The notes below the pieces were generated by a model. That model searched no databases. It had not been told where the DNA came from and saw nothing but the letters and a program-made list of their open reading frames with translations. 54,330 nucleotides of DNA. Origin: Burkholderiales bacterium 68-10 (GTDB taxonomy: Bacteria; Pseudomonadota; Gammaproteobacteria; Burkholderiales; Burkholderiaceae_C). This document shows, one piece after another, positions 1 to 54,330 of the stretch. The stretch lies in contig MKTG01000050.1 in assembly GCA_001897615.1 (NCBI GenBank), positions 25,539 through 79,868 on the forward strand, read 5' to 3'. The translations under genes were made by a program, and so were the position numbers. Every line of letters begins with the position of its first letter. Positions within the stretch are counted from its first letter, which is position 1.

Positions 1-702
1 GTGTCGGTGGCCACGCTGGCGCAGGACTACGCCTTTGGCCGCGACGGTGTGAAAGCCTTCAAGGACGCGCTGAAGAAGGCCAGGATCGTGCAGGAGGAAT
101 ACCTGCCGCAGACCACCACCGACTTCACCGCCGGCATCCAGCGCGTGGTCGATGCCCTGAAGGACAAGCCGGGGCGCAAGGCGATCGAAGTCATCTGGGC
201 GGGCGGCACGCCGCCCTTCAACGCGCTGGCGGCGCAGGACTTGAAGAAGCGCTTCGGCATCGAGGTCTTCACCGGCGGCAACATCCTGCCTGCCATGGCC
301 AGCTACAAGAACTTCCCCGGCATGGAGGGGGCGACGTATTACTACTTCGGCATCCCGAAGAACCCGGTCAACGAAGCCCTGGTGGCCGCGCACTACAAGG
401 AGTTCAAGACTCCGCCGGACTTCTTCACCGCGGGCGGCTTCTCGGCGGCGATGGCCATCGTCACGGCCCTCAAGGCCACGGGCGGCGACACCAACACCAA
501 CAAGCTCATCAAGACCATGGAGGGCATGAGCTTCGACACGCCCAAGGGCAAGATGACCTTCCGCAAGGAAGACCACCAGGCCATGCAAAGCATGTACCAC
601 TTCCGCATCAAGAACGACCCGGCCTTCGCCTGGGGCGTGCCCGAGCTGGTGCACGAGATCAAGCCCGAAGAGATGCAGGTGCCGATCCGGAATAAGCGCT
701 GA
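1..702 (+). CDS. Branched-chain amino-acid-type ABC transporter solute-binding protein (5' partial)
   Basis: This is the C-terminal 233 residues of a periplasmic binding protein of the LivJ/LivK type (Peripla_BP_6 fold). Such proteins capture an amino acid, amide or related small carboxylate and deliver it to the LivHM permease. The reading frame is open to the first base of the window, so the signal peptide and N-terminal lobe lie upstream; the GTG at base 1 is probably not the true start. Visible family features are the DYAFGRDG stretch, the alternating helix/strand pattern of lobe 2, and the FDTPKGKMTF segment near the end that is usual in this family. Four further transporter genes follow on the same strand, which supports the call. 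The substrate cannot be read from the sequence. Branched-chain amino acids are only the default guess. Confidence 0.85.
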   Translation: MSVATLAQDYAFGRDGVKAFKDALKKARIVQEEYLPQTTTDFTAGIQRVVDALKDKPGRKAIEVIWAGGTPPFNALAAQDLKKRFGIEVFTGGNILPAMASYKNFPGMEGATYYYFGIPKNPVNEALVAAHYKEFKTPPDFFTAGGFSAAMAIVTALKATGGDTNTNKLIKTMEGMSFDTPKGKMTFRKEDHQAMQSMYHFRIKNDPAFAWGVPELVHEIKPEEMQVPIRNKR

Positions 703-724
703 TCGAGAGGGGTTCAGCGTTTGA

Positions 725-787
725 CGTTGAGCGTTGAGCGTGAAAACCGCTGTCTCACGCCCAACGCCGGACGCTCAACGCTCAACG
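725..787. repeat. Palindromic repeat between the binding protein and livG
   Basis: Two 17-base arms (725-741, CGTTGAGCGTTGAGCGT, and 771-787) are perfect reverse complements separated by 29 bases. The transcript could form a long hairpin. There is no T-tract, so it is not a classical terminator. It may attenuate or stabilise parts of the operon mRNA. Gaps with similar palindromes follow the next two genes. Confidence 0.75.
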
Positions 788-795
788 GCACAGTC

Positions 796-1554
796 ATGCT
801 CGAAACCCACGACCTGACCATCCGCTTTGGCGGCCATGTGGCCGTCAATGCCGTGACGTGCAGCTTCGCGCCCGGCACGCTGACGGCCATCGTGGGGCCC
901 AACGGCGCGGGCAAGACCACCTACTTCAACCTGATCTCGGGCCAGCTCAAGGCCAGCAGCGGCCGCGTGCTGCTGAACGGGCGCGAGCTGTCCGGACTGC
1001 CGGCGTCGGCGCGCACGCGCGCCGGCCTGGGCCGGGCGTTTCAGCTCACCAACCTGTTTCCCAACCTGTCGGTGCTGGAGAACGTGCGGCTGGCGGTGCA
1101 GGCGACGCAGCGCGTGGGGCTGAACCTGTGGCGCATCTGGAGCGACCAGCGCGAGCTGACGCAGCGCGCGCTGGAGATCCTGGAGTCGGTCGCGCTGCTC
1201 GACCGCCAGGGCATGCCGGTGGCCGGCCTGCCGCACGGCGACCAGCGCAAGCTGGAAGTGGCGCTGCTGATGGCGCTCGACCCGCAGGTCTACATGTTCG
1301 ACGAGCCCACCGCCGGCATGAGCCACGACGAAGCGCCGGTGATCCTGGACCTGATCCGGCGCCTGAAGCAGGACCGGAGCAAGACCATCCTGCTGGTGGA
1401 GCACAAGATGGACGTGGTGCGCGAGCTGGCCGACCGCATCATCGTGCTGACCAACGGCCAGCTGGTGGCCGACGGCGAGCCGGCCGAGGTCATCGCCTCG
1501 CCGGTGGTGCAGGAAGCCTACCTGGGGGTGACGAAGGACGAGGTGCCGGCGTGA
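796..1554 (+). CDS. livG: ABC transporter ATP-binding protein, LivG type
   Basis: A 252-residue ATPase that powers a branched-chain amino-acid-type importer together with LivF. Walker A GPNGAGKTT lies at about residues 34-42 and Walker B with FDEPTAG at about 165-172. The switch histidine is in VEHKMD near residue 202. The signature loop reads LPHGDQRKLE rather than LSGGQ, which is normal for LivG. The ORF track extends 25 codons further upstream, but that extension translates the palindromic repeat. ATG 796 starts the conserved LETHDLTIRFGG segment and is preferred. It is followed by livF after a 142-base gap filled by another palindrome. Confidence 0.92.
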   Translation: MLETHDLTIRFGGHVAVNAVTCSFAPGTLTAIVGPNGAGKTTYFNLISGQLKASSGRVLLNGRELSGLPASARTRAGLGRAFQLTNLFPNLSVLENVRLAVQATQRVGLNLWRIWSDQRELTQRALEILESVALLDRQGMPVAGLPHGDQRKLEVALLMALDPQVYMFDEPTAGMSHDEAPVILDLIRRLKQDRSKTILLVEHKMDVVRELADRIIVLTNGQLVADGEPAEVIASPVVQEAYLGVTKDEVPA

Positions 1555-1564
1555 GCGAAACACC

Positions 1565-1683
1565 AACAGCCGAACGCAGAGGGCGCGGAAATTTCGCAGA
1601 AGACGCAGAAAGACAGCCCCAGAAATCAGGATTTTTCTTCTGCGATTTCAGCGCTGTTTTTGCGCCCTCTGCGTTCGGCTGTT
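1565..1683. repeat. Palindromic repeat between livG and livF
   Basis: Arms at 1565-1586 and 1662-1683 are perfect 22-base reverse complements, containing CGAACGCAGAGGGCGC and its complement. The interior (CGCAGAAGACGCAGAAAG versus CTTCTGCGATTTC) can extend the pairing imperfectly. It occupies nearly the whole gap. The AACGCAGAGG(G/A)CGC core recurs at 2437-2577, so the two are members of one dispersed family. Confidence 0.8.
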
Positions 1684-1696
1684 CAAAGGCATCCCC

Positions 1697-2422
1697 ATGA
1701 GCGACAACCTGCTCACGCTCGAAGGCGTGCACACCCACATCGGCGCCTACCACATCCTGCACGGCGTCGACCTGCGGGTGCCGCGCGGGCAGCTGACCAT
1801 GCTGCTGGGGCGCAACGGCGCCGGCAAGACCACCACGCTGCGCACCATCATGGGCCTGTGGCAGGCAAGCCAGGGCCGCATCGCCTTCGGCGACCAGGAC
1901 ATCACGAAGAAGCACACGCCGCAGATCGCGCAGCTGGGCATCGCCTACGTGCCCGAGAACATGGGCATCTTCGCCGACCTGACGGTGAAGGAGAACATGG
2001 TGCTGGCCGCGCGCGGCGCACGCAGCGCGGCGCAGATCGACGGCGAGCGGCTGGCCTGGATCTTCCGGCTGTTTCCGGCGGTGGAGAAGTTCTGGAACCA
2101 CCCGGCGGGCAAGCTGTCGGGCGGGCAGAAGCAGATGCTGGCCGTCAGCCGCGCCATCGTCGAGCCGCGCGAGCTGCTGATCGTGGACGAGCCCAGCAAG
2201 GGCCTGGCGCCCAGCATCATCAACAACATGATCGACGCCTTCCAGCAGCTCAAGGCCAGCGGCGCCACCATCCTGCTGGTGGAGCAGAACCTCAGCTTCG
2301 CGCGCCGCCTGGGCGACCACGTGGCGGTGATGGACAACGGCCGCGTGGTGCACGCCGGCCGCATGCAGGCGCTGGCCGAGGACGAGGCGCTGCAGCAGCG
2401 GCTGCTGGGGCTGTCGCTGTGA
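1697..2422 (+). CDS. livF: ABC transporter ATP-binding protein, LivF type
   Basis: A 241-residue ATPase and second nucleotide-binding subunit of the importer. Walker A GRNGAGKTT is at residues 38-46. The signature LSGGQKQMLA lies near residue 140, and Walker B is in LLIVDEPSKGLAP near 160-170. VEQN carries the switch region, with Q/N in place of the usual histidine context, as is typical of LivF. The start ATG follows CATCCCC without a strong Shine-Dalgarno sequence. Length and motifs match the LivF family closely. The order binding protein-G-F-H-M on one strand indicates a single transport operon. Confidence 0.92.
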   Translation: MSDNLLTLEGVHTHIGAYHILHGVDLRVPRGQLTMLLGRNGAGKTTTLRTIMGLWQASQGRIAFGDQDITKKHTPQIAQLGIAYVPENMGIFADLTVKENMVLAARGARSAAQIDGERLAWIFRLFPAVEKFWNHPAGKLSGGQKQMLAVSRAIVEPRELLIVDEPSKGLAPSIINNMIDAFQQLKASGATILLVEQNLSFARRLGDHVAVMDNGRVVHAGRMQALAEDEALQQRLLGLSL

Positions 2423-2436
2423 ATACCGATTTTTCT

Positions 2437-2577
2437 GAACGCAGAGGACGCAGAGGTTTCGCAAAAGTCGCGAAGAGAAAGAGGTTCGATTCGGTTGCAC
2501 CAGCACGCCCGACGTTCGCCGTTGAAACGAGATCTTGCTTCTGCGATTTCTGCGCGAACTCTGCGCCCTCTGCGTTC
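2437..2577. repeat. Palindromic repeat between livF and livH
   Basis: Arms at 2437-2455 and 2559-2577 (19 bases, one mismatch) start with GAACGCAGAGGACGC and its complement. The sequence between them also carries TTTCGCAAAAGTCGCG and TTCTGCGATTTCTGCG, which resemble the inner part of the preceding element. It is the same repeat family as 1565-1683. Together they fill two successive gaps in one operon. Confidence 0.78.
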
Positions 2578-2591
2578 AAAAGCCTGACTCC

Positions 2592-3575
2592 ATGAACACC
2601 CGCGACATCGACTACATCCCCCTGCTGCTGGTGCCCGTGCTGGCGCTGCTGGCGCTGCCGCTGGTGGGCTCGGGCTCGACCTGGCTGACGCTCACCGTGG
2701 CCGGGCTGGCCATGGGCATGATCATCTTCATCATCGCCTCGGGCCTGACGCTGGTGTTCGGCCTGATGGACGTGCTGAACTTCGGCCACGGCGTGTTCAT
2801 CGCCCTGGGCGCCTTCGTGGCCACCAGCGTGCTGGGCGCCATGGGCGACTGGACCGGATCGAGCGACATCTGGCGCAACCTGCTGGCGGTGCTGCCGGCC
2901 ATGCTGGTGGCGATGGCGGTGGCCGGCGCCATCGGCCTGGCGTTCGAGCGCTTCATCGTGCGCCCGGTCTATGGCCAGCACCTCAAGCAGATCCTGATCA
3001 CCATGGGCGGCATGATCATCGGCGAGGAGCTGATCAAGGTCATCTGGGGCCCGCAGCAGATCCCGCTGCCGCTGCCGGCGGGCATGCAGGGTTCGTGGCT
3101 GATCGGCGAGGCCGCCGTCGAGAAATACCGCTTGGTCGCCGTGATCGTCGGCCTGCTCGTGTTCGCCCTGCTGGCCTGGACGCTGTCGCGCACCAAGGTG
3201 GGGCTGTTGATTCGCGCCGGAGTGCAGGACAGGGAAATGGTCGAGTCACTCGGCTACCGCATCCGGCGCCTCTTTGTCGGGGTGTTCGTGGCCGGCAGCG
3301 CGCTGGCCGGGCTGGGCGGCGTGATGTGGGGGCTGTACCAGCAGACCGTGATCCCGCAGATGGGCGCGCAGGTCAACATCCTGATCTTCATCGTCATCAT
3401 CATCGGCGGACTGGGCAGCACCACCGGCGCGCTGATCGGCGCGCTGCTGGTCGGCCTGATGGCCAACTACACCGGCTTTCTGGTGCCCAAGGTGGCGCTG
3501 TTTTCCAACATCGCGCTGATGGTGGCCATCCTGCTGTGGCGCCCGCAAGGCGTCTACCCGGTGGCGAATCGATGA
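2592..3575 (+). CDS. livH: Branched-chain amino-acid-type ABC transporter permease, LivH type
   Basis: A 327-residue integral inner-membrane permease with about eight hydrophobic segments. The GLTLVFGLMDVLNFGHG stretch near the N-terminus and the IGGLGSTTGALIGALLVG loop near the C-terminus are diagnostic of LivH. With LivM it forms the translocation path for the substrate supplied by the binding protein. The ORF track begins 19 codons earlier inside the palindromic repeat. ATG 2592 is taken because the repeat-encoded residues have no family counterpart. A dispersed repeat starts immediately after the stop codon. Confidence 0.92.
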   Translation: MNTRDIDYIPLLLVPVLALLALPLVGSGSTWLTLTVAGLAMGMIIFIIASGLTLVFGLMDVLNFGHGVFIALGAFVATSVLGAMGDWTGSSDIWRNLLAVLPAMLVAMAVAGAIGLAFERFIVRPVYGQHLKQILITMGGMIIGEELIKVIWGPQQIPLPLPAGMQGSWLIGEAAVEKYRLVAVIVGLLVFALLAWTLSRTKVGLLIRAGVQDREMVESLGYRIRRLFVGVFVAGSALAGLGGVMWGLYQQTVIPQMGAQVNILIFIVIIIGGLGSTTGALIGALLVGLMANYTGFLVPKVALFSNIALMVAILLWRPQGVYPVANR

Positions 3576-3576
3576 A

Positions 3577-3694
3577 CTCCCCCCTGAGTCGCTTCGCGCC
3601 TTCCCCCCTCTCCTGCGGGAGGGGGGACAACGCGAGTCGCCGGCGCAGGTCCGGCGACCGCGTTCGCTGGCCTGGCCTGCTCCGCGGCCATCGG
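3577..3694. repeat. Dispersed intergenic repeat, copy 1 (CCCCCTGAG...CCTGCTCCGCGGCCA)
   Basis: A roughly 118-base element directly after the livH stop. It starts with CCCCCCTGAGTCGCTTCGCG, contains a hairpin of C and G runs, and ends CCTGCTCCGCGGCCA. A second copy lies directly after the gspF stop (46095-46197) with the same head, hairpin and tail. Both contain internal inverted repeats (here GTCGCCGG...CCGGCGAC). I associate this element with Comamonadaceae genomes from memory. Confidence 0.7.
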
Positions 3695-3750
3695 ATCAGC
3701 GGGAATGCGTGCCGATCAGGTCATGGCTGTGCTTTCGCACAGATCTTGGA

Positions 3751-3790
3751 TTCTTCTTTTTTGATAGCTGGCAGCGCACGAAGGGCGCGC
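3751..3790. repeat. Comamonadaceae TAGCTG/CAGCTA repeat, copy a
   Basis: TTTTTTGATAGCTGGCAGCGCACG in the livH-livM gap is the inverted form of the AGCGCCAGCAGCTATCA repeat found eight more times in the window outside the island. Confidence 0.6.
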
Positions 3791-3815
3791 GTTACAGCCA
3801 TTTTTTATCTCTGAC

Positions 3816-4889
3816 ATGCTCAGCCGCCTCTTATCCAACGACCTGCCGCGCAGCCGCGTGCTGGCGGCGATCCTGATCGCCATCGTGCTGGGCCTGGCCT
3901 TCGCGCCCTTCCTGTTTCCGGGCGTCAAGGCGCTCAACGTGGCGGCCAAGGTGCTGATCTTCATCGTGCTGGTGGCGGCGTTCGACCTGCTGCTGGGCTA
4001 CACCGGCATCGTCAGCTTCGCCCATACCATGTTCTTCGGCATCGGCGCCTACGGCATCGCCATCGCCTGCACGCACCTGGGCGCCAGCTGGGGCGCGCTG
4101 GCCGCGGGCACCGGGGCGGCGCTGGCGGTGTCGCTGCTGCTGGCGCTGGCGATCGGGCTGTTCTCGCTGCGCGTGCGCGCCATCTTCTTCGCCATGATCA
4201 CGCTGGCGGTGGCCGCCGCCTTCCAGACGCTGGCCTCGCAGCTGTCCGACTTCACCGGCGGCGAGGACGGCCTGACCTTCAAGCTGCCCGAATGGCTGTC
4301 GCCCAGCTTCGAGCCGTTCGAGAGCGAGTTCCTGGGCGTGCTGATCGACGGCAAGATCATCTGCTACTACCTGCTGTTCGTGCTCTGCGTGGTCCTGGTG
4401 CTGGCGCTGCTGCGCATCGTCAACTCACCCTTCGGGCGCGTGCTGCAGGCGATCCGCGAGAACGAGTTCCGCGCCGAGGCCATCGGCTACCGCGTGGTGG
4501 TGTACCGCACGCTGTCCTCCGTGCTGTCGGCGCTGTTCGCCACGCTGGCCGGCTGCATGCTGGCGATCTGGCTGCGCTACAACGGGCCGGACACCTCGCT
4601 GTCGTTCGAAATCATGATGGACGTGCTGCTGATCGTCGTCATCGGCGGCATGGGCACCGTCTACGGCGCCGTCATCGGCTCGGTGCTGTTCCTGGTGGCC
4701 CAGAGCTACCTGCAGGATTTGCTGCGCCTGGGCAGCGAGGCGAGCAGCGCCGTCCCGGTGCTGTCGGCGCTGCTGTCGCCCGACCGCTGGCTGCTGTGGC
4801 TGGGCCTGCTGTTCGTGCTGTCGGTCTACTACTTTCCCACCGGCGTGGTGGGGCGCCTGCGCGCCTGGCGCGAGCGGCAGGCACGCTGA
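3816..4889 (+). CDS. livM: Branched-chain amino-acid-type ABC transporter permease, LivM type
   Basis: A 357-residue membrane protein with about ten hydrophobic segments. The LLLGYTGIVSFAHTMFFGIGAYG motif region and the IGGMGTVYGAVIGSVLF loop identify it as LivM, partner of LivH. The segment FGRVLQAIRENEFRAEAIGY is the cytoplasmic loop that contacts the ATPases in this family. The gap to livH is 240 bases and holds two repeat elements with no clear promoter. Transcription as part of the liv operon is likely but not certain. The TCTCTGAC before the ATG gives only a weak ribosome site. Confidence 0.92.
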   Translation: MLSRLLSNDLPRSRVLAAILIAIVLGLAFAPFLFPGVKALNVAAKVLIFIVLVAAFDLLLGYTGIVSFAHTMFFGIGAYGIAIACTHLGASWGALAAGTGAALAVSLLLALAIGLFSLRVRAIFFAMITLAVAAAFQTLASQLSDFTGGEDGLTFKLPEWLSPSFEPFESEFLGVLIDGKIICYYLLFVLCVVLVLALLRIVNSPFGRVLQAIRENEFRAEAIGYRVVVYRTLSSVLSALFATLAGCMLAIWLRYNGPDTSLSFEIMMDVLLIVVIGGMGTVYGAVIGSVLFLVAQSYLQDLLRLGSEASSAVPVLSALLSPDRWLLWLGLLFVLSVYYFPTGVVGRLRAWRERQAR

Positions 4890-4923
4890 GTCTGGCTTTC
4901 ACCACCACCCGAGGAGACCCACC

Positions 4924-7056
4924 ATGACAAGCCCCTTCCCGCGCCTGCACGGCCTGGCCCTGGCGGCCGTGGCCAGCGCCACGCTGCTGGCCTGTGGCGG
5001 CAGCGACGACGTGTTCAACGTCAAGCCCGCCGGCATCGGCGCGCTGCACACCCAGCACCACGACGGCGGCGGTGACGATCTGCTCACCGCCGGCCTGGGC
5101 GCCGCCGGACTGGCCTCGGCCGTGCCACCCACCTATGCCGACCCGCTGCAGCCGACCGCTGCCGAGCTGCGCCGCGCCGCCATCTACAACAGTTACCGCG
5201 CCCTGGTCGACACCACGGCGGCCGGCGGCTACGGCCTGTTCTACGGCCCCGGCGTGGCGGCCGACGGCACGCCCGGCAGCGGCGACGGCAAGGTGGCCGG
5301 CACCGAAACCATCGCCTTCACCGACGACGGCTCGGGCCGCGAGAACGTCACCCTGATGGTGCAGGTGCCCGACAGCTTCGACCCCGCGCGCGCCTGCATC
5401 GTCACCGCCACCTCGTCGGGCTCGCGCGGCGTGTACGGTGCCATCTCCACCGGCGAATGGGGCCTCAAGCGTGGCTGCGCCGTGGCCTACACCGACAAGG
5501 GCACCGGCAGCGGCGCGCACGACCTGCGGCACGACACCGTGCCGCTGATCGACGGCACGCGCGCCACCGCGGCCAGCGCCGGCGCGCAGGCCGCGTTCGA
5601 CGCCGGCCTGAACCCGGCCGAACTCGCCGCCTTCAACGCCGCCACGCCCGATCGCCTCGCCTTCAAGCACGCCCATTCGGGCCGCAACCCCGAAAAGGAC
5701 TGGGGCCGCCACACCCTGCAGGCGGTACGGCTGGCGCTGTACGTGCTGAATGAGCGCTATGGCGAGCTGAACGCCGATGGCCGCCGCCGCGTGCGCCTGG
5801 ACGCCGGCAACACGCTGGTCATCGCCTCCAGCGTCTCCAATGGCGGCGGCGCCGCCATTGCCGCCGCCGAAGACGACCGCCACGGCCTGATCGACGGCGT
5901 GGCGGTGGCCGAGCCGGCCATCGAAATGCCCGCCAACGCCGGCGTCGCCGTGCAGCGCGGCGCCAGCCTGGTGCCGGTGAGCGGGCGCAACCTGATCGAC
6001 TTCACCAGCCACGCCAACCTGTACCAGGCCTGCGCCGCGCTGGCCCCGTCGCAGGCCACGGCGCCGTTTGGCGCCGCCTTTGCCGGGCTCTACAACAACC
6101 CGGCGCTGCCGATCGCCGCCAACCGCTGTGCCGCCCTGGCGCAGCGCGGCCTGCTGACCGGCGCCACCACCGCCGAGCAGGCCGAGAACGCGCTGCAACG
6201 CCTGCGCGACTATGGCTGGGAGGCCGAATCCAGCGTGCTGCAGGCCTCGCACGCGGCGTTCGAGATCTCGCCCGCCGTCGCCGTGACCTTTGCCAATGCA
6301 CTGGCCCGCGCCCGGGTGTCGGACCACCTGTGCGGCTTCAGCTACGCCGCCACCGCCACCAACGGCAGCGTCACCGCGCTGGCGCCGGTGCTGCTGGCCG
6401 GCATGTTCGCCACCGGCAATGGCGTGCCGCCCTCCAGCGGCGTCAACCTGGTCAACAACCGGGCCGCCCAGGGCCCGGCGCGCGACTTCCTGAGCTTCAA
6501 CGCCCAGGGCGTGGCCGACTGGAACCTGGACGGCGCCCTGTGCCTGCGCGAGCTGGTCACCGGCAACTCCGCCAGCGCCACCCGCCTGCAGGCCGGCATG
6601 CGCGAAACCCAGCGCAACGGCAACCTGCGCGGCAAGCCGACGCTGATCGTGCACGGCCGCGACGACGCGTTGCTGCCGGTCAACCACACTTCGCGCCCCT
6701 ACGCCGCGCTGAACCGCAAGGTCGAGGGCACGGCCAGCCGGCTGAGCTACATCGAGGTCACCAACGCCCAGCATTTCGACGGCTTCATCGGCCTGCCCGC
6801 CGTGCTGCCCGGCTACGACAGCCGCTACGTGCCCCTGCACCTGTACCTGAACCGCGCGCTGGACGCCGTGTACGAGCACCTGCGCAACGGCAGGCCGCTG
6901 CCGCCCAGCCAGGTGGTGCGCACCACGCCACGCGGCGGCACGCCCGGCAGCGCGCCGGCGCTGGCGGCCGCCAACGTGCCGGCGCTGGCCGCCAGCCCGG
7001 CGGCCGGCGACGCCATCGGCTACGCGGGCGGCAACACCATCGTCATTCCCGACTGA
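4924..7056 (+). CDS. D-(-)-3-hydroxybutyrate oligomer hydrolase family lipoprotein
   Basis: A 710-residue secreted esterase resembling the 3HB-oligomer hydrolases that cut oligomers released from poly(3-hydroxybutyrate) into monomers. The N-terminus is a lipoprotein signal with lipobox LLAC and Cys24 as the lipidation site. The region SSGSRGVYGAISTGEWGL and the serine motif SVSNGGG (Ser305) match what I recall of the family and its catalytic serine. KPTLIVHGRDDALLPVNH supplies the acid loop and QHFDGF the likely histidine. Length fits the usual size of about 700 residues. The start follows GAGGAGACCCACC, a good ribosome site. The next gene starts 2 bases after the stop, so they are probably co-translated. 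Confidence 0.82.
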   Translation: MTSPFPRLHGLALAAVASATLLACGGSDDVFNVKPAGIGALHTQHHDGGGDDLLTAGLGAAGLASAVPPTYADPLQPTAAELRRAAIYNSYRALVDTTAAGGYGLFYGPGVAADGTPGSGDGKVAGTETIAFTDDGSGRENVTLMVQVPDSFDPARACIVTATSSGSRGVYGAISTGEWGLKRGCAVAYTDKGTGSGAHDLRHDTVPLIDGTRATAASAGAQAAFDAGLNPAELAAFNAATPDRLAFKHAHSGRNPEKDWGRHTLQAVRLALYVLNERYGELNADGRRRVRLDAGNTLVIASSVSNGGGAAIAAAEDDRHGLIDGVAVAEPAIEMPANAGVAVQRGASLVPVSGRNLIDFTSHANLYQACAALAPSQATAPFGAAFAGLYNNPALPIAANRCAALAQRGLLTGATTAEQAENALQRLRDYGWEAESSVLQASHAAFEISPAVAVTFANALARARVSDHLCGFSYAATATNGSVTALAPVLLAGMFATGNGVPPSSGVNLVNNRAAQGPARDFLSFNAQGVADWNLDGALCLRELVTGNSASATRLQAGMRETQRNGNLRGKPTLIVHGRDDALLPVNHTSRPYAALNRKVEGTASRLSYIEVTNAQHFDGFIGLPAVLPGYDSRYVPLHLYLNRALDAVYEHLRNGRPLPPSQVVRTTPRGGTPGSAPALAAANVPALAASPAAGDAIGYAGGNTIVIPD

Positions 7057-7058
7057 CC

Positions 7059-7937
7059 ATGCCCCACTCGTCCCTGTACCTGCGCTGCGCCGGGCGCGAA
7101 CTCCATGTGCTCGACTGGGCGCCCGCGCACGCCAGCCCCGCGCGTGGCACCGTCGTCGCCTGGCACGGCCTGGCGCGCACGGGGCGCGACATGGACGAGC
7201 TGGCGGCGCACCTGTCGGCGCGCGGCTGGCGCGTGCTCTGCCCCGACACGATCGGGCGCGGGCTGAGCCAGTGGGCGCAAAGCCCGCGCGAGGAATACTG
7301 CCTGGCCTTCTACGCCCGGCTGGCGCGCGAGCTGCTGCAACAACTGGGCGTGGAGCGCTGCCACTGGGTCGGCACCTCGATGGGCGGCGCCATCGGCACC
7401 GTCGGCGCCTCGGGCTACTTCGAGCCCGAGCTGGCGCGCCGCATCCAGAGCCTGGTGCTCAACGACAACGCGCCCGAGCTGGCGCAGCCCGCCATCGAGC
7501 GCATCAAGGCCTACGCCAGCCAGCCACCGGCGTTCGCCACCGTGAGCGAGCTGGAGGCGTTCTTTCGCGCCGCCTACCAGCCCTACGGCTTCCTGACCGA
7601 CGCCCAGTGGCGGCGCCTCGCGGAAACCAGCACCCGCCGCCTGCCCGACGGCCGCGTGACGCCGCACTACGACCCGGCCATCGTTGGCCAGTTCACCCAC
7701 CACCCCGACGACTACCGCATCTGGCACCACTACGACGCGCTGAAGCTGCCGGTGCTGCTGCTGCGCGGCGCCGAATCGGACCTGGTGCTGCGCCAGACCG
7801 CCGAGCAGATGCGCGCCCGCGGCCCCGGCGCGCGCGGCCAGCTGCAATGGGTGGAAGTGCCCGGCTGCGGCCACGCGCCGGCGCTGAACGTGGCCGAACA
7901 GCTGAACCTGGTGAGCGACTTCATCGAGCGCGCCTGA
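7059..7937 (+). CDS. Alpha/beta hydrolase
   Basis: A 292-residue alpha/beta-hydrolase-fold enzyme without a signal peptide, so probably cytoplasmic. The nucleophile elbow is GTSMGG near residue 110. WHGLARTG is the oxyanion-hole HG motif, LLLRGAESDLVL the acid strand, and PGCGHAPAL carries the catalytic histidine. The start ATG 7059 lies 2 bases after the upstream stop; the longer ORF in the track is read-through of another frame. Its coupling to a 3-hydroxybutyrate oligomer hydrolase suggests a role in ester or polyhydroxyalkanoate breakdown, but that is inference. The family is too broad to name a substrate. Confidence 0.85.
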   Translation: MPHSSLYLRCAGRELHVLDWAPAHASPARGTVVAWHGLARTGRDMDELAAHLSARGWRVLCPDTIGRGLSQWAQSPREEYCLAFYARLARELLQQLGVERCHWVGTSMGGAIGTVGASGYFEPELARRIQSLVLNDNAPELAQPAIERIKAYASQPPAFATVSELEAFFRAAYQPYGFLTDAQWRRLAETSTRRLPDGRVTPHYDPAIVGQFTHHPDDYRIWHHYDALKLPVLLLRGAESDLVLRQTAEQMRARGPGARGQLQWVEVPGCGHAPALNVAEQLNLVSDFIERA

Positions 7938-7942
7938 AGCGC

Positions 7943-7962
7943 GCACCGGCGCCGCCCGGTGC
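7943..7962. terminator. Hairpin between converging genes
   Basis: GCACCGG-CGCCGC-CCGGTGC forms a 7-bp stem with a 6-base loop in the 58-base gap between the converging hydrolase and dctP genes. No T-run follows, so it is at best a weak or Rho-assisted terminator. Confidence 0.35.
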
Positions 7963-7995
7963 CGCGGACAGGCCGCGCCCGCGGCCCCCGCGCCC

Positions 7996-8979
7996 TTACT
8001 TCTTGAGCTGCGCCTCGACCTGGCCCACCAGGTCCTGGCCGACGTCGGGCGTGAACATGTTCCACACCGGCTGCACGCGCTCGCGCATGCGCGCGCGCTC
8101 GGCGTCGCTCACCTCGTTGACCTTCATGCCGCGATCGGCCATGGCCTTCCTGGCGGCCTCGGACTGCTCGCGCGCCACCTGGCGCTGGTAGGTGCGGGCC
8201 TCGACGGCGGCGTCCTTCAGGATCTTCTGCTGCGCCGGCGTCAGCTTGTCCCAGAACGCCTTGGACACCAGCGGCACGAAGGGGCTGTAGGTGTGGCGCG
8301 TGATGGACAGAAACTTCTGCACCTCGTTGAGCTTGAGCGCGGCGATCACCGCGTTGGGCGTGCCCTGGCCGTCGATGGTGCGCGTCTCCAGCGCGGTGTA
8401 GAGCTCGGGGATGGCCAGCGGCACCGGGTTGGCGCCCAGCGCCTTGATGGTCTCCTGCGAAATCTTGGCCTGGATGGAGCGGAACTTCAGGCCCGCGAAG
8501 TCCTCGACCCTGGCGATCGGGTGCTTGCTGTTGGTGGCGTTGAAGAAGCCGTTCTCCCAGTAGGCCAGGCCCACCAGGCCATGCGCCGGCAGGCTGTCCA
8601 GCAGCTTCTGGCCGATCGGGCCGTCCAGCACCTTGTCGGCTTCCTCGGCGTTCTTGAACAGGAACGGGAAGTCGAAGATCGAATACGCCTTGACCATGCC
8701 GGTCAGCGTGGTGGTCACCGGCACCGTGAATTCGATGGTGCCGCCCTGCAGCGCCGAGGTGACCTTGACGTCATCGCCCAGCGCGGCGTTGTAGTAGGGC
8801 TTGATGTCGATCTCGCCATTGCTCTTGGCCTTGACCAGTTCGACGAACTTGGCCACGCCCTGGCCCTGGTGGGTCTTTTCGGACAGGGTGACGGCGAACT
8901 TGCCGGTCACCGCCGCCCAGGCAGGGCCGGTCAGCGCGGCGGCCAGCAGGCCGGCGACGAGGGGGATGCGGAATTTCAT
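7996..8979 (-). CDS. dctP: TRAP transporter solute-binding protein, DctP family
   Basis: A 327-residue periplasmic protein with a signal peptide cleaved after about residue 22 (WAA region). It captures a small organic acid for the DctQM membrane complex. The core shows ALGDDVKVTSALQGG, KLLDSLPAHGLVGLAYWENGF, and the DFAGLKFRSIQAKI region, where DctP proteins carry the arginine that binds the substrate carboxylate. The C-terminus has the long helix RQVAREQSEAARKAM. The dctM gene ends 36 bases upstream of its start, so it is the last gene of a Q-M-P operon. The substrate cannot be named; C4-dicarboxylates are one of many possibilities. Confidence 0.9.
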   Translation of the reverse strand: MKFRIPLVAGLLAAALTGPAWAAVTGKFAVTLSEKTHQGQGVAKFVELVKAKSNGEIDIKPYYNAALGDDVKVTSALQGGTIEFTVPVTTTLTGMVKAYSIFDFPFLFKNAEEADKVLDGPIGQKLLDSLPAHGLVGLAYWENGFFNATNSKHPIARVEDFAGLKFRSIQAKISQETIKALGANPVPLAIPELYTALETRTIDGQGTPNAVIAALKLNEVQKFLSITRHTYSPFVPLVSKAFWDKLTPAQQKILKDAAVEARTYQRQVAREQSEAARKAMADRGMKVNEVSDAERARMRERVQPVWNMFTPDVGQDLVGQVEAQLKK

Positions 8980-9015
8980 GACGGTCTCCTTGGTTGAAGC
9001 GGTTCGGTGCGCCCT

Positions 9016-10293
9016 TCAGCGCCACCAGGCGGCCGGCACCGTGACCAGCGCCGGAAACAGGATCAGCAGCGCCAGCAGCGCCAGCAGCGCCAGCAGGAAC
9101 GGGGCGATGCCGCGCACCGCCTCGGGCATGCTGACCTTGCCCACCGAGCTGACCACGTTGAGCACCACGCCCACCGGCGGCGTGATCAGGCCGATCGAGC
9201 AGTTCATGATGAACACCACCCCGAAGTACACCGGGTCGATGTCGGCGGCCTTGACGATGGGCATGAACACCGGCGTGAAGATCAGCACGATGGGAATGAA
9301 GTCCAGCACCATGCCGGCGAAGAACACCACCACCATCATGGCCGTCATCAGCACCAGCGGGCGATCGGAAATGGTCTGCAGCCAGGCGCCGACCTGACCC
9401 GAGATGTCGGCGATGGTGATCATGTACGAGGCCACCATGGCCAGCGCCGCCAGCAGCAGCACCACCGAGGTGGTGCGCGCGGTGACCAGCAGGCACTCGT
9501 AGATCTTGCGCGGGCTCAGTTCGCGGTACACCACCAGGCCGACGAACAGCGCGTACGCCGCCGCCACCACCGCCGATTCAGTGGGGGTGAAGATACCGAA
9601 GCGCAGGCCGCCGATGATGATCACCGGCAGCATCAGCGCCCAGCCGCCCTGCCCCAGCAGCCGCAGCCGCCGGCCCCAGGGCACGCGCGGCGTCACGCTG
9701 ACCTGCTGGCGCCGCGCCACGATCCACCAGGCCACCATCAGCACCAGGCCCATCATCACGCCCGGAACGATGCCGGCCAGAAACAGCCGCGTGATCGACA
9801 CGTTGGCCGCCACGCCGAAGATCAGGAAGCCGATCGAGGGCGGGATCACCGGCGCGATGATGCCGCTGGCCGCCATCAGCCCGCAGGCACGGCCGGGGTC
9901 GTAGCCGGCGCGCCGCATCATGGGCACCAGGATGGCCGCCAGCGCGGCCGTGTCGGCCACCGCCGAACCGGACAGGCTGGCCAGCAGGATGCCGGCAAAG
10001 ATGGCCACGTAGCCCAGGCCGCCGCGCAGGTGACCGACGAAAGCGCTGGCCATGTCGACGATGCGCCGCGACAGCCCGCCGGCGTTCATGAACTCGCCCG
10101 CCAGGATGAAGAACGGCACCGCCATCAGCACGAAGTTGTCGGCGCCGGCGATGGCGTTCTGCACCACGATCTGGGCGTCGAACTGGCCCATCACCAGCAT
10201 CAGCGCCACGCCGGAGAACATCAGCGCGAAGGCGATCGGCATGCCGAGCGCGATCAAGGCCAGCAACGACAGCAGGAAGACGACGGCGGTCAT
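9016..10293 (-). CDS. dctM: TRAP transporter large permease, DctM family
   Basis: A 425-residue polytopic membrane protein with about 12 hydrophobic segments, the ion-coupled transport subunit of a TRAP system. Family marks are GMPIAFALMFSGVALML near the N-terminus, VPFFILAGEFMNAGGLS, the LSGSAVADTAALAAILVP region, and SIGLITPPVGVVLNVV towards the end. Its ATG overlaps the dctQ stop by 4 bases (ATGA), indicating translational coupling. Length and topology are standard. Confidence 0.93.
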   Translation of the reverse strand: MTAVVFLLSLLALIALGMPIAFALMFSGVALMLVMGQFDAQIVVQNAIAGADNFVLMAVPFFILAGEFMNAGGLSRRIVDMASAFVGHLRGGLGYVAIFAGILLASLSGSAVADTAALAAILVPMMRRAGYDPGRACGLMAASGIIAPVIPPSIGFLIFGVAANVSITRLFLAGIVPGVMMGLVLMVAWWIVARRQQVSVTPRVPWGRRLRLLGQGGWALMLPVIIIGGLRFGIFTPTESAVVAAAYALFVGLVVYRELSPRKIYECLLVTARTTSVVLLLAALAMVASYMITIADISGQVGAWLQTISDRPLVLMTAMMVVVFFAGMVLDFIPIVLIFTPVFMPIVKAADIDPVYFGVVFIMNCSIGLITPPVGVVLNVVSSVGKVSMPEAVRGIAPFLLALLALLALLILFPALVTVPAAWWR

Positions 10294-10844
10294 GACGCGC
10301 GCCCCCCATCGCCGTCAGCGGCCACGCGCTCGGCCTCGGCCTCGATGCGATCGCCCAGGTCCTGCGTCAGCTCGCGCTCGTCGCCGCGCCAGGCCCGCAG
10401 CAGGTTGTTGCAGACCGGAAAGATCAGCGCCACGCCGAACACCAGGGCCACGCCGTACAGCCAGGCGTAGGAAATGCCCAGCACCGGGTAGCTGTTGGCC
10501 AGGTTGATCTGCGTCTGGCGCCAGCCGCCGACGATGAAGATCACGCAGCCGGCCAGCAGCAGCAGCCCGGTGAGCAGCACCAGCACCCGCCGCGTGCGCG
10601 GCCCGACGGCGTGCAGCAGCGTGTCGAAGCCGATGTGGATGCGCTGGGCCGACGCCAGCACCGCGCCCATGAAGATCAGCCACACGAACAGCAGGCGCGA
10701 CAGTTCCTCAGAGACGGCGATGCCGGTGTTGAAGGCGTAGCGCAGCACGACGTTGCCGAACACCAGCAGGCCCATGATGGCCAGGCAGGCCACGATGAGC
10801 AGCTCGAAGCCGCGCGTGATCCAGCGCGCGGTGCGCTCAAGCAC
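10290..10844 (-). CDS. dctQ: TRAP transporter small permease, DctQ family (start uncertain, possible frameshift)
   Basis: A small four-helix membrane subunit that stabilises DctM. RFNTG-like FNTGIAVSEELSRLLFVW and RIHIGFDTLL are family marks. The start is a problem. A well-placed ATG at 10875 with a GAGGAG ribosome site gives only 12 codons before a stop. The DctQ frame is 1 base out of register with it, and its first in-frame candidate is GTG 10844 (184 residues), which has no clear ribosome site. Losing one C from the five-C run at 10866-10870 would join that ATG to DctQ as MDPTTRPETGVLER. Either a homopolymer error or a real frameshift is likely. Confidence 0.8.
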   Translation of the reverse strand: MLERTARWITRGFELLIVACLAIMGLLVFGNVVLRYAFNTGIAVSEELSRLLFVWLIFMGAVLASAQRIHIGFDTLLHAVGPRTRRVLVLLTGLLLLAGCVIFIVGGWRQTQINLANSYPVLGISYAWLYGVALVFGVALIFPVCNNLLRAWRGDERELTQDLGDRIEAEAERVAADGDGGRAS

Positions 10845-11040
10845 GCCGGTCTCCGGCCGGGTGGTGGGGGTCCATGGTGTGTCTCCTCGATGCGAATGCT
10901 GGCCCGGATTAAACGCGCTTTTGGGCCACCCCGCCATCCGTTGCAACCCCGTGCGAGGCGATCGCGCCGGCCCGCCTGCCGCCGCACACTCAGGCGGACC
11001 GAAAATACGATAAAAAAGTGGTCGCAACGCCCTTCTGGAA

Positions 11041-11057
11041 AGCGCCAGCAGCTATCA
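11041..11057. repeat. Comamonadaceae repeat AGCGCCAGCAGCTATCA, copy b
   Basis: The full core of the dispersed repeat lies 14 bases from the 3' end of hemH, in the 226-base gap between the hemH stop and the dctQ start. Confidence 0.65.
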
Positions 11058-11070
11058 TTATTGAAGTCAT

Positions 11071-12141
11071 TCAGCTCGCACCAACAAGCCCGGCGGGCGG
11101 CGACGCCGGCACCCGGGCCCGCGTCGGCCAGCCCTGCAGGTGGTCCTGCACGATCTCGGCCAGCGCGGCCAGCCAGACCGGGTCGTCGTTCAGACAGGGC
11201 AGGTAATGAAACGCCTGCCCGCCCGCGGCCTGGAAGGCGTCCCGGCCTTCCATCGCGATTTCCTCCAGCGTCTCCAGGCAGTCCACCACGAAACCGGGGC
11301 AGACCACGTCCACGCGCGCCGTGCCAGCGCGGCCCAGCTGCTCCAACACGGCCTGCGTGGCCGGCTCGACCCACTTGGCCTTGCCGAAGCGCGACTGAAA
11401 GCTCAGCACCCAATCATGGGGCCGCAGCGCCAGCCGCTCGGCCAGCAGGCGCGCGGTGGCCACGCATTCGTCGTAGTACGGGTCGCCCCGCTCCACCGTG
11501 CGCTGCGGCACGCCGTGAAAGCTCATCACCAGCTTGTCCGGCCGGCCATGCGCCTGCCAGTGCTGCAGCACCACGCGGCTGAGCGCGCGGATGTAGCCCG
11601 GGTCGTCGAAAAAGCGCGCCACGAAACGCAGCTCAGGCACATGGCGCGCGCCGCGTGCCCAGTCGGCCACGGCGTCCACCACGCTGGCGGTGGTGGTGCC
11701 CGAATACTGCGGGTACAGCGGCACCACCAGGATGCGCGTGCAGCCGCGCGCGCGCAGCTCGTCCAGCTGCGAGGCGATCGACGGCTGGCCGTAGCGCATC
11801 GCCAGCCGCACGCTGACGTCGTGCCCGCGCTCGCCCAGGTAGCCGCGCAGCATCGCCGCCTGCTTGCGGCTCCACACGAGCAGGGGCGAGCCCTCGGGCG
11901 TCCAGATGGACTGGTACTTGGCGGCCGACTTGGCCGGGCGCGTGCGCAGGATCACGCCGTGCAGGATGGGCTTCCACAGCGCCGGCGGGATCTCCACCAC
12001 GCGCGGGTCGCTCAGGAATTCGGCCAGGTAGCGGCGCGTGGCCGCGGCGGTCGGTTCAGCGGGCGTGCCCAGGTTGCACAGCAGCACGCCCGTGCGGCCC
12101 GGCTGGCCGCGCGCGGCCTCGGGTTCAGGTCGAAAAGGCAT
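11071..12141 (-). CDS. hemH: Ferrochelatase
   Basis: A 356-residue enzyme that inserts ferrous iron into protoporphyrin IX, the last step of protoheme synthesis. Motifs are GVLLCNLGTP near the N-terminus, LYPQYSGTTTASV, the metal-binding SFHGVP (His209), and CPGFVVDCLETLEEI with the conserved acidic residues. Length is normal for a proteobacterial HemH. It is a single gene, divergent from a HAD phosphatase only 38 bases away, so the two start regions overlap. The dispersed repeat follows its 3' end. Confidence 0.96.
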   Translation of the reverse strand: MPFRPEPEAARGQPGRTGVLLCNLGTPAEPTAAATRRYLAEFLSDPRVVEIPPALWKPILHGVILRTRPAKSAAKYQSIWTPEGSPLLVWSRKQAAMLRGYLGERGHDVSVRLAMRYGQPSIASQLDELRARGCTRILVVPLYPQYSGTTTASVVDAVADWARGARHVPELRFVARFFDDPGYIRALSRVVLQHWQAHGRPDKLVMSFHGVPQRTVERGDPYYDECVATARLLAERLALRPHDWVLSFQSRFGKAKWVEPATQAVLEQLGRAGTARVDVVCPGFVVDCLETLEEIAMEGRDAFQAAGGQAFHYLPCLNDDPVWLAALAEIVQDHLQGWPTRARVPASPPAGLVGAS

Positions 12142-12179
12142 GGGCTATTCTCTCCGATGGCCTGCCCACCCCACCGCAC

Positions 12180-12893
12180 ATGAGCCCCCACCGCCTCGAC
12201 CTGCGCCGCATCCGCGCCATCACGCTCGACCTGGACGACACCCTGTGGCCCGTGTGGCCCACCATCGCGCGCGCCGAGGACGCCCTGCGCGACTGGCTGG
12301 ACCACCACGCCCCGCGCACCGCCGCCCTGGCGCGCGACGCCGACACCGCCCGCCAGGCGCGCCAGGCCGCGCGCGCCGCACAAGCCGAGCGCCTGCACGA
12401 CCTGGGCGCGCTGCGGCGCGAGGCCATCCGCCAGCTGCTGCTGCGGGCCGGCGAGGACGACGCCCTGGCCACGCCCGCATTTGAGATTTTTCTGGCCGCG
12501 CGCCAGCGCGTCACCCTGTTCGACGACGCGCTGCCCGCGCTGGCGGCGCTGAGCGCGCGCTACCCCGTCGTGGCGCTGAGCAACGGCAACGCCGACGTGC
12601 ACCGGGTCGGCATCGGCGCATACTTTCGCGCCGCCGTCAGCGCCGCCGACATCGGTGTGGGCAAGCCCGACGCGCGCATCTTCCGCGCCGCCGCGCAGGC
12701 CGCCGGCGTGGCCGAATCCGAGGTGCTGCACATCGGCGACGACCCGCGGCTGGACGGCCACGGCGCGCTGGCCAGCGGCATGCAGATGGCCTGGGTCAAC
12801 CGCGCCGGCGCGCCCTGGCCGGACGACGTGGCCGGCCAGCCGCACGCCGAGGTGGGCGACCTGGCAGCGCTGTGCGCGTGGCTGCAGGCCTGA
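12180..12893 (+). CDS. HAD-superfamily hydrolase (HAD-IA phosphatase)
   Basis: A 237-residue phosphatase-like protein. Motif I DLDDTL (Asp17 nucleophile, Asp19 general acid), motif II ALSNGN, motif III GKPDARIF and motif IV IGDDPRLD are all present in order. The helical cap between motifs I and II indicates subclass I. It is probably a cytoplasmic small-molecule phosphatase; the substrate cannot be deduced. The gene ends 14 bases before the left attachment repeat of the island. Before island insertion it would have converged directly on ychF. Confidence 0.85.
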   Translation: MSPHRLDLRRIRAITLDLDDTLWPVWPTIARAEDALRDWLDHHAPRTAALARDADTARQARQAARAAQAERLHDLGALRREAIRQLLLRAGEDDALATPAFEIFLAARQRVTLFDDALPALAALSARYPVVALSNGNADVHRVGIGAYFRAAVSAADIGVGKPDARIFRAAAQAAGVAESEVLHIGDDPRLDGHGALASGMQMAWVNRAGAPWPDDVAGQPHAEVGDLAALCAWLQA

Positions 12894-12907
12894 GCGGGGG
12901 CCGACAG

Positions 12908-12920
12908 CGTCAGACGTTGA
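12908..12920. repeat. Left attachment-site repeat (attL)
   Basis: CGTCAGACGTTGA, identical to the 3' end of ychF read on the plus strand, lies 14 bases past the HAD stop codon. This is the expected chromosomal scar of integration. Confidence 0.8.
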
Positions 12921-13013
12921 TCACACGTTTAAACGTTGATCGGTCGGCAAAGGGCCGTGAATGCTAGGTTTCGCGGGGAAATCGGGCTGCGGCCTTTGCG
13001 GGAAACGCTGGAA

Positions 13014-13042
13014 GTACCCCCAGTTGTACCCCCATGGGGGTA
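13014..13042. promoter_or_regulatory. GTACCCCC repeats near the left island end (possible integrase arm sites)
   Basis: Two direct GTACCCCC copies (13014-13021, 13026-13033) are followed by an inverted GGGGGTA (13036-13042). The same octamer recurs between the integrase gene and the right att site. Matching short motifs near both att sites are typical of tyrosine-recombinase arm-binding sites; the role is inferred. Apart from these and the palindrome ACGTTTAAACGT near 12926-12937, I see no gene in 12921-13197. Confidence 0.4.
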
Positions 13043-13197
13043 TCGGGATGATAGATCAGTCTGGATGCGGGTGCCAGCGCTGCGCCTGCCGGATAAAACG
13101 GTTATGGCGCAGACCGCATTGTTGGCTGACGCCTGGAACGGTACGCGATGAGATGCAGGGGAACGGGCCGCTGTGGCCCAGACCTCGGAGAACTCTC

Positions 13198-14355
13198 ATG
13201 GCAGACCACCACACCCGCCACAACCCGCTGGGGCAAGACGCCCTGTTCGCCACGCCAGCATCGCTCATGCTCGACGCCCGCCTCACGCCACTGGAGCGCA
13301 ATGGCTGGCAGGTGCTGCGCATGCTGCGCTCTGCGGAGGACATCAGTCCGCTTGCAAACCTGGGGCAGTTGCGCCGCTATCTCACCTCCACCCCGCTGGG
13401 GCAGAGGGCCGGATACGAGACGGCCCGGCGCGTTCTCGTCGTGCTTCGGCTGACGGGGTGGATCAGTCTGGTGGGCCAGCAACGCGACCCTCTGACCGGC
13501 CATGTGCTCAGTGAGCTATATCAGGTTCACGAAAGCGCCCTCAGCTTCCAACAGGCTTGCACGCTCGATGCCAGCCTCCCCGCGCTGCTGCAATCTTCCA
13601 TCGGCCACGAAAACAACCAGGTGGATCGGGTGGCCGTCCACATTCAGGCAGTGTTGGCGCAGGCACCTGACGCCGCCTCCCTTGCGACCCAAGATCAGCG
13701 CCACGATGACGATGATTTGCCCCCTATGCCGCCGTCGCAGGCGAGCGAGGCAGCCGACCCGCTGCCATTGTCTGGCGATTCCGCTGGCAGCACGCCTGTT
13801 CCGCAACAGACCGGGCACGCTCGCCACATGACGGCTGAGCAGGGCAGTACGTATAAGACGTATATGTATAAAAAAGAACGTACGTACCGCGCGCGCGAAG
13901 GCAACGGCGATTCAGCATCGCAGTCGGTGAGCTTGCCGCCTTGCCTGAGCAATGCCCAGGCAGATCAGCAAAAGGACGTGCAGGCCGCCTTGCGGCGGCT
14001 GCCGCCGCAGCATCGCCAGGAAGTACTCGATGAGTTGCAGGCACGCAGCCAAAGTGGCACCGTGCGCAATGTCGTGGCCTACTTTTTCGCCTTGGTGAAG
14101 CGCGTTTTTGCGGGCGAGTTCCGCTTGTGGGCAGGTCGCAAGGAGGCGTATACCACCCCACGGCCTGCCGAGAATCGGCCTGCAGTTCCACCGCGTACCG
14201 AAGACCGCCCAGAACCGACTGCGCAACCGGCATCACGTGAAACCGCCCTGGCGCACATCGCCAACATCCGCAAGATCATGAAGGCCTCGACGAACGCTGG
14301 GGACATCGCAGCGCAGGCAATGCAGGCCAGGGGATGGCAGCCGCATCCTGCGTAG
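13198..14355 (+). CDS. STY4528-like integrative-element replication protein
   Basis: A 385-residue protein resembling the STY4528 family of replication-associated proteins encoded by SPI-7/PAGI-2/clc-type integrative elements. The N-terminal third has the recognisable LTPLERNGWQVLRML (residues 29-43), then a helix-turn-helix-like stretch (GYETARRVLVVLRLTGWISLV) followed by RDPLTGHVLSELYQVHE. The middle is low-complexity and acidic; the C-terminal part is basic and proline-rich. ATG 13198 is chosen because the 79 codons upstream are cysteine-rich, have no family match and overlap the GTACCCCC repeats. Its usual partner genes (ParA, DnaB-like, ParB, conjugation genes) are absent here, which points to a deletion derivative. 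The family call is from memory of its conserved block. Confidence 0.65.
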   Translation: MADHHTRHNPLGQDALFATPASLMLDARLTPLERNGWQVLRMLRSAEDISPLANLGQLRRYLTSTPLGQRAGYETARRVLVVLRLTGWISLVGQQRDPLTGHVLSELYQVHESALSFQQACTLDASLPALLQSSIGHENNQVDRVAVHIQAVLAQAPDAASLATQDQRHDDDDLPPMPPSQASEAADPLPLSGDSAGSTPVPQQTGHARHMTAEQGSTYKTYMYKKERTYRAREGNGDSASQSVSLPPCLSNAQADQQKDVQAALRRLPPQHRQEVLDELQARSQSGTVRNVVAYFFALVKRVFAGEFRLWAGRKEAYTTPRPAENRPAVPPRTEDRPEPTAQPASRETALAHIANIRKIMKASTNAGDIAAQAMQARGWQPHPA

Positions 14356-14372
14356 CAAATGCTGCCGCGAAA

Positions 14373-14405
14373 CGGGTCGTCACTGCACGCCGCAGTGACG
14401 ACCCG
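14373..14405. repeat. Perfect 14-bp inverted repeat after the replication gene
   Basis: CGGGTCGTCACTGC, loop ACGCC, then the exact complement. It lies 17 bases after the stop of the STY4528-like gene. No T-run follows. It may act as a factor-assisted terminator or as a protein-binding palindrome. Confidence 0.6.
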
Positions 14406-14957
14406 CGCAACACCGCAAACAATGCGGGCGAGAGCCAGTTCCTATTGCGTGCGGCCTACATGATGATGTCCGCACTACATTGACCGGGCAGTTGCCAAGA
14501 CCGATGGGCTTCGTACATCGGCACCCCTAACAGCGCAGGTTCCTGCAAGCGCTGGCCCAACAGGGTGGAGCCACCCCAGGTATGCCCAGGCTCCGACCGC
14601 ATACCGACCCTACCCAAGGGCGGAGCCTTCTTCGTCTGTTTGAACTCATCCCTACCGCGCCGTCTGGCGCACTGTCCTTTGCAGCAATTGCCTGTGCGCG
14701 ACGCACAGGGTTCCCGCTGCATGTCTCATCCCACTCACCTCATAGGAGGACTCGTCCACGTTCACAACACTTTCGTCTTGCATTACCTCCGTCTGGACTT
14801 CCAACAGGGAGCAAGACGGACGCCTCATTCGAGGCCCTGGTGTCTCCTGAACACCATGCCCTTGCCCTCACGGGATCTCGCCTTGGCGAGTTGGCACCAA
14901 CACTAACCACTGAATTTCAGGACAACGCAGTACGGTGCTTTGTTTGGAGACCGGAAG
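14406..14957. other. 550-bp stretch without a convincing gene
   Basis: Between the replication protein and the integrase-domain gene I see no ORF with recognisable protein character. Overlapping ORFs of 88-141 codons exist on both strands but look like chance. The sequence has several self-complementary pieces (for example GGGTGGAGCCACCCC near 14563, and CCTACCCAAGGGCGGAGCC near 14610) that could fold as RNA. Its conservation in related elements should be examined. Confidence 0.4.
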
Positions 14958-15821
14958 ATGGACGACTTGACCTACACACTGCGGCAGTTATGCCAGCGCA
15001 ACCGTGACGGTAGCTACAACACACAGGCCGACCGGGTGCGTTCTCTCGCACTGGCTGCGCGGCAACTGCGCGAGGCCGGTTTCCGGCAGATGAAGGCTTC
15101 GTCGCTCAAGGGCAAGCACGTCCAGGCGCTGCTGGAACGCTGGCAGGGAGAAGGCTTGTCGTCCGGCACCATCAAGAATCGGCTTTCTCATCTGCGCTGG
15201 TGGGCCGAGAAGATCGGCAAGTCGGGCATCTTGCCGGCGGACAATATGCAGCTTGGCGTGGCCGAGCGCCGCTATGTGACCAACGTCAGCAAGGCCAGGG
15301 AACTGGGCACAGGTCTTGAACAGATTACCGATGTCCACGTGCGCATGAGCCTTCAGCTACAGGCCGCCTTCGGATTGCGTCGGGAGGAAGCGATCAAGTT
15401 GCAGCCCAGTTACGCAGATCGGAGCGACCACATCGCCCTCAAGGGATCGTGGACCAAGGGCGGCCGGGAGCGAACGGTGCCCATCACCACGACAGAGCAA
15501 CGCGACGTGCTCCAGGCAGCACACCACCTGGCAGGCACAGGGTCATTGATCCCGGCAAACAAGACCTACATCCAGCAGCGGCACGTCTACGATGGTCAGT
15601 GCAAGGCGGCGGGGCTGAGCCATATGCATGGCCTTCGCCATCAGTATGCGCAAAGCCGCTATGAGACTCTGACGGGGTGGCCTGCACCAGCAGCGGGTGG
15701 GCCACCCGTCAGAACGCTGAGCGATACACAGCGAACCCAGGATACCGCAGCACGACAAATCATCAGCCGAGAGCTTGGACACGAACGGCTGCAAGTTACT
15801 GCTGTTTATCTCGGAAGATAA
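14958..15821 (+). CDS. Tyrosine-recombinase-like integrase-domain protein
   Basis: A 287-residue protein with an N-terminal SAM-like DNA-binding region (about 1-110) and a C-terminal recombinase core. It matches the integrase-domain proteins often found inside large integrative elements in addition to the main integrase (Pfam Phage_int_SAM_2/Integrase_1, from memory). Candidate catalytic residues are Arg141 (FGLRREE), the HGLR box (His224, Arg227), His275 (LGHERL) and Tyr284 in VTAVYLG, so the active site looks complete although the end is short. ATG 14958 follows GGAGACCGGAAG, a reasonable ribosome site. It converges on res, 15 bases away. Confidence 0.75.
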   Translation: MDDLTYTLRQLCQRNRDGSYNTQADRVRSLALAARQLREAGFRQMKASSLKGKHVQALLERWQGEGLSSGTIKNRLSHLRWWAEKIGKSGILPADNMQLGVAERRYVTNVSKARELGTGLEQITDVHVRMSLQLQAAFGLRREEAIKLQPSYADRSDHIALKGSWTKGGRERTVPITTTEQRDVLQAAHHLAGTGSLIPANKTYIQQRHVYDGQCKAAGLSHMHGLRHQYAQSRYETLTGWPAPAAGGPPVRTLSDTQRTQDTAARQIISRELGHERLQVTAVYLGR

Positions 15822-15826
15822 ACAGC
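15801..15826. terminator. Hairpin between converging integrase-domain gene and res
   Basis: GCTGTTTATCT-CGGA-AGATAAACAGC is a perfect 11-bp stem with a 4-base loop. It overlaps the stop codon of the integrase-domain gene and lies 11 bases from the res stop. It could end transcription from both sides, though no long T-run is present. Confidence 0.55.
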
Positions 15827-15836
15827 TCGGCCTCCA

Positions 15837-18800
15837 CTACTTCACCACCTCCATCAGCTTGCCGAAACTGTCCACCACGTCGTATTTGACGTTCTCCGGG
15901 GCGTAGCAGCGGTTCATCTCGTCGAAAAACTTGCGGGCGCACTTGATCTTGGTTTTCTCGATCTCACGCAGGTCCATCGAGGACATGGACCCCTTGGTTT
16001 CCGCCACGAAATAGATGTGCTTGACCGCGCCTTCCTTGAAGCTGATCGCCCAATCCGGGTTGTAGTCGCCCACAGGCGTGGGAATAAGGAAGCCGCGTGG
16101 CAACTTGGCATAGACCACCACTTCATTTGCTGTGTCCAGCTCTTTCACGAACTCCCGCTCCACCTTCGAATCCGTCAGCACATAGTCGTAGATGTGTCGC
16201 TGAAGCTTGTCACCGGCCTTGCTGAAGTCCTGCTTGGTCTGCCCGACGGTGAAGATGTCGAGGTCGAACTTGTCCTCGACGGGATCGTAGGCCAGGTGTT
16301 CGATAATGACCGTGGCCTTCTGCTCGTTGATGAGTCGCGTGGCCTCGGCGATGAAACTTTCCGGGTTAGTCTTGAACTGCGCAAAAACCGCGACGTTAAT
16401 ACCCTTGAGGATTTCCGCCACCGTGCGGCGAGTCAATTGAGTACCTTCGGCCAGCTTGCCGATCAGGTCGTACTTGACCGCTGAATGAATCGACTGCTTG
16501 TTGTATTCGGTCTTTGTTTCGGCAACCTTGAAACCATCTCCACGCTTTAGCGCCTCACCAGTCACCTGGTCGATCTGTTCGCCTGCCTGGATGGTGTATT
16601 GCAGCGGGGTCACGCGCAGGGCCGCGTCCAGCTCCTTGACCGCCTTTTGCACCAATTCATGAGAGTCGAAATCGACACTGTAGGCCGCCTTGCGGTTGAT
16701 GCGGTTCCACAGCGCCTTGAACTCCTGTTTGTCGAAGTTGGCGTTGAGCGGGTTCTTCTTGGGTTTGCGGTCGTCGCCGATGTCAGGCAATTGGCTGGCA
16801 CTGAACACACTGTCGATAAGCTGGTACACCTGCGCCGCGTGCGGCTTCAGTTCGTCTGGCAGATCGGCCAGCGTTCCAGCCTTCTTGGCATCGTGATACG
16901 CGCCCGCGATCCGGTCTGAATCGTCTGTGTAGTCGTTCTTAACCAGATAGCGGTAGATTTGCTTCGCCAGTTGCGGCGTAACCGGCATGTCGCCGGTCGC
17001 CGTTTTCAGCACCTTGCCAGTGAAATATTCCTCGTTTGCCACGCGTGGACGTTCCGACAGCGACTCGCTGATGTCCTTTTGCAGCGCGGTCACGAAGTCC
17101 TTGTAGCTCTCGCTGGCCACTACCGTCAGCACGTTCACATCGTGAACGGTAGCCGGGTGATCCATCCGGTCACCATTCTGGTTGACCGACAGCCGCAAGC
17201 CGCGCCCCACCTCCTGGCGGCGGGAGATGGTGTTGTCGCTGTGCTTGAGCGCGCAGATGACGAACACGTTCGGGTTGTCCCAGCCTTCGCGCAACGCCGA
17301 GTGCGAGAAGATGAAACGCACCGGCTCTGCGAGCGACAGCAGGCGCTCTTTATCCTTCAGGATCAGGTCGTAGGCGTCCACGTCATCTGAAAACCCAGCG
17401 TTCTCGCCGCGCGCGGCAACCGTCGAGTCAGCCAGCCGCTTGGTTTTCTTGTCGATGGAGAAGTATCCGCTGTGGGTCTTGTCGGCCGAAATACCCTTCA
17501 AGTACCTGACGTAGGCCGTTTCGTCCAGATCGAGCATCTCGTTCAGGTACTGCGTGTATTCCGCTTCAAAGATGCGGGCGTATTCACCCTTTTCGTCCGC
17601 CTGCGTGTAGTCGCGGTACTTGGCCACCTCGTCGATGAAGAACAGGGTCAGTACCTTCACGCCCTGTTGGAACAATGCCTGTTCTTTGTCGAAGTGCGCC
17701 TTGATCGCTTCCCTAATTTGGATGCGGCGCAGAGCCGCCTCGGTCACGTCGCCGGTAGCGTCGCCGACCGTCAGCTCCACGCCATTGGTAAAGCTCAGGG
17801 TGTCGGTGTTGGCGTTGATGTCCGTCACCACGTAGTTGCGGTACTGATCCAACCCGCCCGACAGATCGAACAGGTTGTCGCCCTTGCCGAGCTTGCGCAC
17901 CACGCGCTTGATGTTGCCGCTCGCCAGCTTCTGCTCGAACTCGACGCGCGCCTCGGGCGGCTTCTTGCTCGAAATTTCGATGGATTGCAGGTACAGATAG
18001 CCTGCCGTGCCCGCCAGTCCCTTCACCGCGATGCCACGCACGGCGATTTTCTTCACCAGCTTCTGATTGTAGGCGTCCAGCGCATCGAGGCGGTGAATCT
18101 TGTTGTGGGTGGTCTTGTGGGTCGCCGAATAGCGCAGCACCATCAGTGCCTTGAACGCTTCCAGGGAATCCAGCGTTTTCTTGCCTTCCATCTTCTGCGG
18201 CTCATCCAGTATCAGGATAGGGCGGTTGGCGCTGATCACGTCAATGGGTCGGCGGGACTGGAAGTCGTCCAGTTCCTCGTAGATGCGGCGGTTGTCTTTG
18301 CCGGTGGCATTGAAAGCCTGCACATTGATCACCATCACATTGATGCCCGCGTCCGACGAAAAACTCTCAAGGTGGTGCAGTTGCTTGGAGTTGTAGATGA
18401 AGAAGCGCGCCTTCTTCTGGTACGTCTCCAGGAAGTGCTCGGCGGTGATGTCCAGCGACTTGGCCACGCCCTCGCGGATGGCGATACTGGGTACCACGAT
18501 GATGAACTTGCTCCAGCCGTACAGCTTGTTCAGCTCGAAGATGGTCTTGATGTAGCAGTAGGTCTTGCCCGTGCCGGTTTCCATCTCGATGTCGAGATTG
18601 ACCTTGGCCACCTTGGTTTTGACCAGCGCATCCGACAGCGGCAGGTTCTGCGCTCGTTGCACGGCGTGGATGTTGTCCAGCAGAGCCAGCTCCGACAGGG
18701 TGAGGTCGGCGTTGCGAAAAGCCGCCTCCTGCTCTGCCGCTGCCCCTGGCGCGGCCTCCAGCGCCAGCGCCCCTTGTGGGCTGGCGGGTGCCGCCTTGCG

Positions 18801-18920
18801 GGTGCCGGGGTCAAGACGATAGCGAATGCCGCCGTGCTGCGGCACCTGCCCCTTGAAACAGTCCACCACGGCCTGTACGGCGGCAGTCTGGTAGGCCTGC
18901 GTTTTGAACTTCAGCTTCAT
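15837..18920 (-). CDS. res: Type III restriction enzyme, Res subunit (helicase-nuclease)
   Basis: A 1027-residue ATP-dependent DNA translocase and nuclease that works with Mod to cut DNA lacking the Mod methylation. Walker A is METGTGKT (residues 113-120) and the DExx box is LILDEPQ. The second RecA domain shows [13 protein letters not shown] and EVGRGLRLS. Near the C-terminus GDYNPDWA with AETKG (Pro955-Asp956, Glu974, Lys976) forms a PD-(D/E)xK nuclease site. Length agrees with known Res subunits. A low-complexity alanine-rich insertion sits at about residues 43-67. The start lies 10 bases after mod, so it is the last gene of the defence operon. All key motifs are intact. Confidence 0.93.
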
Positions 18921-18930
18921 CGCAGTCCCC

Positions 18931-20823
18931 TCAAATGCTCTTCACTTCGGTGGATGGCGACAAGAGCTTAAAGATTTGCTCCACGTTGATCTTGACGGCG
19001 CTGTCCTTGAATCCGGCGTCGCGGAACACTACGCGCAGCGGCTTGTAGGTGGCCAGGTCCTTGACAAAGGCTTCGTCGATGCCGCCGTGCGCATCAAAGC
19101 AGGCGGCGAGCGCCGGGTTGCCATCCAAACTCGCGTCCACGAAGAACACCTCCTTGCCCTGGACGACCTTCTTCTCGATGGGCAGGGCGAGGTCAACGCC
19201 CCAGTCCAGCATCACCTGGAACAGCAGGTCTTCCGCCGTGCGGTCAGGCTTGATGTTGTCCACGAACAAGTCGAGATTGGCCTTGTCCAGTGCGTCGGGG
19301 GAGTAATACACGTCGGCCATGTTGGATGTGTCGATCTTGAGGACGCGAAAGCCGAGGTCGAGTGTCCTGGATTTATCACTTTCACTCAGTTCTTTGGCCA
19401 CATTGCGTATCCGTCTCTGCCCCATTTCAAAGATCGATGCCATGCCAAGCTCAGGCTTTGGAAGCGGCTCGGAAATCTGCACACCAATGAAACGTCGATT
19501 GCCACCGTCCTCGGCGTTTTGCTTCAGTACGGCATGGGCCGTGGTGGCGCTTCCACTAAAGAAGTCCAAAACAACATCGTCGCTGCTTGGGCTCGTCGCC
19601 AGTTGTAGGACTCGCTGCAATAGTTCAACTGGCTTTACTGAGTTGAGAACATTTTCTGTCTCTTCGAATGAAACGTATTTCAGCAAAGTCTTCTTCGCGT
19701 CCTGCGTGTGGCCCACTTCACTGTAAAACCAAAGGGTTTGCGGTGTTCTACCTTGCTTGACTTCAGTCAGAAATCGCTTAAGGCGGGGCATATTGTCGCC
19801 ATTAGCACCCCACCAAATTCGATTATCTGAATCCAGCTTTTTGAAGTTTTCTTCACTCACCCGCCAGTAACTTCCCTTCGGCGGCCCATCGATCACACGG
19901 CCGGAAGGGCACTTCACGGAATAGAGTCCCGCATCGTATCTGTTGCGTGCAGTGAGGTTATCGGATTGCCATACGCCACGAGGATCATTGTCAGGATTTT
20001 TATATCTAGCAATCATCTCATCGGTTTGTGGTAGAAGATTGGGTGTCCAACTCTCGCCATTCTTTGCATAAACCAAAACATAGTCGTGATCCTCCGAGAA
20101 CCATCGTGCGCTGTTCTTGGGAGAGAATACTTTCTGCCAGATGATCTGTGCAACAAAGTTCTCCTCGCCGAACACTTCGCTACATGCCTTGCGCAGATTA
20201 TCGACTTCATTGTCGTCAATTGAGATGAAGACGACACCGTCGTCTTTGAGCAAGTTCCTTGCAAGCCGAAGGCGCGCATAGATCATGCTCAACCAGTCCG
20301 AATGGAAGCGGCCATTGGCCTCCGTATTGGCGACCAAACGACCACCTTGCTCATCGACCTGGTTGGATTCAATCAGATAGCTTTCGGAGTCCTCGCTGAA
20401 GTCATCGTCGTAGATGAAGTCTCGGCCCGTATTGTATGGCGGGTCGATATAAATCAGCTTCACCTTGCCCAGATACGTTTCCTGCAGCAGCTTCAACGCA
20501 TCCAGGTTGTCGCCCTCGATGAACAGGTTCTTCGTGGTATCGAAGTCCACGCTTTCCTCGCGCACCGGGCGAAGTGTCTTGGCAATCGGCGCATTGGCCG
20601 TCAGCAGCGCCTCGCGCTTGCCCGGCCAGTTCAGGTGATACCGCTCCTGCGGCCCTTCCACGATAACGTCGGACAGCTCCTGCCGAAGCTGGTCGAAATC
20701 CACCGCCAGTTTCACACTGCCGTCTTCGCCCTTGGCTTCCGTCATGCAGCCGGGGAACATCTCGCGAATACGGGCGATGTTGTCTTCGGTCAGGTTGGGC
20801 GAGTGCATTTTCAATTTATTCAT
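18931..20823 (-). CDS. mod: Type III restriction-modification methyltransferase, Mod subunit
   Basis: A 630-residue adenine-N6 DNA methyltransferase that also provides target recognition for Res. Catalytic motif IV is DPPYNTG (residues 127-133), and the AdoMet-binding motif I region [13 protein letters not shown] (about 420-432) follows it, the beta-class order typical of Mod. The central 200-400 region is the likely target-recognition domain and should be the most variable. The track starts at a TTG; ATG 20823 lies 8 bases after AGGA and is preferred. Res starts 10 bases downstream, and herA ends 52 bases upstream. The target sequence cannot be predicted. Confidence 0.93.
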
Positions 20824-20875
20824 GGGCAATTTCCTAAAATATTTGCAGATTCAGCAGTATCAAAAAACTGCCCTA

Positions 20876-23059
20876 CTAAAACGGAATATCGTCATCTTCA
20901 GCTGCGGTATCAGCATCTTCCGCTTCAACCAACGGAGTCTGATTGGCTTCACCTGCACCGGTTTGTTGCCAATCAGTCGCGATCTCCTGCCAGTCCACAC
21001 TGCGTTCAATTTTCTGGCCGTGCTCACTTCCCTCCAGCCCTTCACCAGACCACACTGCCCAGAAGTCGGGATCATCTGATTTGGGGCGTTGATCCTTGGG
21101 CAAGCTATTCATCTGCACCAGGACGGGAAGCTCAGATGCCCATCCCAAAAGAATGGCGTTGCGAGAGGGTAACGACGGCAAGTCGCGCAGCAGGCCACGC
21201 AGGTTGTCCGGCACCAGCTTGTGAACCAGTTCCTGATCACGGTCGTTGCTGATGCGATGTAGTAGATAGCTATTGCACTGGGACAAGACGGTGGGCGACA
21301 GCTCGCTGGGGCGTTGCGAAGACAACACCAGACCCAAGCCGAACTTACGGCCCTCTCTGGCAATTTTCTCGAACACCTGGCAGCAGATGGCTGCGGAGTT
21401 CTGGTTCTCCGCATCATCGTGATAGCGCTTAATGAAGGTGTGCGCTTCTTCCATGACCAAGACGGTAGGCAAGATCTTACCCGCATTGAGCTTACGGTAG
21501 CGTTGCAACGATTCCAGCGTCATACGGGCGATAACGGCAGTAATGATATGAACCACTTCCGCGGGAACCAGCGAAAGGTCAATCACCGTCACGGAACCGT
21601 TTGAAGCTTGGTTGTTACCAAGATAGTCACTCAACCAGTTGTCAAGATTTATGCCGTCCGTGTTAGAGATGATTGAGCGCATCCGGGTGTCGGACAAGAG
21701 TGTGCGAATGCGGGATACCAAAAAATCAACAAACTGACTGGCGTTTTCTTGTTCCGCCAAAATTTCTAGGTGGTCTGGGAGCTGAGAACCATCAAAGGCT
21801 ATTGGCACGTCCTCATCTGGCCCATCGTGAAGCAGAATGCCTCCGACAGTTTCAACTGAGGATTCCAGTGCTGTGATGATTCCCTGAACGTGAGCTTCAT
21901 TAAAAGCACGATAATATTCAATCGTCTCGCCATTTTTAACAAAGCTGTGGTGTGCGGCTCCTAAAGCAGTATTGATTGCCTCTAAGGCTTCATCTAGCTT
22001 GTTATCTCCATGTATGGCTATCTTCCCTTGTAAATCTGTGGCAATTGCCTTCAGGCGGAAGCCAAACTTCGATTCATCGGTCTGGATATCACCTGAACGC
22101 AGATCCCGGCGTGTTGAAATTAATCGAGATGAAAGATAACGGCGTAGTGCGAGCTTCTCTTCTTCCGGCGAGGTAGTCGAAATGGCCCTTCCTGCTTTGA
22201 CATCTCGCAGCGCACGCCGAAGCAGCGGGCGTTGCATCTTTGCACTGGCTTGAGTAAATGCACTCCATTCGGCGCTGTTCCAGAACCATAAGGGCACCTG
22301 GAGTTGCTCAATATCTTCAGAGTTTTCAGGTGGATCGACCGCAAACACCCGTACCTTTCCCATGCCTTTGAAGGTATTCGCGTATTCGCCATTGGGGTCA
22401 AGCACAATGAAACGGGCATTTGGGTCGGCTCCGTTGCGTGCCTTTCTGGCCGCATCCATCGACCAGCGAACCAAGCCAGCAACCGAACACGATTTGCCGC
22501 TGCCCGTATTGCCCAGGACAGCTAAATGACGACCGAAGAGACGATCAGGGTCGATCTTCACCTCTGCATTGGCCGCCAAAGGACTGACGCCGATTTTGAC
22601 GCGGCGATTCTCTCCCGACTCGACGATGGCGCGCAGCTGATCTTGCGTTGGCAGTAGCACCTGGTCACCCACCGAGGGGTAAGCCTGTACGCCGCGCTTA
22701 AACTCGTAGTGATCCTTGTCGCTGTCGCCGCCTGTGTAAGACAGAATCCCCAGCGGGTTCAGGCTCATCTTGCGCAGTGGATACGGCAGATCCACCAGAC
22801 CAAAGTCCTGCATTCCCTTACGCTTGGGGTATTGCGAACGCTCGACCGTGATCCATTCCACCTGTGCGACCAAGTAACCTTGCTCACCAGGTGCGAGCAC
22901 ATAACCATTGATGCGGGGGAATGGGCGCGGCGTGCCAGTATTGAGGGAAACACTGCCTGGCGCTTCTATGTCCAGCAAGACCTTGATCTCATCGGGCGAG
23001 ACGAAATCAATCGTACCTATGCGCAGAGCGTCAGCATGCGCCAGTGGAGACAGGCTCAT
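20876..23059 (-). CDS. herA: HerA-like ATPase, partner of SIR2
   Basis: A 727-residue HerA/FtsK-superfamily ATPase. The N-terminal about 170 residues form a HAS-barrel-like domain. Walker A GNTGSGKS is at about residues 183-190 and Walker B in VLVMEEAH. KFGLGLVLSSQRPSELSPTVLSQCNS is the characteristic sensor/arginine region, and HRISNDRDQELV follows. HerA proteins form hexamers; in the known SIR2-HerA anti-phage system HerA associates with a SIR2 NAD-consuming effector. The ATG at 23059 overlaps the SIR2 stop by 4 bases (ATGA) behind GGAG, so translation was coupled; an upstream in-frame start at 23074 is possible. The IS21 insertion lies 570 bases upstream, so expression may be reduced. Confidence 0.9.
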   Translation of the reverse strand: MSLSPLAHADALRIGTIDFVSPDEIKVLLDIEAPGSVSLNTGTPRPFPRINGYVLAPGEQGYLVAQVEWITVERSQYPKRKGMQDFGLVDLPYPLRKMSLNPLGILSYTGGDSDKDHYEFKRGVQAYPSVGDQVLLPTQDQLRAIVESGENRRVKIGVSPLAANAEVKIDPDRLFGRHLAVLGNTGSGKSCSVAGLVRWSMDAARKARNGADPNARFIVLDPNGEYANTFKGMGKVRVFAVDPPENSEDIEQLQVPLWFWNSAEWSAFTQASAKMQRPLLRRALRDVKAGRAISTTSPEEEKLALRRYLSSRLISTRRDLRSGDIQTDESKFGFRLKAIATDLQGKIAIHGDNKLDEALEAINTALGAAHHSFVKNGETIEYYRAFNEAHVQGIITALESSVETVGGILLHDGPDEDVPIAFDGSQLPDHLEILAEQENASQFVDFLVSRIRTLLSDTRMRSIISNTDGINLDNWLSDYLGNNQASNGSVTVIDLSLVPAEVVHIITAVIARMTLESLQRYRKLNAGKILPTVLVMEEAHTFIKRYHDDAENQNSAAICCQVFEKIAREGRKFGLGLVLSSQRPSELSPTVLSQCNSYLLHRISNDRDQELVHKLVPDNLRGLLRDLPSLPSRNAILLGWASELPVLVQMNSLPKDQRPKSDDPDFWAVWSGEGLEGSEHGQKIERSVDWQEIATDWQQTGAGEANQTPLVEAEDADTAAEDDDIPF

Positions 23060-23649
23060 AGCTGGTCGCTCCAATCTTCAGCGGCTTGTCCCTGGGGCTT
23101 GGGAGCACTTTGCTGAGTGGCAAAGCGCTGCTTGAGAAGTTCGCTCATGCGGAACGTCGTCTTGTCAATCGCAGCCTTGGGCAGGAAGTTTGCCGTTAAT
23201 GTCGTCAAGTCAGCCAGTGCTGGACCAATCAGTAAACTAATTTGCGATGGTCGGCCGATCTCTTCATAGGTTTTCATGATGCGGTCAAGCGGATCATCGC
23301 GCGAAATCACAACCAAGTGCGTAGACGGGATGGTGAGCATGTCACGGATCACCCGGTTGATATGCTCGTCACCAAAGCTATAGCCGTATGTAACTAGGGT
23401 GCTATTCGGTCGGCACACTGCGGCTGCCAAGTCTCGGAACAACTCCACATAGGGATAGTCTGCAGTTTCCCTGTCCTTGGCGGCGTTGGGGTAGATCATC
23501 AGCCTGTGGGCCGTTGCCCCGCCCAAGCCCGGAGCCTGCAAATACGGCTCAACTGTGTCGGCTCCAAAAGGCAGGCCGATTCGGCGAATATCCTTGCCGG
23601 TCTGCACCCAATCCACAGAACCATGCAGCTTGGTGTCAGCGACCGGCAT
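23056..23649 (-). pseudogene. SIR2-like gene, C-terminal fragment (split by IS21)
   Basis: This encodes the second half of a SIR2-family protein (SIR2_2-like). It starts inside the split motif with KLHGSVDW and continues to VTYGYSFGDEHINRVI, the C-terminal SIR2_2 signature. The first five codons (MPVAD) come from the IS end; true host sequence begins at 23633. An ATG supplied by the IS terminal repeat at 23649 could allow translation of this piece from any transcript entering from the IS, but it lacks the NAD-binding half. It overlaps the herA start by 4 bases, so translation of this fragment could still help herA expression. Confidence 0.88.
23629..23633. repeat. Target-site duplication of the IS21 element (left)
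   Basis: CTTGG precedes the IS end TGTCAGC and is repeated at 26337-26341 right after the other IS end. Removing the IS plus one copy restores the SIR2 reading frame exactly. Confidence 0.9.
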
Positions 23650-23804
23650 ATACCGGCCACCCCGGAGTCGGCATAAACCGGCCAGAGCCCGACCGGCGGC
23701 GCGCAGTCGGAGTCGGCATATACCGGCCAGCGCGTAGTCGGCATATATCGGCCAGGCCGTAGCCGGCGTAATCCGGCCACGGCGCAGCCGGCATATACCG
23801 GCCA
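23643..23804. repeat. Left multiple terminal repeats of the IS21 element
   Basis: Six 16- to 18-base copies of (G)TCGGCATATACCGGCCA start at about 23643, 23667, 23712, 23737, 23762 and 23787, mostly about 25 bases apart with one 45-base step. Two inverted partners are at 26288-26305 and 26311-26328. They are the expected transposase-binding repeats of IS21. Confidence 0.8.
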
Positions 23805-23900
23805 GCGGCGCCGTCGCGAGCGTCTCGAGATCTCTGACCCGATCGCTACCCTGCGAGCTTTTTGCTCGAGGGGGTCGCGGTGGGTCGCAGGAGGATCGAG

Positions 23901-25430
23901 ATGTTCCAGTACCGTCAGGTTCTCGTGCGCTTGCGCGCCGGGGACACCACGCGCGAGATCGCCCGCTCCGGTCTCATGGGGCGCGACAAGGCCGGCGAGC
24001 TGCGCACCCTGGCCCTGAGCCGCGGCTGGCTCGACGCCGGCGCCGAGCTGCCGGACGATCAGGCGATCGCCGCCGCGCTCAAGCCCGCCCGACGCGCCTC
24101 GTCCACCGTCTCGGCCGTCGAGCCCTTTCGCGAGGTCGTGCTGCGCTGGGTCCAGGCCGGCGTGCAGAGCCGGGCCATCCACGCCGCGCTGCGCCGCGAG
24201 CACGGCTTTTCCGGCAGCTACTCGGCTGTGGTGCGGATGGCGCGCTCGCTGCGCGCCGCACAGCCACCCGAGGTCACGGTGCGGCTGAGCTTCGCGCCGG
24301 CCGAGGCCGCGCAGGTCGACTTCGGCGCCGGACCGGTGCTCATGCACCCGGACGGCAAGCCGCGGCGCACCTGGGCGTTCGTCATGACGCTGTGCCACAG
24401 CCGCCATCAGTACGTCGAGTTCGTCTGGGACCAGAGCTCGGCCACCTGGCTGGGCTGCCACCGCCGCGCCTTCGAATGGTTCGACGGCGTGCCCGAGCGC
24501 GTCATCGTCGACAACGCCAAGTGCGCCATCGTCAAGGCCTGCCGGCACGATCCGCTCGTGCAGCGCGCCTACGCCGAGTGTGCAGAGGGCTACGGGTTCC
24601 GTATCGAGGCCTGCCCGCCGCATGACCCGCAGAAGAAGGGCATCGTCGAGTCCGGCGTCAAGTACCTCAAGGGCAACTTCCTGCCCACGCGCAGCTTCCG
24701 CGATCTCGCTGACCTGAACCGCCAGGCGCGCGACTGGGTCCTGCTCGAAGCCGGCGAGCGCATCCACGGCACCACGCGCGAGAAGCCGCTGACGCTCTTC
24801 GCGCTCGAGCGCCCGCTGATGCGCCGGCTGCCGCCCGTGGCGCCGGACCTGGGCACCTGGCACAGCGTGGTCGTGCACCGCGACTGCCACGTCCAGTTCG
24901 CCCGCGCCTACTACTCGGCCCCGTTCGCCCTGGCCGGCAAGACCCTGTGGCTGCGCGCCACCGACGCCGCCGTCGCCCTGTACCAGGACTACCGCCACCT
25001 CTACACGCACCTGCGCGCACGGCGCCCCGGCGAGCGCATGACCAATGCCGACCACCTGCCGCCGGACGCCCGTGCCTTCTACCGCCACGACCGGCGCTGG
25101 TGCCATGAGCGGGCGCTGGCCATCGGCCCGCACTGTGCCCAACTGATCGACCACCTGCTCTCGGATCGCATCGCCGAGCGGCTTCGCGCCGCCCAGTCCG
25201 TGATCGCGCTGGCCCAGCGCTACGGCGCCCAGCGCGTGGAAGCCGCATGCCAGCGCGCCATCGCGCACGACAGCCCGTACTACGTCACCGTCAAGACGAT
25301 GCTGGCCACTGGCGCCGATCTCGCGCCGATCGCCTCGGTCGAGACGCCCGGAGGCTACCAGCGCACCCGGTTCACCCGCAGCGCCGCCGATCTGTTCTCC
25401 AACGCCCCCGCCACCCCCACCCTTCAGTAA
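23901..25430 (+). CDS. istA: IS21-family transposase IstA
   Basis: A 509-residue DDE transposase. An N-terminal helix-turn-helix (LRAGDTTREIARSGLMGRDKAG) is followed by the integrase core, with acidic residues in VDFGAGPVL, VIVDNAKCAI and KKGIVESGVKYLKGNF. The C-terminal domain with FARAYYSAPFAL is typical of IstA. ATG 23901 follows GGAGGATCGAG, an ideal ribosome site, so it is preferred to the earlier ATG in the track. The product cuts and joins the IS ends with help from IstB. No frameshift is visible. Confidence 0.95.
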   Translation: MFQYRQVLVRLRAGDTTREIARSGLMGRDKAGELRTLALSRGWLDAGAELPDDQAIAAALKPARRASSTVSAVEPFREVVLRWVQAGVQSRAIHAALRREHGFSGSYSAVVRMARSLRAAQPPEVTVRLSFAPAEAAQVDFGAGPVLMHPDGKPRRTWAFVMTLCHSRHQYVEFVWDQSSATWLGCHRRAFEWFDGVPERVIVDNAKCAIVKACRHDPLVQRAYAECAEGYGFRIEACPPHDPQKKGIVESGVKYLKGNFLPTRSFRDLADLNRQARDWVLLEAGERIHGTTREKPLTLFALERPLMRRLPPVAPDLGTWHSVVVHRDCHVQFARAYYSAPFALAGKTLWLRATDAAVALYQDYRHLYTHLRARRPGERMTNADHLPPDARAFYRHDRRWCHERALAIGPHCAQLIDHLLSDRIAERLRAAQSVIALAQRYGAQRVEAACQRAIAHDSPYYVTVKTMLATGADLAPIASVETPGGYQRTRFTRSAADLFSNAPATPTLQ

Positions 25431-25445
25431 CAGGAGCCATCGTCC

Positions 25446-26240
25446 ATGACCACCTTCAACCCCATGCCCGAACTCGCCCCGCAGCTCAAGCAGCTTCGCC
25501 TGTCCGGCATCCTCGATTCCCTCGAGTCGCGAAACCGCCAGGCCATCGAGGGCAAGCTCGCCTACACCGAGTTCCTTGCCATGCTCATCGGCGACGAAGT
25601 CGCACGGCGCGAGAACAAGAAGTTCGACATGCGCCTGCGCCGCGCGCAGTTCCGCACCACCAAGACCCTGGAGCAGTTCGACTTCGAGCGCGTGCCCACC
25701 CTGAACCGCGCGCTGCTCCAGGACCTGGCCGCCGGCCGCTACATCCACGAGAACGCGCCCGTGCTCATCGTGGGGCCCAGCGGGGTCGGCAAGAGCCACC
25801 TGGCCCAGGCGCTGGGCCACTGCGCGGTGCGCCAGGGCGTGGACGTCACCTTCACCACCTGCACCGCGCTCACCCAGTCGCTCAACGCCGCACGCGCCAC
25901 CGGCATCTACGATCGAAAGATCGGCGCGCTCGCGCGCGTCGGGCTGCTGATCATCGACGACTTCGGCCTCAAGCCGCTGCGCGCACCCGCCGACGAGGAT
26001 CTCCATGACCTGATCGCCGAGCGCTACGAGCGCGCTCCCACCCTCGTCACCAGCAACCTCGACTTCGAGGAATGGGACCAGGCCTTCGCCACCAACCGCC
26101 TGCTGGCCAGCGCCACGATCGACCGGCTGCGCCATAACGCCTACTGCCTCGAACTCGACGGCCGCTCGTACCGCGACCCGAAGGTCGCTCCGGCACCGAA
26201 AAAGGCCGCCGATCGCGCCCCGAAAACTGCGGCAAAATGA
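25446..26240 (+). CDS. istB: IS21-family helper ATPase IstB
   Basis: A 264-residue AAA+ ATPase related to DnaC that selects the target and stimulates IstA. Walker A GPSGVGKSHLA lies near residue 110 and Walker B in LLIIDDFGLKPL near 160. The N-terminal helical LKQLRLSGILDSLE motif is standard. It starts 15 bases after istA behind CAGGAG. The C-terminus is a basic lysine/alanine tail (KAADRAPKTAAK). It appears intact. Confidence 0.95.
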   Translation: MTTFNPMPELAPQLKQLRLSGILDSLESRNRQAIEGKLAYTEFLAMLIGDEVARRENKKFDMRLRRAQFRTTKTLEQFDFERVPTLNRALLQDLAAGRYIHENAPVLIVGPSGVGKSHLAQALGHCAVRQGVDVTFTTCTALTQSLNAARATGIYDRKIGALARVGLLIIDDFGLKPLRAPADEDLHDLIAERYERAPTLVTSNLDFEEWDQAFATNRLLASATIDRLRHNAYCLELDGRSYRDPKVAPAPKKAADRAPKTAAK

Positions 26241-26318
26241 CCCACTGAACCAACCCTCTCGGGACGCTTCACGGCAACCGCCACACTGGCCGGTATATGC
26301 CGACTCCCACTGGCCGAT

Positions 26319-27155
26319 TTATGCCGGCTGCTGACACTTGGTGAAGCGAGCGACACCCTCCAGATACCGGGGTTCGCCACGGATACCCGGTGGGTTGTAG
26401 TGCATATCCAGATCAAGCCTAGAGGAACGGAAAATGGGCATTAGGTTGCCAAGAAAGCGATCCAGAAGATGCACGCCAGCCAGTTCCGCTCCAGCTTCAA
26501 TCAGCCTGTCGTAATTGGTCGTAAAAATGCTCAAGCGGTCGCGTGTTCCAATCCGACTTGCGAAGCTCATCAGAAACGTGACCAGTGTGTTGAAGGCTTG
26601 TTCACGTTGGTCGTCCGGAGCGACGGCAATCCCGGCTTCGCTCTTCAGAATGGACTCGGCGAACGTCTGCATTCCCGCTTCGAGTTCCCCGCGTAAGGTG
26701 GCTGCCTGGGCATCTTGAAGTATCTCCATACCACGCAACAGCTCATTTGCCACCCGCAGTTGATCCTCAACGTTGCCCTTTTTCCTTCCAGCCTGGCTTG
26801 CAGACGCTTCGGCTGCTGTGTTGATATTGTCTTGCTGAGTGGTAAGTGGAAGCGCTCCCATACCGGCTGCACCTTTCCCGGCAGCCAAGTAATGCACTGC
26901 ATGAGTGAGGCCCGACCCTGCCAACAGAGACAGGTGCTCAGACTGAAAGAGTGATGTCAGCCACGGCTCGATGTGTTCCCGCAGTTCCTTCTGGCTGAAC
27001 CCTTCCGAACTAACCCAAGATGCTTCACTGCCCTCCTGGAGTTTGAATTTCTTGTTCTCCGATTCGGCAAAGTACAGCGGTTTATCGTCATTTCTGACCT
27101 TGACGATGTTGGGGTAAAGCTCTTCTAAGCTTGTCTGTTTGCTAGTGTTCGGCAT
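26319..27155 (-). pseudogene. SIR2-like gene, N-terminal fragment (split by IS21)
   Basis: This encodes the first 273 residues of a SIR2-like NAD-dependent protein plus five codons read into the IS before a stop. The nucleotide-binding AGSGLTHAV (about 79-87) and the FTTNYDRLIE motif (about 211-220) are typical of SIR2_2 defence proteins. The break falls between FTK and LHGSVDW. Joining 26337-27155 to 23056-23628 gives 1392 bases, an uninterrupted 463-residue protein. SIR2 proteins paired with HerA deplete NAD during phage infection; this fragment lacks the second half of the active site and is presumably inactive. It starts 20 bases after the DUF4391 gene. Confidence 0.9.
26337..26341. repeat. 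Target-site duplication of the IS21 element (right)
   Basis: CTTGG immediately after the IS terminus GCTGACA, matching 23629-23633. Confidence 0.9.
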
Positions 27156-27175
27156 GACTTCAGGCTCCTCATTTT

Positions 27176-27838
27176 TTATCGGATCAATGCTGCATGGTCG
27201 TTCTTCAACTGCCGCAATTGAGCATTGATCTCCACCTTGCGATTGAACTGCTTTTCCTTGGCCAGCCGCGCCGTGATCCTGTCCAGCTCACGCTGCTTGG
27301 CTTGTGCTTGTTCGACGCGCGCCACCAGCTCGGCCAGTGTTTCCAGTGGCCGCGCCGACAGAGGGATCAAGCGGTGCAACAGTTGCTCGTACAGCCCGCC
27401 CAGATGCAGAGCTACGGGCATCGCGGTGCGTTCGCCATCCATTGGCAGCCAGTCCGATGCAAAGTAGCTGGAGAGCCCCCAACGGCTGGCGTCGCCTTCG
27501 TTCGGACGCTTGTAGGCGGCAGTCACCTGCGTTCGGCCATCGAAAGTCAGCTCGAACACGATAGGAAACGGGATAGCCCCGTCGATACAGCGCAGCACAT
27601 CGGCGTGCAGTTCCGGCGTTTTGAGCTGGATGCTGAAGATCTGGATTTCGGGTACGCCGGGGCGCGCCGGCAGATGCAGCGTCTCCGGTGCCAGCTTGTA
27701 CTGCCAGACGATCTGTTCCACCTGTTTGACGAACAGGTCTTTGAGTCGGGTGTTGGCTCCGCTGTATTCGTAGATCTTGTTCTTGGGCAGAACACGCCCG
27801 AAGGCGGCCTGCTTGGGGTAGGCGATCAGCGCGCTCAT
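27176..27838 (-). CDS. DUF4391 domain protein
   Basis: A 220-residue protein that resembles the DUF4391 family by its N-terminal block (FGRVLPKNKIYEYSG, then a lysine-rich KQVEQIVWQYKL segment) and its central beta-rich part ending VALHLGG. The C-terminal 60 residues form a charged probable coiled coil (VEQAQAKQRELDRITARLAKEK). The molecular function is unknown. From memory, DUF4391 genes tend to sit beside SNF2-type helicases and methyltransferases in defence islands, as here. The start overlaps the helicase stop by 4 bases (ATGA), so the two products are probably made in fixed ratio and act together. Confidence 0.72.
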   Translation of the reverse strand: MSALIAYPKQAAFGRVLPKNKIYEYSGANTRLKDLFVKQVEQIVWQYKLAPETLHLPARPGVPEIQIFSIQLKTPELHADVLRCIDGAIPFPIVFELTFDGRTQVTAAYKRPNEGDASRWGLSSYFASDWLPMDGERTAMPVALHLGGLYEQLLHRLIPLSARPLETLAELVARVEQAQAKQRELDRITARLAKEKQFNRKVEINAQLRQLKNDHAALIR

Positions 27839-30800
27839 CCGGCCTCCTGAATCACGAGGAAGCTGATGAGTTCAAAGTCGTCCAGCCCAGAGATGGTGCC
27901 CGTTAGCGCCGTGGTCTTGCCGCCGGTGAACAGGCTGTCCAGATCCTTTTCTTCCTTCACCTCGATCATCGAACGGATGGCTTTGCCCAGCAGGTAGGAG
28001 TAGGGCTGCATCCTGCGGCCATCCGACGTTTCCTGATTGAAGCGCTGGCAAGCCTCAATCATGGGCTTGTCCCGCCCTTTGCAGCATGTGCGCGCCAGAT
28101 CGAGCAGGCGCTTGACCTCGGTGTGGTCGTGGATCACCTCGCCCTCGCGGTTGATGTAGACGAGGTAGTAGGGGTGCAGGCGATTGTGCTGGTTGAGGTT
28201 GACGCCTGAATTGCGGTTGCGTAGCGTGAAGATCACCCCAGGATGCAGCCCCATCTCAGGCCGGGTGGGTACGACGGCGTGCATCCCGTTGGGCACATTG
28301 CTCAATTCGCCGTGGGCCTTGACGTAGTTGAGCAAGTCCATGCGGAAGTCGTTCAGGCCCAGATCGGTGATGGAGACACCGGTCTTCAAATCCTCCAGCT
28401 CGATGACTTCTTCCTGCAAGCGGCGCAGTTGCTCCTTGCGGTATGACACGTCGTTGGCTTGCGCGGACAGCACGTTGTCGTCGCCGGTGGCGGTAACGTC
28501 GGCGATCATCATCCGACTCTCGACGCGCTCCTTGAGGTTGATGTACTCGTCGAGCGAGATGTCGGGCCAGTAGTTGACAAGCTGGATGCTGGTATTGGGC
28601 GAGCCGATACGATCCACTCGACCAAAGCGCTGGATGATGCGCACCGGGTTCCAGTGGATGTCGTAGTTGATCAGGTAGTCGCAGTCCTGCAGGTTCTGGC
28701 CTTCGGAGATGCAGTCGGTGCCGATCAGCAGATCGACTTCGTGCGGCTCGTCCGGCAGCACTACAGCCTTCTCTTTCGAGCGAGGGGAGAACAGGGTAAG
28801 CAGTTCCTGGAAGTCGTAGCTGCGCTTGTGTGCGCCGCTTTTGATGGTGGACTGCGGCGCGCTCTTGCCGGTGACTTTGGCGGCGTGGATGGCGTGCCTG
28901 GCCAGCAGCTCCGGCGCAAGATTGGCGTACAGGTAATCGGCGGTGTCGGCAAAGGCGGTGAAGATCAGCACCTTCCTGTTGCCGGGGTTGATGGGCGCTT
29001 CGATCTTGCCAAGCAGTTGCACCTTGAGGTGCTGCAACTTGGCGTCGTCCTGCGGGGTAATCTTGTTCATCGAGGCCAGCAGGGCGTCGATAACCTGCAA
29101 GTCAACCTTGAGTTCGTGCTCCCAGGATGGCAAGTCCATGTCGGCGAGGCTGATCTTGATCTTGCCGCCGATCTCGCCGCCCTCGTCACTGGGTATTGGC
29201 AGGTCGTCGTCCTCGGCATCCAGCCCCTCCAGCACTTCCGTAAGGTCACCCACTGTCGCCGCGTCACCGGATTGGTTGAACACGGCAATTTTGGCCAGCG
29301 TAGCTTCGTGGTTGGCGCGCAGCGATTGCAGGGTGAGTCGGAATGACTGTACCGAGCTTTCGAGGCGCTTGAGCAGGTTGACCGTCATCAGGGCCTGCAG
29401 GCTCTTTTCGCGGTCAGCCTGACGCAGCGTGCCCTTGCCGCCAACCTTGGTGTCGTAGATATCCTCGTACTTTTTCAGACGACTGGGCAGGATGTAGCTA
29501 ATGGGCGCATACACAGCCAGCCTGAGCAGGGAGAGCTGCTCGAAGATTTCGTTGAAACCCAGCACGTCTGATCGCTCGGTCAGGCGGCAGTGGAACGACA
29601 ACGGCTTGCGGCGCTCGGGAAACTGGCCAATGTCCTTGGTGTCGTAGAAGGTCTGGATGTGCTTGCGCGAGCGTGCAATGGTGACGCTGTCGAGCAGCTC
29701 GAAAAAGTCAAAATCCAGCGAATCAAGGATTGCTCGCGCGGTGCGTTCTTCCGGTGGCAGCTTTGACCATGTGTTGAAGACTGCCTGGGCGTTGCGAAAA
29801 ACTTCTTCCACCGACTTGCTGGTGCGTAGTTTCTTGCTGAGGCTTTCCGAGTCGCCTTCGTAGGCCAGCGCAAGCTGGTTGCGCAGGTCGTTGAAGCGGT
29901 TGTTGACCGGCGTGGCCGACAGCATCAGCACCTTGGTCTTCACCCCTTCCTGAATGACCTTGCGCATCAGCTTCTGGTAGCGCGTTTCCTTGTCTTTGTA
30001 GGCGTCGTTGTTACGGAAGTTGTGCGACTCGTCGATGACGACCAGATCGTAGTTGCCCCAGTTGATGCGGTTGAGCGGTGTGCCGAAGGATTCGCCGCTA
30101 GTGCGCGAAAGATCCGTATGGCACAGCACGTCGTAGCTGAACCGGTCGCGGGCGAAGATGTTGGTCTTGAGGTTGCGGTTGTAGTTGAGCCAGTTGTCGG
30201 CCAGCTTCTTGGGGCAAAGTACCAACACGGATTTGTTCCGCAACTCGTAGTACTTGACCACGGCCAGCGCAGTGAAGGTCTTGCCGAGGCCGACGCTGTC
30301 GGCCAGGATGCAACCGCTGTAGGTTTCCAGCTTGTTGATGATGCCGGTAGCCGCATCCTTCTGGTAGTTGAAGAGCTTGTTCCAGATCAGCGTGTCCTGG
30401 TAGCCCGTGCGATCGTTGGGCAACACGTCTTCGTCGATGTCGTCGAGGAACTCGTTGAAGATGTTGTAGAGCATCAGGAAGTAGATGCTCTCGGGCGAGT
30501 TCTCCTGATAGACCGAGGCGATGTGCTCGCAGATCTGCGCAGTCACGTCCTCCAGTTTTTCGGAGTCGTTCCAGATCTGGTCGAACAGACTGAGGTAGGT
30601 GGCAGAAAAGGGGGCCTCGTCCATCTTGTTGACGAGGTTGGACACCGCATTGCCTTGCTGGTAGCCGAGATCGACAGCGGTGAAGCCGTGCAGAGGCATG
30701 TACGCCGTGTCGGTGCCGCCAGCCTGCACGCAGGCGAATTGCTGCATAGGCGCTTTGGTGCGGTTGCTGCGGAACGTGGCCTTGCGCCGTATCCAGTCGG

Positions 30801-31125
30801 CACATTCCTTGGCCACAGCCCGCTGGGTGAGCTTGTTGCGAAGCTGAATCTCGAACTCGCTGCCGTAGAGGCTGCGCTCGCGGTCGAGCTTGGGTATGTG
30901 GAACTCCTTGCGTTCCTTGCGAATTTTGTCGGTGACCTCGTTGGCCACAAAGGTAGGCGAGGTGAAGATGAAGTTCAGCTCGTCAATCTTTTCCAGCTCG
31001 GCCTTCAGCGCCTCGAAGGCGTACATCGAAAAGCACGAGGCTGCGATCTTCAGGCGCGCACCGGGCCTGAGGGTCTGCTTGAGATCGTCGCCCAGCAAGC
31101 GGCTGATGTTGTCGATCAGTTCCAT
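27835..31125 (-). CDS. SNF2-type helicase with PLD-like N-terminal domain
   Basis: A 1096-residue protein. Residues 1-165 look like a phospholipase-D-fold nuclease domain (LKIAASCFSMYAFEALK, later LHGFTAVDLGY), but the usual HxK reads HGF (His146-Gly-Phe), so the PLD active site is probably degenerate. The helicase core has Walker A ADSVGLGKT (275-283), DESH (365-368), LSATPVNNR, then the C-terminal helicase domain with VLIFTAFADTADYL, GTDCISEGQNLQ and QRFGRVDRIGS. An acidic insert (EGLDAEDDDLP) separates the two lobes. It would translocate on DNA using ATP. It lies between fic (10 bases) and DUF4391 (overlap) and all motor motifs are intact. Confidence 0.88.
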   Translation of the reverse strand: MELIDNISRLLGDDLKQTLRPGARLKIAASCFSMYAFEALKAELEKIDELNFIFTSPTFVANEVTDKIRKERKEFHIPKLDRERSLYGSEFEIQLRNKLTQRAVAKECADWIRRKATFRSNRTKAPMQQFACVQAGGTDTAYMPLHGFTAVDLGYQQGNAVSNLVNKMDEAPFSATYLSLFDQIWNDSEKLEDVTAQICEHIASVYQENSPESIYFLMLYNIFNEFLDDIDEDVLPNDRTGYQDTLIWNKLFNYQKDAATGIINKLETYSGCILADSVGLGKTFTALAVVKYYELRNKSVLVLCPKKLADNWLNYNRNLKTNIFARDRFSYDVLCHTDLSRTSGESFGTPLNRINWGNYDLVVIDESHNFRNNDAYKDKETRYQKLMRKVIQEGVKTKVLMLSATPVNNRFNDLRNQLALAYEGDSESLSKKLRTSKSVEEVFRNAQAVFNTWSKLPPEERTARAILDSLDFDFFELLDSVTIARSRKHIQTFYDTKDIGQFPERRKPLSFHCRLTERSDVLGFNEIFEQLSLLRLAVYAPISYILPSRLKKYEDIYDTKVGGKGTLRQADREKSLQALMTVNLLKRLESSVQSFRLTLQSLRANHEATLAKIAVFNQSGDAATVGDLTEVLEGLDAEDDDLPIPSDEGGEIGGKIKISLADMDLPSWEHELKVDLQVIDALLASMNKITPQDDAKLQHLKVQLLGKIEAPINPGNRKVLIFTAFADTADYLYANLAPELLARHAIHAAKVTGKSAPQSTIKSGAHKRSYDFQELLTLFSPRSKEKAVVLPDEPHEVDLLIGTDCISEGQNLQDCDYLINYDIHWNPVRIIQRFGRVDRIGSPNTSIQLVNYWPDISLDEYINLKERVESRMMIADVTATGDDNVLSAQANDVSYRKEQLRRLQEEVIELEDLKTGVSITDLGLNDFRMDLLNYVKAHGELSNVPNGMHAVVPTRPEMGLHPGVIFTLRNRNSGVNLNQHNRLHPYYLVYINREGEVIHDHTEVKRLLDLARTCCKGRDKPMIEACQRFNQETSDGRRMQPYSYLLGKAIRSMIEVKEEKDLDSLFTGGKTTALTGTISGLDDFELISFLVIQEAG

Positions 31126-31135
31126 CGTTTTCCCC

Positions 31136-32182
31136 TTACGCTCGCTTGATCCATTTCGCGCCTCGCCCCTTGCCCGTTGATTCGATCAACCCCTCTGATT
31201 TCATCGCCCGCAGCACTAGCCGCACCATGTCCCTGCTTACGCCCGGGCAGGCTTCTTCGATTTCGGAAATCGAAAACGGCAGAGTGCGTCCCAGAACTTC
31301 CGCACGCACCCGGTCGCCTTTGCTGCCACGGCCACGTTCGATGGTGCCGACACGTTCCTCGAACTCACGGTAGGCCCGTAGCAAGGCACCCCAGAAATAG
31401 TCGAGCCATGGCTTTACGTCGTGCTGCCCCTGGTGCCAGCCCTGCGAGCTGGCTTCCAGCGTCTCGTAATAGCCTTCCTTGGTATCTTCGAAGATGCGTT
31501 CCAAGCTGATGTAGCGACCCACGGCATAGTCGAAGTGGTAGAGCAGCAGCAGGGTCAACAAGCGGGACATGCGGCCGTTACCATCTGGGAACGGGTGAAT
31601 GCACAGGAAGTCGAGCATCGCCAGTGGTGCCAACACCAGCGGGTCGGCCAGGTGCTGATCCAGCGCGGTGGCGTAGCGCCCGGTCAGATCGCCCATGGCC
31701 ATCGGCGTGAGGTGCGCGGCGACTGGCTGGAAACGCAGACGCGAAGTGCCATCCGGGTGACGTTCGATGATGTCGTTATTGGTAGCCTTCCAGCGCCCGC
31801 CTGCCTGCGGCATATAGCGGTACAGCAGGGTGTGCAATTGCAGCACTACGCCCTCGCTGAAGGACATGTGCGCGGCCGATTCGTGGATCAGCGCCAGGGC
31901 GTCACGGTAGCCGGCGATCTCCTGTTCGGAACGGCTCTTTGGCGTTGCGTTGCGGATGACCAGGGACTTCAGCCGCGAGGGTGCTACGACAACACCTTCC
32001 AGCCGGTTAGACGACTCAGTGGACTCCACCACCGCGATCTGGCGCAGGCCCTTTAGGGCTTCGGGCGACTGTGCGGCGTAGAGTTGCTGCTTACCCTGGT
32101 ACTCGCCCAGTGTGCGCAACGTGGCGGCCTGGGTGCCGTCGAAGCGAAGCGCGGCGAGGTACTCGGGTGTGAGCGAGTGCAT
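31136..32182 (-). CDS. fic: Fic family protein with C-terminal winged helix
   Basis: A 348-residue Fic-domain protein. The catalytic loop is HPFPDGNGRMSR (His196), complete for AMP or other nucleotide transfer to a target hydroxyl. An N-terminal inhibitory helix matches (S/T)xxxE(G/N) in SSNRLEG (Ser58, Glu62, Gly63), so activity is probably self-restrained. The last 70 residues (GRTLPFSISEIEEACPGVSRDMVRLVLRAM region) form a winged helix-turn-helix. It is the first gene of the defence run and lies behind repeated ATTACCCCATTT sites, so it may autoregulate the operon. It could alternatively be a toxin or stress regulator captured by the island. The start ATG has only a weak ribosome site. Confidence 0.9.
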   Translation of the reverse strand: MHSLTPEYLAALRFDGTQAATLRTLGEYQGKQQLYAAQSPEALKGLRQIAVVESTESSNRLEGVVVAPSRLKSLVIRNATPKSRSEQEIAGYRDALALIHESAAHMSFSEGVVLQLHTLLYRYMPQAGGRWKATNNDIIERHPDGTSRLRFQPVAAHLTPMAMGDLTGRYATALDQHLADPLVLAPLAMLDFLCIHPFPDGNGRMSRLLTLLLLYHFDYAVGRYISLERIFEDTKEGYYETLEASSQGWHQGQHDVKPWLDYFWGALLRAYREFEERVGTIERGRGSKGDRVRAEVLGRTLPFSISEIEEACPGVSRDMVRLVLRAMKSEGLIESTGKGRGAKWIKRA

Positions 32183-32204
32183 GGAAATGTAAGTCCAGGT
32201 TGTC

Positions 32205-32392
32205 TAAATGGGGTAATCATAGCCTTTAAATGGGGCATTGTCTCTAGAAATACCTCATTAAAGGTGTTTGATTACCCCATTTCATGAACGTAGGCCCGGT
32301 CGCGAGGGGTCGGCATGACCGACCAGGAAGGAAACGCATAAAAGGGTAATAATTTCACAATTACCCTATTTCCCCCATTGTTTACCCCATTT
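32205..32392. promoter_or_regulatory. Repeated ATTACCCCATTT operators and probable promoter of the defence operon
   Basis: Within the 333-base gap, copies of a 12- to 14-base motif occur at 32205-32219 (TAAATGGGGTAATCA), 32225-32239 (TTTAAATGGGGCATT), 32269-32284 (TGATTACCCCATTTCA), 32361-32371 (TTACCCTATTT) and 32381-32392 (TTTACCCCATTT); 32342-32350 (AAGGGTAAT) is a weaker match. On the minus strand TATGAT (32216-32221) with GAGACA 17 bases upstream (32239-32244) is a plausible sigma-70 promoter, starting transcription about 27 bases before the Fic ATG. The two promoter-proximal motif copies overlap it. The Fic winged helix is the obvious candidate binder. Confidence 0.55.
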
Positions 32393-32442
32393 CCAGGCCC
32401 AACTCAGGGCGAAGGCAAACGGCAAGGGAACGGCCCTCAAGG

Positions 32443-32477
32443 GACAACGGCCCTATCCAGAAAAGGAAAAGGCCGTT
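32443..32477 (-). terminator. Possible hairpin after the integrase gene
   Basis: On the minus strand AACGGCC and GGCCGTT bracket a loop of about 18 bases containing TTTTCCTTTT, roughly 40 bases past the integrase stop. The loop is long and no terminal T-run is present, so this is weak. The rest of the 32183-32515 gap holds the operator repeats and no gene. Confidence 0.3.
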
Positions 32478-32515
32478 CTGCCCACTCGCTGCTGCGATAC
32501 CCGGCCAAACCGTCT

Positions 32516-33727
32516 CTATGATGTGCCGCTGCCCTCCGCAGCACTCAGATAGTCCGCCCAGTCCTGCAACAGCGTCCTTCTCTGATCCAGCAGCAGCGCC
32601 TTGTTGTACGTCGCCCGCACCTTGTTGCTTTCCACGTGTGCAAGTTGCCGTTCAATTGCATCAGGCCGATATCCGTTCTCATTGGCCCAGGTCGAAAAGG
32701 TCGTCCGCCAGCAATGCGGTGTCGTGCCCCGGCCCAGGTTCATGTCGCGCATCGCGTAGGTAAGCCGATTTGGCGTGGTGAATCCCTTGCCGCTCCGGTG
32801 TGGGAATAGATAGCGCCCACCACTTGTGATGCGCTGCAAGTCTTTCAGTACCGCTATGGCCTGCGTGGACAATGGGCTGACATGGTCACGCCGCGCTTTC
32901 ATCTTCGCCGCAGGCCGACGCCACAGCGCATCCTCAAAGTCGAACTCGTCCCACTCGGCATCCGCCGCTTCCCCTGGACGGCAGGCGGTCAGCGCAATCA
33001 GCCGCAGACACAAAGAGGTTTCCGGATAGCCCCTGTAGCCGCGCAACTCCTGATAGAACTTCTGGATTTGCTCTCGCGTCATCGCCGCCTTGCTCTCGCT
33101 GAACGGCACGCGCAGCAGCCCGCGCAGGCTGGGAATTGGATTTGCCTCGACCAGCCCCCGCACGACCGCGAACTCGAAGATGGCCGACAGATCGCCTTTG
33201 ACGTGAATCGCCGCCCAGGCTCCGTGGGACTTGCATTCCTCCAGCAGCGGACGAATCTGCTTGACGCCAATGTCGCTCATCGGCATCCCGTCGAACTTGG
33301 GTGACAGGTACTTCCTGATGCGTGACTCTTTCGTCCGGTAAGAACTGAGCGCAAAGACTGGCTTGATCTCGGCCAAGTAAGCCTGCGCCACCTTGGCAAA
33401 AGAGCTTTCACGAGCGCGTTTGCGTTCCTCCAGCACTTCCAGGTTGCGCTGCTTGACCTGCTGCCGTTCATGGGCAGGATGGATGCCTTGCTTGACGAGG
33501 GTTCGCGCTTTCTCGCGAGCTGCGCGCGCCTCCGCAAGGCTTACTTGAGGAAAACCGCCGATAGCAAAGAGGTTCTCCTTGCCTTGCAGGCGGTACTTCC
33601 ACCGCCAGAGCTTGCCGCCGGCGGGCTTGACCAGCAGGAACAAGCCTCCGCCGTCTGATAGTTTCCAATCTCGATCAGTCGATTTGGCCGACCTGACCTT
33701 GAGGTCGGTGAGTAGGTTTTCGGGCAT
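32516..33727 (-). CDS. int: P4-type tyrosine integrase of the island
   Basis: A 403-residue site-specific recombinase. The N-terminal about 90 residues (SDGGGLFLLVKPAGGKLWRWKYR) are the DUF4102 arm-binding domain of P4-type integrases, followed by a core-binding SAM-like domain and the catalytic domain. The catalytic set is complete: Arg250 (TACRPGEA), His338-x-x-Arg341 (HCWR), His364 (LAHVES) and Tyr374 (RATYNKA). It points away from ychF, with its start 195 bases from the right att repeat, the standard position for the enzyme that inserted the element. Most relatives use tRNA genes; here the target is the end of a protein gene. Confidence 0.95.
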   Translation of the reverse strand: MPENLLTDLKVRSAKSTDRDWKLSDGGGLFLLVKPAGGKLWRWKYRLQGKENLFAIGGFPQVSLAEARAAREKARTLVKQGIHPAHERQQVKQRNLEVLEERKRARESSFAKVAQAYLAEIKPVFALSSYRTKESRIRKYLSPKFDGMPMSDIGVKQIRPLLEECKSHGAWAAIHVKGDLSAIFEFAVVRGLVEANPIPSLRGLLRVPFSESKAAMTREQIQKFYQELRGYRGYPETSLCLRLIALTACRPGEAADAEWDEFDFEDALWRRPAAKMKARRDHVSPLSTQAIAVLKDLQRITSGGRYLFPHRSGKGFTTPNRLTYAMRDMNLGRGTTPHCWRTTFSTWANENGYRPDAIERQLAHVESNKVRATYNKALLLDQRRTLLQDWADYLSAAEGSGTS

Positions 33728-33751
33728 CGTTGGACTCCAATGCGGGGAAAA

Positions 33752-33793
33752 GTACCCCCACGGTTGAACACGAGTACCCCCAACGCTACCCCC
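33752..33793. promoter_or_regulatory. GTACCCCC repeats between integrase and right att site
   Basis: GTACCCCC at 33752-33759 and 33774-33781 and CTACCCCC at 33786-33793 match the octamers near the left end of the island. They lie just upstream of the integrase start and could be arm-type integrase sites that also control the int promoter. Confidence 0.4.
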
Positions 33794-33921
33794 GAATTTC
33801 CTGGACCTCGATGAACAATAGGAACGCTCAGTAGACCGTATTGTTTACGCAACCCATTGATTTCAAATGGGACAACCTATCCACTAAACGCTACTGAGCG
33901 CCACCGAGATCCAGCAAAAAT

Positions 33922-33934
33922 CGTCAGACGTTGA
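33922..33934. repeat. Right attachment-site repeat (attR) inside the ychF 3' end
   Basis: CGTCAGACGTTGA, which on the minus strand spells the last ychF codons AAC GTC and the TGA stop. The island leaves the ychF coding sequence complete. Confidence 0.8.
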
Positions 33935-35018
33935 ACAGGAAGTTCATCACGTCGCCGTCCTTGACGACGTATTCCTTGCCTTCGGCGCGCATCTTGCCGG
34001 CGTCCTTGGCGCCCTGCTCGCCCTGGTACTGGATGAAGTCGTCGAAGGCGATGGTCTGGGCGCGGATGAAGCCGCGCTCGAAGTCGCCGTGGATCACGCC
34101 GGCCGCCTGCGGCGCGGTGTCGCCGATGTGGATGGTCCAGGCGCGCACTTCCTTGACGCCGGCGGTGAAGTAGGTTTGCAGCCCCAGCAGGCGGAAGGCG
34201 GCGCGGATCAGGCGGGCGAGGCCCGGCTCGCTCTGGCCCATCTCGGCCAGGAACAGCGCCTTGTCCTCCTCCCCCATGTCGGCCATGTCGGCTTCCATCT
34301 TGGCGCAGATGGCCACCACGGGGGCGTTCTGGCGGGCCGCGTATTCGGTCAGGCGATCCAGCAGCGGGTTGTTCTCGAACCCGTCCTCCGACACGTTACC
34401 GACGAACATCGCCGGCTTGGCAGTGATCAGGCACAGGGACTTGAGCAGCGCCTGGTCTTCCTTCGACAGCGCCAGGGTGCGCACCGGCCGGCCCTCGTTC
34501 AGCGCCGCCTGCACCGGCCCCAGCAGCTTGAGCATGGCGGCGGCTTCCTTGTCGTTGCCGCTCTTGGCGGCCTTGGTGTAGCGCTGCACGGCCTTGTCGA
34601 CGGTGCCCAGGTCGGCCAGGCACAGCTCGGTCTGGATGACCTCGATGTCGGAGATCGGGTCGACCTTGCCGGCCACGTGCACCACGTTCTCGTCCTCGAA
34701 GCAGCGCACCACGTTGACGATGGCATCGGTCTCGCGGATGTGGGCCAGGAACTGGTTGCCCAGGCCCTCGCCCTGGCTGGCACCGGCCACCAGGCCGGCA
34801 ATGTCGACGAATTCGACGATGGCCGGCAGCACGCGCTCGGGCTTGACGATGGCGGCCAGCTGCGCCAGCCGCGGGTCGGGCACCTCGACCACGCCGGTGT
34901 TGGGCTCGATGGTGCAGAAGGGGTAGTTCTCGGCCGCGATGCCGGCCTTGGTCAGGGCGTTGAAGAGCGTGGACTTGCCCACGTTGGGCAGGCCCACGAT
35001 GCCGCATTGCAGGCTCAT
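33924..35018 (-). CDS. ychF: Redox-regulated ATPase YchF (Obg-related)
   Basis: A 364-residue P-loop NTPase of the Obg/TRAFAC class, present in nearly all bacteria and associated with ribosomes and stress responses. G1 is [11 protein letters not shown] (about 8-18), G2 lies in [14 protein letters not shown], and G3 is [18 protein letters not shown]. The G4 position reads NVSE instead of NKxD, the change that gives YchF its ATP preference. The C-terminal TGS-like domain ends MNFLFNV. Its 3' end is the island's attachment site, and the inserted copy restores the same C-terminus. Confidence 0.96.
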
Positions 35019-35126
35019 GGGGAATTCTCTGTGTCAGTCGGGGGAAGCGCCCGATTGTACCGGCGCGGCCGCCTGGCCGCCGGCCCCAGCCCATGGGTCA
35101 AATCGGGCTGCGGCGCTTTTCTGGCG

Positions 35127-35143
35127 AGCGCCAGCAGCTATCA
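35127..35143. repeat. Comamonadaceae repeat AGCGCCAGCAGCTATCA, copy c
   Basis: Full core followed by AAACAGAAGCG, in the 145-base gap between the MOSC gene and ychF, ending about 20 bases before the MOSC stop. Confidence 0.65.
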
Positions 35144-35163
35144 AAACAGAAGCGATGGATATC

Positions 35164-36030
35164 TCAGTCGAATCGCCATTCGGCCGCCACCGCATCACCC
35201 ACGCGCAGCGTGGCGCCGGCGCCCTGCACGATGACGCAGTTCATGCCGAAGGTGACGGCGCCGTCCAGCACCGGGTTGGCGCGGTAGGCCGACAGCGTGG
35301 CCAGCACCTCGGGGCCGACCTCGGCGCTGACCGGATCGACGTTGGGGATGGGGCAGCGCGCGCAGGGCTTGACCGGGCGCAGCACCACCAGCTGGCCTTC
35401 GGCGGTGGTGATGCGCAGCTCGGCCAGCCGGTCCTCGTCCTGCGCCGCCACGCCGTCCAGCACCAGGTTGGGCCGAAAGCGCTCCATGCCCACCGCCGCG
35501 TGGCCGGCGGCGCCCAGGCGGGCGTTCAGCTCGTCCAGCGAGGCGCGGCTGGCCAGCAGCAGCGGAAAGCCGTCGACGAACTCGATCGGCGCCCGCAGCT
35601 CGCCGGTCCAGCGCGGGCTGGCTAGGCGCGTTGCCTCGGGGTCGAAGCGCACCAGCCGCAGGCCGGGCCGGCCCAGAAAGTCGCTGAACCACTGGGCCGC
35701 CACGTCGCCCATGTCCCAGGCGGCCAGCTCGTCGCCCCACACCTGCACGCGGGTGGGCGACTCGACCTGATCGACGCCCAGGTGCAGCGCCAGCATGCCG
35801 GGGGCACGCAGCACCACGTCCTGCGTGCGGATCCGCGGGCGCACCAGCGCCATGCGCGGCAGCTCGCGCTGGGTAACGAAGCGGCCCGCGGCGTCCACCA
35901 CCATCCAGGCGCGGTCCAGGTCCAGCCCGGTGTCCATCAGCAGTGCCTCGCGCACCGCCACGCCGGCGCAGGACTTGACGGGGTGGACGTACAGGGCGGA
36001 CAGCGTGGCGTGCAGATCGGCGGCGGACAT
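35164..36030 (-). CDS. MOSC domain-containing protein
   Basis: A 288-residue protein with an N-terminal MOSC_N beta-barrel (LYVHPVKSCAG near the start) and a C-terminal MOSC domain (RFRPNLVLDG, then LRPVKPCARCPIPNVDP and the final VTFGMNCVIVQ). MOSC proteins include molybdenum-cofactor sulfurases and molybdoenzymes of the YcbX/mARC type. Here KPCARC supplies the conserved cysteine expected to ligate the cofactor. It probably reduces N-hydroxylated compounds using an external electron donor, since no ferredoxin domain is fused. ATG 36030 is preferred to the track start because the first nine residues of the longer form are not conserved-looking. Confidence 0.85.
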   Translation of the reverse strand: MSAADLHATLSALYVHPVKSCAGVAVREALLMDTGLDLDRAWMVVDAAGRFVTQRELPRMALVRPRIRTQDVVLRAPGMLALHLGVDQVESPTRVQVWGDELAAWDMGDVAAQWFSDFLGRPGLRLVRFDPEATRLASPRWTGELRAPIEFVDGFPLLLASRASLDELNARLGAAGHAAVGMERFRPNLVLDGVAAQDEDRLAELRITTAEGQLVVLRPVKPCARCPIPNVDPVSAEVGPEVLATLSAYRANPVLDGAVTFGMNCVIVQGAGATLRVGDAVAAEWRFD

Positions 36031-36110
36031 GGGAGGGGGCGCGGCAAAGCGCGCCATTGTGCGGCATCGGCCGCCCGGGCCGCGCGGGGTCGGCCCCTAC
36101 AATCGCCCGC

Positions 36111-37241
36111 ATGCCCGTTTCCCATGACGTCTGCATCCGCGGCGCCGGCATTGTTGGCCGTTCGCTGGCGCTGCTGCTGGCGCGCGAGCGCCTGCGCGTG
36201 GCCCTGGTGGCGCCGCCGCCGGCCGACGCGCCGCGCCCCGCCGACGTGCGCGCCTACGCCCTCAGCCCCGCCGCGCGCACCCTGCTGGAGTCCCTGCGCT
36301 GCTGGCCCGACGAGCGCGCCGCCACCCCGGTGCTGGACATGCAGGTGTTCGGCGACCAGGGCAGCCAGGTGCGCTTTTCGGCCGCCGAACAAGGCGTGCC
36401 GGCCCTCAACTGGATCGTCGACGTGCCGGCGCTGGAGCAGCGGCTGGCCGAGGCCGTGCGCTACCAGAGCGGCATCGAACTGCTCGACGCCCCCGTCGCC
36501 GCGCCGCTGACCGTGGTGTGCGAAGGCCGCGCCAGCCGCACCCGCGCCGAGCTGGGCGTGGACTGGCAGGTCACGCCCTACCCGCAGCAGGCCATCGCCA
36601 CCCGGCTGGACTGCGAACGCCCGCACGGCCAGGTGGCGCGCCAGTGGTTCACGCCCGAGGGCGAGATCCTGGCCTTTTTGCCGCTGGACGGCGCGCAGGG
36701 CCGGCAGGTGGCGGTGGTCTGGTCGGTGCGGAGCGAGCGCCTGGCCGAGCTGCTGGCGCTGGACGACGGCGCCTTTGCCGCCCGCCTGCACGACATCAGC
36801 GGCGGCGCCCTGGGCGCGCTGCACCTGGGCAGCCCGCGCGCGCACTGGCCACTGCTGCTAGGGCGCGCCACGCGCTGGGTCGGCGCCCTGCCGGGGCGGC
36901 CGGGCGAAAGCTTCGCGCTGGCCGGCGACGCCGCCCACGCCATGCACCCGCTGGCCGGCCAGGGCCTGAACGTGGGCCTGGGCGACGTGGCCGAGCTGGC
37001 GCGCCAGCTGGCCGCGCGCGAAAGCTGGCGTTCGCCGGGCGACCTGAAGCTGCTGCGCCGCTACGAACGCGCCCGCCAGGCCGACTGGTTGCGCATGAGC
37101 CTGGCCACCGACGCCTTGCAGCAGCTGTTCAGCCGCCCCGAGGCCGCCGCCACCGCGCTGCGCCACTGGGGCATGGCCGCGTTCGAGCAGAGCGGGCCGA
37201 TCAAGCGCCGCATCGCCCGCCTGGCGATGGGAACTGGCTGA
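36111..37241 (+). CDS. UbiH/COQ6-family FAD-dependent hydroxylase
   Basis: A 376-residue flavoprotein monooxygenase of the ubiquinone-biosynthesis hydroxylase family. The N-terminal dinucleotide-binding motif is GAGIVG (residues 11-16). The second FAD motif GDAAHAMHPLAGQGLNVGLGD near residue 272 is diagnostic. It likely hydroxylates the aromatic ring of a ubiquinone precursor; UbiH, UbiI and UbiF cannot be separated by eye, so no symbol is assigned. ATG 36111 begins directly before the Rossmann strand and is preferred to the track's upstream start. The dsbC gene follows 51 bases downstream. Confidence 0.88.
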   Translation: MPVSHDVCIRGAGIVGRSLALLLARERLRVALVAPPPADAPRPADVRAYALSPAARTLLESLRCWPDERAATPVLDMQVFGDQGSQVRFSAAEQGVPALNWIVDVPALEQRLAEAVRYQSGIELLDAPVAAPLTVVCEGRASRTRAELGVDWQVTPYPQQAIATRLDCERPHGQVARQWFTPEGEILAFLPLDGAQGRQVAVVWSVRSERLAELLALDDGAFAARLHDISGGALGALHLGSPRAHWPLLLGRATRWVGALPGRPGESFALAGDAAHAMHPLAGQGLNVGLGDVAELARQLAARESWRSPGDLKLLRRYERARQADWLRMSLATDALQQLFSRPEAAATALRHWGMAAFEQSGPIKRRIARLAMGTG

Positions 37242-37292
37242 GCGTCCACGGCTCTGACCGTGGCACCCCTTTTCATCCGCTTTTTTTTCGAC

Positions 37293-38009
37293 ATGACACC
37301 CATTGCCCTTCTGCGCCCTGCCCTGGCGGCGCTGTGCCTGGCGCTGCCGCTGGCTGGCGCCGCACAAGAATCGACCATCCGCAAGAACCTGGGCGAGCGC
37401 GTCCCAGCCCTGAGCCAGATCGACGAAATCAGCAAGACCGCGATGCCCGGCCTGTTCGAGGTGCGCGTGGGCACCGACGTGCTCTACACCGACGCCGAAG
37501 GCAACTTTCTGCTGCACGGCAACCTGCTGGACACGCGCAACGGCCGCAACCTGACCGAGGAGCGCATGGACAAGCTGCTGGCGGTCGACTTCAAGACGCT
37601 GAACCTGAAGCACGCCATCACCATGGTGCGCGGCAACGGCAAGCGCAAGCTGGCGGTGTTCGAGGACCCCAACTGCGGCTACTGCAAGCGCTTTGAAAAA
37701 GACCTGCAGAAGATCGACAACGTCACCGTGCACCTGTTCCTGATCCCGATCCTGGGCGAAGACTCGGTCACCAAGTCGCGCCAGATCTGGTGCGCCGCCG
37801 ACAAGGCCAAGAGCTGGAACGACTGGATGCTGCGCGACGTCGCCCCCAAGGGCAACGCCATCTGCAACACCGAGGCGCTGACCGTCAACCTGGACTTCGC
37901 CACCAGGCACCGCATCACCGGCACGCCCACGCTGATCTTCGAAGACGGCTCGCGCGTGCCCGGCGCCATTGGCGCGGCGCAGGTCGAAGAGCGCCTGGCC
38001 AAGCGCTGA
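37293..38009 (+). CDS. dsbC: Thiol:disulfide interchange protein DsbC family
   Basis: A 238-residue periplasmic disulfide isomerase/reductase. The signal peptide ends at about AGAAQ (residue 24). An N-terminal dimerisation domain with VRVGTDVLYTDAEGNFLLHG is followed by the thioredoxin domain with active site CGYC (Cys128, Cys131) in VFEDPNCGYCKRFEKDL. The cis-proline loop GTPT appears near residue 210. Another cysteine pair (WCAADKA and AICNTE) matches the structural disulfide of DsbC. The track uses a GTG 11 codons upstream; ATG 37293 starts a normal signal peptide and is preferred. Confidence 0.92.
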   Translation: MTPIALLRPALAALCLALPLAGAAQESTIRKNLGERVPALSQIDEISKTAMPGLFEVRVGTDVLYTDAEGNFLLHGNLLDTRNGRNLTEERMDKLLAVDFKTLNLKHAITMVRGNGKRKLAVFEDPNCGYCKRFEKDLQKIDNVTVHLFLIPILGEDSVTKSRQIWCAADKAKSWNDWMLRDVAPKGNAICNTEALTVNLDFATRHRITGTPTLIFEDGSRVPGAIGAAQVEERLAKR

Positions 38010-38024
38010 CCGGCCGAGCCCGCC

Positions 38025-39827
38025 GTGCCGCGCCGCGCCGCCGCCACCGCGCCCACGCCGGCGCCCGTGCGCCACGAGGTGCGCATCGCCAGCCTGCACG
38101 GCCACCGCTACGCCGTGCGCCTGCGCATCGAGCGGCCGGCCGCCACGCAGCGCGTGTCGCTGCCGGCCTGGATCCCGGGCAGCTACCTGATCCGCGAATT
38201 CGCCCGCCACCTGCTGCCCATCACCGCCAGCCAGGGCCGCGCCGCGCGCGCCTGCCGCCAGATCGACAAGAGCAGCTGGGACATCGACTGCGACCCGCGC
38301 CGGCCGCTGGAGCTGCGCTACGAGGTGTACGCCTTCGACACCTCGGTGCGCACCGCCTGGCTGGACGGCGAGCGGGGCTTCTTCAACGGCACCAGCCTGC
38401 TGCTGCGCGTGCACGGGCAGGAACAGGCGGCGCACGAACTCACCGTGCACGCCCCGCCGCAGCGGCGCGACTGGCAGCTGGCCACCGCCATGACGCCGGT
38501 GCAGGTCGACGCGCGCGGCTTTGGCCGCTACCGCGCCGACGACTACGACGAGCTGGTCGACCACCCGGTCGAGCTGGGCACGTTCTGGAGCGGCCACTTC
38601 AAGGCCGGCGGCGTGCCGCACCGCTTCGTGGTGGCGGGCGCGCCAGCCGCCTTCGACGGCGAGCGCCTGCTGCGCGACACGCAAAAGATCTGCGAAACCG
38701 CCATCCGCCTGTGGCACGGCGCCAAGGCGCCGCCGCACCGGCGCTACCTGTTCATGCTCAACGCCGTGGGCGACGGCTACGGCGGCCTGGAGCACCGCGC
38801 CAGCACCGCCCTGATCTGCGGCCGCCACGAGCTGCCGCGCCACGACTCGCCCGCCAGCGCGGCACAGGTGGGCGACGGCTACGTCACCCTGCTGGGCCTG
38901 ATCAGCCACGAGTACTTCCACGCCTGGAACGTCAAGCGCCTGAAGCCGGCCGAATTCGCCCCCTACGACTTCACGCGCGAGAACTACACCCGCCTGCTGT
39001 GGTTCTTCGAGGGCTTCACCAGCTACTACGACGACCTGCTGCTGCGCCGCGCCGGCCTGCTGGACGACGCCGCCTATCTGAAGCTGCTGACCAAGACCAT
39101 CAACCAGGTGCAGCAGGCGCCGGGCCGCCACGTGCAGTCGGTGGCGCAGGCCAGCTTCGACGCCTGGGTGCGCTACTACCGGCCGGACGAGAACACCCCC
39201 AACAGCACCATCAGCTACTACACCAAGGGCGCGCTGGTGGCGCTGTGCTTCGACCTGACGCTGCGCCGCGAAGGCCGCGCCACGCTCGACGACGTGATGC
39301 GGGCTGTGTGGCAGCGCTGCCGCGGCGGCCCCATGACCGAGACCGACTTCGCCGACACCCTGGCCCAGCTCGGCGGGCGCCGCTTCGACGCCGAAATCGC
39401 CGCCTGGGTGCACGGCACCGACGAGCTGCCGCTGCGCCCGCTGCTGCAGGCGCAGGGCGTGCAGGTGCTGGACGAGCCCTCGCAACTGGCGCAGACACTG
39501 GGCCTGCGCGTGGACGACGGCCCTGGCGTCCGCATCAAGGTGGTGCTCGACGGCAGCCCCGCCGCCGCCGCCGGCCTGGCCGCGGGTGACGAATGGCTGG
39601 GCGTCGAGCTGCCGGCGCCGACGCCGCGCGGCGCCGCCAGCGGCTGGCGCCTGAACCAGCTGGACGATCTGCCGCTGTACGCCGGCCGCGCGCGCCAGCT
39701 CGTCGCCCTGGTGGCGCGCGACCAGCGCCTGCTGCGCCTGCCGCTGGCCCTGCCGGACAAATCCACCACCTGGCGGCTGGCGCCGCCGGGCAAGGCCGAC
39801 GCCGCCGCGTCGTGGCCCGGCCGCTGA
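38025..39827 (+). CDS. M61-family metallopeptidase with PDZ domain
   Basis: A 600-residue protein like the M61 glycyl aminopeptidases. The zinc-binding motif HEYFH (His295, Glu296, His299) lies in LISHEYFHAWNVKRLKP, with the third ligand probably Glu329 in WFFEGFTSYYDD. The N-terminal half is the beta-rich domain with LPAWIPGSYLIREFARHL, and the C-terminal about 110 residues form a PDZ-like domain (DGSPAAAAGLAAGDEWLGVE). No signal peptide is evident from the GTG 38025 start, so it may be cytoplasmic. It follows dsbC by 15 bases and overlaps the next gene by 16, suggesting one transcript. Confidence 0.87.
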   Translation: MPRRAAATAPTPAPVRHEVRIASLHGHRYAVRLRIERPAATQRVSLPAWIPGSYLIREFARHLLPITASQGRAARACRQIDKSSWDIDCDPRRPLELRYEVYAFDTSVRTAWLDGERGFFNGTSLLLRVHGQEQAAHELTVHAPPQRRDWQLATAMTPVQVDARGFGRYRADDYDELVDHPVELGTFWSGHFKAGGVPHRFVVAGAPAAFDGERLLRDTQKICETAIRLWHGAKAPPHRRYLFMLNAVGDGYGGLEHRASTALICGRHELPRHDSPASAAQVGDGYVTLLGLISHEYFHAWNVKRLKPAEFAPYDFTRENYTRLLWFFEGFTSYYDDLLLRRAGLLDDAAYLKLLTKTINQVQQAPGRHVQSVAQASFDAWVRYYRPDENTPNSTISYYTKGALVALCFDLTLRREGRATLDDVMRAVWQRCRGGPMTETDFADTLAQLGGRRFDAEIAAWVHGTDELPLRPLLQAQGVQVLDEPSQLAQTLGLRVDDGPGVRIKVVLDGSPAAAAGLAAGDEWLGVELPAPTPRGAASGWRLNQLDDLPLYAGRARQLVALVARDQRLLRLPLALPDKSTTWRLAPPGKADAAASWPGR

Positions 39828-40939
39828 GCATCCACCCCGGCCGGCGCGCCCTGCTGGCCACCACCGCGCTGGTGCTGCTGCTGCACGCGCTGGCCCTGGC
39901 GCTGCTGGGCCAGCTGCTGCGCCCGCCCAGCATCTTGCGCAACGTGGCGCCGCCCTTCTACACCCGCACGATCACGCCCGAAGCCCCCGCGGCAGCGGTA
40001 GTGGCGCAGCGCGCGCCCGCGCCTGCTGTTTCCAAGACAAAACGGCCTGTAGCGCGCATCCAGCGTGCGCCAGCAGCTCCTGAAACAGAAGCAAACCAGG
40101 CCACGGCGCCATCGCCCGCGGCCTCCGGCGCCGAGGCCGCCGACGCAGCGCTGGCCGCCGGCGCCCCCGAAGCGCCGGCATCCGCCGCCTCCGCCGCGCT
40201 GGCCCAGCAGGAGCTGCCCGACAGCGCCACCCCCCCAGCGCCAGACAGCGCCGCCGCCACGCCCCCGGCCACCGCCGCCAGCGCCGCCGAGCCCGCCTTC
40301 CTGGCCCAGTGGCCCGGCGACACCCGCCTGCGCTACACCCTGGGCGGCAACTACCGCGGCGAGCTGCACGGCGACGCCCGCGTGCTGTGGCAGCGCGAGG
40401 GCACGCGCTACCACACGGCGGTGCAGCTCGACGTCGGCCTGCTGCTGTCCATGAGCCTGACCAGCCAGGGCCAGATCACCGCCGCCGGCCTGCAACCGGC
40501 CGTGTTCGAGGAGCAGGTGCGCCAGCGCCGCCGTGGCGTGCGCCTGGACGAGGACGTGCGGCTCAACAACGGCGAGCGGCTGCCACGCCCGGCCGGCGTG
40601 CAGGACGCCGCCAGCCAGTTCGTCGAACTCGGCCACCGCCTGGCCACCGGCCAGATCAGCGCCCAGCCCGGCAGCGCCATCACCCTGTGGCTGGCGCGCC
40701 CGGGCGGCGTGGACGAATGGACTTACGACGTGGTGGGCGAAGACACCCTGCACCTGCCGCGCCTGGGCGCCGTGCGCGCCCTGCACTTCAAGCCGCGCCC
40801 CCTGGCCAAGCCACGCGGGCCGATTCAAGCAGAGATCTGGTTCGCCCCCACGCTGCAATACCTGCCGGTGCGCATCCGCATCACCCAGGGCGCCGACAGC
40901 TACATGGACCTGCTGGTGGAGACCATCGAGCAGCGCTGA
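39812..40939 (+). CDS. DUF3108-like protein with N-terminal membrane anchor and low-complexity linker
   Basis: A 375-residue protein from GTG 39812, overlapping the M61 gene by 16 bases. A hydrophobic helix at about 14-36 (LLATTALVLLLHALALALLG) anchors it in the inner membrane. An alanine/proline-rich linker (about 55-165) leads to a beta-rich C-terminal domain beginning LRYTLGGNYRGELHGDARVLW, which resembles DUF3108. That family is predicted periplasmic and of unknown function. Part of the linker (RAPAAPETEAN) is encoded by a degenerate copy of the Comamonadaceae repeat at 40033-40095. The longer ORF in the track is read-through of the overlapping frame. Confidence 0.7.
   Translation: MARPLSIHPGRRALLATTALVLLLHALALALLGQLLRPPSILRNVAPPFYTRTITPEAPAAAVVAQRAPAPAVSKTKRPVARIQRAPAAPETEANQATAPSPAASGAEAADAALAAGAPEAPASAASAALAQQELPDSATPPAPDSAAATPPATAASAAEPAFLAQWPGDTRLRYTLGGNYRGELHGDARVLWQREGTRYHTAVQLDVGLLLSMSLTSQGQITAAGLQPAVFEEQVRQRRRGVRLDEDVRLNNGERLPRPAGVQDAASQFVELGHRLATGQISAQPGSAITLWLARPGGVDEWTYDVVGEDTLHLPRLGAVRALHFKPRPLAKPRGPIQAEIWFAPTLQYLPVRIRITQGADSYMDLLVETIEQR
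40033..40095. repeat. Comamonadaceae repeat inside the DUF3108 coding sequence, copy d
   Basis: AGCGTGCGCCAGCAGCTCCT and following GAAACAGAAGC are a diverged copy of the dispersed repeat, in frame within the alanine/proline linker. Confidence 0.55.
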
Positions 40940-40945
40940 TGCTCT

Positions 40946-40967
40946 TGATTTTATAGCTACCGGCGCA
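40946..40967. repeat. Comamonadaceae repeat, copy e
   Basis: TTGATTTTATAGCTACCGGCGCA, inverted orientation, begins 7 bases after the DUF3108 stop in the 102-base gap to paaK. Confidence 0.55.
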
Positions 40968-41041
40968 CGTTGCACGGGCGCCAGAGCCTGGAATGACTTG
41001 GAAAACCCAGCGCCGCCCGCGACCCGCCGCGCGGCGGCCGC

Positions 41042-42349
41042 TCACTTGGGCCGCAGGTCCACCACGCGGCGCGCCTTGCCCACGCTGCGCTCGATGCCGC
41101 CCTCCGGTTTGAGCTCGATCTGCACGCTGCTGCCGACGTAGATCTTGATTTCGTGCTGCAGCAGCTTGGCGGCGGCGCGGGCGTCGATGTGCTGCGGGTC
41201 GAGGCCGGGTGCCACCTCGACCTGCACCTTCAGCTCGTCCAGCGGGCCGTCGCGCGTCAGCACGCACTGGTAGTTGGGCGACAGCTCGGGGCGCTTCAAG
41301 ATCAGCTCCTCGATCTGCGTGGGGAAGACGTTGACGCCGCGGATGATCATCATGTCGTCGGTGCGGCCGGTGATCTTCTGCATGCGGCGCATGGTGCGCG
41401 CGGTGCCGGGCAGCAGGCGCGTCAAATCGCGCGTGCGGTAGCGGATGATGGGCAGCGCCTCTTTCGTCAGGCTGGTGAACACCAATTCGCCCTCCTGCCC
41501 GTCGGGCAGCACGGCGCCGGTCTCGGGGTCGATGATCTCGGGGTAGAAGTGGTCTTCCCAGATGGTGGGGCCGTCCTTGGTCTCGACGCATTCGTTGGCC
41601 ACGCCGGGGCCCATGACCTCGGACAGGCCGTAGATGTCGACGGCGTCGATGGCCATGCGCTTTTCGATCGCCTGGCGCATCTCGTTGGTCCAGGGTTCGG
41701 CGCCGAAGATGCCCACGCGCAGCGACAGCGCCTTGGGGTCCAGCCCCATCTGTTCGACCTGCTCGCAGATCGCCAGCATGTAGCTGGGGGTGACGGTGAT
41801 CAGGTCGGGCTTGAAGTCCAGAATGAGCTGGATCTGCTTTTCGGTCTGGCCGCCGCCGAACGGCACCACCGTCAGGCCCAGGCGCTCGGCCCCATAGTGC
41901 GCGCCCATGCCGCCGGTGAACAGGCCGTAGCCATAGCTCTGGTGCAGCATGTCGCCCGGCCGCGCGCCGGCGGCGCGCAGCGAGCGCGCCACCACGTCGG
42001 CCCAGGTGTCGATGTCCTTGCGCGTGTAGCCCACCACGGTGGGCTTGCCGGTGGTGCCACTGCTGGCGTGGATGCGCACGATCTGATCGCGCTGCACGGC
42101 GAACATGCCGAAGGGGTAGTGGTCGCGCAGATCCTGCTTGGTGGTGAAGGGGAATCTGGCCAGGTCTTCCAGGCGCTGGCAGTCGTCCGGGTGCACGCCG
42201 GCGGCGTCGAACTTGGCCTTGTAGACCGGCGAGTGGGCGTAGGCGTGGGCCAGCGTGGCCTTCAGGCGGCCCAGTTGCAGCGCGCGCAGCTCGTCGATGC
42301 TGGCTTTTTCGATCGGCTCCAGCGGAAAGGTCTTGGTGGTGGTGTTCAT
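41042..42349 (-). CDS. paaK: Phenylacetate-CoA ligase
   Basis: A 435-residue adenylate-forming enzyme that converts phenylacetate, ATP and CoA to phenylacetyl-CoA, the entry step of the aerobic paa pathway. The P-loop is ASSGTTGKPTVV (near residue 93). TVTPSYMLAICEQ, IDIYGLSEVMGPG and the hinge region TGRTDDMMIIRGVNVFPTQIE are all typical. The last lysine-bearing segment (SVGKARRVVDLRPK) closes the mobile C-terminal domain. It overlaps paaI by 4 bases (ATGA) and ends the minus-strand paaG-I-K run. Length matches the family. Confidence 0.95.
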   Translation of the reverse strand: MNTTTKTFPLEPIEKASIDELRALQLGRLKATLAHAYAHSPVYKAKFDAAGVHPDDCQRLEDLARFPFTTKQDLRDHYPFGMFAVQRDQIVRIHASSGTTGKPTVVGYTRKDIDTWADVVARSLRAAGARPGDMLHQSYGYGLFTGGMGAHYGAERLGLTVVPFGGGQTEKQIQLILDFKPDLITVTPSYMLAICEQVEQMGLDPKALSLRVGIFGAEPWTNEMRQAIEKRMAIDAVDIYGLSEVMGPGVANECVETKDGPTIWEDHFYPEIIDPETGAVLPDGQEGELVFTSLTKEALPIIRYRTRDLTRLLPGTARTMRRMQKITGRTDDMMIIRGVNVFPTQIEELILKRPELSPNYQCVLTRDGPLDELKVQVEVAPGLDPQHIDARAAAKLLQHEIKIYVGSSVQIELKPEGGIERSVGKARRVVDLRPK

Positions 42350-42813
42350 GCACCGCTCTCCTGGCTCGGGGGTTCGTCAGGCAGCACGTGGCCCTTGATC
42401 TGCGCGCTCTTGCCGCGAAACAGCGCCACGGTGTCGCCTCGCTGGTTGGTCACGCGCATGTCGTACACGCCGTGGCGGCCGCTTTGCACCTGCTCGACGC
42501 CCTCGCAGGTGAGCACGTCACCCAGCTGCGCGGGCTTGAGAAACTCGATGCCGCAGCCGGCCGCCACGGTGTTGTGGTTGCGGCTGTTGCAGGCAAAGGC
42601 AAAGGTCGAGTCGGCCAGCGTGAAGATGAAGCCGCCGTGGCAGATCTGGTGGCCGTTCAGGTGCAGCGGCCGCACCGTCATGCGCATGACGGCGCGGCCG
42701 GGTTCGCAGGCGAGCAGCTGCATGCCCATGGTCTCGCGCGAGGCGCGGTCGGCGGCGAACATGGCCTCGCCCACGCGGCGCGCCAGCGCCTGTGCGGCTT
42801 GTGCATGGCTCAT
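42346..42813 (-). CDS. paaI: Hydroxyphenylacetyl-CoA thioesterase PaaI
   Basis: A 155-residue hotdog-fold thioesterase. The motif NGHQICHGGFIFTLADSTFAFACNS holds the catalytic Asp in the LADS helix. Its role in the pathway is to release trapped CoA from ring-hydroxylated or stalled intermediates. ATG 42813 is the first start in the correct frame after the paaG stop, 2 bases away. The much longer ORF in the track is read-through upstream. Overlap with paaK and tight spacing to paaG indicate one operon. Confidence 0.92.
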   Translation of the reverse strand: MSHAQAAQALARRVGEAMFAADRASRETMGMQLLACEPGRAVMRMTVRPLHLNGHQICHGGFIFTLADSTFAFACNSRNHNTVAAGCGIEFLKPAQLGDVLTCEGVEQVQSGRHGVYDMRVTNQRGDTVALFRGKSAQIKGHVLPDEPPSQESGA

Positions 42814-42815
42814 GC

Positions 42816-43619
42816 TCACTCGCCCCTGAACTGCGCAGGGCGCTTTTGCAGGAAGGCCGTCACGCCCTCGATGTAGTCGTGCGTGAAGCCCAGGCGCGAC
42901 TGCACGTCGCGCTCCAGGTCCAGCTGCTCGTCCAGGCTGTGGGTGTGGGCACCGCGCAGCAGGTGGCGCGTGGCCACCAGCGCCTTGGTGGGCATGGCGG
43001 CCAGGCGCTGGGCCAGGGCCCTGGCGGCGGCCAGGGCGTCGTCCTGCACGTCCCAGATCATGCCCATGGCCTTGGCGTCCTGCGCGCTCAGCTTGTCGCC
43101 GGTCAGGCACAGCGCCATGGCGCGCGCCAACCCGATGCGCTGCGGCAGCAGCCAGGTGCCGCCGCTGTCGGGCACCAGGCCGATCTTGCTGAAGGCCTGG
43201 ATGAAACTGGCGCCCGGCGCAGCGATGGTGACATCGCAGGCCATGGCCACCGACGCGCCCGCGCCAGCCGCCACGCCGTTGACCGCGCACACCGTGGGCA
43301 CGCCCAGGTTGACCAGGCGCCGCGTGGTGGGATTGAAGGCCTGCTCGATCACCGGGCCGGGGTCGGCGCGGTGCATCAGGTCGGCGCCGTCGCGAAAGTC
43401 GAACTCCGACAGGTCGGCGCCGGCGCAGAACGCGCGGCCGGCACCAGTCAGCACCAGCGCGCGGATGGCGCGGTTGGCCTGCACGCGGTCGAGCGCGGCC
43501 CACAGATCGCGGTGCATCTGGCGCGTGAAGCTGTTGAGCGAGGCGGGACGGTTGAGCGTGAGGACGGCGATCGCGCCGTCTTCCTCGTAGAGCACCGACG
43601 GCTCCGCGGGTGATGTCAT
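42816..43619 (-). CDS. paaG: Enoyl-CoA hydratase/isomerase family protein, probable PaaG
   Basis: A 267-residue crotonase-fold enzyme. Oxyanion-hole segments are [14 protein letters not shown] and [16 protein letters not shown], and [15 protein letters not shown] carries the aspartate usual for PaaG. PaaG isomerises ring-1,2-epoxyphenylacetyl-CoA to the oxepin form and acts again as a cis-trans enoyl isomerase. Position as first gene of the run with paaI and paaK supports this assignment. The gene is divergent from a second crotonase 125 bases away. Confidence 0.85.
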
Positions 43620-43652
43620 GGCTTGTCTCCTTGGTGCGCGAATTTACCATTG

Positions 43653-43670
43653 GCCGACTGCCCGGTCGGC
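43653..43670. promoter_or_regulatory. GCCGAC-N6-GTCGGC palindrome between paaG and the divergent crotonase
   Basis: GCCGACTGCCCGGTCGGC lies 34 bases upstream of paaG and 75 bases before the divergent gene. Its form fits a TetR-family operator, and betaproteobacterial paa genes are commonly controlled by a TetR-type repressor (PaaR). No regulator gene is in the window. Confidence 0.45.
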
Positions 43671-43744
43671 TAACCGGCGGGCCGCGCCGGCCGGTGGTTA
43701 TAGTGCCATTTGCACGCATTCACACCACCCGATCAGGAGAACCC

Positions 43745-44524
43745 ATGACCTACGAACTCATCACCACGCGCGTTGAGGGCGGCCAGGTGGGCGTCATCAC
43801 GCTCAACCGGCCCAAGCAGCTGAACGCGCTCAACAGCCAGCTGATGGTCGAGCTGGGCCAGGCGCTGAAGGCCTTCGATGCCGACCCGGCCATCGGCTGC
43901 ATGGTCATCACCGGCAGCGAGAAATCGTTTGCCGCCGGCGCCGACATCGGCGCCATGGCCAGCTACAGCTTCGCCGACGTCTACCGCGACGACTACATCA
44001 CGCGCGACTGGGAAACCATCCGCTCCATCCGCAAGCCGGTGATCGCCGCCGTGAGCGGCTTTGCCCTGGGCGGCGGCTGCGAGCTGGCCATGATGTGCGA
44101 CTTCATCATCGCCGCCGACAACGCCAAGTTTGGCCAGCCCGAGATCAAGCTGGGCGTCATTCCCGGCGCCGGCGGCACGCAGCGGCTGCCGCGCGCGGTG
44201 GGCAAGTCCAAGGCCATGGACATGGTGCTGACGGCGCGCATGATGGACGCCACCGAGGCCGAGCGCGCCGGCCTGGTCAGCCGCGTGGTGCCGCTGGACA
44301 AGCTGATGGAGGAAACCCTGGCCGCGGCGCTGACCATTTGCAGCTTTGGCCAGCTGGCGGTGATGGCGGCCAAGGAATCGGTCAACCGCGCCTTCGAAGG
44401 CACGCTGGCCGACGGCGTGATGTTCGAGCGCCGCCTGTTCCACGGCCTGTTCGCCACACAGGACCAGAAGGAAGGCATGGACGCCTTCGTCAACAAGCGC
44501 GCGCCGGCGTTCAAGCACCAGTGA
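43745..44524 (+). CDS. Enoyl-CoA hydratase (crotonase family), PaaF-like
   Basis: A 259-residue enoyl-CoA hydratase. [15 protein letters not shown] and [15 protein letters not shown] supply the oxyanion hole and first catalytic glutamate; [17 protein letters not shown] supplies the second. Both acids are present, so it should be a true 2,3-hydratase. Divergent orientation from paaG suggests the PaaF step (hydration in the lower phenylacetate pathway), but general fatty-acid beta-oxidation is equally possible. ATG 43745 follows CAGGAGAACCC, an excellent ribosome site. Confidence 0.9.
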
Positions 44525-44567
44525 CCGCGGGCCATGGCCTGCAAAGGCCCTATAATGCGCGTTTGCC

Positions 44568-44644
44568 GGTGGTATAGCTCAGACGGTTAGAGCGTGGGAT
44601 TCATAACCCCAAGGTCGGTGGTTCGATTCCACCTACCACCACCA
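44568..44644 (+). tRNA. tRNA-Met (anticodon CAT)
   Basis: GGTGGTA...TACCACC forms the acceptor stem. The D arm is TAGCTCAGACGGTTAGAG, the anticodon loop ATTCATAACC has CAT, and the T arm GGTGGTTCGATTCCACC is perfect. A 3' CCA is encoded (44642-44644). TATAAT at 44550-44555 is a good -10 box. The elongator Met identity is most likely; a lysidine-modified tRNA-Ile2 also has CAT and would need a covariance model to exclude. Confidence 0.95.
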
Positions 44645-44651
44645 GACCCAA

Positions 44652-44681
44652 GGGCCCGGATGACCTCCGGGCCCTTTTTTT
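44652..44681 (+). terminator. Rho-independent terminator after tRNA-Met
   Basis: GGGCCCGGA, loop TGACC, TCCGGGCCC, then seven T residues. A textbook intrinsic terminator 7 bases after the tRNA CCA end. Confidence 0.93.
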
Positions 44682-44761
44682 GCGTCTGCAAGTACGTGGC
44701 CCCGCGCGTGCTGCCCCGCACCTCCTCAGCGACGCACCCCGATACAATGCCCGCTCCCCGC

Positions 44762-44836
44762 GCCGCCGTAGTTCAATGGATAGAACGAGCGCCTCCTAAG
44801 CGCTAGATACAGGTTCGATTCCTGTCGGTGGTGCCA
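44762..44836 (+). tRNA. tRNA-Arg (anticodon CCT)
   Basis: Acceptor stem GCCGCCG/CGGTGGT with two G-T pairs, D arm TAGTTCAATGGATAGAA, anticodon loop CTCCTAA (CCT), and T arm CAGGTTCGATTCCTG. The CCA end is encoded. GATACAAT at 44741-44748 may be the -10 box. The gspF start lies only 40 bases downstream with no terminator between them. Confidence 0.94.
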
Positions 44837-44876
44837 CCGTCCCGTGCCAGGTCGCCGCCGCCCGCCGCCCACGTCC

Positions 44877-46094
44877 GTGCCCGCCTACACCTTCGAAGCC
44901 CTGCAAGCCGACGGCAAGTCCCGCAAGGGGGTGATCGAGGCCGACACCGTCCGTGCCGCGCGCGCACTGCTGCGCACGCAGGCCCTGGTGCCGCTGTCGG
45001 TGGAGCCGGTGACGGGCAGCGGCGGCTCGGTGCTGACGCGCCCCATCGGCGGCGCGCGCGCCTTCAACAGCGCCCAGCTGGCCATCTGGACGCGCCAGCT
45101 GGCCGGCCTGGTCAGCTCGGGCCTGCCACTGGAGCGGGCACTCACCGCGCTGGTGGACGAGGCCGAGCACGAGCGCCAGCGCCACCTGATCGCCGCGCTG
45201 CGCGCCGAGGTCAATGCCGGCGCGCCGCTGGCCGGCGCCATGGCGCAGCACCCGCGCGACTTCTCGCCCGTGTACACCGCCGTCGTCGCGGCCGGCGAAC
45301 AGGGCGGCCACCTGGGCGCCGTGCTGGAGCGCCTGGCCGACGACCTGGAAGAGCGCCAGACGCTCAAGGCCCGGCTGATCGGCGCGGCGCTGTACCCGGC
45401 CATCGTCACGGTAGTGGCCATCGTCATCGTCATCTTCCTGGTCAGCTACGTGGTGCCGCAGGTGGCCACGGTGTTTGCCGGCAGCAAGCAGGCACTGCCG
45501 ACGCTCACGGTGCTCATGCTGGCGGTCAGCCAGCTGGTGCGTGCCTGGGGCTGGTGGTTGCTGGGAACTATTGTTTTGATAGCTGTTGGCGCACGCCTGG
45601 CCTTGCGAAACAACAGATTGAGGCAGAAATTCGATGCCCTGTGGCTGCGCCTGCCCCTGGTCGGGCGGCTGTCCCGCGGCTACAACGCCGCCCGCTTTGG
45701 CGCCACGCTGGCCATGCTGGCCGGCGCCGGCGTGCCGATCCTGCGCGCGCTGCAGGCCGCGGGCCAGACCCTGAACAACACCGCCATGCGCGCCGACGCC
45801 GAGGACGCGCTGGTGATGGTGCGCGAAGGCGCGCCGCTGGCCGCCGCGCTGGCGCAGAAAAAGCGCTTTCCCGGCCTGCTGGCGATGTTCGCCCGGCTGG
45901 GCGAGCAGACCGGGCAGCTGCCCATGATGCTGCAGCGCGCCAGCACCCAGCTGTCGGCCGAGGTGCAACGCCGCGCCCTGCAGCTGGCCACCGTGCTGGA
46001 GCCGCTGCTGATCGTCGCCATGGGCGTGGTGGTGCTGCTGATCGTGCTGGCGGTGATGCTGCCGATCATCCAGTTGAACCAGTGGGTGAAATGA
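44877..46094 (+). CDS. gspF: Type II secretion inner-membrane platform protein GspF family
   Basis: A 405-residue polytopic protein with two cytoplasmic GspF domains and three membrane segments. WTRQLAGLVSSGLPLERAL and the repeat ARFGATLAMLAGAGVPILRAL mark the paired domains. VVVLLIVLAVMLPIIQLNQWV is the final helix. GspF couples the secretion ATPase GspE to the pseudopilus; a role in type IV pilus or general type II secretion cannot be separated without partners, none of which is adjacent. GTG 44877 begins the usual YTFEALQADGK; the track starts 11 codons earlier. A copy of the Comamonadaceae repeat encodes part of the second membrane segment region (45566-45602). Confidence 0.9.
   Translation: MPAYTFEALQADGKSRKGVIEADTVRAARALLRTQALVPLSVEPVTGSGGSVLTRPIGGARAFNSAQLAIWTRQLAGLVSSGLPLERALTALVDEAEHERQRHLIAALRAEVNAGAPLAGAMAQHPRDFSPVYTAVVAAGEQGGHLGAVLERLADDLEERQTLKARLIGAALYPAIVTVVAIVIVIFLVSYVVPQVATVFAGSKQALPTLTVLMLAVSQLVRAWGWWLLGTIVLIAVGARLALRNNRLRQKFDALWLRLPLVGRLSRGYNAARFGATLAMLAGAGVPILRALQAAGQTLNNTAMRADAEDALVMVREGAPLAAALAQKKRFPGLLAMFARLGEQTGQLPMMLQRASTQLSAEVQRRALQLATVLEPLLIVAMGVVVLLIVLAVMLPIIQLNQWVK
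45566..45602. repeat. Comamonadaceae repeat inside gspF, copy f
   Basis: ATTGTTTTGATAGCTGTTGG followed by CGCACGCCTGG, inverted copy, in frame near the middle of the GspF coding sequence (TIVLIAVGARLAL). Confidence 0.55.
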
Positions 46095-46197
46095 TCCCCC
46101 CTGAGCCGCTGCGCGGCTTCCCCCCAGGGGGACAACGCCAGTGGCCAGGGAAACCCCGGCCACGGCGTTCGCTGGCATGGCCTGCTCCGCGGCCACT
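46095..46197. repeat. Dispersed intergenic repeat, copy 2
   Basis: Directly follows the gspF stop. It has the same CCCCCTGAGCCGCTGCGCGG head, central C/G-run hairpin, inverted GTGGCC...GGCCAC, and CCTGCTCCGCGGCCA tail as copy 1 at 3577-3694. Confidence 0.7.
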
Positions 46198-46224
46198 TGA
46201 AGTTTCTTGGCCAATTGGCCTTTA

Positions 46225-46262
46225 CCGCTTGCCCATCAAGCGCAAGCAGCTATCATTTTGAT
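46225..46262. repeat. Comamonadaceae repeat, copy g, abutting a start codon
   Basis: CAAGCGCAAGCAGCTATCAT followed by TTTGAT ends immediately before the ATG of the 5'-nucleotidase gene, so the repeat forms its translation-initiation region. Confidence 0.6.
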
Positions 46263-47207
46263 ATGTCTCCCACCCTCGACGACAAGCTCGTGGTCGCCAT
46301 CTCCTCGCGCGCGCTGTTCGATCTGGAAGAGGAAAACCGCCTGTTCGAAAGCGGCGACCCCGAGGGCTACATGCGCGTGCAGCTGGAGCGGCTGGACCTG
46401 CCGGCGCGCCCCGGCATCGCGCACGCCATGGTGCGCAAGCTGCTGCGCTTCAATGAAGACGGCGTCGAGCGCGTCGAGGTGGTCATCCTGTCGCGCAACG
46501 ACCCGGTCAGCGGCATGCGCATCTTCAACTCGGGCGCGGCGCAGGCGCTGCGGCTGGAGCGCGGCGTGTTCACCCAAGGGCGCCCGCCCTTTGCCTACCT
46601 GCGGCCGCTGCAGGCCGACATCTTCCTGTCGGCCAACGCCGACGACGTGCGCGAGGCGCTGGCCGCCGGCTTTCCGGCCGCGCATGTGATGGTCGACGCC
46701 GCCCCGGCCGGCGACCGCTACCCCGACGAGGTGCGCATCGCCTTCGACGGCGACGCCGTGCTGTTCTCCGACGAGGCCGAGCAGGTGTTCCAGAAGAAGG
46801 GGCTGGCGGCGTTCCAGAAGCACGAGCAGCGCAAGGCCGACGAGCCGCTGCCCGACGGCCCCTTCAAGCCCTTTCTGGTGGCGCTGCACCGGCTGCAGCA
46901 GGCCGGCGTGCCGCACATGCGCATCCGCACCGCCCTGGTCACCGCGCGTGGCGCGCCGGCGCACCGCCGCGCCATCCAGACCCTGATGCGCTGGAACATC
47001 CGGGTCGACGAAGCCATGTTCCTGGGCGGCCTGCCCAAAGGCGAGTTCCTGCGCGAGTTCGAACCCGATTTCTTCTTCGACGACCAGAGCGGACACATCG
47101 CCCACGCCGCCCGGCATGTACCGGCCGGCCATGTGGCGGCGGGCGTGACCAATGCCACGGCGCCGGCGGAAACTTCGCGCCGCCGCCAGGACTCCAAGCC
47201 CCGATGA
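46263..47207 (+). CDS. 5'-nucleotidase (PF06189-type)
   Basis: A 314-residue protein resembling the bacterial 5'-nucleotidase family related to cytosolic 5'-nucleotidase I. Visible blocks are VVAISSRALFDLEEENRLFE at the start, VEVVILSRNDPVSGMRIFNS, FLSANADDVREAL, and RIAFDGDAVLFSDEAE, where the conserved aspartates lie. LVTARGAPAHRRAIQTL and LGGLPKGEFL follow. It should dephosphorylate nucleoside 5'-monophosphates in the cytoplasm. The start ATG lies right after a dispersed repeat and has no Shine-Dalgarno sequence. It overlaps the EF-hand gene by 4 bases. Confidence 0.85.
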   Translation: MSPTLDDKLVVAISSRALFDLEEENRLFESGDPEGYMRVQLERLDLPARPGIAHAMVRKLLRFNEDGVERVEVVILSRNDPVSGMRIFNSGAAQALRLERGVFTQGRPPFAYLRPLQADIFLSANADDVREALAAGFPAAHVMVDAAPAGDRYPDEVRIAFDGDAVLFSDEAEQVFQKKGLAAFQKHEQRKADEPLPDGPFKPFLVALHRLQQAGVPHMRIRTALVTARGAPAHRRAIQTLMRWNIRVDEAMFLGGLPKGEFLREFEPDFFFDDQSGHIAHAARHVPAGHVAAGVTNATAPAETSRRRQDSKPR

Positions 47208-47593
47208 ACACGTCGCGCTGGTTTCTATCCCTGATGCTCGCCCTGCCCTTGGGCAGTGCCCCGGCGCTGGCGCAAAAGGCCGCCGCGGCGGCCACCACGC
47301 CAAGCACGGCCAAGGCGCCCGGCAAGGGCGAGGCGCAGGCGCTGAAAATCTTTCGCATGCTCGACGCCGATGGCGACGGCCGCATCTCGCGCCAGGAGGC
47401 GCAGGTGGGCTTTCGCCTCAAGCCCTCGCTGGCCGAGGATTTTCGCCAGGCCGACCTGAACGGCGACGGCTACCTGACCGAGCAGGAAATCCGCGGTGTG
47501 GCCGAACGCCGCCGTGCCGAGCGGCAGGAGCGCCGGCGCCAGGAACAGGCGCTGGCCGCGCGCCCGGCCAACGCCCGCGCCGCCAAGCCGTAG
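47204..47593 (+). CDS. EF-hand domain protein with signal peptide
   Basis: A 129-residue exported protein. The signal peptide runs to about residue 24 (APALAQ). Two canonical EF-hand calcium loops follow: DADGDGRISRQE and DLNGDGYLTEQE. The C-terminus is strongly basic and alanine-rich (RRRAERQERRRQEQ). It probably binds calcium in the periplasm; its partner is unknown. The ATGA overlap with the cytoplasmic 5'-nucleotidase couples two proteins with no obvious shared role. Confidence 0.82.
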   Translation: MNTSRWFLSLMLALPLGSAPALAQKAAAAATTPSTAKAPGKGEAQALKIFRMLDADGDGRISRQEAQVGFRLKPSLAEDFRQADLNGDGYLTEQEIRGVAERRRAERQERRRQEQALAARPANARAAKP

Positions 47594-47657
47594 CGCGCCG
47601 CCCCCGATCGATGTTCAGGCGCCGCCCGCAGGCCCCAGCCTGGCGCCGCGCCCGGCC

Positions 47658-48983
47658 TCACTGCGCCGCCGACGACTCCATCTGGCTCAGCAGCGCGCCC
47701 AGCCACGGCTGCACGAACTGCCCGGCCAGCAGCCCGACCATGCCGGCGGCGGCGATCAGCAGCATGGACAGGGCCAGCTGCCGGATCAGCGCGCCGCTGC
47801 GCGAGCGCAGCACGAAGGACAGGCTGAACACGATGCTGGTGAACGAGGCCAGCCCCGCCCCCACGCCCGCCGTGCCCGGCGGGATGCCGCCCTGCGCCGC
47901 CAGCGACGCCGCCGCGGCCACCGAGCTGGCGCTGGACAGCAGGCCGCCGACGATGCTGACGAAGTAGAAGCCCGCGTCGCCAAACTGCCGCTGCGTCAGC
48001 GCGCCCAGCGCATGCAGCAGCAGGAAGATGGCCCCGTACTTGAGCGCCTGCGGCAGCGAGAACGGCATGTCCAGATGGATCTCGGGCGCCACGCCCGCCC
48101 CCGCCAGCCGGCCGCGCCGCAGGCTGACGCCCACCAGCAGCGCGCTGGCCCCCATCATCAACATGAAGGCGGAAAACGCGCTCACCAGCGCCTCGGGCGC
48201 CAGGATCAGCAGCAGCGTGGCGTTGCGCGCGATCATGGCCACCATCGCCAGCATGATGCCGCGGTAGGCCGTGCCGACGTAGGCCAGCCCCACCTCGCGC
48301 ACGCGCTCGACCAGCTCGATGACGGTGAAGTTGCTGTTGATCAGGCCGCCGAAGAAGCCCGACAGCTCGGTGCCGCGCGTGCCGTACATCTTCCACAGCA
48401 CGTAGTTGAAGAAGCCGATGCCGGCGATCAGGATCACCGCCACCCAGGCCGTGCGCGGCTCGATCAGGCCCCAGGGTCCCACGGCGCCCTGCGGCAGCGC
48501 CGGATAGATCACGATGGCCAGCACCGCCAGCAGGATGGCCGAGCGGATCTCGCCCTCCGACACGCCCATGGAGAAGTCGGCCAGGCGCTCCTTCCAGGCC
48601 AGCAACGCGGTGGCGATCACCATCACCGCCGCCGGCGCGATGGTGTGGCCGCGCCCGCACAGGATGCCGGCCATGCCGGTGACCAGCATCGCGGTCGAGG
48701 TGGTCAGCTCGGTGCCCTGGCCCGCGCGCAGCGATGAAATGTTGAGGATCAGCACCAGCAGGCCGGTGAGCGCCAGCGTGGCCAGCCCGTAACCGTTGCC
48801 CAGCGCGCCGCCCATGGTGCCCAGCAGGCCGATGAAGCCGAAGGTGCGCAGGCCGGCCTCCTTGCCGCGGCGCTCGCGCTCCAGTCCGATCAGCAGGCCC
48901 AGGGCCAGCCCGAGCGCCAGACGCATGAGGATTTGGGTATAGGGCCAGGCACTGACGGGCAGCAGGTTGTCGGTTTCGGACAT
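47658..48983 (-). CDS. MgtC/SapB and DUF4010 membrane protein
   Basis: A 441-residue membrane protein with about a dozen hydrophobic segments. The N-terminal part LRLALGLALGLLIGLERER with GLRTFGFIGLLG is the MgtC/SapB motif; the remainder (SGFFGGLINSNFTVIELV, SIVGGLLSSASSVAAAASLA) matches DUF4010. The function is not established; MgtC proteins are linked to magnesium limitation and ATP synthase control, but fused DUF4010 forms may be transporters. ATG 48983 is preferred to the track start 15 codons upstream. It is divergent from the ABC exporter 148 bases away. Confidence 0.82.
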   Translation of the reverse strand: MSETDNLLPVSAWPYTQILMRLALGLALGLLIGLERERRGKEAGLRTFGFIGLLGTMGGALGNGYGLATLALTGLLVLILNISSLRAGQGTELTTSTAMLVTGMAGILCGRGHTIAPAAVMVIATALLAWKERLADFSMGVSEGEIRSAILLAVLAIVIYPALPQGAVGPWGLIEPRTAWVAVILIAGIGFFNYVLWKMYGTRGTELSGFFGGLINSNFTVIELVERVREVGLAYVGTAYRGIMLAMVAMIARNATLLLILAPEALVSAFSAFMLMMGASALLVGVSLRRGRLAGAGVAPEIHLDMPFSLPQALKYGAIFLLLHALGALTQRQFGDAGFYFVSIVGGLLSSASSVAAAASLAAQGGIPPGTAGVGAGLASFTSIVFSLSFVLRSRSGALIRQLALSMLLIAAAGMVGLLAGQFVQPWLGALLSQMESSAAQ

Positions 48984-49131
48984 CGGGGCGATCTTGCCGC
49001 ATGGCGGGGGGCGGCGCAACACGAGCATGTCACGCCCGCACGGCCTTCGTGCCGGGTCTTCAGCCTCGCCTCAGTCTGGCGCCCGGGCTGCGGCTAGCAT
49101 GGGCACTCCCCTTCCACCTTTTCCAGCCACC

Positions 49132-50955
49132 ATGCGCCTGCCGGACAGCCTTGCCCGTTTTCACAGCTTCCTGCGCCAGGTGGCGCGCCTGTCGGCGCCG
49201 TATTTCAGCGCGTCGGACGAACGCTGGCGCGCGCGTGGCCTGCTGGCGGCCATCGTGGCGCTGAACCTGGGCGCGGTGTACATGCTGGTGCAGATCAACG
49301 AATGGAACCGCGTGTTCTACGACGCGCTGCAGAACAAGGACGCCGCCGTGTTCTGGCGGCAGCTGGGGCGCTTCACGCTGCTGGCGATGGTGTTCATCGT
49401 CATCGCCGTCTACCGCTTCTACCTGACGCAGCTGCTGCAGCTGCGCTGGCGTGCCTGGATGACGCGCGAGCTGATGGGCCGCTGGCTGCACGGCCAGGCC
49501 TTCTACCGCATGGAGCTGGCGCGCTACGCCGGCGCGGCCGAGCCCACCACCAGCGCCACCGGACTGCCGCATCCGGGCCAGCGCGAGCCGGACAACCCCG
49601 ACCAGCGCCTGCAGGAAGACGTCAACCTGTTCACCGCGCAGACGGTGGGCCTGTCGATGGGCTTTCTGAACGCCGTGGTCACGCTGGCCAGCTTCGTCGG
49701 CATCCTGTGGGGACTGTCGGGCGCGTTCTCGTTCACGCTGGGCGGGCAGGCCATCACCATTCCCGGCTTCATGGTGTGGATGGCGGTGCTGTACTGCACG
49801 GCCGGCAGCGTGCTGACGCACTACATCGGCCGCCCGCTGATCGGGCTGAACTTCGAGCAGCAAAAGCGCGAGGCCGACTTTCGCCATCACCTGGTGCGGG
49901 TGCGCGAATACAGCGAGGCCATCGCCCTGGACCGCGGCGAGCAGGTGGAGCAGCGCAACCTGGACACCCGCTTTGGCGCCGTGCTGGCCAACTACCTGCG
50001 CCTGATCGGCAAGCAGAAGCAGCTGGTGGGCTTCACCAACCTGTTCGGCCAGGCGGCGGTGGTGTTTCCGTTCATCGTCGCGGCGCCGCGCTTTTTCTCC
50101 GGCGCCATCCAGCTGGGCGAGCTGATGCAGATCGCCAGCGCCTTTGATCGCGTGCAAGGCGCGCTGTCCTGGTTCGTGGACAACTACGACAGCCTGGCCA
50201 GCTGGCGCGCCACCACCGAGCGCCTGACCAGCTTCGAGGCCGCGCTTGTCAAGCAAAATCAGGCGACAGCGCCTGACCAGCAAGCGCCAGCAGCTATCAA
50301 TTCAGGAATCATCGAGGCCCACGACCTGACCCTGCAACTGCCCACCGGCGCCACCTTGCTGCAAGGCGCCGAGTTGCGCGTGGCACCCGGCCAGCACACG
50401 CTGGTGCAGGGACCGTCTGGCAGCGGCAAGTCCACGCTGTTCCGGGCGCTGGCCGGCATCTGGCCGTTCGCGCAAGGGCAGGTCGGCCTGCCGGCCGGCA
50501 CCATGTTCATCCCGCAGCGGCCGTACTTCCCCGACGGCGCGCTGCGCGACGCCCTGGCCTACCCCGAGCCGGCCAGCCGCTACGACGACGCCCAGCTGCA
50601 GGCCGCGCTGCGCGACGCCTTGCTGCCCGCGCTGGCGGCGCGCCTGGACGAGCGCGACAACTGGACGCAAAAGCTCAGCGGCGGCGAGCAGCAACGCCTG
50701 GCGATCGCCCGCGTGCTGCTGCGGCAACCCGCCTGGGTGCTGGCCGACGAGGCCACCAGCGCGCTGGACGTGCCGGCCGAGCAGCAGCTCTATGCCCGCC
50801 TGCGGGCGCTCACCGAGCAGGCCGGCGGCGCCCTGGTGTCGATCGCCCACCGGCCCAGCGTGGCGGCCTTCCACGGCCGGCGCTGGCAGTTCGTGCCGCA
50901 GGCGGACGCCGCACAGGCGCGCTACCGGATCGAGGTGGCGGCGCAGGACGCATAG
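49132..50955 (+). CDS. ABC transporter, SbmA/BacA-like with fused ATPase (YddA type)
   Basis: A 607-residue half-transporter with an N-terminal SbmA/BacA-like membrane domain (about 1-330) and a C-terminal ATPase. The membrane part shows INEWNRVFYDALQNKD, RWRAWMTRELMGRWL and NPDQRLQEDVNLF, diagnostic of this group. Walker A GPSGSGKST is near residue 427, signature LSGGEQQRLAIARVLL near 514, and Walker B VLADEATSALD follows. Relatives move peptides or cobalamin-like compounds. The linker (VKQNQATAPDQQAPAAINSG) is encoded by a copy of the Comamonadaceae repeat. ATG 49132 is preferred to the track start 55 codons upstream. Confidence 0.9.
   Translation: MRLPDSLARFHSFLRQVARLSAPYFSASDERWRARGLLAAIVALNLGAVYMLVQINEWNRVFYDALQNKDAAVFWRQLGRFTLLAMVFIVIAVYRFYLTQLLQLRWRAWMTRELMGRWLHGQAFYRMELARYAGAAEPTTSATGLPHPGQREPDNPDQRLQEDVNLFTAQTVGLSMGFLNAVVTLASFVGILWGLSGAFSFTLGGQAITIPGFMVWMAVLYCTAGSVLTHYIGRPLIGLNFEQQKREADFRHHLVRVREYSEAIALDRGEQVEQRNLDTRFGAVLANYLRLIGKQKQLVGFTNLFGQAAVVFPFIVAAPRFFSGAIQLGELMQIASAFDRVQGALSWFVDNYDSLASWRATTERLTSFEAALVKQNQATAPDQQAPAAINSGIIEAHDLTLQLPTGATLLQGAELRVAPGQHTLVQGPSGSGKSTLFRALAGIWPFAQGQVGLPAGTMFIPQRPYFPDGALRDALAYPEPASRYDDAQLQAALRDALLPALAARLDERDNWTQKLSGGEQQRLAIARVLLRQPAWVLADEATSALDVPAEQQLYARLRALTEQAGGALVSIAHRPSVAAFHGRRWQFVPQADAAQARYRIEVAAQDA
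50251..50306. repeat. Comamonadaceae repeat inside the ABC exporter gene, copy h
   Basis: AGCGCCAGCAGCTATCA (50283-50299) and flanks, in frame between the membrane and ATPase domains. Confidence 0.65.
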
Positions 50956-50992
50956 CGCGGGCATCGCCGCCGGACCGCGCGCCGCCCCCGCA

Positions 50993-51601
50993 TCAAAAGC
51001 GGTGCGTGTAGTACAGCTGGCCGAAGTCCAGGCCCGGGTTCGGCCTCTTGATGCCCAGGTTGGACACGTGCTGGTAGCGCAGCCCGAGCGTCGAACGTCC
51101 CTGCGCGCCCCACTGCACACCCACGCCCAGCATGTCGGAAAACTGGAACGCCGTGCTGAGCGAGCGCTCCGGCGCCACGCGGGTGTGCGACAGCAGGCGC
51201 GCGCCGATCGAGCCCTCGACGAACAGCAACGCCTGGCCGCCCCGCAGCGGCCGCTCCAGCCGCAGCACGGGCGAATAGCCCAGCTCCAGCAGGTCACGGG
51301 CCTTGGGCACGCGCCAGGCCGCCAGCTCGACCTCGTGGCGCAGCCGCAGGCGCCACTGCGCGCCCTGCCACAGGGGCGCGGGCTGCGTCCAGCCGGCGAT
51401 CACACCGAGCTTGCTGACATTCGCCTCGGCCGCCCCGGCCGCCGACAAAGTCCAGTCCAGGCCCCCGGCCGGCTGCGCCTGGGCCTGCGCCAGCCCGCAA
51501 GCGGCGCCCAGGCAGGCCGCCACCGCCCAGGCGACGCGGCCAGGAGCGCGCGTCGCGGAACCGGGATGGAAACGGCTGTGGCAGCAGGGCAGATCGGTCA
51601 T
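50993..51601 (-). CDS. Lipid A 3-O-deacylase (PagL family)
   Basis: A 202-residue outer-membrane protein with a signal peptide ending at about residue 43 (AQAQA). The rest alternates short beta strands as in an eight-stranded barrel and ends in aromatic Phe. The active-site motif HxSN is present in YQHVSNLGIKRPNPG (His178, Ser180). PagL removes the 3-O acyl chain of lipid A, reducing endotoxicity and altering the outer membrane. By spacing, the acidic third residue falls on Asp192 rather than the Glu I recall in characterised PagL. It stands alone, 38 bases from the converging ABC exporter gene. Confidence 0.85.
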   Translation of the reverse strand: MTDLPCCHSRFHPGSATRAPGRVAWAVAACLGAACGLAQAQAQPAGGLDWTLSAAGAAEANVSKLGVIAGWTQPAPLWQGAQWRLRLRHEVELAAWRVPKARDLLELGYSPVLRLERPLRGGQALLFVEGSIGARLLSHTRVAPERSLSTAFQFSDMLGVGVQWGAQGRSTLGLRYQHVSNLGIKRPNPGLDFGQLYYTHRF

Positions 51602-51621
51602 GCCGGCATCCTACACAAGCT

Positions 51622-51683
51622 CAAACTCAGGCAAAAGCGCCTGTACCGCGCGCGCAACAAGCGCCAGCAGCTATCAAAAACGA
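51622..51683. repeat. Comamonadaceae repeat, copy i
   Basis: A long copy containing GGCAAAAGCGCCTGTACCGC and the core AGCGCCAGCAGCTATCA (51660-51676), in the gap between pagL and the nitroreductase gene. Confidence 0.65.
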
Positions 51684-51696
51684 ACTGTCCAGGAGG

Positions 51697-52335
51697 TCAC
51701 GGCGCCAGGGTGCTGACGTACTGCGACGGCTGCGGCCGCTCGCGCGCCGGTTTGGCCCGGGTCACCGTGCCGACGCTGATGAAGCACAGCGCCTGCTCGT
51801 GCTCGCCCAGGCCGAACAGCGCGCGCAGCGGCGCCGAGGCCAGCGCCTTGCCGCTGGTCAGCGCCGCCCCGAAGCCCAGCGCGTGCGCCATCAGCAACAG
51901 GTTCTGGATCGCGCAGCCGGCCGACACGATGCGCTCGTGCGGCGGAATGTCGGCGTCATCGTCACGCAGCCGCGCCACCGCCAGCATCAGCAGGGGCGCG
52001 CGAAACGCCTTGTCGCGCGCCTGCCCGATCTGCTCGGCCGTGGCCTGGGCATCGCGCTGCGCCAGCGCGGCGGCAAAGGCATCGCCCAGGCGCGCTCGCG
52101 CCGCCTCGGGCACGACGATGAAGCGCCAGGGCAGCAGCGTGTGGTGATCCGGCGCGCTGGCGGCGGCGCCCAGGATGCGCGCGGTCTGCGCCGCATCCGG
52201 CCCCGGCAGGCCCAGGCGCCGGGGCAGCACGGTGTGGCGGCCGTGGATCAGCGCCTGCGCCAGCTCGTCCGTGCTGGCGGCTGGGGAGCGCGCGGACGGC
52301 AGCGTCGGTTGTGCCATCGGTGTGGAATCGGCCAT
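51697..52335 (-). CDS. Nitroreductase family protein
   Basis: A 212-residue FMN-dependent oxidoreductase. The pattern of R-TVLPRRLG near the start, APDHHTLLPWRFIVV, SAGCAIQNLLLMAHALGFGAALTSG and the terminal FISVGT is typical of the YdjA-like/nitroreductase fold, which binds FMN at a dimer interface. The physiological substrate is unknown. ATG 52335 (or ATG 52317) is preferred; the track's extension reads through the 3' end of the TolC-like gene in another frame. It lies 52 bases after that gene. Confidence 0.85.
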   Translation of the reverse strand: MADSTPMAQPTLPSARSPAASTDELAQALIHGRHTVLPRRLGLPGPDAAQTARILGAAASAPDHHTLLPWRFIVVPEAARARLGDAFAAALAQRDAQATAEQIGQARDKAFRAPLLMLAVARLRDDDADIPPHERIVSAGCAIQNLLLMAHALGFGAALTSGKALASAPLRALFGLGEHEQALCFISVGTVTRAKPARERPQPSQYVSTLAP

Positions 52336-52387
52336 GGCCGACAGCGTAGCGCAACGCGGCGTCGGACGGCCGATCGCCCGCGCCCGA

Positions 52388-53593
52388 CTATTGCCGCGCC
52401 GCCGACCAGTCGGCCAGCAGGGCGCGCGCCGACAGGTAATGCACCACGGCGGCGCGCCAGTCGTTTTGCGCCACCACCTGCGACAGCTCGACGCTGGCCA
52501 ACTCGGCATAGGCGTTGACCAGCTCGATCAGGCTGCGCCGGCCGATCTTGAACTGCAACTCGTACAGCTCGACCACGCTGGCCGAGGAGGCGATCTGCCG
52601 CTGCGAAGCCTCGATCTGCAGCAGGCTCTGCGCCATGTCGGCCTCGGCGGTGGCGCTGCGCTCGGCCAGCTCGCGCTCCAGCAGGTCCACGCGCTGGCGG
52701 GCGGCGGCGATCTGCTTGGCGGCGCTCTGCACGGTGTAGTCGGCGCTGCGGTCGAAGAACGACCAGTTCAGCACCACCCGCGCATAGCTCTGGTTGCCGG
52801 CGCCGACCTCCAGGTCCACGCGCGGCAGGCGCTGGCGCTCGAGCGTGCGCTGCTCGGCGCGCACGGCCTCGGCCTCGCGCTTCTGCGCCTCGACGCCGGG
52901 GTGGGCGCGCGCCTCGTGATCGGCCGGCAGGCTGTCGCGCCAGTTGGCGGGAATCGGGTTGTCCAGCGTCGGCGTCTGGCGCGTGTAGCGCGTCAGCTTG
53001 GACAGCGCCAGCTTCATCGCCTTCTCGTGTTCGACGATGCGCATGCGCACCTGCAGCGCGCGCGACTGTGCCTGCACCAGCTCGTAGCGGCGGCCCGGGT
53101 CGTTGGCGACCACCACCTGCAGGTCGCCGATGATCTTGTCGTGCCGCTGCAGGTTGCGCTGCTCGACCTCCAGCAGCTCGCGCGCGCGCAGCGCCTCCAT
53201 GTACAGCTGGGCCACGGTGGCGGCCACCAGTTCGCGCGTCTCCGCCGTGCGCTGGCGCAGCGACTGCTGCTTGAGCTCCTCGCGCTCAATGGCCGTGTCG
53301 ATCGACCCGGCGGCGTACAGGTTGACGCGCCCGGCAACGCCGCGAAACGGCTGGCTGTAGCTGTCCGGCTTGGCCAGGTAGCCACCCGCCTGCGCCCCCA
53401 GCGTGGGCAGGTGCTGCGCCCGCGTCGCCGCCGCGCGCGAGGCGGCCACTTCTTCGCTGGCGCGCGCCTCCAGCACGGCCGGATCGGTGTCGACGGCCTC
53501 GTTGATCAGGACGGTCAGGCCGGCGGCCTGGCCGGCCTGGGCCGCGCACAGCAGCGCGGTGGCCAGAATGAGCTTGCGCATCTGCGGATTCAT
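52388..53593 (-). CDS. TolC-family outer-membrane efflux/secretion channel
   Basis: A 401-residue TolC-like protein. The signal peptide ends near residue 23 (GQAAG). Long amphipathic helices with two repeats are evident: AVDTDPAVLEARASEEVAAS in the first and AHPGVEAQKREAEAVRAEQRT in the second, with LQFKIGRRSLIELVNAYAEL at the end. It trimerises to form a channel from periplasm to outside. The HlyD-like adaptor gene ends only 12 bases upstream, so the pair belongs to a type I secretion system; the ABC ATPase and exported protein must lie outside the window. Confidence 0.9.
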   Translation of the reverse strand: MNPQMRKLILATALLCAAQAGQAAGLTVLINEAVDTDPAVLEARASEEVAASRAAATRAQHLPTLGAQAGGYLAKPDSYSQPFRGVAGRVNLYAAGSIDTAIEREELKQQSLRQRTAETRELVAATVAQLYMEALRARELLEVEQRNLQRHDKIIGDLQVVVANDPGRRYELVQAQSRALQVRMRIVEHEKAMKLALSKLTRYTRQTPTLDNPIPANWRDSLPADHEARAHPGVEAQKREAEAVRAEQRTLERQRLPRVDLEVGAGNQSYARVVLNWSFFDRSADYTVQSAAKQIAAARQRVDLLERELAERSATAEADMAQSLLQIEASQRQIASSASVVELYELQFKIGRRSLIELVNAYAELASVELSQVVAQNDWRAAVVHYLSARALLADWSAARQ

Positions 53594-53605
53594 CGTGGTG
53601 GGCTC

Positions 53606-54330
53606 TCAGCGCTCGCGCAGGGCCTGCTTCAGGCGCGTGATGGGTTTGGTGAGGTACTGGAACACGGTCTTCTCGCCGGTCTTGATGTCCACCGTGGCGA
53701 TCATGCCGGGGATGATGGGCAGCGGCCGACCGTCCTTGTCCTGGAGCCGGCTCTCGGTGGTCTCGACAATCACGCGGTAGTAGGACTCGTCCGCGTTCAG
53801 CTTGAGCTCGCTCGGGCGACGGTTGTCCTGCAGCGTGTCGGGACTGATCAGGGTCACCTTGCCCTCCAGCCCGCCATACAGCGCGTAGTCATAGGCGGTG
53901 AGCTTGACCAGCGCCTCGTCGCTCGGCTTGATGAAGGCCACGTCCTGCGGGCGAATGTAGGCCTCCACCAGCAGCGGGCCGTCCACCGGCACGATTTCCA
54001 TGATGTCCTGGCCCACCCCGATCACGCCGCCGACGGTGTTGATGCGGATGTTCTTGACCACGCCGCGCAGCGGCGCCTTGATCTCCGACCGTGTCACCGG
54101 GTCGGCGCGCGCGGTCATGGCCTCCTCGCTCTGCGCCAGCTCGGCCTCCACGCGCACCAGTTCGGTGTTGGCGTCGGACTGGAACTTGTTGCGCCGCTCG
54201 GTCATCTGCAACTGCAGCTCATTGGCCTGGCGCTTCATGCGCAGGATCTCGACCTCCGACACCACGCCCTTGGCCGCCATCGGCTCGGTGATGGCGATCT
54301 CGTGGTCCAGCAGCTTCTTGCTCTGCAGCA
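53606..54330 (-). CDS. HlyD-family type I secretion membrane fusion protein (5' partial)
   Basis: The C-terminal 241 codons of a periplasmic adaptor. The frame is open to the window edge, upstream of the ATG 54280 used in the track (LLDHEIAITEP precedes it), so the membrane anchor and part of the coiled coil are missing. Visible parts are the second coiled-coil helix, the lipoyl/barrel segment SEIKAPLRGVVKNIRINTVGGVI, and the beta-barrel ending GMIATVDIKTGEKTVFQYLTKPI, the signature C-terminus of HlyD. It would link the ABC exporter to the TolC-like protein encoded next. Confidence 0.92.
   Translation of the reverse strand, partial: LQSKKLLDHEIAITEPMAAKGVVSEVEILRMKRQANELQLQMTERRNKFQSDANTELVRVEAELAQSEEAMTARADPVTRSEIKAPLRGVVKNIRINTVGGVIGVGQDIMEIVPVDGPLLVEAYIRPQDVAFIKPSDEALVKLTAYDYALYGGLEGKVTLISPDTLQDNRRPSELKLNADESYYRVIVETTESRLQDKDGRPLPIIPGMIATVDIKTGEKTVFQYLTKPITRLKQALRER

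Follow-up and report, generated by a model that had tools for sequence, protein, structure and literature searches.

The window analysed here, a stretch of 54,330 nucleotides from Burkholderiales bacterium 68-10, contains a fic gene (31136–32182, minus strand) for a 348 aa class II Fic AMPylase with a predicted C-terminal winged helix. A short motif is repeated upstream of this gene and defence genes follow it, which raises the question of what binds the repeats, and whether the genes behind fic would be under the same control.

The motif ATTACCCCATTT, allowing up to two mismatches, is found five times in the window, every copy lying within 32206–32392, while 0.72 matches are expected and a count of five was reached in 0/100 shuffles. 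In the whole 3.64-Mb genome it occurs four times with at most one mismatch, always upstream of fic. Two degenerate copies (three mismatches, direct reading) sit in phase in the gaps, at 32249–32260 and 32339–32350, giving a total of seven. A preliminary description of this DNA had counted five or six copies in both orientations; the copies are real, but they are not scattered, and form a symmetric proximal operator of four sites and a distal cluster of three. The proximal sites are site 1 (32271–32282, plus strand, offset -100, ATTACCCCATTT), site 2 (32249–32260, plus strand, offset -78, AATACCTCATTA), which is degenerate in the window and stronger in many relatives, site 3 (32228–32239, minus strand, offset -57, AATGCCCCATTT) and site 4 (32206–32217, minus strand, offset -35, ATTACCCCATTT), the best conserved. 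Their orientation is <- <- -> ->, with the -10 box straddled, and the steps of 22, 21 and 22 bp together with the opposed pairs place them on one helix face around a symmetry centre. The only promoter-like site found in 31000–32600 is the sigma-70-like GAGACA-17-TATGAT (32244–32216, minus strand), and the overlap of two copies with it that had been described holds, site 3 lying inside the spacer and site 4 overlapping the -10 box at its last two bases. The distal cluster (32339–32392) consists of TTTACCCCATTT (32381–32392, plus strand, offset -210), ATTACCCTATTT (32360–32371, plus strand, offset -189) and the degenerate ATTACCCTTTTA (32339–32350, minus strand, offset -168). An Rfam search of 12000–36000 returned no match, and a reading of the region as an RNA element was dropped.

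Conservation of the array was examined in 97 related loci (fic 74–100% identical), with slots scored at up to three mismatches. The preliminary description had named a lack of the motif upstream of homologous fic genes as evidence against its proposal; the motif is conserved there, and in fixed phase. At least three of the four proximal slots, near -100, -78, -57 and -35 and 20–22 bp apart, are filled in 91/97 loci (all four in 52, three in 39), compared with 0/1,940 shuffles, and the most constant motif positions are T3, C5, C6 and T11. Within the clade at 74–82% identity, conservation mostly reaches about 90% or more in site columns against about 40–60% in inter-site columns, and since the intervening DNA has largely diverged, conservation of the array reflects selection on the sites rather than recent common descent. 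The TAnnAT of the -10 box is conserved in the same clade; the -35 hexamer is not. Two or more distal sites are present in 25/29 integrase-linked loci versus 5/51 others. The array is shared by fic loci of many beta- and gammaproteobacterial hosts, and a scan of 951 kb of related loci turned up a single comparable array that is not upstream of fic. The tandem pattern AAATGGGGT-N-AATGGGGTA matched twice in 21 other genomes, both times in a single genome and in sequence resembling an unrelated AAATGGGGTCA repeat. Scanning viral contigs retrieved one fic relative (L087) with query P0001, and none with two distant queries.

The protein has the features expected of an autoinhibited enzyme joined to a putative DNA-binding domain, and the intact HPFPDGNGR loop, SSNRLEG helix and predicted C-terminal winged-helix sequence reported for it earlier are all present, H196 included. 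Its active site (HPFPDGNGRMSR, H196–R207) carries the HxFx(D/E)GNGRxxR motif of class II Fic AMPylases, as do 123/125 fic relatives. The inhibitory helix SSNRLEG, within ESTESSNRLEG, occupies residues 57–63 of the same chain, agrees with the class II pattern (S/T)xxxE(G/N) and is invariant across Fic alignment A1; both motifs are intact in 122/125 relatives. The PADLOC SoFic model PDLC03963 matches residues 23–345 (E 4e-35), predicted winged helix included, and the putative recognition helix lies at about residues 316–329 (SRDMVRLVLRAMKS). Searches of the C-terminal domain against Pfam HTH families gave weak matches (best E 0.005), and relative L102 has DeoR/RNase R winged-helix matches. The domain search of the window protein gave the Fic domain only, and the WYL domain of CapW/BrxR proper is absent. 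An AlphaFold model, computed from a shallow alignment (79–98% identity), was too poor for fold conclusions (pLDDT 45), with winged-helix topology only at about 54–68; its order of helices and strands fits a winged helix, and Foldseek with this model was useful only in naming PDB 8uqu. That entry, a Bordetella bronchiseptica Fic family protein (2024), is about 97% identical to the window Fic, and is titled as the N-terminal domain only, the winged helix apparently falling outside the model.

Several characterized Fic proteins bear on the question. In CccR of Yersinia pseudotuberculosis, a class II Fic, an HTH mediates repression of the protein's own promoter (Nat Commun 2022, PMC9755527). Like the window Fic, it is a class II AMPylase; its C-terminal HTH, its action as a dimer and its autorepression on inverted repeats near -35/-10 have predicted counterparts in the window Fic. 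An inverted-repeat operator on its own promoter is also present at fic, but the spacing differs, CccR having two boxes (AGATAATCAT-N26-ATGATAATCT) 36 bp apart as against four sites at 21 bp. Unlike the window Fic, CccR is a secreted T6SS effector and is not described as heading defence operons. The structure 7xux is probably CccR, and if so shares only remote sequence similarity with the window Fic. SoFic (3eqx, 3zcn), a dimer, has domain order and class II inhibition in common with it, but is reported as a single-gene abortive-infection toxin, in E. coli (H397) with an antitoxin, AS1, and no operator is described for it (PMC12249575). CbFic2 of Coxiella burnetii combines Fic with a winged HTH, and its demonstrated binding of DNA can raise Fic activity (PMC10628234); it differs from the window fic in having been studied as a histone H3 (de)AMPylase, and an operator at its own promoter has not been demonstrated.

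Binding of the repeats by the Fic winged helix would predict that the motif shifts along with the recognition helix. Relatives at 57–64% identity, with helices SRDM or GRDM, keep the TTACC core, L103 and L104 reading ATTACC[C/T]ACTT and L105 ATTACCCCATTT. Gram-positive and phage-borne relatives (38–47%) have different helices and different phased words around the promoter, for example GGTATCATTT (L100) and TTCTGCA (L110), several of these arrays (L098, L101 and L109) being individually non-significant by shuffling. The sister clade (45–51%) is without an array upstream of fic, and GGGTAAT/TTACCC repeats instead span the fic stop codon; this 3′ array is found in 11 loci (L088, L089, L091, L094, L106, L132 and L134–L138), mostly in one phase (-6, 0, +14, +26), and all their helices are SRDM or SKDM. 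The gene after the 3′ array is hsdM in L106 and recO in L136 (by eye). Four relatives with GRDT, SHRT or SRKT helices are without GGGTAAT repeats at the stop codon. Two of the four, L090 and L092 (helix GRDTIRS), instead show repeats of TTTAATCCATT and its complement at this position 3′ of fic. TTACC arrays accompany SRDM-type helices, 5′ of the gene or, in a separate clade, 3′ of it, and not GRDT, SHRT, SRKT or Gram-positive helices; a maximum-likelihood tree separates the 5′-array and 3′-array groups. As independent changes are few, the match amounts to concordance and falls short of a strong statistical test. The turnover of the motif with the recognition helix, and the precedent of CccR, support the earlier proposal that the winged helix of Fic would be the binding domain.

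The genes behind fic, all on the minus strand, begin 10 nt after it with an HKD (PLD)+Snf2 helicase (27835–31125), followed by a DUF4391 protein (27176–27838), the SIR2 (23056–27155) and HerA (20876–23074) of a SIR2-HerA pair, and a type III RM methyltransferase (18931–20829) and restriction subunit (15837–18920). An IS21-family element (23650–26318; istA 23862–25430 and istB 25446–26240, both plus strand) splits the SIR2 gene, probably leaving this copy inactive, and the genes downstream of the insertion may no longer be reached by transcription from the fic promoter. Across the int-fic islands, fic is 80–99% identical and the cargo differs, the genes 3′ of fic usually overlapping or lying within about 150 nt. 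They include a Druantia-type helicase (17 loci, in three of which it is a 44% version), several unrelated sorts of type I RM (about 19 loci), a DrmD-like helicase (4 loci), HKD+Snf2 (2 loci and the window) and Wadjet JetC (1 locus). Fic-linked Wadjet JetC and a PrimPol-like protein were noted at L078 7536–11036 and L070 7977–10454. In six loci (L014, 7189–10308; L004, L006, L007, L035 and L053), the first cargo gene codes for a ResIII protein of about 1039 aa, which has a ResIII match alone and no PADLOC model, and is possibly an undescribed defence component. The fic gene shares with the functional class of CapW, BrxR and CapK/S the position of a regulator gene ahead of diverse, unrelated defence operons. 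Beyond W344 the sequence of the Fic tail largely follows the class of the cargo, and the DrmD loci, which occur in both fic clades, have the common tail QVKxEG; both observations point to cargo exchange by recombination at the fic 3′ end.

Upstream of fic is a tyrosine integrase with an Arm-DNA-bind_3 domain (32516–33727, minus strand) that is co-conserved with fic, the same integrase holding this position in about 29/80 loci. In about 31 of the 80, ychF adjoins int or fic; the host YchF proteins are mostly 55–87% identical to that of the window, and the int-proximal DNA about 85–96%. At the 3′ end of ychF in the window is a putative att core, CGTCAGACGTTGA (33922–33934), directly repeated at a putative second core (12908–12920). 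The 13-mer repeat would be non-significant by itself, and GTACCCCC arm-type repeats occur exactly four times in the window, at 33752 and 33774 near one end and at 13014 and 13026 near the other. Together, the 13-bp repeat and the paired GTACCCCC repeats suggest a putative 21-kb element spanning 12908–33934, with the ychF 3′ end as its insertion site. A second tyrosine integrase (Phage_int_SAM_2/Integrase_1; 14940–15821, plus strand) lies near the far end.

The repeats might have been arm-type sites of the neighbouring integrase, within a recombination complex, given its Arm-DNA-bind_3 domain and the similar TACCCC core of the GTACCCCC repeats at the att ends. The sites, however, lie on the fic promoter and not at att, the T that is invariant at position 11 of the motif is missing from the att repeats, and arrays persist in fic loci without such an integrase and in more distant relatives; this reading is barely credible and was dropped. 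A host-encoded transcription factor could bind the motif, with fic merely its target, seeing that the assignment of Fic as binder comes from sequence, yet one array recurs in many beta- and gammaproteobacterial hosts, further sites at up to one mismatch are absent from the genome of the window, and motif changes follow the Fic recognition helix. We regard a host factor as very unlikely.

A more serious alternative is that Fic itself is the effector, a SoFic-like abortive-infection toxin that the operator only keeps at a low level, while the defence genes hitchhike or are read through. Both SoFic and CccR are toxic AMPylases, the active site is intact in almost all relatives, and about a dozen loci keep fic and its operator but show no recognised cargo. 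Against this, the genes are closely spaced, varied defence systems stand directly behind fic in about 50/80 loci, and the cargo-class specificity of the Fic tails implies that the fic end and its cargo travel as a unit. An effector role is a real possibility, if clearly not the favoured one, and could hold together with autorepression. The preliminary description had further suggested that the operon is perhaps de-repressed by auto-modification of Fic during infection, taken here as auto-AMPylation. Autoinhibition motif and active site are intact, and CbFic2 couples DNA binding with enzymatic activity (PMC10628234), but the sequences show no trigger or modification site, and a dimer-interface mutant of CccR loses repression while keeping toxicity and AMPylation (PMC9755527), so the two activities are separable in that protein. 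Auto-modification as the release step is a guess, and a rather improbable one.

Considering the array, its conservation, the helix–motif concordance, the gene order and the exchange of cargo, we infer that Fic binds these sites, represses, and affects the whole operon. To judge from the sequences, it is probably a portable autorepressor of its own promoter and of the downstream defence operon, acting via the four-site operator. A Fic dimer would engage the four 12-bp sites, 20–22 bp apart on one helix face, through its C-terminal winged helices, and occupancy over the -10 box and start site would hold down fic and the defence operon trailing it. The second cluster, which lies about 120 bp upstream in integrase-linked copies, might strengthen repression, either by looping or by blocking transcription that comes from int. 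Release, more speculatively, might follow dilution of Fic on entry into a new cell, its titration, or a conformational change caused by ATP or AMPylation. Control over the whole operon is plausible given the 10-nt gap to the next gene, and overlap or near-abutment in many relatives; the loci with fic and operator without recognised cargo indicate that it is not the sole selected role.

Auto-repression by Fic is already known, as are portable immune regulators of other families: CapW/BrxR (WYL) and CapK/CapS stand ahead of diverse immune operons, as proposed here for fic (PMC9122588, PMC9122589, PMC13373217), but belong to families unrelated to Fic and are without its enzyme domain. What appears to be new is the setting of fic as the constant head of cargo-swapping int-fic islands at the ychF 3′ end. 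A partial literature search found no paper joining Fic autorepression with portable immune regulation or linking Fic with Druantia and RM regulation, none citing 8UQU or giving a functional account of that structure, and none on islands at ychF. More tentatively, Fic AMPylases could be a general, exchangeable control module of immunity, in which the constant int-fic-operator unit of a mobile, ychF-targeting island is combined with whole defence systems swapped at the fic 3′ end, and their expression is coupled to the ATP or AMPylation state of Fic. The silencing and switching-on of costly immune operons is understood in just a handful of regulator families, and fic adds a candidate that is also an enzyme and is present in many Pseudomonadota. 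Because the operator can be read from sequence, the regulatory role of fic and its trigger are directly testable, and the int-fic head at ychF provides a sequence handle for finding defence systems, among them cargo without a match to any known system.
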